From assembly GCF_030704535.1 (NCBI RefSeq), contig NC_081822.1, positions 878,001 to 942,000 of the forward strand: 64,000 nucleotides of DNA. The letters are read 5' to 3'. The DNA comes from Vitis vinifera. Its lineage: Eukaryota > Streptophyta > Magnoliopsida > Vitales > Vitaceae. Position numbers and translations under genes: made by a program. Below the pieces are notes generated by a model that saw only the letters and a program-made list of their open reading frames with translations, had not been told where the DNA came from and searched no databases. Shown here piece after piece: positions 1-64,000 of this stretch (positions are counted from its first letter, which is position 1; every line of letters starts with the position of its first letter).

Positions 1-213
1 TCCATTCTAGAGCATTCATAGTGTGAAATTGTGAATGAATAGTGAATGAGTCAGAATCGCTGACGAGCGACGAACTATATCTTGGACTGATCCGACAGGG
101 TAACCGAAAGCAGGGGCAGTAACGTAAATACGAATGAAGATCAAATATTTGATTTTGATTGCCATCGAGAACGGTGAAGCGGAAGACTTTAGAGTTGTCC
201 AGGACTGGCCAAG
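1..213. other. 5' flank of the NPC1 gene
   Basis: No open reading frame, RNA gene or repeat is recognisable here. The stretch ends at a TATA element and a pyrimidine-rich leader, so it is probably the proximal promoter of the NPC1 gene. Confidence 0.4.
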
Positions 214-220
214 TATAAAT
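214..220 (+). promoter_or_regulatory. Probable TATA box of NPC1
   Basis: TATAAAT lies about 30 bases before a CT-rich stretch (around 235-260) typical of plant transcription starts, and about 110 bases before the proposed ATG at 326. The assignment rests on motif and spacing only. Confidence 0.5.
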
Positions 221-325
221 TCGGTTTCTTTACTCCCTCGCTCTACTCTCTACAACGGCTACGCTCTCTCGCTCTGGCTCTCGGTCTCGCTCTCCGGTTC
301 TGCATCGTGAGAGTCTGAGTTGAAA

Positions 326-3300
326 ATGGCGATTCGTTTAGGGTTTCGCGTGCGGATTTCGCTGTTCCAGGCAAGGATTTGTTTCTTCTCTAGTTCGATC
401 TCAAGTTTAACTACGTTGAGAAGTGAATTTGCGGTGAATCTTGGTGCTGGTTTTTGTGAGTTTATTTGAGGAATAGGAGGCATTGCAAGTGTCGAAGTTA
501 CAGTCGATCTCTCGTCTAATTTTATTGAGGAAGTGAATTTGCGATGAATCTTGGTGATACGATCTTGTTTTTTTAGTTTGTCAGAATTCAGGAAGGATAC
601 TTAGCAACTTTCTTTCTGTTTTTTTTTTTATTTAAAAAAACTTAGTTTGTTTCTTTGAAAGTTTTGGAGGATTTTCGGATGATTTTGGTTTTGAATTTCA
701 ACAGGAGAGAAGATGAAAAAGAAAGAAAAAGACAGTTGAATCGGTTTTAGCAAAATTCTTCCTTGAAAATTGAAGTTACGATTCTTAAGTATTTATTTTT
801 TTGAAGTTATGATTCTTGGTAGGTGTTCAGGTTCTTGTGTTTTTAATTTTTCAATCTTGGTCGTAGTTTTTTTTTTCTTTTTTTTTTCTGAGTTATTCAG
901 GTGTAGGGAATCAGAAGCTTTGCGGGGAACTTTTTTTTTTTCCCCTTTCTTTTTTAATTTGTTTCTTGAAGTTAGGAGCATTGGTAGTTGATTTTGGTTT
1001 TGAATTTCAGTAGCGTCAGAGAAGAAGAAAGAAGAGAGTTGAATTTATCTTTCTTGTATTTGCTTTATTTTCGAAGTGACAAATATTGGTCGATGAGCGG
1101 AGAGAAAATCAAAGAAAGAGGATTGACCGGAGTCTTTCTTGCATTTTCTTTATTTTTTGAAGTTATGGTTCTTGGTTTCTTAATTATTGAAGTTTCATTA
1201 TCACTTTTCTTCTTTAAATCTAGATGCATGGAAAGGAAAAGGAAAGAAAGAAAAGAATTACTTTAGCAAATGGGGAGATAAAATAAAAGGAAAGAAAAGC
1301 AAAAAAGGTGGAATGTATTATTTTTAATTCTCCAGAATAAAAAATTACAAAAAATGATTTTCGATTTTATTTTCCTCAGATTTATGAGTGGCTGCAGAGA
1401 GTCATAGATTACATTATCTTGGTTGAATTTTGGTATAATCTATCATTTGAAATCAGAAAGAAGGGTATTCTTCTAATTTGGAAAGAGGATGCATCGCTTT
1501 CTACTGAATTTGCATTTTTCTGTGCAGGTATTGTTTCTTGTATTTATAATAAGTGCAGAGAGGTCTGACACCCGATTTCTTTTGACATCCAATGCCTCAG
1601 CTGGGTAAGGCTCTTTCTTACTTGGAATTGGAAGTTACATGAAACATTTTCCTTTTCTAAAAATGAAATATTCTTTGTTTGAACTTATCAGAATTAGGTT
1701 TATAGAGACACCTTATGCTCTCCCATGCCCTTAATTGTATTATTTTTGACAAATTTAAAACAAATTGCTTTGTTGTCATCTATCTCAATGATTCAATATG
1801 ATTGGAAAGAGGTATCCCCTTTCCCCGTCTTCTTGACTCATGTTGTTGCATAATGATTTTTATCACATATTTGCTATATATGATCAAGAAGTTGAACCTT
1901 TTCAATTGTTTTTACATAATTGAGGAATGAATCTAATTCTTCCTGTTGTTTAGGGAAAGACATTCTGAAGAATATTGTGCAATGTATGATATTTGTGGGA
2001 AGCGTAGTGATGGAAAAGTATTGAACTGTCCTTATGGTTCCCCATCTGTGAAGGTATGAGGTGCAAGGATTTATGCTGTTCACACAGTAATGTTATTATT
2101 GTTGGCTAGTTATTTTCTTTTTCTTATTTTTTTATATTCGATTCAGTTGTTTAGTCATCAAACATTGTGTCTGCTTCTTAGATTGGTCCTTGTTTTCGTA
2201 ATCAGGATGGATGAAAAACCTGTCTTACTTCTGGATTTTGTTGGTTTAAATTTATATTGTTTTGTTAAATGCAGTTAAAAAAATTTGCTAACTTTGAAAT
2301 TATATGATGATTGGACTATTCTTTTCCTTCTCATGTTTCCCAGCCAGATGATCTGCTTTCATCAAAGATCCAAAGTATGTGTCCAACCATCAGTGGTAAT
2401 GTTTGTTGTACAGAAGCTCAATTTGACACATTACGGACACAAGTCCAACAAGTAAGATTTTATTTCTTTATTTTATGTTGCTTGTCAAGCTTTTCCAGTT
2501 ATTTTTATTTCTTTGATATCAATGACTGAATCCTGATTTTCTCTTTGCAGTATTTTGCTTTGATATCAAATGACATATCATTGCTTACTAATTGGGAAAC
2601 TCGTAGTGATTTGTCCTTTATAGCAATGTTAGACTAAGGAAGTGCCATTGGTTTACTACTTTGATAGTCCACTGTGAAAATTTTGTGAAAAATTGACACT
2701 GAAAAAAAATAAAAATAAAATTAAAGAGTATTGAACTTTATAGTTTTTTTTTTTTAAAAATGATTATGGTTGTCATGATATAATCTTTATTTTCTGGTCA
2801 TCCAATAGACCATCATTTGGTAAATTGTCTGTAAAAAAAGGCATATTTTAATTTGCCTTTCTTTTAGTTTTGTCTAAGGGAGTGTTTGGGAAAATAAATA
2901 ACTTGAGTTGATTTAAGCACTTTTTATTTCATGCCAGTCCATTATTTTCAATTTTTGTTGATTTTATGAACATAAGTTAGTGATACTCCTACATTTTGTT
3001 TATATTTTTATTGTGACGTTCAATTGCAGCAACATTCTTAATTTATAATTTATTTTGCAGGCAATTCCTTTTCTTGTAGGCTGTCCAGCATGCCTGAGGA
3101 ATTTTTTGAATTTGTTCTGTGAGCTTACCTGCTCTCCCAATCAGAGTTTATTTATCAATGTGACTTCTGTTTCCAAGGTAGGAATTCCTCCTAATCAAAC
3201 TCTGATGTCTTTGAAAGATGCCCTACAAAACCTTGGTTTTCCATGTTTCCAGGAGGGCCCTTTTAGTTCTCATCCCTTTCTCTCCATATGTTCATTGTGC

Positions 3301-6300
3301 AATCTTTTTATTCATCGACATTTTATGACGAAGATATCTGTCTAAAACTTATTTTTATTCCATTTCAAATTTGAGTGATTACTTTTAAATTAGTTCATAG
3401 TCTCTTGAACAGCTGAATGATGAACATATCTGTCTGAAACTTATTTTTGTCTATTTCAAGCTTGAGAGATGACTTTTAAATTAGTTCATACTCTCCTGAA
3501 CTGCTGAATCATTCAGCAGTTTTAACGAGGGAACTTATTTTCTTTTTCTTTTCTCAGGTTAATAACAATTTGACTGTGGATGGGATTGAATTTATTATAA
3601 CTGATGCTTTTGGTGAAGGGTTGTATAACTCTTGTAAGGATGTAAAGTTTGGTACAATGAATACTCGAGCAATTGACTTTATTGGTGCTGGAGCTAAAAC
3701 TTTTAAAGGTAATCAGTTCTTTTGAAATTGCATCCTAAGTTTGCTATCTCTCTCTCTCTCCTACACACACACACACGCATGTATGCATTGGCTTTGCAAT
3801 GAAGTAAGGAATATGATTTAAAATGCATGTGGGGGAAAATAGTGTTTAAAAGAAAGGGAAACTAACTTCACCATCTTTAATAATTATACTCATTGGAAGT
3901 GGATCCTAAACTAGTACTGGATACTTTCTCTCAACTTCCACCTGATGGTATTTGTCAACAGCAATATTCTTATCTTAAAACTGCCATTCTTTCTAACAAT
4001 CAAATATGAAAGTTTTCAGAATATATATAGGTTCAAGTTTAAAGTTTAAATAGTTCTGTAAATTTCCTCTTTTGCCAACTTAATCACACTTCTACTGTTT
4101 TTATGTTTTTATCCAATATGATGAATTCTTTGTTGAAAGGGTGCCCAATTGAAATAGGATCAAGGTTTGGTTGGATTAGAGATCATTAATACATAGGATA
4201 TGCAAAGAAAGATGAAAGATCTTCCAATAGAAATTACTAGAAAAAATTTATTCTTAAATTTGGGGAATATGGATAGTAAAATCTGGGACAAGATTCATGA
4301 GAGAAGATGGTCGTTCCAAGATTTTAATAAATTCAGCCAGGATTTTGGACAAAAAAAATCAAGAAATTTGGGTAATTCAGCTAAATAATTTTACAACTTG
4401 AAAACCTTGTACCTGTCAGCAAAGGAAAATTTTGGATATGGACAAAATATATACACGACTAATTATTGTTAGATGGAACAAAAGGGCACGTGTATAGTGA
4501 AATTGTAAAGAGGTTGCTGAATCTTTGTTTTAGATGGAACATAAAGGTACAAGTATAATTAAATTCAAGACAGTTTAAGAAATCTATGGAAACTAATTCC
4601 AAAATTTGGATTTTATGGTCTTAAAGAAAATTGACAGGATGTATTGGTCATTGATAGAGAAATGCAGGCTCTAGGTTTTGTTCAAGGTTCTTGGTTTGGT
4701 TGTGATGGTCTTGAATCCTTTGTATCTTAATTATCTTTTTGTCTTATGTGGTACTTTCCAAAATTCCTTTTTCCACCCTCAAAATAAATATGATATCGAC
4801 CATATAATATTTAAGCATTTCTATCTCTCCGGTCTGTTGAATAGTTTTTCTCTCTTGAACTTTCATTTCTACAGTTTAGAATAACTCCTGATGGTGTGAA
4901 ATTCCTTCTGTTCATATTTAAGTATTATTAAAGCTTTGAACAAAAGTAGTCATTTTAGCGATAGATTTATGTGCATTTGGCTTTTATTTGTGAGGATTAT
5001 GACTAGTAAATCTCTTTACTCTTTGTGGTATTAAATGCATTCTGCACAATTGGGACTTGTTTATGATTTTTATGCTTCTGGCAGAATGGTTTGCTTTTAT
5101 TGGTACACGTGCAGCCCCCAGTGTGCCAGGTTCACCATATGCCATTAATTTCCAACCAAGTATTGCTGAGTCATCTGGGATGAAACCTATGAATGTATCC
5201 ACATATTCATGTGGTGACAATTCACTGGGATGTTCTTGTGGTGATTGCCCTTCAGCTTCTGTCTGCTCTGGTTATGCTCCTCCTTCCCTACACAAAGAGG
5301 GTTCATGTTCAGTGAGAATTGGGTCCCTTAAGGTGGTGCATTGATTTACTTATTTATTTGCATAGAATGGGGATTTTTTTAGATATATCAATGTGCATTT
5401 TAAGTCTGCATCATCTGACTTCAGGTTTGTCTATGGCTTAGCTGATTTGGTCCCTCTATTTGATGACTGCAGGCCAAATGCATTGAATTTTCTTTGGCAA
5501 TCCTATATATCATACTGGTTACTATCTTTTTTGGATGGGGTTTGTTTCATCGAACTAGAGAAAGGAACCCAGCTCCTAGAATGAAACCAATGCTAAATGT
5601 CATGGATGGTAGTGAGCTCCATTCCATGAACAGGCCAAAGGATGAGAATCTCTCTTCACAGGTGCTTCCAAATTTTCTATCTATTACCAATGAGTATTCT
5701 TTTCATAGTCTTTGTTTACTGCAGTAAACTACTCTGATTATTCAAGTCTTTTTTGAGGTGTGTCAAGTTGCATTGTTTTGAGTGTAGCCTTTGTAGATAT
5801 TTCCTCAAAAGTGTGGACTCAGTTTTTGGAAGACTAGTGTTACAATTACTCTTAGTTGGTGGAGATTTATTATGTATGTTAATTGTGTTAGAGTCATAAT
5901 TTATGAGGACAATGGAAAGGTATAGAAGATAAAAGAGGGAAGGCATGGTGATTTATGGTTTCCATATCATCTCCTCTTCTTTTCTTTTCTTCTCATCTTC
6001 CTTTTTATGGTCATAATATTTCAGCATGTGGCCATTGATGAGAAATGAACCATGTGCTAGTGAAGAGGCAATTCCTTGTCTGGTTTTCTACCTCCAGTAC
6101 CATCTTCCTATAGTTGTAGAAAATTGTGTTAGACTGTTCATGTATTATTGAACTTGCCAGTGATGCACCTACAATTTTTCCTTTTTTTTTTTTTTGAAGT
6201 GTAGTCAAGAATTGCTGCTTTCCTACGGATTCTAAGTACATAAGCAAAAAAATACAGATCTGTCAAGATGGTTCATTTGCACAAGCAGCATTTTTTGTCA

Positions 6301-9300
6301 TTATACATAAGAGATTGTGATCTGTAGAACTATTCTAATTCCCATATAAACTTTGGCATTAATAGGTATTCTGGTGACATAAGTGCAACATGTATTATGG
6401 ATCTTCTGATTGTTAGAACAACCACAGGTGGCCTAGAATATTCTGTGGTGCTACTAAAAGTATTGTTAGTGTGTTTGTCTGTTGCTAGAATATGATCTAC
6501 AAACATGTTTTATGCTTTGAGTTTTCTCCAAATTTTTTGTTTATATGCTTTCAAGTAACTTGTTTGTGTTACTTATTAGGAAAAATAAACAAGTTTGTAG
6601 TTCAGTTTCTGGGAAAAAGAGAACACGTCCTTAGTTCACATTGATATCCCTTGTATTAGGGCTTTGCTTGCTGGAACTTGATTTCTTCATTTGAGGGTTT
6701 TTTTTCCTACCTTTTTGAAGAGTAACTGTACGTTCTTTGATGTAATATGAACTCATTACAAGTTCCTTTTTTTATTCATTATCAGATGCTTGAGGATGTT
6801 CCCCAAATTAGAAATGGGGTTCAACTTTCAATTGTGCAAGGATACATGTCAAACTTTTACAGGTCTTGCCTATCCTATTAATGCTTGTATTAATTTAGGC
6901 AGAATGATTTTTTGACTTTATGGTTCTAATGTTTGTGTTCAGGAGATATGGAACATGGGTCGCTAGACATCCCACCATCATGTTGTGTTCGTCATTGGCT
7001 ATAGTTCTTGTACTTTGTTTAGGTCTAATTCGTTTTAAGGTGGAGACACGACCTGAGAAGGTATGATTTGGAACCTGTGTAGCTATCCAGGGTAAATTAA
7101 ATAATCTGTTTCACAGGGTCAACTGCCTGGGTTTGGGGAATCATTATTATCAAATATGCTTCCACAAGTTTGATTGTCCCTTTAAGATAGCAACATAGGA
7201 GACTTTTGTTAATGATATCCTTTGATATTTGTCCACACAACATGGGTTTTGACATATTGACTCTAGTTTGGGAACTTACAAATGTGTTTTCCATTTAGCC
7301 CATTGATCAGCATGTGTATAAATCTGGCTCCTTGCATTTAGATTTTTGGGGATGGTTATCCCCAAAATCCTGTATCCTTTTTAAAGTGCATCACTTTTGT
7401 CTCTACCTGATTATAACTTCAAGAAAGAAAAGGACAGTTTTTGAATGCTCATTGTTCTTTTTTCTTGGCACACTTAGTATACTCCCTGTGTACTCTGGTG
7501 TGCTTAGCTGCAGCTCTTTTTGTATTATCTCTTCTTATATATATTATTTATTGGGTGCTTATAAAAAAAGTTTTTGCATGATATAAAACATGATTAATTA
7601 ATTTAATGGGTCAAGCAGGGCTTTGATGCTACATTGCGTGATAACAGTTGTAAAAAAATATGCAAATATCAGTTTTTTTTTTCTGATACATAGAAATTCA
7701 TTATAAGACTCAATCTGTCCGACCTAGCACTCATCACAAAATAATGAGCAGAGCTAAGACTCCTTGGTGGGAATTTCTACTGAATGTGCCTGTTTTGATA
7801 AAAGAATTGTGGAAAATTTTAAGAACAACTGAATTTTGATTTAAACTATTGGAAATATTTGCGAGATGCTAATGACATTAAGATGGCAGCACTCAAAATA
7901 ATGTTGAAGTATTCATGCTTTAGGCACTCTTTAGGAAGGTTGGAGTGCGAGCAAGGGGTGGATTTATTTTCTTGAAACCCATTAGCAGATTGTACATCGA
8001 GTTGTTGATAATTCTTTGACAAGGCTTCTATGATGTTTATTCTTATCCACTGTTAATCAATATAGTGTTAGTTTGTTACTGTGGTCTTGGTCTGTCCAAA
8101 TGCCAGCCAACCTTTAATACATGTGCTGTTTCAGCTATGGGTGGGTCCTGGGAGTAAAGCTGCAGAAGAGAAACAATTTTTTGATAGCCACCTAGCTCCT
8201 TTTTACAGAATTGAACAGGTTCCATACTATACCACTTATTTATTGTGATTTTAACTGTCATCTTATTCAGTTTCTTGTTATGATTTTACTTGCCACTGTT
8301 TCATGTTTCTGTTTGAGAAACGATTACAATGATTACTCTTCATGTCTGCTTTTTATTAGTATTATGCGCTGTTGAATGATACTATTTTTCATGCTTGAGT
8401 GCTGCAAATCAAATATCTTTTGTTTGTTTCTGATACCATGTTGAGTTTAAAGAATCTTGGAAGGAATAAAGAGGATGAATTTTTTCCTTGATTTCAATCT
8501 GTGCAAAAAACCTCATATTTATGCAATTATTCCTAGCACAAAAAATTAGGAACCTTTCTTACCTAATTAGATTAGATTCCCTTGATTACAGGATTGCCCA
8601 ATCCTCTCCTTCATTATTGAATTTTACAGCCATAACCTCCCTAATTTAGCCAATTTGCCAGCCTACGTACAGATTGCATTCTTCCACAGCATCCTCCAGA
8701 AGGAATTTTGCTTTGTATGACTGACTTCCCCACCTCAAATAGTAGAGCTTAATTTTTGTTAGTATATTCGATTTATGTAAGCAGTTATCAACTTTTTCAC
8801 TATAATTTTCTGTGCCTAGACCAGTACAAAGGGTTTTGAAGTCTGCTGCTGATTAGTCCCCATCATTCTTCTACTGTTCTTTGCAAATATGTAGTATAGG
8901 GAGATGGCATTTATTAGACAGAAATGCATTAAAGACCAAGAAAAAAGTTGTTTTGGACTGGTTCAACATTATCGAGTTCAAAATTTTAGTTTAGTAGACA
9001 TGAATATGGTAGATTAATTTGTTCAATATGAGTAAAAATGTTCTTTAACCTCAAATTAAGTACAGTAAAATATTATTATAGATAAGAGAAAAATATGGCT
9101 CCTATTAAAACTGTGGGCAACAATGCAGATCACAATCTGCTCATTATCTAAATTCAACCTGATTAAATTGGAATTCAGCATTGAACATATAAATTTTGTT
9201 TCAAATGATGTTCTATGATAATCGTATCAAACATAGGATTTGGCTGGTTTGATTTGACTATGAAACTAGATCCGACTGGTCCTAGATTTAACCAAATCTG

Positions 9301-12300
9301 CAGGTAGTGGTGCTCATATTTTCGGACTTTTCTCACTTTGCTATCTAGGATTTGTATGGAATACAGGTTTCAATCTTATCTTTGGTGCTTACCTTTTCAG
9401 TTTTTACCCCATTTCTTTTTTCTTTCCTTTGTTTTCTTTTACTTATCTTAGTATGTATTTTTGTGAATAGTATCAACTCCAGTAAAAATGGGCCCCCCCT
9501 TCTTTTCATATATTAATATAAGATGTATTCAGGTACTTAGGAAAGGACCCTTCATATGTATTTAGATAAGGATAATTTGAATATTTAAGAACTATAGGTG
9601 CGTCCTAAGTTAGAAATAAAACCCTAAACATCAACATTTTGTTCTCTGATCTGTGTCAAATCTGGATTTTGAGCTTGAGGCTGAGTTCTATATTGGATTA
9701 ATACCATCTGTCTGATTTTGTTTCAAAATTTTTTGTGAGGATATATAATCAGATGTGAATTTGGATCTTACTGACTCTACGAGTTTAATGTCTTTTAAGA
9801 TCACTAAACGAACAGCTTTTCCTCTATCCCTCTTATTTCCCATTGTTATCTGCTTCCAATGTTCTTTTTATTGTCTCGAATAGGCCACCCTGTTGTGACT
9901 TTTCAAGGAAGTAATGACACCTATATTTTTTCCAGCTCGTATTAGCGACAATTCCAGATGCAAATGGCATATCACCAAGTATTGTGACAGAGAACAATAT
10001 CAAGTTACTTTTTGAAATACAAAAGAAGGTAATTTTAATGCTTTGTGTTATTTCTTGGTCATATTGTCTTATATCATTCCCAAAACCATTGTCTAACATA
10101 ATTTCAACAAATAAACAATTAGCTGTTGCTTAATGGAATATAGCGAGCTTCTAAGTTGACTTAAGGTTAGAGGTTGAAATTTCAAGCACACTAATGGACA
10201 ATAAGGTTTAATTAGGTTTCAAGAAAATTTGTAATATGACATTCTCACAAGAAAGACAACACCCCTAATAAAGAAAGAACAAGTGTGGTTATGTTTACTC
10301 ATTTTTTTTCTAAGTGCATTGTTTTGACAGGTTGATGGTCTTCGTGCAAATTTTTCTGGTTCTATGATATCTCTGACTGACATTTGCATGAAGCCACTTG
10401 GCCAGGATTGTGCCACTCAAAGTGTTCTACAGGTATCATTGTTGCATGTTTATTAACTGTAGTTAAATGTGGTCTTGAAACAGGTGATGCATATGCAAGA
10501 TTTCCATGAAGTTAGATATGGTTCAATTCATCCTTTTGAATTCTTTAAGAAGTGCATACCAAAATGGAAGACATGACTTACTCTTCTTCTTCAAAATCTG
10601 ATCTTAAAAGCTTTTGGCCATTTTTCTCCATCCACAAAGAATTTTAATTGATCAATGCTCCATCAAGTTTACCTTGCCTCCAGAGAAAGAATAGGAATAC
10701 GTACTTCTGATAAGCACTGTGAAGTTTTTTTGCAAGGAATAGTTGTATAAATTCCAAGTGATAGCTGACTAAATGAAATGAGAAACACTAATTGCAATGT
10801 TTGACTACCCCTTTGTAATGTCCAGGCTAAATGCATGCACCGACTTTCTTTTCCTTTTCTATCTTTTTTCTTGTTTTTTTCCCTTCTTGCTTCTTTCCCG
10901 CTGGATCACTTAATATCAACACCCTGTTAAAATAAAGCTAAGATACATTCAAATGAATTATGTGGCACATATAACCGTCTCCTGCTATAAAGATTTACAA
11001 TTCCATTTCATTATACAAAAACAAGTGGTGGATGGCCCTCTTATGTCCTGAATCCTGATATTGGTATCTTTCTGTTCCTGCTGATTGCATGGTATATTAA
11101 TATGAATAGATTAGTGACTTACTTGATTGGCCTTCTATTTGTTGATATTCCCCCTGAATGTTGAATTCCATATTGCACCAAATGAGAAAGTATCTATGAA
11201 ATTTATGACTGTTACTAAGATTGAAATATACACTTTGAGGGTTTTTTGGCTGAAGTTTTTATTCATATGAGCAATTCTGACTAGTTTAGTCCTTTCTACC
11301 TTTGAGAACAAAAGAGTCACATTGAGTTTATTCACTTCAATTTATGAGGTGAAGGCCAGATAGAATGTGGGCAGTATCAGAAAGAATGGATCTAAAATCT
11401 CATTATTTAATTGGAAGCATGGCCTTTTAGACTACAATATCAGAGCAAGATTCATGTTCCAGAACCAATAGTACTGTAAAATGTTCTCTGTAATAAGTTC
11501 TAATCTTTCTCCTATTTTCTATAGACTGTAATGTCCATAATACTCTATTACCTGCTGCTTTCTTTGGTGGTGATTTTTTTACTCAGTTTTTAAGCTCAAT
11601 CATTTCATGATTTTTGGTTGAATATTGTCATATTAAAGTGTACAAATGGCATAGTCACACTATAAAGTTTTAAGTTCTATTTTTGGTGTACTTGCTCTGT
11701 AAAAAGGATACTCCTATAGCTTTTTTGGTCATGTTCACGTGTTGAGATTTATGTGTGCTGGACGCGTATTGAAATGACATGACCCTTGATTGTGTCCTTA
11801 CTACTGTGCATCTTTATATTTTATATATCTTTATATTTATACAACCTATGTATGTAGAAGCATTTTTGTCATATAATTACAGCCAGAGCATCTTGACATC
11901 TATCTAATATCAAGTGATCACACCCTTTTTGTTTTTTTTTTTTTTTTTGGTGATAGTATTTCAAAATGGATTCCAGAAATTATGATGATTATGGAGGAGT
12001 TCAACATGTTGAATATTGCTTTCAGGTATATATTTATGATCTTCATTTTCATGTGGTTGTAAGCTCAAAAGCTAGCTGTTCTGCTAGGGTCTTTCATTTC
12101 CAAGATAAACTACTTGAGACAGCTTATATGGAAATTTTGTGATCAGTGGAGAATCTGATATATGGTATTCTGTTTGGGTAGAGAAATAGATCCTACAAGT
12201 ATTTTAATAGATTTATATCTGAATGAGAACCACTAGGTATGTTATATTGCTCAGGCCAATTCAATCACTACTTTGAACAATCTCCACTCCCAGAGAAAAG

Positions 12301-15300
12301 AAACATTAAGTGTTATCAAAGGTAGTCTTTGTTCTTGAAGGTACCTACAAGCATGATCGGATTGGATACTAATGAGTTGAATAGTGCTATGTGAAGGTGT
12401 TCTTAAATGTTAACCACACTCCATCTGTTGATCCATGGACATTATGCTATGTGAACCTTTATCTCGTTTTGGACTGAGATAGTTTGCCTTTTTTTTTCTT
12501 CCCTGGATCGGTTTTGGATACTTATAATACTATTGACACGTCTAGGATGTAACTATCTGAGTATTTTCTTAAGTGGATTTAGCCTTATTGTATAGGCCTC
12601 CTTGTATAGTGGAGGTGGTCAATCATTTTTTTGATCAGGTTTTTGTAATTGCAGGGAGGACTCATCCTTCCCATGTTGTTTTGAACTATAATTAGTACAT
12701 CTTTGTTTCTGATCAAAAAACCATCTCAGTATTCTCTCCTTTTGTTTTTCTCCATTATTGACCTTTAGATGTGGAGAAAGAAGTTTCTAACCTTTTAACT
12801 TCCAGCTTTGCATCTGTATTTTGTAACATAATTTTTTAGTGATATTTGCAAAATAAATGCCTATTCAAAATCAGTTACTCTGTGCTTCTTTCAGCATTAT
12901 ACATCTGCAGATACATGTATGAGTGCATTTAAAGCACCACTAGATCCTAGCACTGCACTAGGGGGTTTCTCTGGGAATAATTATTCTGAGGTAATCTTTT
13001 AAACTCTTGTAAGTTGAAAATATATTGGTAGTTATAAAAACCCTGTATTCATGATCGGATGGCAGGCTTCTGCATTTATAGTAACGTATCCTGTGAATAA
13101 TGCAATTGACAAAGAAGGCAATGAAACCGGGAAAGCAGTGGCTTGGGAAAAGGCCTTCATTCAGATAGTGAAGGTTTGGACTTTGGACTCATGTTTCTTT
13201 AATTTTTCAGTTACTTTTTGGTCCAACCTTACATGATACCAGCTTCCAAGAGTGTTCCCAAGATTTTCTGTTGTTGCTTGTTTCTCCCTTTGCTTTGAAT
13301 GATCTCTCATCTTTTTGGTGTACTCCTTTTCCTTTTCTTGATAGAGCTTTCATTTCTTATGAAACATATATTTTTAATGTTTTGCTTTTTTCCTTTTATA
13401 ATTCTGCCTAGGGAGGTAATTTTGTTAGTAATGGTAATTACTAGGATGTCTTATATTTCTCTTCTTCAAGTTCAGATTAGTAAGTTGTTTTATTTAAGAT
13501 TGATTGACAGAAGACAACATAATTTCAAGGAAATAAATCAATTATCCCATGCTCCTATGTAGCCTACTCTATTGGTCACATACAAATAGCTTTTCATGTA
13601 TAAATTCAATATAATTCTCAGACAGAGCCTTGATTTCTTTTCCAGGCCTATGATATGCATTTAATTGGACTTCCCATAAAATTTAAATGCTTCCATTGCA
13701 TTTTACATTTCATTTGGATGCACAAATCTATCATTGTGGAGGTCACCAGACAAAGGGTGGATGCCAACAATAAAAAGAGAAAAACGATAGTAAAAGATGG
13801 AATTTGCGACATTTGCAATCTTCAGTATTTACTTCAATTGTAGGGGGAATGAATATAATTATCAATTCTAGATGATGAATCTGATTAGTCTCATTAACTG
13901 CTATTTAGAACACAATTGGCCCATTCATCTTGCATTGAATTTCCAAGTTCACCCTAGATGTTTTATGCTTTAAGGTTTTGGATAGATTGTTCAGTTGAGT
14001 CATACTCATAAGTTATGGTTATGCTATGTCTTTAAATCCTAATTGTACAAACACAGTTTCCATTTATGGTTTTTATTGAGTTTAGAGTGGTAAATATGAT
14101 ACAGAGAAACAGAAAAAAAGGGATATCTGATTATCATAATGTAATTTTGAGAATTGGTTATCAGCAGCAGAGATTGTGATAAATTCCATAAGACAATGGA
14201 GAACAATGTTTTTTGCTTGTTTATAATTAGGGTTAATTTCACTTACCTCTTTACAGGTTTTGACTAACTACACTTGTCCCTCATTGGTTTGAAATTTCAT
14301 CAAATATTTCTCATATTCATTTATTTTTTATTTTCACTCACCTACCCTCTCACTCAAGATAAGGGAGGTATTTGATAAAATTTCGAACCAATGGGAGCTA
14401 GGTGTATTTAGCCAAAAACTTAGGGAAGTTAATGAAATTAACCCTTATGATTATTCTAGCATTTTTAGAGACTATGAATTTGGGTTTAGGAAAATGCCTA
14501 GAACTATTAAAAGTTGTGCATGTCAAAGGTACCAGTCACCAAGTTGTACACTTTTCATATGTTAATGTTATTAAATTTTGGATTGTAATAGGAACATTTT
14601 ATGAACAAAGGCATTGTAGTCCAAGGTTAAATAGGTGGTATGGCCCTAGATAGCATGGATGACAACAGGGAATTTTCCTTAGATGGGTGTGGGGAGTTGA
14701 AATTTGCCACAGGAATTGTATATCATCCATTATTATCATTGGCTTGATCATTGTAGTCTTAGAGCTTATTTTCTTCTTGATCTCTATTTTCACACCCTAC
14801 AATTCCTCATGTCAGTGCAGCTAGTACTAGAATTTGAGTCAGTTTTTTTGACAGGATGATCTATTGCCAATGATGCAATCTAAAAATCTAACGCTTTCCT
14901 TTTCATCCGAAAGCTCAATTGAGGAGGAATTAAAAAGAGAAAGTACTGCAGATGCCATAACTATATCGGTGGGCCTCTCTCTCTCTCTCTCTCTTTCTTT
15001 TCATTTATTTGCTGAGGAATGATGTTCGCATCTTTTCTTATATAAAGTTTACCACTTGTGTTATTTCTATTCTTGTGGGTGATTACATCTTTTAGAGTGT
15101 GTATTGTGTGAATAAGCTCCAACCCATTTTTTATTAATGTGATTCATCTAATAAGAATTTCTTCTAATTTCTTGTCCCAGATAAGCTATCTCGTTATGTT
15201 TGCTTACATATCTTTGACTTTGGGTGATACACCTCGTCTATCTTCTTTTTACATTTCATCCAAGGTATGATCTGATTTGTGGTTTCAATTCCTTGTAACT

Positions 15301-18300
15301 TAATCCTCAATCTACTGGATTATAGACCTTAAATTGTTCTTTGTGGAATTTTGACTTATGAGATGTTATTCCTATTATATCAAAATTTTAGCTTTTTTTT
15401 TTTTTTAACCTTCAAAAATTATTTTTTTGCACTATGGTCTGTAGTTGTATTAGTTATGGTTTATAGATGTGCTTAGCATGTTTACAATTTAATTTTTTTC
15501 CCACTTATTAAAAGGTGGGGCTTTTAGTTTTTCTTTAAGAAATATGCAGACCATAGTTGCAGCATCAGCTTTGAAAAGGCATTTTGAAATTGGAAGGAAT
15601 ATTTAGTTTTTTGTTTGCTTGAGGGAGTGAAGCTCCAATTAGTTCATGTTGAATGGTTAAATAATCTCCTTGACTTACTTGGCCTCCTTTTAATCTTTAG
15701 AGCATTATATTGTAAATTCAGCTTGGTTTCTCATGTTGAGAACTTACTTTGTTTGCCTTTATGTTGCCCAAATTGTTTGGATGCAGATATTCCTTGGTCT
15801 TGCAGGAGTTATGCTTGTCATGCTCTCTGTTCTTGGATCAGTTGGATTCTTCAGTGCCATCGGAGTGAAATCTACACTAATCATTATGGAGGTCATTCCT
15901 TTTCTTGTTCTGGCCGTAAGTTCCATCCTTCTATTCTTGTTGATATTATGTGATGTTTGTGCTAATGTTATGTCTCAGTTTAGGTTTCCAGAGTGAGAAG
16001 ACATCATTGAACCCTGTTTTGAACCGTATGTAGTAGGTACTACTATCAGAACAGGGTTTCAGTCTATTTGGTTTACAAGTATTCTAAAAATGTTTGCTTT
16101 GGTTTTTAGATGATTCCATTATGTGATCTATTTCTGAAAATACCAGCACAATATCTATCCAGTTCATTCTGAGCTTTGAAATCTTGGTTGTTCACCATAG
16201 TCAGTTGTGGTTGGTTCTGTCACCAATTTCAGTTGCAGCTTAGAATTTATTCAACTTCTATGTGACATCTCAGGTTGGTGTTGATAACATGTGTATACTG
16301 GTACATGCTGTTAAACGGCAACCATTGGAGTTGCCTTTGGAAGGACGAATAAGTAATGCACTTGTGGAAGTTGGACCATCCATAACACTTGCTAGTCTTG
16401 CTGAGGTTTTAGCATTTGCTGTTGGAACTTTTATTCCTATGCCAGCATGCCGTGTGTTCTCTATGTTTGCTGGTTAGAATTTTCCTCCATAGTAGTTGAA
16501 TTACTATAACATATAATTTATTTATTATTATTATTATGATTTATTTGATGATAGCTACCTGCATTTTCTTTTGCAGCATTGGCCGTTCTTTTGGACTTCC
16601 TTCTGCAAGTTACTGCATTTGTTGCATTAATCGTTTTTGATTTTTTGAGAGCTGAGGATAGAAGAATTGATTGTTTTCCCTGTATAAAAATTTCTTCATC
16701 ATATGCTGATTCAGATAAAGGTATTTGTAAGAGTTTTCCTATTCACCTTCATTTGATGTACCGACCTGAAGAACTGTGTTACTTTTCCCCCATAAATTCT
16801 TGCTAGGATTGACCTGCATCACTTGCTACTATCAATTTTTTCTGCAATGATTTTTCATTTCATTTTTCTTTCTTTTTCTGTTTCTTTTAACTTGGTTGAG
16901 AACTTTGATTGAACAATATCTTCTGAAAGTGTAGGTATTGGTCAGAGAAAACCTGGACTGCTGGCACGATATATGAAGGTAAATGGATTTTTTGTATAGA
17001 ATTTTTGTGGTAGTACATATCCTTGTGGCTGTGGAACCAATGGTCCCAAGTACATTTTCAGTACCTTACTTTTTGTTTAGATTGGCTTGGATAGTACTAT
17101 GATTGAAGGACAGTTATATAAGCACATTATATTGTAGACATGTATAATCTGCGATTCTACATGATGAGGTTGATGCAAGAATTTCATGTGTGTGCGCAGC
17201 TGGTTGAGTATGTCAGTGAGTGTGTTCACTAATTATTCTATCCTACCAAGCCTAAGTTAATTTCTATGCATGCCAATTTGATAACCTGCAAGCATTGCAT
17301 CTTTCATTGTAAAGCAATATATTTTTGTATCATAAAGTTAATAAGGAAGACTTCCACAGTAGGAATACTACTTCCAAATATGCTTAGAGGAGTACATAAC
17401 CCTTATATGCCTAACTTAAGAGGCTTAAGCATGAAGGCTGTAGTCTAATAACAATGTTTTGAAACCTGGACTGGTCTTGGCAGTTCAACTAGTTTTCTTT
17501 CTGGTCGAGGTTCTTCCAAAAACAGTTTTGTTTTAACTGAACCTCTCAATTTTGTGATGTTCAGACCTGGCAATTGAACCTGTAAACCAGTGGAACTGGT
17601 CACTGGTTCAGGCAAACCTCCTGGTTTTGTGCCACTTTAGAAAGTTGGTGAAGAAACATCTTTGGGGCTTCTTGCTTTCCATCAATGGGTAAAGGGAGGA
17701 TTATGGTTGTCTTTTGTGATGCAGACCTCTAAGTTCCTCTTATGGAGGTTTTCTTCATCTATTATTTGCAGTTATGAAGCCTATCCATTGATAAATCAAA
17801 TCAATCATCAGTGAGGGACAATGTCATTGGGGTTTTTCCCTTTTTAAATCAAAGCCTTCAGTAGATCAGTTAGGGACAATGTAATGTGGTTTTATTTTAT
17901 TTATTATTTATTATTTTTTTAGAGTAAAGCCTCAGAAGATGAGAACTGAAAGATATGTGAGAATCGAACTTCTCATCTTCTTCTTTCTTCTATGTCCGTT
18001 TTTGTCCACAAATCTATGATGTGATATCATGATTATCATCTGGGCGTATTTATGCAGCCATGGTATTAGATTTCTCTTTTCATATTGAATTGATTATTAA
18101 ATGATTTATTATGATATTGGAATGTGCATCATCGGTTAAAAGATGGGGATGATGAATCCATGGAGCATTGACTGTTCCCTTTTATGGTGTTATAGATGTT
18201 CCAGTTTAGAAATTAGGTTAATAATATTGTGAATCAATATTAATAATGTAGTACTGTAATATTTGAATGTCAAGACTGATAGTCACCATAATAGAATGAA

Positions 18301-20168
18301 AGTTACACATACAGCACACATTATGCTGCCTACTGCCACTTGTTGGAATGAGGCTTCATTGAATTGTATGTATATATACATGAAGCCATATGGCTTGATG
18401 TGCTGCTACCCTAATTTTAAATCTTCTCCTGAGCTTGAACAATCTTCTCTACTGACATTTAAAACTAATGACTTACATGCTGATCATGCTCATGCATGAC
18501 TTTAGTTACTATGGCAAATCAAGCATTTTCTGAGATATTTTGGCTTTTTTGTACATTCACTGGCTAAGTGCTTCTCTTGATATTGTAGACATGCATGTCT
18601 TTTAAATTTGAGCTATTTGTGGGTAAACATATTCTTTTTAACATTTTCCAAAGTTATATTTGTTAAGTGTTCATCTTCCCAACATCTTTTTGGTACATTC
18701 ATGCATATGTTATTTATGTGTCACTGTTCTCTTAACAATCTTTCTTTTTCTTTCTTGCCTTAATTTCTTAATCACTTGGATTTGTTTTCCTATTTTAGGA
18801 GGTCCATGCACCTATTCTCAGTCTTTGGGGAGTCAAATTAGTTGTCATTTCCGTCTTTGTGGCTTTTGCATTGGCTAGCATTGTGAGTTGCTCTAGCCTT
18901 GTTATCTTACCTCTCTGTTTGTGCTGATCGCGTTTTATCTTCCTCTTTGGTGCCTCTTTGATTTTATAGGTTAATTTCTCATTGTTTGGACCCCACAGGC
19001 ATTATGTACAAGAATCGAACCTGGTTTGGAACAGAAGATTGTTCTTCCTCGGGACTCATATCTTCAGGTTTAATTTTGTGATACCTTTTGGTTTCAGGAC
19101 TTGTGCATATCATTGAATATTTTTGTTATTCAGCATTTAAATGGAAATCTTAATCTCTTTCAGGGGTATTTCAATAATGTTTCAGAGTATCTCAGAATTG
19201 GACCACCTCTATATTTTGTTGTGAAGAACTATAATTATAGGTATAAAAAATTTACAGGGTTATTTATTTTCCTTTTTCTGCTGTTGGAGACTGTTGAATT
19301 ATCTCTCTTTTATTCAGAATTAAACTCCTACCAATTTCTGTTTGTATCTGTGTTTATGTAGATCTGTTTTCTTACTGCAAAGAGGTAAATAATGGCCACC
19401 TGCCTAAGGCATTGCTAGAATTGTAACCATAACCCATATGAGTTGATATAATTTTGATTATCAGAACTTTGGCTGCCTGTTTATGTACTTTGGTAGAATT
19501 GGTATTACTTGTTTAGGAATTTTGGAGGTCAAAATATTTCATTTTAAAGAATATGGTTAACATCTAATAACATATGGAGAGCCTTTAATACATGGTTGTT
19601 ATTGGCTTTTTAGGAATTTTGGATAAGGTATCTTATAAAAATATTAACATATGCTAGATAAGAGAAAACTTATCATTGGCAAATGGCCACATTTTGTACA
19701 ATCAAATTATGCTGTATACAGTGCTATATATCAAATCTTAGTTAATACAATCAAATTAGTAAAAAAAAAAAAAAGCGAATGCCTGAATCTCTGATTTGAA
19801 ATGCAACACACTTTTTGTACACCAGTTTCAATATTCTGATAATGCAAATGGATAAAGTTTCATATACCTGGGTAGTATTTTTACCTCCTGACATATAATG
19901 ACAATCTATGCTCTAGCATTTAATATCTGTTCCACTTTTGCCATTTTTGTTAGCCTAACTTAGCTATTCTTTGGTTAAATCTTATCTGTATGTTAAGGAA
20001 ATCATAGTATATGATATATGATATATGATATAAATGATCTATTTTATGTGGAAGAGATGACATAAATGATCTGTTTTAATTTTCCACACTTGGCTAGTTT
20101 ATGTGGAAGACATGACAGAAAATGCCTTTCGTCCTGAAGGAAGGATCACCCACATTTCCTCTTGTGTG

Positions 20169-20245
<77 letters not shown>

Positions 20246-23200
20246 AAATCTCAAATTGTCAATTTTGAAGGAAAGATCTTGCCTTTGAACTTTTTACTGT
20301 GAACTCAGTGTATAAAATTATTGTTGGACTTTCATGGTTCTTTGTGCTGACATCACTGTTCCTCCACAGCTCAGAGTCAAGACATACAAATCAGTTGTGC
20401 TCCATCAGCCAATGTAATTCAGACTCTCTTTTAAACGAGGTAAATGATTTCCCTTGGATATGAGGCAATCTTTTGTTTATGTATTTGAATCCTTTTTATC
20501 TATAGAAACATGCCTTCTTCTCCATCACCTTGTATCTTATTCATGCTTTAAATCATCACTCTACACTCATATAAGCCTCCTTATCAATAAAGTTGTTGGT
20601 CATGGCTATATACAAAAATATGTTTTGATTGAGTTTGATATTAAATTTTAAAAACAGATTCTTGTTTAATTCCATTGGTTGGTGAACTTAGTGGTGAATA
20701 CCACATTGTGTAGTTCCTCTCCAGTGATCTTATTAATCAAATGGTTTAATGTAAATGATGTAGTTTAGTTTCTTAAGAGATTAGGATCTTCTCTAGAATT
20801 CAGGACCAAATTATTTTTGTTAAGACCATGTGGTGAATCAATATCCAATTTCATGCATTGCGGTAACTGTGATTTTTATAATTTTATTATAGTTCTTCTG
20901 GGAAGTAGTTAATTGAAGGAAAATAAGATATGCAAATCATATTTACAAAATTTGTTGCTGGTAAAGCACATGGTTTCACTAGTTCTTTTGGATCTAGTTC
21001 ATTGAAATTTTTTACTTATATTGTACACTGTTTATTTCATGTCAGTATTATGTAGGGTAAGTCATAAGAACATTAGGGTTGTCAGTTTTTTCTCAATGTT
21101 TCATGAGCGGCCTCAACTTTGATATGGTGTATAGTTGCTTCTGTGGTGAATGGTTATCTCTGTGATCCTGATACTTTTTTGCTTTCTCTTCACCCTTAGT
21201 TGTCCACATAGTTGAATTCTCCTTGATCTGAATGTTTTATTATCTTCTTCAGATTGCAAGAGCATCCTTAATACCAGAATCAAGCTACATAGCTAAGCCA
21301 GCTGCTTCTTGGCTTGATGATTTTCTTGTATGGATATCACCAGAAGCTTTTGGTTGCTGTCGGAAGTTCACAAATGGGAGTTACTGTCCCCCTAATGATC
21401 AGGTCAATCAATTTCTCATCTTCAGTATCTATTGATTTTGACATGGAACTCTTCACCTGCTGTTTTAACATTTTGAAACAGTCCCAATTGTTAACGATAT
21501 GTCAAATATTATGTTTCCTTGGTTTGATTTACTTATGAGACATATGATTGCTCCAGGTCATTAATCATGGTTGTTGATGAAGTTCTTGATGTTAGCCTTG
21601 TACCAATTATGGTTCAGGACAGAATCAAGATGAGATCCTGAAAACTTTGAATTAAAATTTCTCTAACTCTTGTGTAAAAATGTGTTTGAATTGTTTGAAA
21701 TTTCAAAAGGTACGGAATTATTGAGGCTTGAGATCTGGAGTAGTTGTAAATTTTTTTGAAATTTTAGTGTCCGATGCTGGGATGTTTAATTTGAAACAAA
21801 GCTGATCCTATCTTTTGCATATAATATCATGCAACCATTCATGGCAGTCAAATGAAGGATATAATAGTTATCATGTCTTATCAGTCAATTTTCTTAACTT
21901 TTAAATTTGGTCTTTCATCAATCTCATGCTACAAACTTACTGAAGAAAATAATTTTTTCCCAGCCTCCTTGCTGTGCTTCTGAAGATGGTTCTTGTTATC
22001 TGAATGGATTATGCAAGGATTGCACCACGGTAATCATCATTCTTGAACTTTGAAGAAATTCTTTGAGTGAATTTTCTGTTTGGTTTCTTTTATAGGGTGA
22101 ATGTATCATTGTTATGTTAGTTATGAAATCATTTCTCAACTGGACATAAGGAGGTTTTAAACTAATTTTTTTGGCATTTTTAAGTGTTTTCGTCACTCAG
22201 ATCTGTATAATGATCGTCCATCTACGGCTCAATTTAGAGAGAAACTTCCATGGTTCCTTGCTGCTCTACCTTCTGCTGATTGTTCTAAAGGTGGACATGG
22301 GGCTTACACCAGCAGTGTGGAATTGAAAGGTTTGTAAGACTACATAGTTTTTCTTCCATAATAACTCCTAGTATGCTTCTTCAGGTAAGTCTTTTATGTT
22401 TCTGTGGCATGTAATGATGTAGTTGATCAATCATAGGTTGGGCTTATATTTAATTTGCCACTGATATTATCCTGTCATCAGGCTTTGAGAGTGGAATTAT
22501 TCAAGCATCAAGTTTTCGTACATATCACACCCCCCTCAACAAGCAAGTACGATAGTGTTATTTGTTGAGTTCCTCATCTTATTATATAGAGAACCCTATT
22601 TTTTATTCTTCTATAAATTGTTTCAGATTGACTATGTTAATTCAATGAGGGCTGCACGAGAGTTCACGTCAAGGGTTTCTGATTCTTTGAAGGTGAAATT
22701 CCGATTCTGCAAGGGCAGAATTTCATTATTTATAGAGTTAGCTTCCATGTTATCCTGATTATTCATTGAAAGCTGGTGTGAAATTTTAGAAAAGAAAAAA
22801 GAAGAGAATCTTTTTTTCTTGTGTTCAAATGGTTCAATGAAGGATGAAGAAACTATGAAATTAACAGTATAGTTGTATTCCAGCTGTAGTGATACATTTT
22901 ACCAATAAGGTGGCCTGTCAATGGTGCAGGAACCACTGTGCTGTTGATTTCATGGTTTACTCATCCACTACTAAATGCAATCTGTTACCCTAAATATATC
23001 TGTTTAGATCTTTGCATCAAGGATTTAAATAATATTTACCAATTCTAAGGCATGTCACTTGGGAGAGCTTAGTTCAATTAAGTTCCTGGCTGAACTAATA
23101 GTCCATCATACACATAGAAAAGATTGCTTGCCTGTTTTGGACGACAAAACTCACCATATAGAGACTCTCATTTTGACAATTCCTTTTGTATGGTTCTTAC

Positions 23201-26200
23201 TGACCACATTCTCATGTTCCATGATATGAAATGAAAAACATAGGAAGTGAGTTTTTGATACTTCTCACATTACACTAATCGACTTTAAAATTATGTCTCC
23301 TGGAAAATCAGTGTGGTTGCTACTAAATGATGTCACCAAATTTCAAATTGATCCTTGTATGAGACCTTCCTCAGCATTGTTTTTAATGGAAGAGTATATT
23401 TCTTGGTTCTTACCATTATAAATAGTAGATATCTCTTTGAACTTCTTTTACCATATGGTTTTGCTTCTGCCACTTTTCTTTGAACATAATTTAAATCAAA
23501 AGCTTCTGTATCAGACTCTGCAAGAGTCTTTTTCTTGTCTCCTTAATGGATGGGAAATGGATCGTGTTTTAAGAATATGTTTCTCTTCCTAAAAACACTG
23601 TCTTCTATTATTGGCACAAGGACAGTAATGATTATGAAACTTCTGTAGGACTATGATAAATAAGAATATCTTGAGCTTCTCATGTAACCCTTCTATGACA
23701 TCAAGCAAAATGTATGGCTGCAGGAGTGTTTACCCGTTATATTAAGTTTGACACACTGACATTTCTTTCCTGGTGCAGATTCAGATCTTTCCTTATTCAG
23801 TGTTTTATATGTTTTTTGAGCAATACCTTGACATATGGAGGACAGCATTGATCAACCTTGCTATTGCTATTGGTTAGTAATTTTGAGAACTCTAATCATC
23901 ATATGTGTGTTGGTTTCTGACTCAATATCTTGAGTCCTAGTTTTTTTTTACTAAGCTCCTGGTGCACTCCATTTTCCATGATTAGCATTTAAATTCTCTC
24001 CTACTGAGTTGTCTTTTGATGGGCTCTTTTTCGTTTTTTTTTTTTTTTACTTATTTGCTATATGTATTATTGCCTTATAACCTTGCTTTCAGTTAAATCT
24101 TTTCACAAATGCTATATACTTCTTACTATAAAGCGGTAAGGAGCAGTGATGAATCTCTGAATTTAAAAACTAGCAAGTACCTAATTTGAAATCACATATA
24201 GCTAATTGCTGGCTTTTTAGCTGCTGTCAACTTTGTCAGCAGTCCACGACTCATATTTATTGTAGTTGTGTATAGCTTATTGTTGCATCCATTTCTTAAA
24301 AGCATTAATTGGATCTTTTTGATAATTTCACAGGTGCGGTATTTATTGTCTGCTTAGTTATCACGTGCAGGTTGGTGTACTTTTTTTAGCCCTTTGTTTA
24401 AACAATAGTCCCATGTACTGCTTTTTTGCTTCCTGAGACAATAAAAGTTGTGGAAAGGAAACGGTTGATATTGTTTAAACCTTTGGTTCTTAAATGCAGT
24501 TTATGGAGCTCAGCAATCATTTTACTAGTATTGGCAATGATCGTTGTGGATCTTATGGTACTTTTTCTTCCCTGACAATTATCATATGCAGTGATGCAGT
24601 GTATACTTATCTTTTAATCAATCCAGTGCATATCTATTTGATTTTGCCACTCACAATATGAAACTATGCAGGGAGTAATGGCAATTTTGAATATCCAACT
24701 GAATGCACTCTCTGTTGTGAACCTTGTAATGGCAGTGGGCATTGCTGTTGAGTTTTGTGTGCATATAACACATGCTTTCTCGGTCAGTATCAAACCATTT
24801 TTCCCATTTTACCTCAGTGACCTGTCTTCATCTTATATTTGAGGAGCTCTCCATCTTCATCATTACATTGAGTATAAATAAAGCAAAACACACTTGATTG
24901 CTACACATTCGATTTTTTATTTTAGTGAAGATGCATAAGGTCCATTCCTTCCATATACATCGCAGTAGTATCAAGATCCCTCATCCAATGGTTTTAATTA
25001 ACAGATAAAACAGTCCAAATTGGGATGGTAGGATGATTCTTCTAACTTGGCCACTTCAACAGATGGGTCTGGGAGCCCTCAAATAATTGGATCAAGGGTA
25101 GGAAAAATATCAAATAAATAATAACAATATTAATAATTATAATACATCCATATTATTATTGGAAGAGTGCATAGCCTGCAAAAAGGTAGGCACCTATTAT
25201 ATAATGGTGTCACAATGTCTCATCTAATAGTTAGGCTAAAAAATTCAGCATAGTGAATTCAGCCATTTCATATCAATAGAAATCTTAAATATCTTTACCA
25301 AGTGTTTGGAAAGAAGAATGCAAATAAGTATCATTAGATTTTTCTATAAATCAGAAAATATACAAAAATAAATAAAAATTCAGGGCCTTTTTTAAGAGGG
25401 AATGGATTATATGATTTGTGAGGTGATAAGTGTTGGGATTCATACGATTCTTGTAATTTTTCTTTTTCCATATTAATGATACATTTTCATTAATCCCATG
25501 CATATGACAAGTCTTTAGCGAGTGTGTTCTTATGCCATTTCTTGTACAGGTAAGCAGTGGAGATAGAAACCAGCGCATGAAGGAGGCTTTGGGTACAATG
25601 GGTGCTTCTGTCTTCAGGTTCTGTCTCCTCTCTTGCAAGCCTTGCACCACTTTTGATTAGTTATTTAGTGATGAATGCCTACTATCAACTATAATAACAA
25701 AGTAACTACTCTGGGGGCTGCACAAAATCCACTTCGACTCAGCTTCACGTACAAGTAACATAGACCATGATGTTCTTTCTTAGATCATACCCATGTTCTT
25801 TTTGCCTTCTTGCAAACAGCTTCCAAAGGCATCCTATTTCAAAATTCTCCCTTTTTGTCCAAGACTCTTTTCATAAAGCATTTGTATCTGTCTGTGTAAA
25901 TCATTTAATGATCTATTTAGATGATAGAAAACAGTGATTTGATGCAGTAAATCAACCATGGGTGATGATTTCTGATATCATGGCCATGTAATTTTCCTGT
26001 GGTATGGAAAGTGGACTCCTCTCTGTAGGAAACTTTCTTTTCCCACCCCCCAAAACACATCAATTTCTTCTGTTCAGACAAAATATTATGCACCCCTTCA
26101 CCCATACAGGCTGAACCCTTCCATCATAAAATCTCATCAAGTCCAATGTAGGTCACCTATTATTTACTCTGCAAAATTGATTTGTATATGACATACTTTT

Positions 26201-26884
26201 GCAGTGGGATTACACTCACAAAGCTAGTTGGAGTTATCGTTCTTTGCTTCTCCAGGACTGAAGTTTTTGTGGTATCTATCTTACTCTCAATTATCAACTA
26301 CATACTCTGCAATTCTCCAGTACTCTAAATCCTGTATATTTTGCAGGTGTATTACTTCCAAATGTACCTGGCCCTGGTCCTTCTTGGCTTTTTGCATGGG
26401 CTTGTATTTTTACCTGTGAGTTACATATTCTTGTTGCAGTCATTTGTTATACGATTGTCTTTCACCAGAGGTAGTTCAAAGTCATGAATAATCTACTTGA
26501 CCCAATTGATATCACTGTATTTTAGAACAAGCTTTGAATCCTGCAAACCAGACATTTTTTTAAATGCAGTTTTCTAACTTCAAAAAAACATTTAGCAAAG
26601 AAAATGCAATAGGTTGAGAATTTTTACTTTGTACATAAGAATAGGTCAAGAACTGTTTTTCATGTTTGGAGTTTTAAACAAAATTTTACTCTTGAAAGCT
26701 GTTCTTTAAAAGTTGATTTTTAAGAACTGTTTTCGGAAACGTTGTTAACTCGAATGGTAAAGTCACATTAATAAATCATTACAAATATGTTTCTCAGGTT
26801 GTATTGAGCATGTGTGGTCCGCCTTCAAGATGTGTGTTAATAGACAAGCGAGAAGATCAGCCATCTCCATCATCACCGCTATAA
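326..26884 (+). CDS. NPC1: NPC1-type intracellular sterol transporter, 39 coding exons
   Basis: Polytopic Niemann-Pick C1 protein, expected to move sterols across endomembranes. Exons: 326-370, 1528-1604, 1954-2053, 2344-2451, 3061-3177, 3558-3708, 5085-5332, 5473-5661, 6786-6862, 6943-7060, 8135-8218, 9936-10028, 10331-10432, 11957-12025, 12895-12990, 13066-13173, 14855-14968, 15181-15264, 15787-15915, 16274-16472, 16577-16720, 16935-16978, 18799-18882, 18999-19067, 19164-19240, 20370-20439, 21253-21402, 21964-22029, 22185-22329, 22482-22546, 22627-22692, 23779-23872, 24334-24370, 24500-24557, 24672-24782, 25550-25617, 26205-26271, 26347-26415, 26798-26884. They sum to 3879 nt, i.e. 1292 aa, the usual family size. 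Order: signal peptide; Cys-rich N-terminal sterol-binding domain (about 40-260); first TM (about 290-305); TM near 380-400; middle luminal domain; sterol-sensing domain (about 630-795); Cys-containing luminal domain (about 870-1100); last five TMs. All introns are GT-AG except intron 1 (GC-AG, 371-1527). An alternative in-frame ATG lies at 1489. No break was seen. Confidence 0.95.
419..1180. repeat. Degenerate direct repeats inside NPC1 intron 1
   Basis: A short block ending in a GAATTTGCG-type motif followed by GATGAATCTTGGTG occurs at about 423 and 535. A longer block (GATTTTGGTTTTGAATTTCA, then a purine-rich stretch, then TTTTTGAAGTTATG/ATTCTTGG) occurs around 680-830 and again around 985-1180. 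The copies are clearly related but diverged. The intron appears to have grown by internal duplication. Confidence 0.5.
3738..3780. repeat. Compound CT/AC microsatellite in NPC1 intron 6
   Basis: A run of CT dinucleotides is followed directly by a run of AC dinucleotides. It is a simple repeat with no coding potential. Confidence 0.85.
8439..8720 (-). mobile_element. Antisense Copia-type LTR fragment in NPC1 intron 11
   Basis: At 8429-8438 the sequence TCTGATACCA is the reverse complement of the plant Copia primer-binding site (complementary to initiator tRNA-Met). It is followed at once by TGTTGAG, which would be the end of an LTR read in antisense. The text downstream resembles LTR sequence, but I found no clear distal LTR border or target duplication, so the right limit is a guess. 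Confidence 0.4.
14230..14444. mobile_element. PIF/Tourist-like MITE in NPC1 intron 16
   Basis: The ends are inverted copies of each other, beginning GGGTTAATTTCA on the left and matching the reverse complement of the right end over most of the first 80 bases or so, including a shared CATTGGTTTGAAATTT-like core. TTA flanks both sides (14227-14229 and 14445-14447), the target duplication expected for PIF/Harbinger-derived MITEs. The element is 215 bp with no coding capacity. Confidence 0.8.
17460..17640. mobile_element. Possible degenerate MITE (AACCGGTT-type) in NPC1 intron 22
   Basis: Repeated GGACTGGTC, AACTAGTT, GTTCA-ACTGG and CACTGGTTCAGG motifs in both orientations resemble a common class of plant non-autonomous elements rich in AACC/GGTT. 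The termini are not definable by eye. Confidence 0.3.
20166..20243. repeat. Long TA microsatellite in NPC1 intron 25
   Basis: About 75 bases of nearly uninterrupted TA dinucleotide lie between the exon ending at 19240 and the exon starting at 20370. It should be length-variable between individuals. Confidence 0.9.
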
Positions 26885-27284
26885 GTAGCTGTTATGGAGC
26901 ACCAAAAGAGCTCTTTTTGTAGGGTTAGAATCCTGTTGTTTTAATATTTTGCTATTGAATGTATAATCAGTGTAAGGACCTATTGAACTAGCTTTGTCAT
27001 GTGTAAATTATAAATATGATATTCCGAAAAGAAAAAGGAAAAATATATTGTCATATGGTGAACCTTCACCAGATGGTAGAGAGAAGGTAGTAAGGCCTTT
27101 CTCTGAGGCCCAAGGCCTAGCCCAGCCTAGAGCAGGCCAGGCCCAAGCCTACTACCGCTGGGAAAGGTTCAGTCCAATTCCCATCTACCGTTGACATTCC
27201 CTTTTTAATCCATTGCCAGTCCATCTCCCATCTCAAGGTTTTTAAATATTCTCTTAAATGCATATTTGAATGGCAGAGTAGAGA
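26885..27284. other. NPC1 3' UTR and flank
   Basis: The stretch following the NPC1 stop codon is expected to hold the 3' UTR. I saw no perfect AATAAA close by. GC-richer text around 27110-27160, with several repeated GGCC-AGGCC words, does not encode a recognisable product. Confidence 0.4.
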
Positions 27285-27760
27285 ATGCGAATGGATCCAC
27301 TTTCAGTAATGAGAATAAGAAGGAAAAATTTATTCTCACAGAAGTCAACACTTAATCTTGTCATGATTTTGATTCTTTTCTTTTTTATCCCCATTTTCAT
27401 TGCACCAAAGAGGCCTTACTCTCGTGACATAAGGTTACGCCTCCAATTGGAAAGAATGAAATCTCCATTTCAACTTAAAAGAGAGAGTAGTCGCAAGCTT
27501 AAAAAAGAGAAATTGCATTTCCATTTCATCTATCTATGCTGGACAGGCTAATTAGTAATTACATTACCCTCATAAATGCTGGCTGACAATAGATTACTGG
27601 GTATATAGCCTTTTTTTTTGGTCTGGGTTGCCTTTCATTCGAATGAATCACTTCAGGCATCCCATTGAGACACTGAATGAGAATGAGAAATGCCTTCTCG
27701 GCTTTTCTCTGGTTGTCGAACATTTCAAAGGAGACCTCAGGGCTGAACATAAGTGAGCTG
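27285..27760. mobile_element. MITE-like dispersed sequence, copy 1
   Basis: The block has features common in plant hAT-like MITEs on the minus strand (a GGCCTCTTTGGTGCAATG-type start with repeated AATGGGG/GAATGAGAATG words). Its 27480-27560 part matches 34390-34450 closely around CATTTCCATTTCATCTATCT. The two stretches therefore belong to one dispersed family. Exact termini are not resolved. Confidence 0.4.
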
Positions 27761-27823
27761 GAACTTAGGGTACATGTTAATTTTATAAAATATGATTTAA
27801 AATTTAATAAATTTAATCCAAGT

Positions 27824-27824
27824 A

Positions 27825-27864
<40 letters not shown>
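27824..27864. repeat. Compound TA/GA microsatellite
   Basis: A TA run is followed directly by a GA run. It is a simple repeat. Confidence 0.85.
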
Positions 27865-27866
<2 letters not shown>

Positions 27867-28199
27867 TGTATTCAATGTATGGTAAGAAATTTCAAGAATA
27901 AAAGTGATTAAAAAAACACACGATTTGCACGCCTACGTAGGGAGTGGCTACAATTGGGGAGTTGTGCCTTGAGTAAACGCGTCTAATAACTATGCCAAAC
28001 GTCATTGCAACATGCTTGATCATCCACTCAAAGAAGCAAACATTTGAAAGGGACATTTTCTCACAAGAAATAGGTGATTAAGTTAATTTAATTTGGTCTC
28101 ACTTCTGAATTCTACATGTTGCAGGACCTGCATAGATCAGCTTAGTTGGAGTTTCAAAGGATACAAGGATCTAATCTTGAAAATGCAAAGATTCTAAAA

Positions 28200-28390
28200 T
28201 CATTTTGTTAAATAACACAAACATGGTGTATTCTGCAAGACCAGGGACGGCCACCAGTAAACAACCCCTACCACCAGAACCACGTATTATGTAAGCCCAT
28301 GACTGGAACCTGGAACCTCCCACCACTCCTGAACGGAAAGTACCTACGAGTTAAGCTGGCCACTGCCCCGGAGGGGCTAGAGACTACTGT
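28200..28390 (-). other. Possible degraded SINE-like sequence
   Basis: Read on the minus strand, this GC-richer island has GGCAGTGGCCAGCTTAACTC followed about 40 bases later by GGTTCCAGTC. The spacing and wording recall the A and B boxes of tRNA-derived SINEs, but neither box matches well and no 3' tail or target duplication was found. Confidence 0.25.
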
Positions 28391-30087
28391 TTAATCTACT
28401 CTTGGAAAAACAGAATAAGCAGCTTTGCCTGATAAAACTTATGTCACTGGACTGATGGCAATAAATGAATCAGTATGTGCATAGGCACAAACAAGAAAGG
28501 GATACAACCATGGTCAATGGAGAAATGAAAATACACAGGCCCATACACATCCACTCTGTTAATTGAAAAAATGAAGGAAAAGAAACGCACATAAAGCAAC
28601 CCAAACTGTTAACAAAATCTACAAAGCTAAAGTTGGCATCCCATCAGTACAGAGCCCTTTAGACCAAAAAAAAAAAACAAAGAATTTAGAAACTGATTCT
28701 TAACAACCAAAATCAAATGCTTCAAATTTTTGAAGGTTCATCACTTCCACTTTTTCCAAACCATCCAAAACAAAATTAGTAGAGCCATTTTCTGAACTGC
28801 TTTGTGATTCTCTGAAACTATTGAGCTATCTTAGAAAAATATTCCCAGGGAATAACCCAACCCACCCCAAAGAGGGAAATGCAAAGAGCAAGAGATCCAG
28901 TCTCTATGGATTTTATGATCAGCCATCTCCTCATCTTGCTTGTAATGGCAATCCCACTTCACCTAGGTCCACTCTCATCTTATAAGCTGATCTATGTTTA
29001 AGATTTTCTCCCACAATGCCATCCAAGCAAAAAGCCAACCATGGAAGGCACTTTAGGATCTCAAATATGTTCAACAGCAAAAGGAAAGGTTGCACCTGGC
29101 GCTAGAGTCTTGTAGAAAGAAGTAAAGAACTAATTGTGAATACGTCAGTCTTCCACACTAAAATACCCTCAACTCAACTTTGGCAACTTTATATGGACCA
29201 TATGCCTACCCATTTTGGTCCATATCAATTATATGTCTGTTTGAGGTTTTGAACTGCCAACATGTGGTTGCATAAGCTTTGACTGTACAAAAGATTATGC
29301 TTTGCAGCAAAAAATGCTGTGAGACGGGAGAGATGAATATGGAGTTTTTCAATGGGGGAATTAGATCATGAATTTTATGAAAATCCATTGGAAATTTTTG
29401 ATTCATGAGAAATTTCGTTTAAGATTAGGTAAATTGGCATTGCAGTAGAAAAGATGATGATGGAGATTACACCAAAGAGTAGCCAGATTCCTGGTTGATG
29501 GTTGAATGCAGAAAGGGAGAGCTGAGCATGAGTTTAATTTTTTCTCATGCGGAAAATAAGTGAAGGGATAAAATTCATTTCTCCAACCAAGCAGAGAAAA
29601 GAACACAACAGCAACAACCAGAATAACTTATAAGCATGACAATTCGACCATTTTTTTGGATTTTTTTTTAAATCATTTTAATTTTCTTCTCAAAAATTCA
29701 ATTAAATATTTTTTAAAGTTTCAGCAAACCAAACAGCATAAGGGCTGATCAAACCTAGCATGACTGAACCACAGGCTAGGTCTGGTTTAATTTTGAACAT
29801 TTGCGCTAGGAATTTTGAGCAAAATCTCATCACTATTTTGTTTTTTATGTCTCGATTTTTTGCTTGCATACCATCATATTAATAGCTGCATACTTTACAC
29901 TAATAACACACACAAGCAATGATCCGTAAAATATTGAAAGCAAAGCACTCCACACATTTAAAAGTTTGTCCATGCAGAGAAAAGCACAGCAGCTAAGGAT
30001 GGAAGTTCGCAAGGAGAGAAGAGGGAGTCCATACCAGTTTGGGTATAATTTTAAGCCATACCGAAGTTTCATGCTCTGGCTTTTTTC
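28391..30087. other. Intergenic, nothing recognisable
   Basis: AT-rich DNA with only short chance ORFs on both strands. The part near 29800-30087 could be the 3' UTR of the minus-strand exon proposed at 30088-30313. Confidence 0.4.
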
Positions 30088-30313
30088 TTAGAATATCAGC
30101 TGCACAGGATCAGGTGCAACACCATACAGGTCACCAGATACACTGTGGGAACAAATCATCCTAGAAGCAGCTATTGACAGTTCTCCATTTGCAGTGACAT
30201 GATCAGGTAAATTTGGGAACAAGCTTCTACTGTCTGGGCCCTGCTTGATTAAGGATTCAAATGTATGCCAGTAGATACTTAAATTTTTTTGTGCTTGACT
30301 AGTTATTTTCTTA
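30088..30313 (-). CDS. Possible terminal coding exon of an unrecognised minus-strand gene
   Basis: On the minus strand a plausible acceptor (CACTATTTGCAG) opens an uninterrupted frame of about 75 codons ending in TAA at 30088-30090. Its composition is more protein-like than its surroundings: it contains FESLIKQGPDSRSLFPNLPD and ends GVAPDPVQLIF. I do not recognise the family and could not find convincing upstream coding exons. Minus-strand sequence near 33040-33130 (a pyrimidine-rich stretch followed by CAGGTTCAG/GTGATA) could be a first exon. The alternatives are a non-coding transcript or a chance ORF. Confidence 0.25.
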
Positions 30314-30866
30314 CTGCAAATAGTGTATATCCTAGGGAAAAAGCATTGTTTATGCAGTAAAACAAAAAGGTTTGTAATAAGGAACTCAAACACGAACTTC
30401 TACCATGAAGCAACAAGACTATCAGTTCAGAGAAGAAGAGAAAGAGTTTAAAAGTTCAGGCAGCCGGAATAAGGGATGGCAAACAATAATCTTGCAGCAG
30501 ATAAATCTTGTAACGGTTCTGCTAGCATGTATATATGTAGTGTCTATTTTAGAATTTTCAGTCAGATTACCTTCATAATCAGATCCTTCCACACTCTTAA
30601 AGGCACTAAGCAGTGGGAGACTTAGGAGAAGTCAGTCTGATTGTATACCCAGCTATCCTAGTTGAATTTGCATGGGCCAAAGATTTCCCTGAATAGGAAT
30701 TTAGTATTCAAAAATAAAATTAAATACCTGTCAAAAAAAAAAAAACTACAAAAATGCAAGCACAAAGATCATAATGACCATATCCTGTGGAGTCAGGATT
30801 GTAAATAGAGCTGAAATTGATGTAATTATTTTGAGGATGTCCTGGTGGAAGGAGCCATAATGTGTC

Positions 30867-30926
30867 AACTGGGTTAAGAATGGCAAGGAAGCTTTGGAAC
30901 TATTCCAATTTGTTGCAAGAGAAGGT
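30867..30926 (+). pseudogene. Relic of a pentatricopeptide-repeat (PPR) gene
   Basis: One plus-strand frame of 20 codons reads NWVKNGKEALELF and then Q-rich/ARE text, matching the GxxxEALxLFxxM core of plant PPR motifs. No flanking PPR motif, start or stop in frame was found, so this is at most a short decayed fragment or a chance likeness. Confidence 0.3.
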
Positions 30927-33739
30927 AGGTTTTTTTAAAAATTATTAAAAAGGTCATTTTTTGGGTCCACGGATGGCTACTTCAGCCACAAATGCTCATA
31001 AAAAGAGAGTGGTTATACATTTCAAGGGATAATAGACTCTCAATTTGAGGTTGTTTAGTTTTTATTTGGCTTATTGTCATTTTCTCTCTTTTTTTTCTAA
31101 CTGGAAGATGCCAATAGTTACAAGTACAACACCACCACCAAACAACCTACAGAATGAAGTAGCATAATTTACTTGGACAGCTCTTGCAAACTTGCAGTTT
31201 AGCAAAAAGAATTTGAAATAGTTCCTCGGTTATTAAAATACACCGAGTCCTGAAGTTTTTTATAAAAATTTTTAGTAACCCCCGCTCTTCCCAATCAAAA
31301 CCAATAAAAGAAAGCAATAGAAGTTCAGATGCTTTTCTATATATATTATTTAAGTAATATACCAAACAAGTGTTAGATTTAAATGGTAAAGACCCAAACA
31401 AACATCACCGAGAAAATTATGCATTTCAAGAATCAGCATACTGTAGATCAGTTTATCTTATTCTACATGGTTTATAGAGTTTCCCATGCACCACTTGAGT
31501 ACACTTTGCTTGTACTCATAAGTTGACATCATATAAGAAGCAATGAAATTGAGATTGAGTTTTTAGTAATATATTATATATCTTCTCATGGATACAAGAG
31601 CTCCATTGTCCATAATGGAAGATGCATGAATGTTTCCACTTCAGAACTATGTGAAAATGTATAAAAGAAAAGGTAAATAAAAATTTATATTTTTATCTCC
31701 TGGTCCATGCCAAAACCATGGATACCAAATGTCCTGGGCATCACCTGAATTCCGTCATAAACCACCAACCATAACATATTGAAATATAACATTATCTATT
31801 AACAATGAAAATTTACTAATCCCATAGAACACTATCCCGTAACCAAATACATTTGCCACATTATGACAAGACTACTGACCCTGCAGCATATAAAATACTT
31901 TTTTTTTTTTTCAATTGACAGTTACTTAAATGTGGCAACACTCAAAGGACCAGCCCTCAATCTGGCATATTTTGTGGGCATCAAGATGTGGGTTATAATA
32001 CAGTAGAACTAGAAATTGAGGGAAATTAATTCAAGAATTGCTAGAAATCACCTCTAAATTTTGTTATGGAGTAGTTTGTAGCATAGAGATATCAATGTGG
32101 TAATAACAGGATATAATCCTTAAGTACATTCTTAAAGAAGTAATCTAGCCAACAGATCTTTTAATAAAAACCAGATATCTCATCACCAGCTTATTCGTAA
32201 CTAGTCAAGTTCTCAAGGGATTGGTATGAAGAAACACCTTGCTTTAGACACAGATCTACAGATCTACCTTCTCCTTCAACTCTTAGGGTTTAGGGTTTAG
32301 TCATTAATAATTAAATAATAAATAATTAATAGTTAATACAGTCAGGAGCCATGTAAACGTCTTTCTGCCTTTGCCTCGGAAACATGAGTCATGGAAAAAG
32401 ATAATCCAGTTATAACATTAAAGAAAAGCTTGTGTTGTTTGTTTCTGTTCAGAATTCAGATCTAAAGATTCACAAAATCAAGGGAAAATTACCACCAAAG
32501 TCGGATTAGTCAACACAAGAAATACTATCTTGAATAGTAGTCCGATTCAAGAATCAATAGGATAAAAATCAAAGAAATGGTATCTTGAATAGTCATCCGA
32601 TTCAATAATCAGTCACAATAAAATCAAAGAAATCTGCATTCATTGAACATACTAAAGCTAGTACTTGCATTCCTCAGATTTAATAATAATTTCACAAAGG
32701 TAAATAAATGAACACTGATCGGAGAAAAAACTAAAGCCTCTTCCAATATTCAGATTCAACGACAACACAAAACAACAATCAAACAAAAAGATTCAAATCA
32801 AATAATAAATCAATTAAGATCTTTGGATTCGGCGCTGAAAACACCAAAAGTCTATTACAAGACAATTGAAAGTTTCTTGGAAGATCGAAAAGCAGAAAAA
32901 ATAAAATGATCGTCCCAGGGAAAAAAAAAATAAAAATTGAAACTAGTGTCATAATATCCTAGTCGAACCATCAAGACAGAACAAAACCTAGAAAATTCAG
33001 AGGAAAAGAAGCTATTGCGGCATAAATCAAAGAAAATCAGAGAGGATTCGAAAACCAAAGAAGTATCACCTGAACCTGTCAAAAACGGGAGAGAGCTTCT
33101 TCTCTTGGTTCTAGAGAGAAAAAGAGTGAAAATTCTAGAGTGACAAACAGAATACAGAGAATGAGTGGGAGCTGTTCAGAACTTTCAGAGGGCGAATCTT
33201 AAACCGTTGAGTCGCTGATACCTGCAGCGCCCATCGGGCATTGGCCCGCAATGGCCGGTATTCATTTTTTACTTGAATTGCCCTTACAGGTTTGGAACTC
33301 TCTTTGCCTTGGGTAAGGACAGTTTAGTCATTTGCTTGAGTCATGCAGCACAGTCCATGATTATTAGCTGTAAACCGTTAGTCATATGCCAAAGCAACAG
33401 TTGTACCGATGCGTACTTTCCGAGGATCTCGAAAGAATCGTTGTCCGTAGGAGAAAACATTATTGGAAAAGGATTTTTTTTCTTTTTTTCTTTTTGGTTT
33501 TGAGAAAATTACTTATATGTTCTAAACAAACTTAAAACTCTCAGTTAGTGCCCGAATGAATCAATAGTGAAAGGAAGTGCGGAAGTTAGAAAGCAGCCTG
33601 TCTCCCATTCTCAGTGCCAATGCCCTCGCTCTGTCTGATCTCTTTTTAAAAGGGATATGAAACCAAAATTAGAGCAGCTATGAAAGCCATTGGAAACATC
33701 GTAGTGAGCAGTGACTTACAATAACAATTGCAGTAATGA
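30927..33739. other. Intergenic; possible 5' end of a minus-strand transcript near 33.1 kb
   Basis: No supported coding region. At 32283-32300 there are two and a half copies of the plant telomere-type word TTTAGGG, a telo-box-like element often seen near plant promoters and 5' introns. Around 32515-32620 a short segment (TATCTTGAATAGT-ATCCGATTCAA) is repeated in tandem. GC content rises near 33220-33260 without a gene. Confidence 0.35.
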
Positions 33740-34010
33740 ATTCATTGGCCCTAGGCCCTCTGCAGCATGCTAGTGTCCTCCTAACAATCAGGTCTACATT
33801 AGTCTAATATAACATCCGCTTTACCAAGAGTTGGAGAATCTTGTGCCCTTGGCAACACGCCACTACCTTCCTAGCAGTCAGTTGTGCTATAGAGAATTTC
33901 AATTTTCAACAATCTTGGACCTCGGCAGTTAACTAAGGGTTAGAGAATTAGTTGATGCTCAACAAATCTGTGCCCTCGGCAGCATGCCACTGCCCATCTT
34001 CCATACGCTA
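33740..34010. repeat. Degenerate threefold repeat
   Basis: Three diverged blocks share the pattern GCCCT-GGCA-CA-GC-ACT-CCT followed by CAATCAGG/CAGTCAG words, at about 33750, 33840 and 33965. A fainter match occurs near 33615. Function is unknown; no ORF spans the blocks. Confidence 0.4.
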
Positions 34011-34149
34011 ATGCAGCTTGTATGCACAAGTGTCATCACTATAATAGGCCGTTTCTCATCAACTATATTTACTTTTAACTTCATATTTTATATGCTGCTA
34101 TACTTAATGATACCAATTAGTTGCCGTCCTAGCTAGCGTGCAGCAAAGG

Positions 34150-34480
34150 ATATGAATCCTATTTTGTTGTGGAATCCTGATGGAAGAAAAAAATTTGTAA
34201 CCATGGAGGTTTTTTATTATATGAATAATTATTACATTCCTCATGAAAACCAAAATTCTCTTTTGATTTGTTATGGATTCACCTTTATTTTCATCTCATT
34301 TTTATTTCCGAACACATTCCCTACTCTGGCAACAAAAGACATTCGGTTTTCCGCCTCCTATATAACATTGATAACTGAGCTTGGAAAGAACCGTTTTAGC
34401 TTTAAAGAGAAAAATTACATTTCCATTTCATCTATCTATGATTGACAAGGCAGTCCAAGGCTCATTACATTACCTCCATA
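34150..34480. mobile_element. MITE-like dispersed sequence, copy 2
   Basis: Diverged relative of 27285-27570: both contain a GGATCC/GAATCC-like start, an AAAATTT run, a TTTTCATTGC/TTTTATTTCC core and the shared CATTTCCATTTCATCTATCT block near the end. It lies just beyond the 3' side of the NLP gene. Confidence 0.35.
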
Positions 34481-34776
34481 AATATATACAGGCTATAAAA
34501 CGAAAATAAAACAAAAGAAAATTGCAGCGTTGCCTACCAACCTCAAGTCTCTCAGCTCTCGCCCTCAGTTGCAGTGTTCCATTACCAGAATTTTGAACTG
34601 CCTCCCTGCCTTATTTTGGTCCTTTTCCAGCGTACCATTCACAATCCTGTGAAATTCGAAACCGAATTCAATGTTTACAGAAACTCGTCTACTAAGCAAC
34701 TTCCCAACATGAATAGCTAAATCCATGTAAACAACACCATCCAATTTTCTATCACAACCTCCATGAAAGCATTTCT

Positions 34777-37700
34777 CTAAGGGCAAGTACTACCTAAAGA
34801 ACTTCCCAGATGATGAGAAATTTGATGGATGGCGAGCCTTATCACGTGGTTCTGAGACGATCCGCATATGTCCTTACACTCCTCAAAATCGGCCTCACAT
34901 GTTAACAACACCCACTCTAAGTCATCATCCAAATACTTGAGATGGAATCCACTGCTGTCATCTATATTGAATCGCCTCCCAATTTCTTGCCGCAGGTCTT
35001 TTAATCCCCAGTTACTTTGCATCCGGAAACGGATCTTCTCATCCCCATACGTGACCTTCACTCTCCAGGCATCCCCTTCTTGAGATGCCAGGCTACCACT
35101 TTGTGGTATGGCTGGATGACTCTCCAGATTAGGGCACTCGGGGAGAGATTTATGGCTCTGGGATCTTGGTAGGAGCTTTAGCTCTTCTTGACTTGAGATG
35201 GGCAGTTCCACCTCGCTTCTGACCCTCTTTAGCATACCTTCTGCGGAGTTTTCCCCGACCATAGGATCACTGCCAGTGACACTACATGTGGAAGGATGTT
35301 CCTGAGTCCCAGTGGAACAGCACTGACTTGAACTGGAACTCGGGCTGCATGAAGATGAAAGAGATTTTGATGCAGCAACTCCAGTGCTGGAATTGTCTCC
35401 CTCAGGTTGAACGCTTAATGGATTTTGGTGATCAAAAAGCTTTGAAGTTGAATATGGGTGGGTTCCTGATAACTCTGGCGAGGCCAGTTCTGGGAATTTT
35501 GAATAGAAGTTACCGATTTGAAAAGCACCAGATGCACCTTTGACTGAGTCGATCACAAGTTGTATTTTATGTAAGGAGTGACCAACCTTCTTAATTTTCC
35601 GAGAAGGCCAACGTTTGATCCCATGTTGCCTGCATATCCTTTTCAAGGTTGTGGGACAAACTGAAATTGAAGAAGCAGAACGGTTACAAAAAGAATCAAT
35701 TAGAAGTAAAACATAATTCAGCATAGAAAAGAACAGTTCAATTCCAGAGAAGATATATTAATTATTATTTTCCAATTAAAATTTTCCTAATAACTGAATA
35801 AAATCGCAGTTTATCATAGCCACGAAAGGCTCACTTACCTCCAATGCTCTTTGCAGCATCTTTTAGGCTCCCGGCGAAATATTGCTGAAGAACTTGCAGT
35901 GTGATGGTTTGTTCTGCCTTGCTACGTCTTCTTTCTCCTGTTTTACCCACACTAGATAAGCTACTCTTACCAAAAGTAGAATCATCTCTACAGTCAAAAC
36001 TTCCTTGTTGGCTTGAATCTTGTTGATGCTGTCTAAACTCCAAGGATTTTTCACTTAACCTTTCCCTCACTTTTTCCTTTTGGGATGGCGGGGTAATATC
36101 AATACTCTGTTGGGCCTCCTTGAGAGAGGCCATCCAGGATGACTGTTCTTGGGAAATTTTTTCGGTGGGTGTATGTTGCACCTTCTGTGTTTCTTCCCTG
36201 CCGGGACTTCCATCTGAGAGGACTGTCAATTCACTAACCAGGGAAGGAGTTTCCCCCTCCAGCTCCTTGTCTGTGACAACCCGTAGGCTCCGGCAAACCT
36301 TCTGTATGATGATGGACAATGAACAAAGCATCCCCTTTTGTTCTTCAGGATCCCTGCAATCTACAGGCAAAAAGAACTCCAAGACAAAGTCAGACACAGG
36401 AACGTGAATACTCCGCAGGCGTATTGCAACAGCAGCACACAGTCCAAACATCCTCGCATGATGAGAGAGGGGATATTGAGTCTTGCTAAAGGAGGTTATG
36501 TCAGCTGAGAAGCACGGTTCATTAGTTGTGAATGCTCTTCCAGCAATGCCTTGACCTTTCAGTAGGTGGTGCTCAGAGCAAGCCTCATGAAAACCCTGGG
36601 TACGGGGATCAGCTACACAACAAGCAGAATCCACAGTGGAAACACAGTGGATGTAGTTCCCATCAGTGTGCCGGGAGCCCCATTTACCTTGTTGGATGCA
36701 TGGGACCCAAGTTTGAGCCAAAGGCAGTCCATGTGTTCCACAGGCGGATGTCAAGACCTCTAGAATCTCGGGTAATGCGGCTTGGTAGAACTTGTTGCAT
36801 GCCTGATTTAACCAAAAAAAAAAAAAAAAACTAATCATAATCTTAATAAAGAAATTAAAACTTTTTATTGACCAATTTTCTTTTGCAACTATCATCCAAT
36901 TACCTTTACATTCCTTGTGCTCAGAACTTCAGAACTCCGCAGATCAACAGCCTGTGAGTAAAAAAATTTATTAGAACATCAAGACATGAGTTTCCCTTAT
37001 CCTCATTAAATTGCATAAGCAAAAGCATAACCTAAATCGGGGGTAAAACAATAAAAGAGAAAATTTGAAGGAGTGTAATGGTACTTCATCAAAATAATAT
37101 CAGTGTTACTGCTTACACTATTTACAATGAAAGACAGGGGAAAGCATAACAACCTGAATAGAAACAATTAAAAATGGAAATTTCTGAACTCAAAGGACCA
37201 CAAATTTTTTTTTCCCATTCCAAATTTTTTTAAAATAAAAAATAAAAAATTAGGGCTTCAAATGCCTGAAATTTCCTTGATTTGAACCTTAGATGGAAGG
37301 AGGCCAAAAACTCTTTCTGATGGTGAAGGGCAAGAATGGATGAAGATCAAGCTCATAATTGTATCTAATGTGATTTTAGAGGTAATTTTACTTTTCTTCT
37401 TTCGCAGCAATCACGTGTACGGAAATAAATTTATTTGCATGAGTTAATATTGTTAATAATCAAAATTTTCTTTAAAATAGTCACTAATTTCAGAGAAGTT
37501 CAAATCGTTCTTCATCTATGGAAATCCCAAATACAAGTCTATGTTGTCGAATGTTCAAGATGTTCAATTGTCTTCCGGAAGCTATAATGATACTTGTGGA
37601 TACAGTATTATTTTTAAATCAATAATCCATAAAAGCCGAGGTAAACATTCAATCTTCAGCTGCAGACCTAAAGATATGAACTGAAGACCAAAGTGGGCTC

Positions 37701-39197
37701 TATCAGCATGAAAAAATATGAATTTCCAATTCCTTGTGTGAAAACAAGACCATGAAGGAAGAAGCCACTGTTCTATCCCAAATTTGGAATTGTTATGCCT
37801 TAAGAAAGAGCCCAATGGATAAGCATTCCATTCCCATCTGCAGCAAATGCACATGATCAAGTGCATGGTTACATGACTGTAGCAGTTCAAGTCAGAGCCA
37901 CCTAGAGTAAGCTCTAATCCCAGTAATAAAAAAAAATTAAAAAATAAAAAAGGAAATTACATAATCCAAAAATTAGGCAAGAAATTGATGGTATTGAGAT
38001 GGAATAACCCAAAATATTGTTCACGAGGGAATCATGGATTTTTTAAATTATGCTTAGCCATACAAAAAAAACTACACCCTATACTAAGGCCCAATATGTT
38101 TTGATTGGACATATAGAATTCTAGACTGTTTCTTTTGCGGAATGACAATACTTTCACCTTGTCAAGTCAATGATCATACCAAAATAAAAGGCAATTCTCC
38201 AAGCACTTCACATTCTCAAAAACAAAACTTCAAATCCAAAAGGAAAGTCGGGAATCAAACAGAAATAATGGAATTCTGAATACGAGCAACAGAAACAAAC
38301 CTCAAGTGCTTTGCAGACGCTTTCCAGCTCAGGACGATAGTTACTCTTTTGAGTGGTCATCACAACCTCAATAACACCCAAGCATGTCTGGCTGCCTTGT
38401 TCAAAAACTGGAAGTGCGAGAGTTCCACGGACATCAAAATGTTGAGCATAGTCGACTCTAGGGTACTCCTCACTTCTAAAGAAGCGAACATCAGGAGTCC
38501 ACTCAGGAACCTTGCCCAAAAAAACTCGCCCAGGCAGTCCAGCCAATTCATTGGAATCCTCCTCAGCTGAGAACTGATAGCTCACAGAAATGTCTCTATA
38601 CCTTGCAAGCCTCGGGCAGCTGGGATCGAGCGAGAAAGGTTGGTCATTAGTTGTAAGAACTCTTCGGCCACCCCTATTTACTGGCACCCATATTTGAATA
38701 AGTGCGTCTTTATTTTTTGTGGAACCTCGTATGTAACTAAGTGCTCGAATTAATCTCTCCATTACAGTAGATGAAGGACCCGGACTTGACTTGGGTCGAA
38801 TCCACCACCTTCTACTAAGATCAAAATCATCCATTAAATAGTTTTCTGATTGAACTGGATACCCTGCAACATTTGTCATACTCTGACTAAGAGACTGAGT
38901 TTTATCAGTGCTTTCTACGGCGTTCCCAGGGAAGTTTGATCTTTGCGTCTCTTCCTGGATGTTATTTGCAGATAGATTTGCACTCAAATCGACATTATTT
39001 GATCCAAAAGTAGGCCATAAAGATGAAGGATCAAAGACAGAACCAGAATTAGATGGACTCTGTAGCAAGAACTCAGATCCATCAGTTGTCTCTAACCAGC
39101 ATCCTCCTAAAAACAACTCGTCCATGAAATCCAAATCCATGGAGGAATCAGGAACAGTGCCCAAAGCAGTTTCTGGTGGGGGTGCTCCATCTTCCAT
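34777..39197 (-). CDS. NLP4: NIN-like protein transcription factor (RWP-RK plus PB1), NLP4/5 type
   Basis: Nuclear DNA-binding regulator of nitrate-responsive genes by family. Coding exons on the minus strand are 38301-39197, 36904-36951, 35839-36802 and 34777-35660; they total 2793 nt, giving 930 aa plus stop. The N-terminus ([20 protein letters not shown]) resembles my recollection of the NLP4/NLP5 subgroup. A GAF-like N-terminal response region (about 150-560) contains [14 protein letters not shown] and the [18 protein letters not shown] stretch. The RWP-RK domain straddles the exon 3/4 junction: [20 protein letters not shown], then the diagnostic RWPSRK. A Ser-rich linker follows, then a C-terminal PB1 domain beginning [14 protein letters not shown]. 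The ATG at 39197 is the downstream copy of a duplicated start region (see uORF). Exons 1, 2 and most of 3 lie in the tandemly duplicated segment; the gene itself is intact. Confidence 0.93.
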
Positions 39198-39311
39198 GAT
39201 GATCTTTCTATAAGACCCAACCTACCAAATCTTAAGCCGTCCAAATTGCTCCATCTTCCATAATGAACTTTCTTCAGAAACCCACCAAGCAAATCCTAAC
39301 CCATCCAAATT
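39184..39311. repeat. 64-bp tandem duplication across the NLP start codon
   Basis: 39184-39247 and 39248-39311 align end to end, both starting GCTCCATCTTCCAT and ending CCATCCAAATT or CCGTCCAAATT, with scattered mismatches. The NLP start codon (39195-39197) lies in one copy and an equivalent ATG (39259-39261) in the other. Confidence 0.85.
39232..39261 (-). promoter_or_regulatory. Upstream ORF of 9 codons in the NLP 5' leader
   Basis: The duplicated start region gives ATG at 39261-39259 reading MEDGAIWTA then TAA (39232-39234). It repeats the first five residues of the main protein, then stops. It is 64 nt upstream of, and out of frame with, the main ATG. If it lies in the mature leader it could lower translation of the NLP mRNA; I see no convincing intron border between the two ATGs. 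Confidence 0.6.
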
Positions 39312-40658
39312 GTGCAAGTCTCAGGTTCCAAAGAACAATTTGATGTGAAATGTAACATCAAAAAGGAACTCTCAGGATAAATTCCTCCTCCCACTCTTCA
39401 AAACCCTAATCTGGTCAAATAGGGAGAAAAAAAGAAAAAAAAGGAAAACCTAAGCAGAGATGAAGTTCATATCAAGATTAGGTTTCCCCTTTTCTGATGA
39501 TATACATGTCCAACATGATAACATCACTCAAGAAAATGACAGGAAGAGTGATTAAAGAGCAAAACCCATTTCAAAACTGCCAAATCCATCAAACTAAATT
39601 AAATTCAAGATGCAAAACCAAAAGAAACAGAAAAGAAAAAGGGGTTTAAAAAAAAAAAAACCAATAACAGCACACTTTCAACAGATTCTTCAATCAATAC
39701 CTTTCCCACCCACTTTTATTCATGATTCTAGTCCTACCAAAAGGAAAATAAAACCGAAGTACACCAAAATCATTACATCCAAATCATAAATTCCACAAAA
39801 CAAAAAAACATTAACAGGAGACCCAAACCTTAATTCACTGTGTAGAGAATCTCGAAGATTCCCAAATGAAATATGGGTATTTCTTATATTCAGAAAAAGA
39901 TGATATACTCTGGAATACCCAAAATCTGTCCCAACCCAAGAAGGGAATACGAGGCTTTTAAGAAGGTATGGCGTACTTGTGAAATCTCAGCCACCACTTT
40001 CTCTTAGTTATTGCCTTTCTTCACCGCTCTCCTTTTTTTTCATTTCCTTTAAATTCTTTATTATATTGAGATTTGATTCCAAGTTTACTGCATTTGCGTG
40101 TGGGAAGATTCTCCTCTCCAAGCTTTGGGACCCACCCAGCTTCCTTGGGATTCTCGTTCAAGTCAACACCACAAGCCAACTGTACACAGGGAGAAAACTA
40201 AGAGATTATGAGCTGATCTTCTGATCTTCAGGATTGGCTTTTGATTTGGAATCCGATTTCTTCGAAGTGACCAAATTGGATTTGTAGAAATGGGTTTTTC
40301 CCCCACTTTTCTCTGTTTGCCTTTTAGCACTTTTCTGATGCTCTCTTTAGACTTTACATTGAATGTGACCGCCCCTACGGTCAAATTTAAGGAATATCGC
40401 TGCCTCAATTTTCAAATATCATGGCTTTGCTTTATTCATTTGTTTACATAATAGAAGGGATATTAAAGAAAAAGATCTCATTCAAAGAGGATAAGAATTT
40501 TCCAAAGCATTATAAAATTTTATACCCATTTTGAAAGCAATAATTCATCTCTCCAAGATTTTATGCTATAGTTTTATAGTATTTTCAATAATATCATAAT
40601 AATCAAAATTTTATATTACATTAATATTTGATTAAACAAAATAGAAGTTATTATTTGA
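39312..40658. other. NLP leader and upstream region
   Basis: No gene on either strand. Low-complexity A runs (39420-39450, 39645-39660) and a pyrimidine-rich stretch near 39970-40060 fit a 5' leader with possible introns and a promoter, but I could not place a transcription start. Confidence 0.4.
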
Positions 40659-40663
40659 AATAG

Positions 40664-43050
40664 TGTGGACCCCGCATTTCGATTGCTCGATGCGTTTCCC
40701 ACTCGATGGCGAGCTCGAATTTTAATTTGAAAAATTGATTTATATTGATTATGAAAATGACTTGGAGTCGCCACTTATTTTTGTTTTATTTTTAAAGGGT
40801 AAACAAAATAAGAAAGAAAAACCCTAAGTGTGACTCCTTATTTTGGAAAAGGTGGTCTGTGAAAAACCGGATCGGGTTCGGGGGTCAGGTTACTTATCAG
40901 GAAGGTACGGTAAAAACCGTAGCACCCTTCTAAGTCCCTAAAAACGGGTCTCTACTAATAAAATGAAGCAATCATGGCAATTGATGAGGAAATCAATGAA
41001 TACTCAGAGTGATCATGCACACGTGAGAATTTAAACGTGCATATCGAAAATGACCAGAGCGGATGTAGATGCGTACCTGGGCAGTGATCCATGAAGCGCT
41101 ATCAAGAAGTGACGTTAGTGCACAATTAAGAAATAATAGCATGCACGTCGTAGAGCAGGATAAATAAATAGCGCGTGACAAACAAATCAATCAATCATAA
41201 AATCACGTATGTGGGGCCCCCACCAAAGCCCGATTGATCTTGCACGAATTAATCTCACAAATTCCATTGTTCTGAAATTATGAAAATGACATTCACGCTT
41301 ATCTAAAATTAAGAGAAAAAGAAGATTATTTGAAAACCAAAGTGGAATTAAAATTGTTCGAGTGAAAACTGGATTTTTGAAATTTATTTGAAAATTGAAG
41401 TCCCGAAGATTATCTGATAATTGGAGCCTTGGGAATTGAATTTAAGAATGGGAAAAAGAAATTGGAATTTTTTTAAAAGGATTTGAGAATTGGTGTCTTG
41501 AAAATTAAATTTAAGAATTGGAACTTTGAAAATTAAATTTTAAAGAAATTGGAAATCTTAAAATTATTTGAGAAGTAAAAATTGTGAAAATTAAATTTAA
41601 GAATTTGAGTTTTAGAAACTAAATTTAAAAGAAATTTGAATTTTGGAAATTATGAGAATTTGAATTTTGAAAATTAAATTTAAGAATTGGAGTTTTAAAA
41701 ATTAATTTTTGAAAGAAATTGGAGTCTTGGAAATTGAATTTACGAATGAGAATTTTGGAAATTATTTAAATGTTGAATTTTTAAAAATAAACAAATAAAT
41801 AGGTGAGTAAAATGATAATGATTAAATAAATTGATATGAAAATTGAAATTTCGAAAATTGGAATTTAGATTTAAAAAATGGAAATTTATACGATTATTTG
41901 AAGATAAAAGTTTTGGGAATCAAAATTTTAGAAAATTAAAATAAATAAATAAAGATAGAGAATTAAAATGGAATGGTGGTGCACACGCGTGAAAGGAAAA
42001 AAAAACAAAGGCAATTTAAGTGGAGGAAAACAGTGAAATAATTAAATAAATAAATTGGGTTAGGTGGCTGCATAAGAGAATGGGAAGAATGGAAATGAGT
42101 TGACCAAGTTGGGGCCCTCATTCCAAGCTTCACTTCTCCACGTGTTCAACTTCCTCTTGTTCTCCTCCCTTCCTCTCAGCTACCACAAAAACGAAATGGC
42201 CTTCCTCTTAGTTTCTTCTTTCCCCTCAAAACCGCTCATCCATGGACATAACCCACACGAACCAGAAAATAATAATAAGGGAATTCACAGCTCATTTTTG
42301 GTAAAGGCCACTCAGCATTTTCCGTTCCTAGCCTCACAACCCAACAATGAACTCACCAATTTAAAATAACATGTATGGCAGAAAAAAAAAAAATGCTGGG
42401 TAACATGAAGCATATGAACCCATATATGTTATAGCCTCAAGTGAAATCACAGAAAATGAGAAAATGACATAGCAATCACATTCAAATGGTGAATGAAAGC
42501 TAAAACAACAAGGCAAATGCATGAATGTGAAAATATAATGAGAAACATGAACAGAAGAAGAAAAAAAAAAAAAAAACCGCAAAGCACGCACCTAGAAAGC
42601 TCTTCTCCAGCAAAAATCCGTGAGAAAACCCCTCAGTTCTTCCCTTCCCCCTTTCTCATTTTCTCTCCTTCTTCTTCAAGCTTCACTCCCTCAGATCCCC
42701 GGAACCCGCTAGCCACCCCTCTCTTTTTTCCTTCTATCTCTTTTTCTCCAGCCGATTCCTACCTTCCCGGGCAAGCCATTACCTGCTTCCCTGTTCATCT
42801 CTCAGCAGGTATGGGCTCCTCCAACTCCAGCATGGCCTCTGCCACGTCTCTTTCTCCCCCATCTCAGATAATATTTTCCTGCTTTTTTTCCAAATCCCTT
42901 CTCACCTTCTCGGGCAAGCCATTCTGCCTACTGTTAGACGTCCCATCTCGTCGTCTCCTTCAGCTGAAATCCCGGGATGGTCCGAATAGTCATCATGATA
43001 GCAAAAAATAAAATGGCCTCTAACTCCTCCTCCCCGGGAGGGGGTCTACA
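40664..43050. mobile_element. Solo LTR of an LTR retrotransposon (2387 bp)
   Basis: The unit starts TGTGGACCCC and ends GGGGTCTACA, an inverted terminal match with the expected TG...CA borders. It is flanked by a perfect 5-bp direct repeat, AATAG, at 40659-40663 and 43051-43055. The left part contains GGAGTCGCCACTTATTTT and an ACGGGTCTCT word that I associate with large plant Gypsy-class LTRs; that class call is weaker than the LTR call. There is no gag or pol, so the internal part was lost by LTR-LTR recombination. The pyrimidine-rich ORF at 42493-43011 is not a gene. Confidence 0.88.
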
Positions 43051-43055
43051 AATAG

Positions 43056-43324
43056 TAAATTTATAATATCTCATATAAAATAAAAAAGTAAATTTCTTAC
43101 TCTATATAATTAAGCATCAAAGTAAATCATAAACGTGGTATTTATTTGGTCTTATAATTTTATCAAGCAAAAACATCCAACATTATATAAAAATAAGTTT
43201 CACTTAATAATAGAGATATGTCGGTCCTAGACCTAGAATTTATAACATAGTCTTAGTTTTAAGATATAATTTTAAAATTTATATTTAAACTATATTATAT
43301 CATGCTTTTAATAAATTTTAATAT
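43056..43324. other. Short AT-rich stretch, nothing recognisable
   Basis: No ORF, repeat or homologous segment elsewhere in the window was noticed between the solo LTR and the duplicated intergenic block. Confidence 0.4.
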
Positions 43325-44955
43325 TATTAAACTATTTAATATTTTTTTACTCTTCAAAAGATCAATGGGAGACTTTGTATAATAATAGGAAGCTTCATAA
43401 TTACAAAGGCCCTAAAGATAGCAATGGGTTGATGAAATCTATCTCAATTACGTAATTGAGTTGGAAAAAATCTACTCCTCATAGTTCCAAGCGATGGGGC
43501 CAAGGCCCCCAAGAATCCATTATTTAATAAAAGTAAAAAACAAAATCCAATTTCTAACACATGTGATATGAAATGATGTGGTCGGTCAGTATGGAAAAAA
43601 GTAACTGAATGGTGATGATGAAAAATGCCTAAGTTCAAAAAAATTTCAGCACAAGTGGCGGAGGAAAAGAATCAGAGAGCCGGAATCTGATTAATGATTT
43701 TCCACTGGGCAAGTGGAGAATACATATTAGTTGATGGATCCTGGTTTTTCAAATGGGTCATGGATGATTTTGGAAAGAAAAGAAAGGCTTGACTAATGGC
43801 ATCTGATTCAAAAACGGTGGGCACTAATTCTAAAAGAATCCCAACAGATGTATTTTACACTCTTATCTCTCACGGACATGGGACAAATTCATTTTCACTC
43901 AGATTCCATGATCGTGGAGACTAAAAATCAGTCGTAGGAAAAGACAGACTAAAAAAAGAATAAGGTGGCTTTGAAGAATTCAAAGTTTATATCGAAGTTA
44001 GTAGTTAATGTTTGCTTGTGGCATAATTTATTAGAAATTGATAGAAAAATCACATGATGTATGAGTTTTAATGAAATATCATGTCTCATGGATTTTACCG
44101 TCTATTTTTAGTAAAATAATTTCAATCAAATAAATAATAACTATTTTAATATGACTTAGGATTATCAAGACAATATTAAATGATGAAAAATATATTATCA
44201 ATAAAAAAATGTTACGTATATGTCTCAATCTCATTTTGATTGTATTGTTTTATATTTGTTGTCTTACTATAATATGCTCTTATTACTTTAAATTACTATC
44301 TTAATTTTTTTGTTTTAATTTTATATATTTATATTTTAATTCAATAATCTAAATTTCATTATATATTTAACCCTTCATAATCGGAAGTTCAGTATTCACT
44401 AAATTGATGCCATCTATTTTTCCCCAAAAAAAAAAATAAATAAATAAATAAAAAGGTTTTAGGGGTGCACTGAGGGCACACGGAATATTACTTACTATAT
44501 TAGCATAAAACAAGCCTGTAAGTTGTAAAGGTGGATTGTAGATGATTTGGAAAGCTTCACTCCCTCTGTTTGGGCAGCTTGGCTCCTTCAATGATGCTTC
44601 CCACCCCAAATCATCATCTGGACCACCGTGTCCCTAATCGGTCCCTTTTTATGCTATGAGCCTATGCCTGCAGCTCAGTCCTCGGTAAAATAAAATAAAA
44701 AATAAAAATTCAGGTGATTGTAACAGAGGGTGGCCTAGAGTGAGACAGCTGGGATAGGAAAAAACTGAGTGGCCTGGAAAAATCGTTTTCATCGACTGAT
44801 TTTAGGTAGTTTTTTTTCTTCATAACTTTGGTTTTATCATGATTTATTATTTAGAAAATTAAAAATAGATCGAATCCCATCCATGATAATTTACATATGT
44901 ATGAGTATATTTATTCCGTATCTATTAGTTTTTTTTTGACAAATGGTACAGATAG
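43325..44955. repeat. Duplicated intergenic block, left copy
   Basis: Aligns with 49655-52162 after removing two insertions from the latter. Shared landmarks are AACTATTTAATA at the start, the CATGTGATATGAAAT segment (43558 and 50405), TTAGTTGATGGATC (43729 and 50587), GGGCACACGGAATATTACTT (44473 and 51707) and GTGGCCTGGAAAAATCGTT (44770 and 52010). It is non-coding. Confidence 0.8.
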
Positions 44956-45022
44956 ATGAAACTCGTGTTATGCATCAGCCCGATTATTTAAGTCATAAAA
45001 ACAATGGAGGAGCTGCAGTTAC

Positions 45023-47096
45023 CTGTCTGGTGCAAAGGACCCGGTATCTCTCTCCTGACCAAGGATGAAAATATCGGTAATCACGGATATATCGGTACTT
45101 CGATTTTACGGATATATCGGATATATATCGGCGGATATTGGAAAAAAATTTGGTAGACTTAAAATTATTAAAAACTCATAGAAATGTAAGGAAAACCTCA
45201 TAATAATATAATTAGAAGTATAATGGACATTTTAAAGTTGTTTTATTAAAAATTTTGATATATATATATATGATATAATTTGCGATATTAGATATAATTA
45301 TATCATGTTAATCTATAAAAAATGTTAATTTTGTAATTGTTCTCATTATAAAGTCACATAAAATACTTTATTTCATTAAATATCAATAATTTGTACACAT
45401 TAAATTCATTAAATAAACATATTTCATATTCAAAATATACTAGTTCATGTTAATTAAATTAATTAAATAATTTAGCATATTAATTAAATTAATTAAATAA
45501 TTTAGCTAAGTTAACTAGTTTAATTTAATTCTAAATGTGAAAATAAATCACAAATAATAATCTAAAATAAACATATCAATTTATAATTAAATAATCAAAT
45601 TAACCTAAGTTAATTCAATAAAAATATAAAAATTAATTACAATTGAATGTAAAAATAACATTAAATCATCCATATTGCAAACATACTAATTAATTGAAAA
45701 TACATGAGCTAATTACAATTGCAAACAAAATTAATTACAATTTAAATTAAATATACCTCAAAATGATTAAATAATTGAGCAACTTTAATAAAAATTGGAG
45801 TAATGAGAGAGCAAATGAAGAATGAAAGAAAAAATGGATGAAATAGATGAAATTTGGGCTATTTATAGAAGAAATTTGAGCCAAAATAGTCGTTGGAACA
45901 TTAATTTACCATTGAAAATCAATTTTGGCCGTTGGATCAAAATCTGGGAGCAATCTGGCCGTTGGATTGCCATATTACCATTGGAATCACATCTAGGCCG
46001 TTGGATCAACACGGATGTGATTTGGGCAGTCAGATCATGTTGCATAAAGGAGGGGAAATATCACAAAAAAATCATGTTGCACCGATATTTTGTCACCAGA
46101 GGCGATTTTTTCAAAATATCTCTGATATATCTCCCAGAACTGATATATCGCCGATATTTTGGCGATATTTACGGAAATATCTCTCCTCCGATTTTTCTTC
46201 ACGAAATATCGTGTCGACCCCTCCCGATACACGATATATCGGCGATATATCGCCGATATATCCCGACATTTTCCTCCTTGCTAGGAGGCTGCTTGAAGTT
46301 GTTCTCCTTTGGAATGATGCACTGCATTATCCAATAGCCTTTGTCTAAATATATGTTAACAGACACTTGCGTATATATTTTTTTCAAGTTTATTTTTTAA
46401 TCAATTCGTTCTACTAGTAAAATTCAAAATGGACCCAAAAGGCGCCCTCTTACTTTTCTTAATTTCTAAAAGCAAAAGGCAAATAATATCATGTTTAGCA
46501 GGAATTTAAATATTAAAACTACCTTTTTTTTAAGAACCCAAACAAAGAAAAAGGTGTATTGCAGTTGAGGGAAAGCATTATTTGTTTTAAAAAGCAATTT
46601 ATTATTTCCAAGTGTGTCTAGGATGTGGAAACTGTCACAACTCCACACCAAGTAAGCTGATAATTTCTGCCACATTAGAAAGAGTGGGAGGATTATGCAT
46701 GATATCACTTTTAAGTAGATCAAATGTGGCAAGATGCCTAACCGGTTTAATCAATGTGGAGGTGAGGTGGCTCCCACACCCAATGCAGACCTTTTGCCTT
46801 CAATCCACCAACTATCCTCACCAGCTGACGCCAACACAACCCCCACCAAGTTGATATAACCACATAACACTCACCGCCACCACTTTAGATGTCACCACAC
46901 AACCATGAACATTATCCTATTCCAAACTAATAAATGCACTGGGTTCATAAAATCGAATGAGTTTGAACCCAATACTGGTTTATTGTTTATTGAGTTAAAA
47001 TTCTACATCAAATTTAAACTTAACGCTAAGGAATTAGAGGGCCTGACCTTTCCATGCCTACCAGTGCAGAAAGCAGGAGGAATGGGGTACCTCTCA
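45023..47096 (-). pseudogene. Catalase 3' fragment (exons 6' and 5'), interrupted by a transposon
   Basis: 45023-45057 plus 46287-46321 together reproduce catalase exon 6 (53156-53223), and 47048-47096 reproduces the 3' part of exon 5. Introns and flanks match as well, for example 46440-47040 with 53335-53950. Exon 6' has an extra C (GGACCCGG versus GGACCGG) and a large insertion; exons 7 and 8 are missing. The upstream side of exon 5' is fused to NLP exon 3'. It cannot make catalase. Confidence 0.9.
45058..46286. mobile_element. About 1.2-kb non-autonomous DNA transposon in catalase exon 6'
   Basis: The intact exon reads CTCTCCTGGCTGCTTG; the copy reads CTCTCCTG, about 1.2 kb, then GGCTGCTTG, so the insert is defined to within a few bases. 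Its ends are inverted: CCAAGGATGAAAATATCGG on the left matches the reverse complement of CCGACATTTTCCTCCTTG on the right. Both subterminal regions are packed with GATATATCGG/CCGATATATC words, some forming palindromes (46200-46265). Inside, a GGCCGTTGGAT word recurs near 45929, 45957 and 45992, and a 30-bp unit is tandemly repeated at 45451-45510. No transposase is visible. The target duplication is unclear, so the superfamily is left open. Confidence 0.8.
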
Positions 47097-49647
47097 CTCA
47101 ACCTCTCCCTCACTTTTTCCTTTTGGAATGGCGGGGTAATACTGCTACTCTGTTGGGCCTCCTTGAGACAGGCTGTCCAGGATGACTGTTCTTGGGAACA
47201 TTTTTCAGTGGGTGTATGTTGCAGCTTCTCTGTTTCATCCCTGGCGGGACTACCATCTGAGAGGACTGTCAGTTCACTAACCAGGGAAGGAGTTTCCTCC
47301 AGCTCTTTGTCTGTGACAACCCTTAGGCTCGGGCAAACCTTCTGTATGATGATGGACAATGAACAAAGCATCCTCTTCTGTTCTTCAGCATCCCTGCAGT
47401 CTACAGGTAAGAAGAACTCCAAGACAAAGTCAGATGAAGGAACATGAATACTCCGCAGGCGTATTGCAACAGCAGCACATAGTCCAAACATCCTCGCATG
47501 ATGAGAGGGAGGTTACTGAGTCTTGCTAAAGGAGGCTATGTCTGCTGAGAAGTACGGTTCATTAGTTGTGAATGCTCTTCCAGCAACGCCTTGACCTTTC
47601 AGTAGGTGGTGCCCAGAGCAAGCCTCGAGAAACCCTTGGGTACGGGGATCAGCTACACAGTAAGCAGAATCCACAGTGGCATAGTTCTCATCAGTGTGCC
47701 GGGAACCCCCTTTACCTTGTTGGATGCATGGGACCCAAGTTTGAGCCAAAGGCAGTTCATGTGTTCCACAGGCAGATGTCAAGACCTCTAGAATTTCGGG
47801 TAATGCAGCTTGGTAGAACTCGTTGCATGCCTGATTTAACGGAAAAAAACCCTAATCATAATCTCGATAAGGAAATTAAAACTTTTTATTGACCAATTTT
47901 CTTTTGCAACTATCATCCAATTGCCTTTACATTCTGTGTGCTCAGAACTTAAGAACTCCGTAGATCAACAGCCTATGAGTAAACAAAATTATTAGAACAT
48001 CAAGACATGTGTTTCCCTTATCCTCATTAATTGCATAAGCAAAAGCATAACCTAAATCTGGGGAAAAAATAAAAGAAAAAATTTGAAGGAGTGTAATGGT
48101 ACTTCATCTAAATAATATCAGTGTTAATTCTTACACTATTTGCAACGAAAGATAGGAGAAAGCGTAACAACCTGAATAGAAACAATTAAAAATGGAAATT
48201 CTGAACACGAGGGACCAGAAAATTTCTTTTCCCGTTCCAAAAATTTAAAAATAAAATAAAATTAGGGCTTCAAATGCCTGAAATTTCCTTGATTTGAACC
48301 TTCGCTGGAAGGAGGCCAAAAACTTTCTGATAGTGAAGGGCAAGAATGGATGAAGATCAAGCCTATAATTGTATCTAATGCAATTTTACTTTTCTTCTTT
48401 CACAGCAATCACATGTATGGAAATAAATTTATTTGCTTAAGTTAATATCTTCAATAATCAAAATTTTCTTTACTATAATTTCTAATTTCAGAGAAGTTCG
48501 AATCGTTCATCTATGGAAATCCCAAATACAAGTCTATGTTGTCGAATGTTCTAGATGTTCAACTGTCTTCCAGTAGCTATAATGATGGTTGTGTATACAG
48601 TATTATTTTAAAATCAATAACCATAAAAGCCAAGGTAAGCTTTCAATATTCAGCTGCAGAGAAAAACAACCAGGCTATAGACCTAAAGATGTGAACTGAA
48701 GACCAAAGTGGGCTTTATCAGCATGAAAAAAATATGATTTTCAATTCCTTGTGTGAAAACAAGACCATGAAAGAAGAAGCCTCTCTTCAAGCCTAAATTT
48801 GGAATTGTTATACCTTAAGAAAGCTCAATGGACAAGCATTCCATTCCCATCTGCAGCAAATACACATGATCAAGGGCATGGCTACATGACTGTAGCAGTT
48901 CAAGTCAGAGCCACCTAGAGTAAGCTCCAATCTAAGCAATAAAAAGAAAAAAGAACAAGGAAATTACATAACCCAAAAAGTAGGCAAGAAATTGACAATA
49001 TGGAGATGGAATGACCCAAAATATTGTTCACGAGACAATCATGGATCCTTTGAATTATATGGTTAGCCATACAAAAAACTAGACTGTTTCTTTTGCAGAA
49101 TGACAATACCTTTCACCTTGTCAAGTCAATGTTCATACCAAAATAAAAGGCAATTCTCCAAGCACTTCACATTCTCAAAAACAAAACTTCAAATCCAAGA
49201 GGAAAGTGGGGAATCAAACAGAAATAATGAAATTCTGAGTACGATCAACAGAAACAAACCTCAAGTGCTTTGCAGACGCTTTCAAGCTCAGGACGATAGT
49301 TACATTTCAGTGGTCATCACAACCTCAATAACACCCAAGCATGTCTGACTGCCTTGTTCAAAAACTGGGAGTGCAAGAGTTCCACGGACATCAAAATGTT
49401 GAGCATAGTCGACTCTTGGGTACTCCTCAGTACTTCTAAAGAAGAAAACATCAGGAGTCCGCTCAGGAACCTTACCCAAAAAAACCTGCCGGGGCAGTCC
49501 AGCCAATTCAATGGAATCCTCCTCAGCTGAGAACTGATAGTTCACAGAAATGTGTCTATACCTTGCAAGCCTCGGGCAGCTGGGATCGAGCGAGAAAGGT
49601 TGGCCATTAGTTGTTAGAACTCGCCAGCCACCCCTGTTTAATAGCTT
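47094..49647 (-). pseudogene. NLP 5' fragment (exons 1' to 3'), fused to catalase exon 5'
   Basis: Exon 3' is 47094-47830, exon 2' 47925-47972 and exon 1' 49260-49647; they match the NLP gene exon for exon, with introns also aligned. Defects: an in-frame TAA after SKTQ (about 47514-47516); a 12-nt loss near 47680; a GT to GC donor change after exon 2' (TTGCCTTTAC versus TTACCTTTAC); an in-frame stop near the end of exon 1' (MTTEM then stop, about 49301); and truncation of exon 1' at about 49647, losing the first 170 or so residues and the start codon. At 47094-47096 the frame runs straight into catalase sequence. Confidence 0.92.
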
Positions 49648-49688
49648 GCATCCTTCGTAATACCTTAAACTATTTAATACTTTTAATC

Positions 49689-50233
49689 ACGGGGGAATTA
49701 TTTTTGGGGTATATGGAACCTCAAATTAACAAAAGTTCCATATAACTTTTCAAATTGAGTTGAAGGATATGAAATAGTAACAGATAAATATACCCTTTAA
49801 GAACACATATAAAATATTTTATAAAATTAAGTTAAATAATTTTTTTTCAATAATTTTTTTTTCAAAAATACTAAATTAAATAAAAGTAGTTTTAAAAAAT
49901 ATTAAATTAAATAATTTTTTTTCAAAAATATTAAATTAAAATTTTTTTCGAAAATATTAAATTAAATTAAAGTATTTAAAAAAATATTAAATTACATAAA
50001 AATATTTTTTTTAAATATTAAATTAAATAAAAAATATTAAATTAAATAAAATTATTTTTCAAAAATATTAATTTTTTTCTCAAAATCAACAAAGGGCATT
50101 TTTTGAAATACTGAAGGATGATATCCTTCAACTCAATTTCCATATTTTCATTAGGTCTTGGGCTCAATTTGAAGAGTTACATGGATCTTTTATTAATTTG
50201 AGGGCCCATCTACCCCCAAAACATAATTCTCCC
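49689..50233. mobile_element. MITE with long terminal inverted repeats (545 bp)
   Basis: The left end (GGGGGAATTATTTTTGGGGT onward) matches the reverse complement of the right end (GGGAGAATTATGTTTTGGGG onward) over about 80 bases, including CCTCAAATTAA and AATTGAGTTGAAGGATAT. TTTAATC flanks both sides (49682-49688 and 50234-50240), a 7-bp, perhaps imperfect 8-bp, target duplication. The interior is an array of AAAAATATTAAATTAAATAA-type units. The insert is absent from the matching site in the left duplicate (about 43340), so it postdates the duplication or was lost there. Confidence 0.85.
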
Positions 50234-51107
50234 TTTAATCTTCCCAGATTAACGAAAGAGTTTGTATACTAATAGAAAGGTTCATAATTACGAAGGATGC
50301 AATCTATTTCAATTACGTCATTGGGTTACAAAAATTCAATCTTGCGACTGGGTCATGCCCACCAAGAACCTTTATTTAATAAAAGTCAAAATCCAATTTC
50401 TAAAACATGTGATATGAAATCATGTGGCGGGTCCGTTTGGATGAAAAAAAAAAAGTAATTGAATGGTGACAATGAAAATTGCCAAATTATAAAAATTCGC
50501 AGTATAAGTGGTAGAGGGAAAGAATCAAAGACCCGGAATCGGACTAATGATTTTCCACCAGTTTGGGCAAGTGGAGGATGCATATTAGTTGATGGATCTT
50601 GTTTTTCAATGTGGTCATGGATGATTATGGAAAGAAAATGGAGGGCTCTGACTAATGGCATCTGATTCAAAAACCTTGGGCACTAATTCTAAAGAATCCC
50701 AACGGATGTATTTTACACCCCTTTTCTCATGGATATGGGATAAATCCAATTTCACTCAAATTCCCACATGACTAGTATTTAGGCATCATGAAATTTAATG
50801 AAATATCATGTCTCATTCATGGATTTCGTCATCTATTCAAAGCTTTAACCAAATAAATTATCAGGTATTTAGATATGACCTAGGATCAACACCACTTTAA
50901 AAAGGGTTTATAAATGATACATTTTTTAATATCATATAAAAATGCATCATCAATAAAAAAGAATGTCACGTGTATATCTAAATTTCATTTCAATTGCATT
51001 ACTTTGTATTTATCGTCTCATTACTTTGTAAATGCTTTTATTATTTTAAACTATAATCTCAATTTATCGTCTTGGTTTTATTTATTTATATCTTAATTCA
51101 AAAATTT

Positions 51108-51449
51108 GAGAATGTTTTTGACAATATTTTTATTTAAAATATTTTTGTGAAAGTATTTTCTCTAAAGATGTTTTTAGAATATATTTGACAGCGATTAAAA
51201 AACGTTTTTAGCTTTTCTAATACTTAAAAATAAAATTTTTCAAATATTAAAAATATTTCCTATAATCATTATCAAACGCACTCTTAAAAAAATTATTTAT
51301 TAAAAAAATATTATAAAATGATTTTTTAAAATTATAAGTGATTTTTTTAGATATTTAAAAATGACTTGTATTTTATCAAATATCTAATTTTTTTTAAAAC
51401 CACTTTTAAACCTAAAAACACTTTCTAGAATAATTGTTAAATGAACTTT
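51108..51449. mobile_element. AT-rich MITE-like insertion
   Basis: In the left copy AATTCAATAATCT joins AAATTTCATT directly (about 44340-44358). In the right copy about 340 bases intervene. The insert's ends are imperfect inverted repeats of the form ATGTTTTTGACAATATTTTT against the reverse complement of AGAATAATTGTTAAATGAAC, reminiscent of hAT-type MITEs. The exact target duplication was not resolved. Confidence 0.55.
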
Positions 51450-52162
51450 AAATTTCATTATTTGTTTAATCAAATCCAAATTAGAAGTTCCATATCATCA
51501 AAAATTGATCCCATCTATATTTCCCTTTTTTTTAAATAAAAAAAAAACATAAAAAGGTTTCGGGGCTAATTAGATCGTGAGGGTGACAGGAGTGGATTTT
51601 GTAATTTAGGGCAAATTAATATAGTCATGGGCCATGGCTGCCTTCCTAAAAAGGAAATATTTTAGGGGTATGGGAGGTACAGAGGTACCACGGCTGGGAA
51701 GCACAGAGGGCACACAGAATATTACTTATTATATTAGTATAAAACATTCCCTTAGGGAATGTTTTCCAAATCATCCACAATCCACTTTTAGATGATTTGG
51801 AAAACATTCCCTCAGTTGGGGCAGCTTGGCCCCTTCAATGATGCTTCCCAACCCACCCCAAATCATGTCATCTGGACCACCATGTCCCTAAACCTGCTTT
51901 CCAGTTTCCATCTATCTGTCCCCTATTATGCTAAAAAAATCAGATTATTGTGACAAAGATGGCTTTTGAGTGAGACAGCTAGGGTAGGAAAAAACAGAGT
52001 GGCCTGGAAAAATCGTTGTCATAGATTGATTTTAAGTAGTTTTTTTTTTCTTCATAATTTTGGTTTTATCATGATTTATTATTTAGAAAATAGAAAATAG
52101 ATAAAATCCTGTCAATGATAATTTACATACATGACTATATTTATTCTATATATCTATTAATT

Positions 52163-52805
52163 TCTTTGTAATGTAAATTTTTGCATTGTAATATGAATTT
52201 TGTCATAAATTATTGTAATTATGACGCATAGGGTATTCATTTGAATTGTATTAAAATCATCTGACCAAAAAATAAAAGCTCTTTCGCAAATTCAATTTAA
52301 TAAAAACTTCCTTTAAAATCCATGTGTGTTTTTTTTTTACTACAAATATTTGGTTCACTAAAAATATTTGAATAAAAGGACTATCAAACGTACTCGTTAT
52401 TCTAAGCAATTTGAAGCACTTTCGATGGGAAGATGCAACTTAACCATAGGATTATGAAGCACTTCTGATGGGAAGATGCTGCTTAACCATAGGATTCACC
52501 GTGACCCTATTACTATTCGTACGGATGCAGCCAAAGTTGGATGCAAACAAAATGAAAATAAGGGCAGAAAAGCCGAAAAAACCTGGTATCATCATATCAT
52601 TTGCACATAAATCCTCACTTTATTAAGATCAAAACATCAGTTTGAAGAGTCACATGTCTAGTGAGTTTGTTTAGTATATTATGAAATCAATATACCACAG
52701 TAATCAAACGATTGATAAAAGGTTTATGCTTCCAACCAAGTACCTTCTGCTCCACATTTGATATTGTTGGCTTGCTCTCTGTAACTCAAAACATCCAGCT
52801 GCATT
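52163..52805. other. Catalase 3' UTR and flank
   Basis: Non-coding. It contains the proposed polyadenylation signal and a short direct repeat: AAGCACTTTCGATGGGAAGATG at about 52413 recurs near 52457 as AAGCACTTCTGATGGGAAGA. No ORF is supported. Confidence 0.5.
52619..52624 (-). terminator. Probable catalase polyadenylation signal
   Basis: AATAAA on the minus strand lies about 180 nt beyond the catalase stop codon, in the normal range for a plant 3' UTR. The assignment is by motif and distance only. Confidence 0.45.
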
Positions 52806-55800
52806 TCAAATGCTTGGCCTCACGTTGAGACGAGATGCTAGTTTCTGACCCAGAGACTTGTCAGCCTGAAGTTTGGAGCAATGACATTAGTACTTGATTT
52901 GACACAGAAGGAGTTATGTTACTAGAGAAAGGTTCAAGAAACTTTGCAAGAGAAAGAGGTCTGACCTGAGACCAGTAGGAGATCCAGATGCTGCGGATCT
53001 CATAGGTGACGCGTGGATCAGATAAAGCATCAACCCAGCGCTGGATGAATCTCTCTTGCCTGGGAAAATTTTGATAAATGGTACAGATAGATGAAACTCA
53101 TGTTATGGATTAGACGATCATTTAGTTATAAAAACAATGGAGGAGCTGCAGTTACCTGTCTGGCGCAAAGGACCGGTATCTCTCTCCTGGCTGCTTGAAG
53201 TTGTTCTCCTTTGGAATGATGCACTGCATTATCCAATAGTCTTTGTCTAAATAAATGTTAACAGACACTTGCATATATATTTTTTTTCAAGTTTATTTCT
53301 TAATCAATTCATTCAACCAGTAAAATCCAAAATGGACCCAAAATATATAGAGGGTGCCTTAATTGTCTTACTTTTCTTTCTAAAAGCAAAAGGCAAGCAA
53401 GGCAAATAATATCATGTTTGGCAGGAATTTAAAAATTAGACCTGCTTTTTTTTAAGAACCCAAACAAAGAAAAAAGTGTATTTTAGTTGAAGGAAAGCAT
53501 TATCTGTTTTAAAAAGAAATTTATTCTTTCCAAAGTGTCTAGGATGTGGAAACCGTCACAACTCCACACCAAGTAAGCTAATAATTTCTGCCACATTAGA
53601 AAGAGTGGGAGAATTATGCATGACCAACCTTCACTTTTAAGTAGATGCCTTACGGGTTTAATCAATGTGGAGGGGAGGGTGGCTCCCACACCCAATGTAG
53701 GCCTTTTGCCTTCAATCCACCAACTATCCTCACCAGCTCACGCCAACACAATCCCCACCAAGTTAATATAACCACATAACACTCACCACCACAACTTTAG
53801 ATGTCACCACACGACCATGAAATTATCCTATTCCAAACTAATAAATGCACTGGGTTCATAAAATTGAATGAGTTTGAACCCAATACTGGTATATTGTTTA
53901 TTGAGTTAAAATTCCACATGAAATTTAAACTTAACCAAGGAATTAGAGAGCCTGACCTTTTCACGCCTTCCAGTCAAGATAGCAGGAGGAATGGGGTACC
54001 TCTCAGCATGACGAACAGGATCATACCTTGAAGGGAAGTAATTGACCTGCAAATAGCATTATCACTCAGACTTCAAGGAATAGAGAGAGTAAAAAAATGC
54101 AAACACCAGCTTTTTGCCCATAGAGAGTAAAAAATAATAAAGTACCTCCTCATCCCTGTGCATGAAATTCATGAAACCTTCATGATGATTGTTATGATGA
54201 GCACACTTGGGGGCATTAGCCGGGAGCTGCAGATAGTTTGGTCCAAGGCGGTGCCTCTGAGTATCAGAATAGGAGAAGATCCGAGTTTGTAGCAACTTGT
54301 CATCTGAATAGTAGACACCAGGAACCACAATAGCAGGGCAAAATGCAAGCTGTTCATTTTCAGCAAAGAAGTTGTCAATGTTCCTGTTCAAGACCAGGCG
54401 ACCGACTGGTTGCAGGGGTAGTATGTCCTCAGGCCAGGTCTTGGTGACATCAAGTGGGTCAAAGTCAAATTTGTCTTCATGATCAGGATCAATTGTTTGG
54501 ATGAAAAGTTTCCACTCAGGATAGTTCCCAGCTGCAATGGAGTCATAGAGATCCTGAGTGGCATGGCTGTGGTTGCTTCCTCCAACCCTGATTGCCTCTT
54601 CTTCCAACAGACACTTAACCCCACAAGTGGGTTTCCAGTGAAATTTCACATAATGTGCTTTTCCAGCCTTGTTGATCAGAGTATAGGTGTTCACACCAGA
54701 TCCTTCCATGTGCCTGTAATCCTGTGGAATACCTACATCATCGAAGAGGAATGAGAACATGTGCAGGCTTTCTGGGTGGTGGGAGAAGAAATCAACAATC
54801 CTCCAGTTCTCCTGGATGTGGGACTTAGGATTGGGTTTCAGAGCATGGACCATGTCTGGGAATTTCATTCCATCACGGATAAAAAAGACAGGGAAATTGT
54901 TTCCCACTAGATCAAAGTTACCCTGTGTCCACAAAAAACGGTACAAAGTGAGTATATAGAGGGAGTATAAATCTTATAAGCTCAAACAATCTGGAAATTT
55001 CATAGAGTAACACAAAACCAATTGTTTACCAAAAAGCAACTATTAGTTATGGAAAAATGTTTGAACATAAAACTGATCTTGAAATGTTTCACATGTATTC
55101 ACACACTTGTGTTTCTAGGACACAATATCCCATACATGAAAATAGAAAGCTCTCCAATAACCTGCAAAAGTGTGCTTTTGCAGCCATCTAAAATACCTTT
55201 TTAATATGAGAAAGAGCTCCTCAAGGTTGGTCAGCGGTGCTAACTTAAGCCATTCCCACATGCAATGCAAAGCCCATCAGTCAACAACAGAATAAATTCC
55301 AATTTTTGACTGATAAGACCAGCCAATTGCAGCAGCTCCACATATAGAGCTTTAAAACTGTTATGGTCCTATAAGTTGTGGTAACTTCATCACTTGCACA
55401 GGCTTAAATTTTCCTTCTAGAAATTTCTGTAAAACCTAAAATTTTTGGCATGGGTATTAACAATTGGGGAATGCAAAAGGCAAGGTCTTGCACATCATTG
55501 TTTCAGTGAGTCTTGGTGTATCCATCAAATTAGTGGCTGTCAAAATAATCTCTATTATCACTTGGCAATATCAAAAGAATATCCTATCATCCAATAACTA
55601 AAATAAAAGAAAGCAACAATTAGACAAATCCTCACCTCTCTGGTGTAAAACTTCACTGCAAAACCTCGAGGATCCCTCAGGGTTTCAGGGCTGCCACGCT
55701 CATGAATAACTGTGGAGAAACGTAAAATGACAGGTGTCTGGACCCCTGGGGCTCGAAGGAAATCAGCACATGTAAGGTTAGAAATATCATGGGTGGTCTC

Positions 55801-57252
55801 AAAGAAACCCTTGGCACTGGCTCCCCTGGCATGCACAACACGTTCTGGGATCCGCTCCCGATCAAAATTGGCAAGTTTCTCCACCAGGTGATAATCCTCT
55901 AGGAGAATTGGACCTGTCAAAGAGCAGAATTCAAACCAATGAACATAGCTCCAGAAATCTCTATTAATTTTTAAGCCATGATTACAACCACATCACAGAA
56001 CAAAGCCCCAGACCCTAGCTTCAGCTGACGCATTATAACTTTCCTATTCGTAATGATAATCAGAAACACCTTGCTAAGAAACAGTCATTTGAAAATTGCA
56101 CAAAAATGTTTGAATACAATCCATGGCAGCATGAAGAAAAAGTACCATTGATGAAATTTGGGAAGAAATCTGCCAAGTCTTTCATAATGAACAGGGATTC
56201 TCATTTTATTCCCGGGCATAAATTCAGAATTTTATTGAGAAGGGAAAAAAGGTACTCCAAAATAAAAAACTGTATAACTAATGGTTAGATTGGGACAATT
56301 CAGTAAGCAAAATTTTTACTTAATCAGCAGTCTCTCAGACCTAATAAAACAGACCCAAACAAAGAGTGCAGAGTTTGAATTAATGAAAAAAGAAAATCAA
56401 TTTCACTAACGGAGTACATTCCCCAGTAGAAAGAAGAATCACGCCTATATAAGCTTAATATAGATGAACAATACTGATAAAAACCATATGAATTACATAT
56501 ATATATATATAACAAGTAGTAATCAAATACCTCTTGGTCCAACAGTCAAGGATGAGTTATTGTTCCAGACAGGAGCACCGGAATTGGTGGTCCAGAAGGG
56601 GGAGTTGTAAGCACTCGAAGGGCGGTACTGCATCAAATCAAGAAAAAATAATTAACCCCAGAACGAGAATCATTACGACAACAATAGCCAGAATCCAAGA
56701 CAGAAAACCGAAATCCACAGTCGTAACTACAAGGCCTGTTCGGTGACCGAGAAAAAAATCCAGATAACAAAGGAAAACAATCTTATTCTGCTTCCTAGTT
56801 CCTAAAAAACAAAATTTGACCCAAGCACTAGCCCAACTCCAATATATTTTGATTGTTTTCTGTTTGACCAAAAGGAAACCAATCTTATTCCACTTCCAAG
56901 TACCTAAAAAACAAAATTCCATTTTTCTCGTTTTCTCCGCAAGTAAAACCACAAAAACTTAACCGGTTCCAAATTTTATTCCATTTTCCTCTCATTTCCC
57001 GGCGACCAAACGCATCACGCTTTCCCACCCACATCACTAAGAAAACTCCGGTAAATGTAACACCAAAAAAGAAGAAGAAGATCGATGAAGAAGTACCAAA
57101 AAATTAGATGAATTTTTGTTTTTATTTTCCAAAATTAAAATCAAACCAGAAAATATCAAACGGACGATAAATCAAACACAAATACAATAAAAATCATTGA
57201 AAAAGAAAAAAGGAAAAAAAAATGATGAGATCGAAACCTTGTACGGATCCAT
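52806..57252 (-). CDS. CAT: Catalase (haem, peroxisomal), eight exons
   Basis: Breaks down hydrogen peroxide to water and oxygen in peroxisomes. Exons on the minus strand: 57238-57252 (MDPYK), 56531-56627, 55636-55913, 54146-54922, 53957-54046, 53156-53223, 52966-53059, 52806-52865; total 1479 nt, giving 492 aa, the standard plant catalase length. Visible hallmarks are the active-site histidine in [15 protein letters not shown], the catalytic asparagine in [14 protein letters not shown], and the haem-ligand tyrosine in [17 protein letters not shown]. The C-terminus ends SRLNVRPSI, the plant catalase tail with its internal peroxisomal-import information. All introns are GT-AG. Exons 5 (part), 6, 7 and 8 lie in the right copy of the tandem duplication, and the gene remains intact. 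Which plant catalase class it belongs to cannot be decided here. Confidence 0.97.
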
Positions 57253-57361
57253 CGCCGGAAATAGAGAGAGGCGAAGAGCCGAAGGCGACCTGGAGAAAGA
57301 GTCTGGTACGATGCGGTACAGTGCAACACTTCTGCGCCTTCAAAACCCAAATTTATCTCTC

Positions 57362-57369
57362 TATATATA
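57362..57369 (-). promoter_or_regulatory. Probable catalase TATA box
   Basis: TATATATA on the minus strand lies about 110 bases upstream of the catalase ATG, leaving a leader of roughly 80 nt. Placement is by motif and distance. Confidence 0.55.
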
Positions 57370-57873
57370 CGCTCTTACGTCTCGCCCCGGCCTCAACTGC
57401 CTTATCTTTGATCACTGTGTAAACGTGGCTTTTTCTACATTTATAAAATTATATAGTAATTTTATTATTACTAATTATAACTATTTTCAATTTTTCTAAT
57501 TTATGATATTCAATTGAATTTTTTTAGTTAAATGTTAGAAATAAAAATATAGATATTTTTTTAATTTAGAAAATAATTTTATATAAAAAAATACAAAATC
57601 ATTTTTTTTTTAATTATAAAAATATTCACAAATTTTATGCTTTTTAAAAAAGAAAATCATTTTTGTAATGTACTCAATTGTGTCCTATGAATATGAAAAT
57701 GAATTTAAATCGGGACATTATCTCCGTTCATCGATTTTTTTTTATAGAAAAAATCATGAAAATATGTGGGAACGTCATGAATTCGCGATTCCTTATCCTG
57801 GTTTTGTAGTTTTTCTTCAAATCGTCACAGCCGCTTAATGGCGAGAGTGTGACTTGTTCCTGTTAAAATCCGC

Positions 57874-57879
57874 CACGTG
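57874..57879. promoter_or_regulatory. G-box (CACGTG), first copy
   Basis: Palindromic CACGTG within CGCCACGTGTAC, which also fits an ABA-response (ABRE-like) context. It lies about 620 bases upstream of the catalase ATG. G-boxes bind bZIP and bHLH factors and are common in light- and stress-responsive promoters; use by this gene is inferred. Confidence 0.55.
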
Positions 57880-57974
57880 TACTAACACCTTGAAGCACAC
57901 GGTTTTGTAGTTTTTCTTCAAATCGTCACAGCCGCTTAATGGCGAGAGTGTGACTTGTGCCTGTTAAAATCCGC

Positions 57975-57980
57975 CACGTG
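57975..57980. promoter_or_regulatory. G-box (CACGTG), second copy
   Basis: Same CGCCACGTGTAC context, exactly 101 bases from the first copy, produced by the tandem duplication. Confidence 0.55.
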
Positions 57981-57997
57981 TACTAACACCTTGAAGC

Positions 57998-58456
57998 GTG
58001 TGCTACAGCCACAAGCGTCCCGAACAATCTCGAAGAGGTGGTTTTGGAGTTTTACGAGGGAGAGAGAGAGACAAGATTGGGCTGGGCCACAAAACAACGT
58101 TGGCCACAACAAGATTCACTTGTGGGCCCATTAACTATGTTTTTTTTTTTCTTTAAATAATCAGATATAACATGGTCACCGTTCGGAGACGTTGCTAAAT
58201 GCTACATCGACAAATCAGCGGAAAGTACATTTGGTCGGTTGGCAGCCGCTTTGTTAGTCAAAAATCCATGGTGGGCTCGGTTTAAAGCGAATGGCGCTTT
58301 CCTCGTGAAACCCAGTGGAATACTACAGGCCTTCTTGTGTTGGTTACGACTTACGAGTCGCATGAACTTCTTTCAATAGAAGATATTATAGCAAAAATTT
58401 TTTTTTTTAAATAAATACCTGGAGATTAATGATATAAAAATAAAATGAAAATTAAT

Positions 58457-58495
<39 letters not shown>

Positions 58496-60598
58496 TTATG
58501 TTAAAATATTTCAAAAGCATATTAGCTCCAATTTTTTAACGTTAAGTTGAATATAAAATGGTTATTAAATTAATATTACTTAAATTAATATATGATTAAA
58601 TATAGAATATGATATATCATTCGTTCTCATTTTATTTCATATTATATCTAATTAATTTTATCTTAAAATTAACATATAAGGATATATAAATAATAATAAA
58701 TAATGTATTTTATTATTTATCTTATCTCACATGTAATTGATCATATAATCAAATAAGTAATAAGATAATTTATCATGCTTCATCACAACTAAATTTAAAT
58801 TATGATATGTTATTTTATTTTTTATATTATCTCGCAATATATCATATCATATTGAATAAAAAATGCATATTTTTAAATATTATTCAAAAGAGATATGATT
58901 TGAATACCGGATATAAAATCTTTACACAATATATGTAGTTGAATATGCTATGTTATACTTTATTTAGTTTATAAAATAAATAAAAAAATTAATAGAATGT
59001 ATATTATTTTTTAATATCAAATATTTATTTAAAATAAAAACTGCATTGCATCCAAATATTTATTATGTAAAAAAATATGAAAAATTCCATCCCTTTAACA
59101 ATATTCACAAATGAGATATGTAAAATTTATAAATAAATTACATATATATATATATATATATATATTTATTATTATAAACATTTTTTAGTTTTTTAATAAA
59201 AAATTTAACTTATTATAAAAATTTATTTTATAAAACAAGCTATATAAAAAAAATTGGTAAAAAAAACTATAACACATAAAATATATATATCCTACTTGAA
59301 TTATCTCATGTAAAAAGAATATAAATAAAGGGATGGATAATATATAATCAGACCACTTGTCTTTTCTCATTTTTTATTTAAGATAATTAATCTTATCTTA
59401 TTACACATCAAACATAAAAATACGATATGCTATCTTCTCTTATTTTGTTCTATATCATATTTTGTTCATCAAATTTGAAAATATAATCATCCATTTTTTT
59501 TTAAATGTCATCATTAAAAAAAAAACATTTCATTTTAAAACCTACATATAAATAATTGAAACAAGGGATAACCAATTGAAAGAGAAAAAAAAAAACAAAT
59601 TGTAAATATAACCTTCCTTTAAAAAAAAAAAAACAATTTTGGACATAAATATTCTCATTTTTTTCTTTTAAAAATAACATTTTATTTTAAAATACATATG
59701 TAAATAATGAAAATATTGAAAAATATTTATGTCAAAATTGGATTATTCTTCAAATTTAAAAATACGAAATGTCAATTTTATAAATTTGAATTTATTATTG
59801 TTATTTTTAATTAATTAATTATTGAAATAATAAAGGAATTTTGCATAAAAAATTAAGTTATTTTTTAAAAATACGGGAAGAGATGGATTTACAAAGTTAG
59901 CGATTATTTCATTTTTTTAACCAATTAATTATTAAATATAACCAGACTATCTTAAAGACATAAGTTAGCTCAATTTGATTGTCTTTGGCGATAGCATAAG
60001 ATAAAATGAAGAAAAGAAAAAACTCATTTTTTACCTCAGTTGGTAGTGCAAGTGTGGGTTGAGTATAGGAAGGGAAGTCCTTAATTGGTGTGCCGCACTG
60101 CCGCTTTAGGGGCATGAATGATGATGGTAGCACACAACAAACCTTGTACGCATTCAGTGGTTGACATCACACTCCTCGATGTCTGTTGTCTTCGATAGAA
60201 GAGAAGATGAGGATTGACCATTCAGGGACTCCAATAAAAGAGATGATGAGGATGTGTTCTTGGGAATCGTCTTCAACCCCTTTTTTCCATCCGCCAATTC
60301 GGCACCGCCTGACCGCCTTAGGTAAACAAAACCTTTGATTTATTTGAGGGGCTAACGTGTATCATTTGTTTTGATCATAGAATAGTGAAATAAATTAAAT
60401 TTTGGACTTGAATATACGAAATAAATTAAAAAATGGAATCGAATTGATGAAATAAATAAAAACCGAGCCGAATAAGCGAAATAAGTAAACAACATGCGTA
60501 TTCCTCGATTTAAGGAGATGAAATAAACTAAAATATAGACAATTTTAAGTGCATTTAAACTAATTTAAATATATTAAGTCAAATGATGAAAAATCAAT
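57998..60598. other. AT-rich intergenic region
   Basis: No supported gene. A TA microsatellite sits at 58461-58492 and a shorter one near 59143-59164. From about 58600 to 59480 many ATATGATAT/ATCATAT words in both orientations suggest an old AT-rich MITE-type element. Two related blocks (about 59510-59575 and 59665-59715) share AACATTT-ATTTTAAAA-CATATRTAAATAAT. Short ORFs here look like chance. Confidence 0.45.
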
Positions 60599-60671
60599 TC
60601 CGTTGTAGTCTAGTTGGTTAGGATATTCGGCTCTCACCCGAAAGACCCGGGTTCAAGTCCCGGCAACGGAA
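60599..60671 (+). tRNA. tRNA-Glu (anticodon CTC)
   Basis: A 73-nt cloverleaf: acceptor TCCGTTG pairs with CAACGGA; the D arm contains TAGTCTAGTTGGTTAGGAT; the anticodon stem TTCGG/CCGAA encloses the loop CTCTCAC with anticodon CTC; the T arm is CCCGGGTTCAAGTCCCGG. Internal promoter boxes are intact. The stem differs from the usual plant CTCGG/CCGAG form at one pair, but both sides changed, so pairing is kept. Confidence 0.95.
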
Positions 60672-60678
60672 GTTAAAA

Positions 60679-60683
60679 TTTTT
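60679..60683 (+). terminator. RNA polymerase III terminator of tRNA-Glu
   Basis: A run of five T residues starting 8 bases after the tRNA 3' end, the normal pol III stop signal. Confidence 0.75.
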
Positions 60684-60707
60684 AATTCCTTTTCATGTCA
60701 AGGAATA

Positions 60708-60992
60708 CTATTTGGGTGTCACAAGTGGGGGGACTGGGCTGAAAAATGGTTCTTTGCTATTTGGGCCAGTTCAAACCGGCTATTTGGGTATCACATGTTG
60801 GGCGATATTGTGCTCTTCAGCCCAGTCCAAACTATATTATTACACATCTTTGCTATTTGGGTATTATACATTGGGGTCATCAGCCCAGTTCAAACCGGCT
60901 ATTTGGGTATAACACAATGGGCGGCATTGGGCTCTTCAGCCCAGTTCAAACCATATTATTTTCGTGTATTATGGACGGTGGGCTCTTCAGCC
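60708..60992. repeat. Degenerate tandem repeat downstream of tRNA-Glu
   Basis: CTATTTGGG recurs at 60708, 60757, 60780, 60853 and 60899, in several units followed by TAT-ACA, then GGGC, then CTCTTCAGCCCAGTTCAAAC. Units vary from about 45 to 73 bases with indels. The overlapping ORFs in this stretch simply reflect the repetition. Confidence 0.7.
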
Positions 60993-62217
60993 CACGTAAA
61001 GGAATGTCAAGGCTGGGAAAGTCCTTTCAAAACAAGTTGAGAGCCAAGAAAGCATATTGTTTTCATAAAGCAACTCCAAATCAAGTGGAAAACATAACCT
61101 AGAATCATTATTCATACAGCACAACAGAGAAGCTTTTAGCCAAAAACTAATTTTGAAACATTAAAGCTGTGTATGGTCACGAAAAGTACTTAAAAAAAGA
61201 AAAAAAAATTGACACTTAAGGCGGTATTTGTTTTTTTAACTTTTTGCTGAAAGCAATTTGTTTTCATAATTTAGATTTTTTTTTTTTTTTTACTTTTTCA
61301 TGACTTATTATAAACTTTTTATTAAATAGAAAAAACCAAATATGTAACTTTTTATAAATAAAAAAAAAACATATTGGTTTTTCTTTATTTTTTAATACTT
61401 AATAAAAATAAAATAATATAAAAACAAACAACATAATATTTAACACTATTAAGTATTAAAGTTCTATTTAAAATTAAGTAAAAAAATAAACAACATCTAA
61501 TTCTCTTTTCTATCCCTCGTCTTTTCTTATTAATTCTATCCATTATGCTATTTATAGGGTTACATGCAATTACCTTTTTGGATTACATATCCCTTTACAG
61601 AGTTGAAACATGGATTGAGTCATGACCATAAGAGCCCCATGAATTCACTATCAATATATCTTCAACAAATGGGCGACCAAATCAATGTCTTGATAATCTT
61701 TTTGACAGGCCTTTTAACCGATACAACTTATTAATACTATTTTAATTTATTAACACAATTCTAATTTATTATACCTCTTTAAAACTTTGAATCTACAAAA
61801 ATATTTAATTTTAAATATTAATTAATTAAATTATTAATTATTATATAATAATTTAGAAAATAAATTGAATTTTATTTTTATATTGGCGTATAATTTTATT
61901 TAACTTTTGAATTATAAAATATTTTTAAACTTTATAATTTCTAAATATATGATCGAGTGAAGGGGCTATTAGGCTATACACAGGATGAGCCGACCCCATC
62001 ATGACATGGACACAATCATGCCTTTGGGATCTACGCAGAGTCACATTGCCACTCTTGACTCATGGGGCCTACGTGGCATTGACTCCACTCATAATTTGAT
62101 ATCACTTTTGAGTATGGATTCACATAAAGAGCAATTGCATATCCAATGAATAAAATAAATAGGAAAGAAATAAAGGATTCTCAATGTCTAAGAAAAAAAG
62201 TTAAAAAAAAAATAATG

Positions 62218-62248
<31 letters not shown>

Positions 62249-63467
62249 TTTGCATTTTCATTGAAAAAAATTAGAGAAACTTCATATGTTTTTTTTATAT
62301 GTATATTTTTTTTATTTTTAATAAAAGTAAAATATTTTTAAAATAATTTTTTTTTATAAAAGTAAAATATTTTTATAAAAAATATAAATTTACCTTATAT
62401 CTTTAAAAAACTTTAAAATTTTAAATACATATTTTTTAAATTTTTTACTTTTTTTTTTCATATAAATTTGTAGAAAATTTTAATTTTATAAATATTTTTT
62501 CTAACATTTTTCCAAACTATTTTCTTTGTTTCAAATTTTATCGCAAGCGCATAACATTTCTTTGAAAATCAGAATTTACACCACCTCCCCTTAAAGGAAT
62601 ATTCATAAAAGGAGAAAGAAGATATTGCGTGTCAAGAAAATAATTGACCTTGAAACCTGAGACTCGGGTTCGAAAGCTACACACCCACGCTCTGCCGGCC
62701 ACGTTTCATTTTACTGCGTCAATAACCATAAGTTTCTCTCTCCACTCACCATCTCTGTAAATTCATTCACAAATGTCTCTTCGTGGTTATGAATTATGAT
62801 CAGTTTTTCGGTGACAGAGACCCCTGAATCAGTAATAATGCGGAAAGAAGTTAAATAAGGATACAACCCAGATAAATTCTACAAATAGTTGTTGAATTTT
62901 TGAGGTGGATATTGCTCAATTTGCGATATTTTGGTTGTTGTCGTCTCTATTGATTACGTTTTCATTTTGTCTTCTTTCTCGATTTTTCTTGTTGGGTGTC
63001 AATTGGGTTTTCTTGTTAGATATTTTTTTCGTATATTGATTGGAGTGTTGTATACTGAGGATAAGGATGTGGCGTAGGATCGATAGGAACTCTTGTTTGA
63101 ATTGATGTTTGGTCGTTGTTGGGTGATGTGGGATTCTAGCAATTTCTGAGTTTCAGTCAGACAGCGACGAATGAGCTGTGAGTAGATTTTCTGAACCTGT
63201 TTTGTTGTTTTTGTTGACTCAGCTAATACGTCAAGCAAAATTAGGAAATTCCATGTGATTTATTTTCTCATGGTTTGGTGTACTGCTTTGATTCGGTTCG
63301 AATGGATTTTTTTTTTGGAGGACAGGTGTTTGTTTTTTTTCTTCAAAGAGATTAAGGCGGTGTTTCTTTCGGCTATGTGATGTTGTACGAAGTATAAATG
63401 GAGGCGTTTCTCGGTTATTAGTGTGCCCGAAAAATTGAGTGAACAAAGGTAGTTATTATAGGGAGAG
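60993..63467. other. AT-rich intergenic DNA and 5' leader of the 3'-most gene
   Basis: 61200-62560 is A/T-run-rich with a TTA microsatellite at 62218-62247 and no gene. A short segment near 62650-62690 (ACTCGGGTTCGAAAGC) resembles a tRNA B-box remnant. From about 62700 the composition becomes more balanced, fitting promoter and 5' leader, possibly with a leader intron, of the gene starting at 63468. Confidence 0.4.
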
Positions 63468-64000
63468 ATGATTGAGAAGAAGCAGAAGAAGTTTCTTACT
63501 GTGGCACCATTTGAGTGTGCCTGGCGCAAGGACCTGAGGTTTCGGGAAGCTGGGCGAGGCTGTGTGGCATTCGAAGCTTTTGCTCACAATGATGTCACGT
63601 TGGTTTTTCGGGAGAGTGTGGGAAGTCAGCACTACCATTATAAAAGGGATAACAGTCCACACTATACGGTAATTCTTGGTAGTCATCGGAATCGGAGATT
63701 GAAAATTGAGGTGGATGGGAAGACTGTGGTTGATGTGGCAGGGATCGGGCTTTGTTGTTCTTCGGCATTTCAGAGCTATTGGATCAGTATCTATGATGGT
63801 TTGATTAGTATTGGCAAAGGAAGATACCCTTTTCAGAATCTTGTGTTTCAGTGGCTTGATTCCAACCCCAATTGTAGTGTTCAGTATGTTGGCCTAAGTA
63901 GTTGGGATAAACATGTGGGTTATAGAAATGTCAATGTATTGCCATTAACCCATAACCATATATCCCTGTGGCAGCACGTGGATTATGGTGAATATGAAGG
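63468..64000 (+). CDS. FAMeT-like-domain protein, probably a BTB/POZ protein (partial, runs off the window)
   Basis: An ATG at 63468, preceded in frame by TAG, opens a frame that stays open to the window edge (177 codons). The protein starts MIEKKQKKFLTVAPFECAWR. Residues from about 30 match the farnesoic-acid-O-methyltransferase-like (Methyltransf_FA) fold by eye: a beta-rich stretch with FAHNDVTLVFRE, YTVILGSHRN, then SYWISIYDGLISIGKG and VQYVGLSSWDKHVGYRNV. I recall this N-terminus in plant BTB/POZ proteins of the At2g30600 type, where BTB, BACK and F5/8-type-C regions follow; those would lie beyond the window. The domain name does not imply methyltransferase activity. Confidence 0.85.
   Translation, partial: MIEKKQKKFLTVAPFECAWRKDLRFREAGRGCVAFEAFAHNDVTLVFRESVGSQHYHYKRDNSPHYTVILGSHRNRRLKIEVDGKTVVDVAGIGLCCSSAFQSYWISIYDGLISIGKGRYPFQNLVFQWLDSNPNCSVQYVGLSSWDKHVGYRNVNVLPLTHNHISLWQHVDYGEYE

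Follow-up and report, generated by a model that had tools for sequence, protein, structure and literature searches.

The stretch of grapevine (Vitis vinifera) DNA analysed here, 64,000 nucleotides long and called the window below, carries an intact NIN-like protein (NLP) gene, an intact catalase gene and the remains of a fusion of the two (Table 1). Loci elsewhere are cited as C5, C9, C12, C17 and C18, which are contigs 5, 9, 12, 17 and 18 of the same genome assembly. The NLP parent retains GAF_NLP, RWP-RK and PB1, as is proper to an NLP transcription factor, and the catalase locus is presumably VIT_18s0122g01320, an identifier which one paper gives as a catalase.

Table 1. Features of the fusion locus and its parental genes (window positions unless a contig is given)
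Feature	Positions	Strand	Details
Intact parental NLP gene	34777..39197	-	4 exons, 930 aa; GAF_NLP 316-489, RWP-RK 615-662, PB1 836-916
Tandem duplication copy 1, NLP exon 3 to fusion point	36051..47096		self-BLAST, divergence
Remainder of catalase exon 6 and start of intron 6	44934..45057	-	
1.2-kb repeat within catalase exon 6 of the fusion	45058..46286		high-copy family
Catalase-derived half: end of exon 5, donor, intron 5, start of exon 6	46287..47096	-	donor at 47047-47046
Piece copied into CACTA elements	46627..47480		C18:14027593-14028451 and C12:21971385-21972243, 98%
Junction	47094..47096	-	3-base microhomology TGA, in frame; sequence and translation; C18:925095
NLP-derived half of the fusion	47094..49640	-	from residue ~173; self-BLAST and translation
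Tandem duplication copy 2, fusion point to catalase exon 5	47094..54005		self-BLAST, divergence
Searched stretch	49670..50240		high-copy family; element of ~0.5 kb inside, inverted-repeat ends, MITE-like by eye
Intact parental catalase gene	52806..57252	-	8 exons, 492 aa; Catalase and Catalase-rel domains

Tandem duplication and the in-frame junction

Self-BLAST of the window returned collinear pairs (36051-38680 with 47094-49640, 44934-45057 with 53069-53189, 46287-47096 with 53189-54005 and, in three pieces, 43346-44935 with 50234-52167), which point to a tandem duplication with its ends at about 36051 and 54005. Both ends lie inside genes, one in NLP and one in catalase, and the fusion stands at the internal junction between the copies, the structure of a chimeric gene and the one which an earlier, sequence-only reading had proposed. 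The gene blocks are separated by distances of 0.065-0.081 with gaps excluded (0.081 for the NLP block), and BLAST identity with gaps counted is 87.6% and 87.4% for the two main ones. The intergenic blocks are more diverged (0.118-0.244), and one event at one rate leaves this excess unexplained.

NLP identity ends and catalase identity begins within the TGA at 47096-47094, which is common to both parents. On the minus strand, positions 47098-47090 read AGT GAG AGG (S-E-R) and lead from the NLP exon into catalase exon 5 without a shift, as the sequence-only reading had stated. The peptide KVRERLSE corresponds to residues 559-566 of the intact NLP and RYPIPPA begins at residue 405 of the intact catalase; the earlier estimate for the original chimera, roughly 565 NLP residues followed by catalase residues 404 to 492, is correct to within one residue. 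The catalase splice donor has also been kept, as a GT. The in-frame join of NLP to catalase, where the two duplication copies meet, is real, and its three-base overlap would be the product of microhomology-mediated joining or of replication template switching. The frame itself is not remarkable, since it is kept with a probability of 1/3, and fusion on the same strand is automatic when a duplication ends in co-oriented genes.

An assembly chimera, which the sequence-only reading had raised against its own proposal, was rejected as having next to no probability: within the gene blocks the copies have diverged at 6-8% of aligned sites and carry separate insertions, and the junction is found at three places of the one assembly, two of them distant loci with substitutions of their own.

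Decay of the fusion

The fusion had been described as decayed, and no working open frame exists at the present locus. NLP residues 1 to about 172, with the start, are missing; the NLP half carries, in intact numbering, a 2-base frameshift at codon 284 and stops at codons 307 and 425; a repeat is inserted in catalase exon 6; and the last two catalase exons, 7 and 8 (parental 52168-53068), have been deleted. The gap where the NLP 5' end was lost is adjoined by the MITE-like element. RWP-RK and PB1 are lost, as anticipated, the two fusion frames scanned having only GAF_NLP, and the same domain scan found in the fusion no Catalase domain, which occupies residues 18-398 of the intact protein.

It is very unlikely that the fusion was once functional, with an NLP sensor and a catalase C-terminal tail under the NLP promoter, and was lost later. 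Such a past would suit the in-frame join and the kept donor, as well as a pairwise omega of 0.395 (dS 0.139, dN 0.055; codon model allowing transition bias), which is lower than the 0.53-0.65 expected for a half-neutral pair when the omega of the intact gene is assumed to be 0.06-0.3; with a dS of 0.139 taken as neutral, dN would be expected at about 0.074-0.090. Simple counting gave an even lower omega of 0.30 (dS 0.168, dN 0.051). However, the frame has its one chance in three, and the likelihood interval takes in omega up to about 0.6, the expectation for a fusion half free from birth: the cost (2 delta lnL) is 1.98 at 0.55 and 3.15 at 0.6, both within the usual interval, and 5.87 at 0.7. 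Moreover, with the intron divergence of 0.083 as neutral rate, the observed dN fits one free lineage, and the fusion lacks the Catalase domain. No firm sign of past function was found.

Copies of the junction in CACTA elements

The 854 bases around the junction occur twice more in the genome, on contigs 12 and 18. A genome search returned five places, at three of which the junction is whole (window, C12 and C18), the other two being the separate halves in the parents. Both additional copies are cargo of one non-autonomous CACTA element of 4.65 kb, a capture which lay outside the window and was hence missed by the sequence-only reading. A third copy of the element, in C5, holds a fragment of a GDSL-lipase array in the same slot. 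The ends CACTACAAG... are common to the copies, and the terminal inverted repeats are of CACTA type (CACTACAAGAAAAA... and ...TTTTTGTAGTAGT(G) in C18 and C12, GTAGTAATG in C5); the final G is absent at the right end in C18. Target duplications were recognised by eye in 3/3 copies (AGC in C18, GTA in C12, CTA in C5). With gene fragments between their ends, NLP-catalase in two and GDSL-lipase in one, these have the make-up of Pack-CACTA elements. In the C18 element, the one scanned, there is no transposase of its own among six stop-to-stop frames of at least 70 aa: the longest (195 and 170 aa) lie in the captured piece or start just beside it, and the other four measure 76-84 aa.

The captured piece shares 120 of 839 (C18) and 120 of 838 (C12) exact 21-base words with the parents; these copies were considered as a putative source of small RNAs directed at NLP or catalase. 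The window junction can be distinguished from the transposon copies by a 5-base gap and by substitutions. The frame across the junction is open in the C18 copy and has two stops in the C12 copy. The captured copies could not serve to date the individual lesions: the piece begins at about NLP codon 437, and the frameshift and the two stops all lie upstream of that point. The fusion was likely already dead as a gene when captured. The two captured pieces differ by 0.0166, which is above the difference of their element bodies, and C12 sides with the parents against the window and C18 at three alignment columns (one end gap, two transitions), an agreement that needs reversal or conversion.

The donor of the C5 cargo is C9:399031-400132 (93%), within an array with GDSL-lipase matches. 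The lipase name comes from neighbouring frames of this array; no Pfam family was found for the lipase-derived frame in the C5 cargo (47 aa) or the corresponding donor frame (72 aa). A more distant relative in C17, with ~84% identity over the right part, has neither cargo and could be empty through deletion. In both C12 and C18 a 37-base remnant of the lipase cargo matches the donor at 36/37 and the C5 cargo at 34/37 positions, compared with 24 for the best of 300 shuffles and 24 for the best match in the C17 stretch. A 38-base stretch of the element's own nearby sequence is present once in C5 but twice, without a mismatch, in both C12 and C18, where the second copy adjoins the remnant. This succession of remnant and second copy indicates that most of the lipase cargo was overwritten by the fusion piece. 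At the three repair joins the overlaps, judged by eye, are 3, 0 and 2 bases, the zero being the join of the repeat with the catalase intron.

Proposed history and related systems

Comparison within this one assembly, where the NLP-catalase cargo is found in only two elements, makes it very probable that duplication created the fusion and that decay, copying into a lipase-carrying CACTA element by break repair, and arrival at two sites followed. A tandem duplication with one end in exon 3 of NLP and the other in exon 5 of catalase made the fusion at its internal junction, and the fusion then turned into a pseudogene; the window records both steps. The 854 bases were copied into a non-autonomous element already carrying the lipase fragment. 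This third step is read from the states of the slot, and for its mechanism we infer a break in the cargo repaired by template-switching synthesis. Most of the lipase cargo would have been lost in it, and the 37 leftover bases and the second 38-base copy are expected under such repair. The element with its new cargo is now present at two sites, whose 3-base target duplications differ.

Distances with gaps excluded are 0.028-0.032 between the C5 and C18 elements, 0.0154-0.0155 from fusion to cargo and 0.0072-0.0085 between the C12 and C18 elements; together with the duplication, the largest, they follow the expected order. The series C17, C5, C12 and C18 is consistent with an empty slot, a first cargo and a second cargo.

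Capture could instead have come about if two CACTA insertions close together on either side of the NLP-catalase locus had merged and the composite had then moved. This is how Pack-TYPE elements are modelled in the literature, and it has been proposed for Arabidopsis Pack-CACTA (PMC8903248, PMC13317346). We hold this to be highly improbable here: the cargo occupies the older lipase slot in an element whose remainder aligns end to end with C5; no CACTA-end pattern (at most 2 mismatches) lies within 15 kb of 46627-47480, with 7 and 2 pattern matches in the whole window, where chance alone would give 4.4 and 1.2; and merging predicts neither the 37-base remnant nor the templated 38-base repeat. 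Insertion of the piece into the lipase cargo without loss, with a later deletion of the remaining lipase, would give an identical final structure, and the data are of states and not of events; it is nonetheless unlikely, as it requires two events and no intermediate with both lipase and NLP-catalase was present among the best 40 of 78, the best 40 of 173 and the 14 of 14 candidates scored. Templated break repair is the most likely route of the overwriting. In a wider sense, there is a reasonable, moderately better than even case that the CACTA elements of this genome have a cargo slot which is rewritten in place: a break in captured DNA would be repaired by template-switching synthesis from unlinked host DNA and from element sequence close by, so that fragments succeed each other, with the window junction as one donor.

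The route by which cut-and-paste elements capture unlinked host DNA is still debated. The present series shows a single slot in three states; its joins bear scars and the distances fall in a consistent order, which makes template-switching gap repair directly testable in other grape genomes. Transposons can, in addition, carry part of a fusion that arose by duplication to further sites. The component parts are of known kinds, and the value of the case lies in its record of the states before and after. No earlier report of an NLP-catalase fusion or of cargo replacement appeared in the titles and abstract openings of a partial literature collection.

Chimeric genes at tandem-duplication junctions join the 5' part of one gene to the 3' part of its neighbour. 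The present fusion is like them in structure, but it is a decayed pseudogene that was later mobilised in part.

Among transposons, the Pack-CACTA and Pack-TYPE elements of Arabidopsis, rice and maize, as described in PMC8903248, are likewise non-autonomous, with terminal repeats, target duplications, gene fragments and more than one copy; unlike in that account, the cargo here is the junction of a fusion pseudogene and replaces an earlier cargo. Target duplications measure 5 nt in rice and maize CACTA elements (PMC8903248) and 3 bp in four grape CACTA families (PMC2528002). Cactavine-5 of grapevine, with its PPR fragment, is also a CACTA element capturing host gene fragments, but PMC2528002 gives it 21-25 kb and a transposase ORF, whereas no ORF of transposase size is present in the 4.65-kb element described here. 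The main text of that paper contains none of the words GDSL, lipase and catalase. The gap-filled Pack-TIRs of animals (PMC8277862) share internal break points, filler from elsewhere and short microhomology at the joins, with a median of 2 bp against the 3, 0 and 2 bases seen here. In contrast to those, the present case is a plant CACTA element in which an earlier cargo was partly overwritten, a self-templated repeat was left and more than one copy exists.

Origin and decay of the NLP-catalase fusion

The minus-strand fusion of an NIN-like protein (NLP) gene with a catalase gene lies, as the sequence-only reading had proposed, at the internal junction of a tandem duplication, whose unit runs from NLP exon 3 to catalase exon 5, since the block pairs found by comparing the window with itself are collinear in a single order. 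The NLP block at 36051-38680 has its partner at 47094-49640, the intergenic blocks within 43346-44935 have theirs at 50234-52167, and the two catalase blocks, 44934-45057 and 46287-47096, correspond to 53069-54005. At the join, the TGA at 47096-47094 is common to both parents, the intact genes of the window, and the self-comparison listed no similarity between the NLP end and the catalase end. The claimed in-frame passage on the minus strand was recovered, the frame being continuous through the join up to the catalase splice donor, which is indeed retained. Pfam domains of the intact genes are GAF_NLP, RWP-RK and PB1 for NLP, and Catalase and Catalase-rel for catalase; the two fusion frames scanned matched GAF_NLP only, in agreement with the reported absence of RWP-RK and PB1.

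Parental genes and the splice donor retained in the fusion (window coordinates)
Feature	Position	Strand	Details
Intact NLP gene	34777-39197		930 residues; KVRERLSE at 559-566, different sequence after
Intact catalase gene	52806-57252		492 residues; RYPIPPA from residue 405
Splice donor kept in fusion	47047-47046	minus	End of the in-frame run across the join

A direct repeat of 97 bases (57800-57896 and 57901-57997, 99% identical) is found about 0.55 kb upstream of the start codon of the intact catalase.

The two main gene blocks share 87.6% and 87.4% BLAST identity with gaps counted. With gaps excluded, the Kimura distance is 0.081 in the NLP block, whose introns give 0.083 and 0.092, and the catalase blocks stand at 0.065 and 0.070; the intergenic blocks, at 0.149, 0.244 and 0.118, clearly exceed the gene blocks (0.065-0.081). 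This excess could stem from local conversion or from faster decay; transitions make up 27 of 32 changes in the most diverged intergenic block, and 37/69 and 26/43 in the other two.

The locus is now decayed, as previously described. It is devoid of NLP residues 1 to about 172. Next to this gap, 49670-50240 contains a repetitive element of roughly 0.5 kb whose ends are inverted repeats (best 40 of 704 candidates scored). The NLP frame is shifted by 2 bases at codon 284 and interrupted by stops at 307 and 425 (numbering of the intact gene), exons 7 and 8 of catalase are missing, and exon 6 is split by a 1.2-kb repeat (45058-46286), with many near full-length copies among the best 40 of 2421 candidates scored; genome searches score the best candidates only, and the repeat copy numbers are lower bounds. 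By eye, this repeat has inverted ends and is rich in CGATATATCG-type palindromes.

A codon model over 382 codons, leaving out both stop codons and gapped codons, gave an omega of 0.395 (dN 0.055, dS 0.139) for the fusion against the intact NLP, and counting without transition bias gave 0.30. Fixing omega at 0.55, 0.6, 0.7 and 1.0 cost 1.98, 3.15, 5.87 and 15.2 in 2 delta lnL, respectively. As a fusion free from birth would be expected to show an omega of 0.53 to 0.65 (assuming a constraint of 0.06-0.3 on the intact gene), the codon data neither need nor firmly exclude that the fusion may once have been constrained.

Copies of the junction in a Pack-CACTA element

The genome from which the window comes comprises 495.6 Mb in 21 contigs, with the window at C18:878001-942000; a 151-base query over the junction revealed five places in it: the window, the two parental halves, C12:21971715-21971865 and a second site on the window's contig, C18:14027971-14028121, the last two at 99% over the full query. 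An 854-base query returned the same five loci, with C12 and the second C18 site at 98%, and in both the homology ends at window positions 46627 and 47480. This captured piece is the cargo of a 4.65-kb element common to the two sites (98 to 99% identity in two aligned blocks; no further block above 200 bases listed in the 20 kb compared), which starts with CACTACAAGAAAAA and ends with TTTTTGTAGTAGT(G). The element is a Pack-CACTA. Target duplications, read by eye, are AGC and GTA at the C18 and C12 sites and CTA at a third copy on C5. Of the six frames of at least 70 aa in the C18 element, the two longest lie within the captured piece or begin next to it, and the remaining four measure 76 to 84 aa. 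The C12 element bears a nested 3.2-kb insert (about 21972840-21976070; CACTACAAGGAAAAAGG start, AAC on both sides), apparently of another CACTA family.

Small RNAs from the captured pieces could in principle match the intact genes, because the pieces hold exact 21-base parental words: 85 shared with catalase and 35 with NLP on C18, 95 and 25 on C12. The longest exact runs are 57 bases for catalase, and 42 and 29 for NLP.

Replacement of a lipase cargo

Searches with the two sides of the element revealed the C5 copy, 94 and 97% identical, and a C17 relative with 84% identity on the right. The C5 slot holds about 1.1 kb of different DNA, 93% identical to C9:399031-400132, a locus in an array with GDSL-lipase matches, which is the source of this cargo. 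Among the four donor frames scanned, two scored above the family cut-off (5.6e-7 and 2.4e-5), one below (2.7e-4) and one had no match; the C5 cargo's own 47-aa frame had no family match when scanned. On C9, tandem matches to the lipase fragment run over about 397000-435800; this run includes the donor locus, where the GDSL-lipase matches occur. Neither lipase nor NLP-catalase cargo was found in the C17 slot.

In the C12 and C18 elements, a 37-base remnant persists at the slot's left edge, matching the lipase donor at 36/37 and the C5 cargo at 34/37 positions, against a best of 24 both in 300 shuffles compared with the donor and in the C17 stretch. There follow a second exact copy of a 38-base element sequence (the other lies 0.9 kb rightward; single-copy in C5), the NLP-catalase piece and the element. 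By eye, the lipase/repeat join overlaps by AGC and the NLP/element join by AT, with no overlap where the repeat meets the catalase intron. Which cargo replaced which follows from the remnant: because it persists in the C12 and C18 elements, and no NLP-catalase sequence was seen in the C5 element aligned to that of C18, the NLP-catalase elements formerly carried lipase cargo.

Gap-free distances are 0.055 between lipase donor and C5 cargo, 0.032 and 0.028 between the C5 and C18 elements, 0.0154 and 0.0155 between the window fusion and its captured copies, and 0.0072 and 0.0085 between the C12 and C18 elements. From these values, the likely order begins with duplication and then lipase capture, followed by separation from the C5 lineage, uptake of the fusion piece and spread. 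Duplication and lipase capture concern different sequences, and their relative placing is the least sure part; the distance between the C12 and C18 cargoes (0.0166) is above the prediction of this order at one rate.

A break in the lipase cargo would have been followed by resection, by repair synthesis that used the element itself as template for 38 bases and the NLP-catalase locus for 854 bases, and by rejoining. Such break repair by template copying would, we infer, account for the lost cargo and the remnant as well as for the self-copy and the short overlaps. PMC8277862 argues, for animal Pack-TIRs, that gaps are filled with template switching. The merging of neighbouring insertions, a model argued for plant Pack-TYPE elements in PMC8903248 and PMC13317346, is disfavoured here: the window contains 7 and 2 matches to CACTA-end patterns when up to 2 mismatches are allowed (chance expectation 4.4 and 1.2), and all of these are over 15 kb away from the donor piece.
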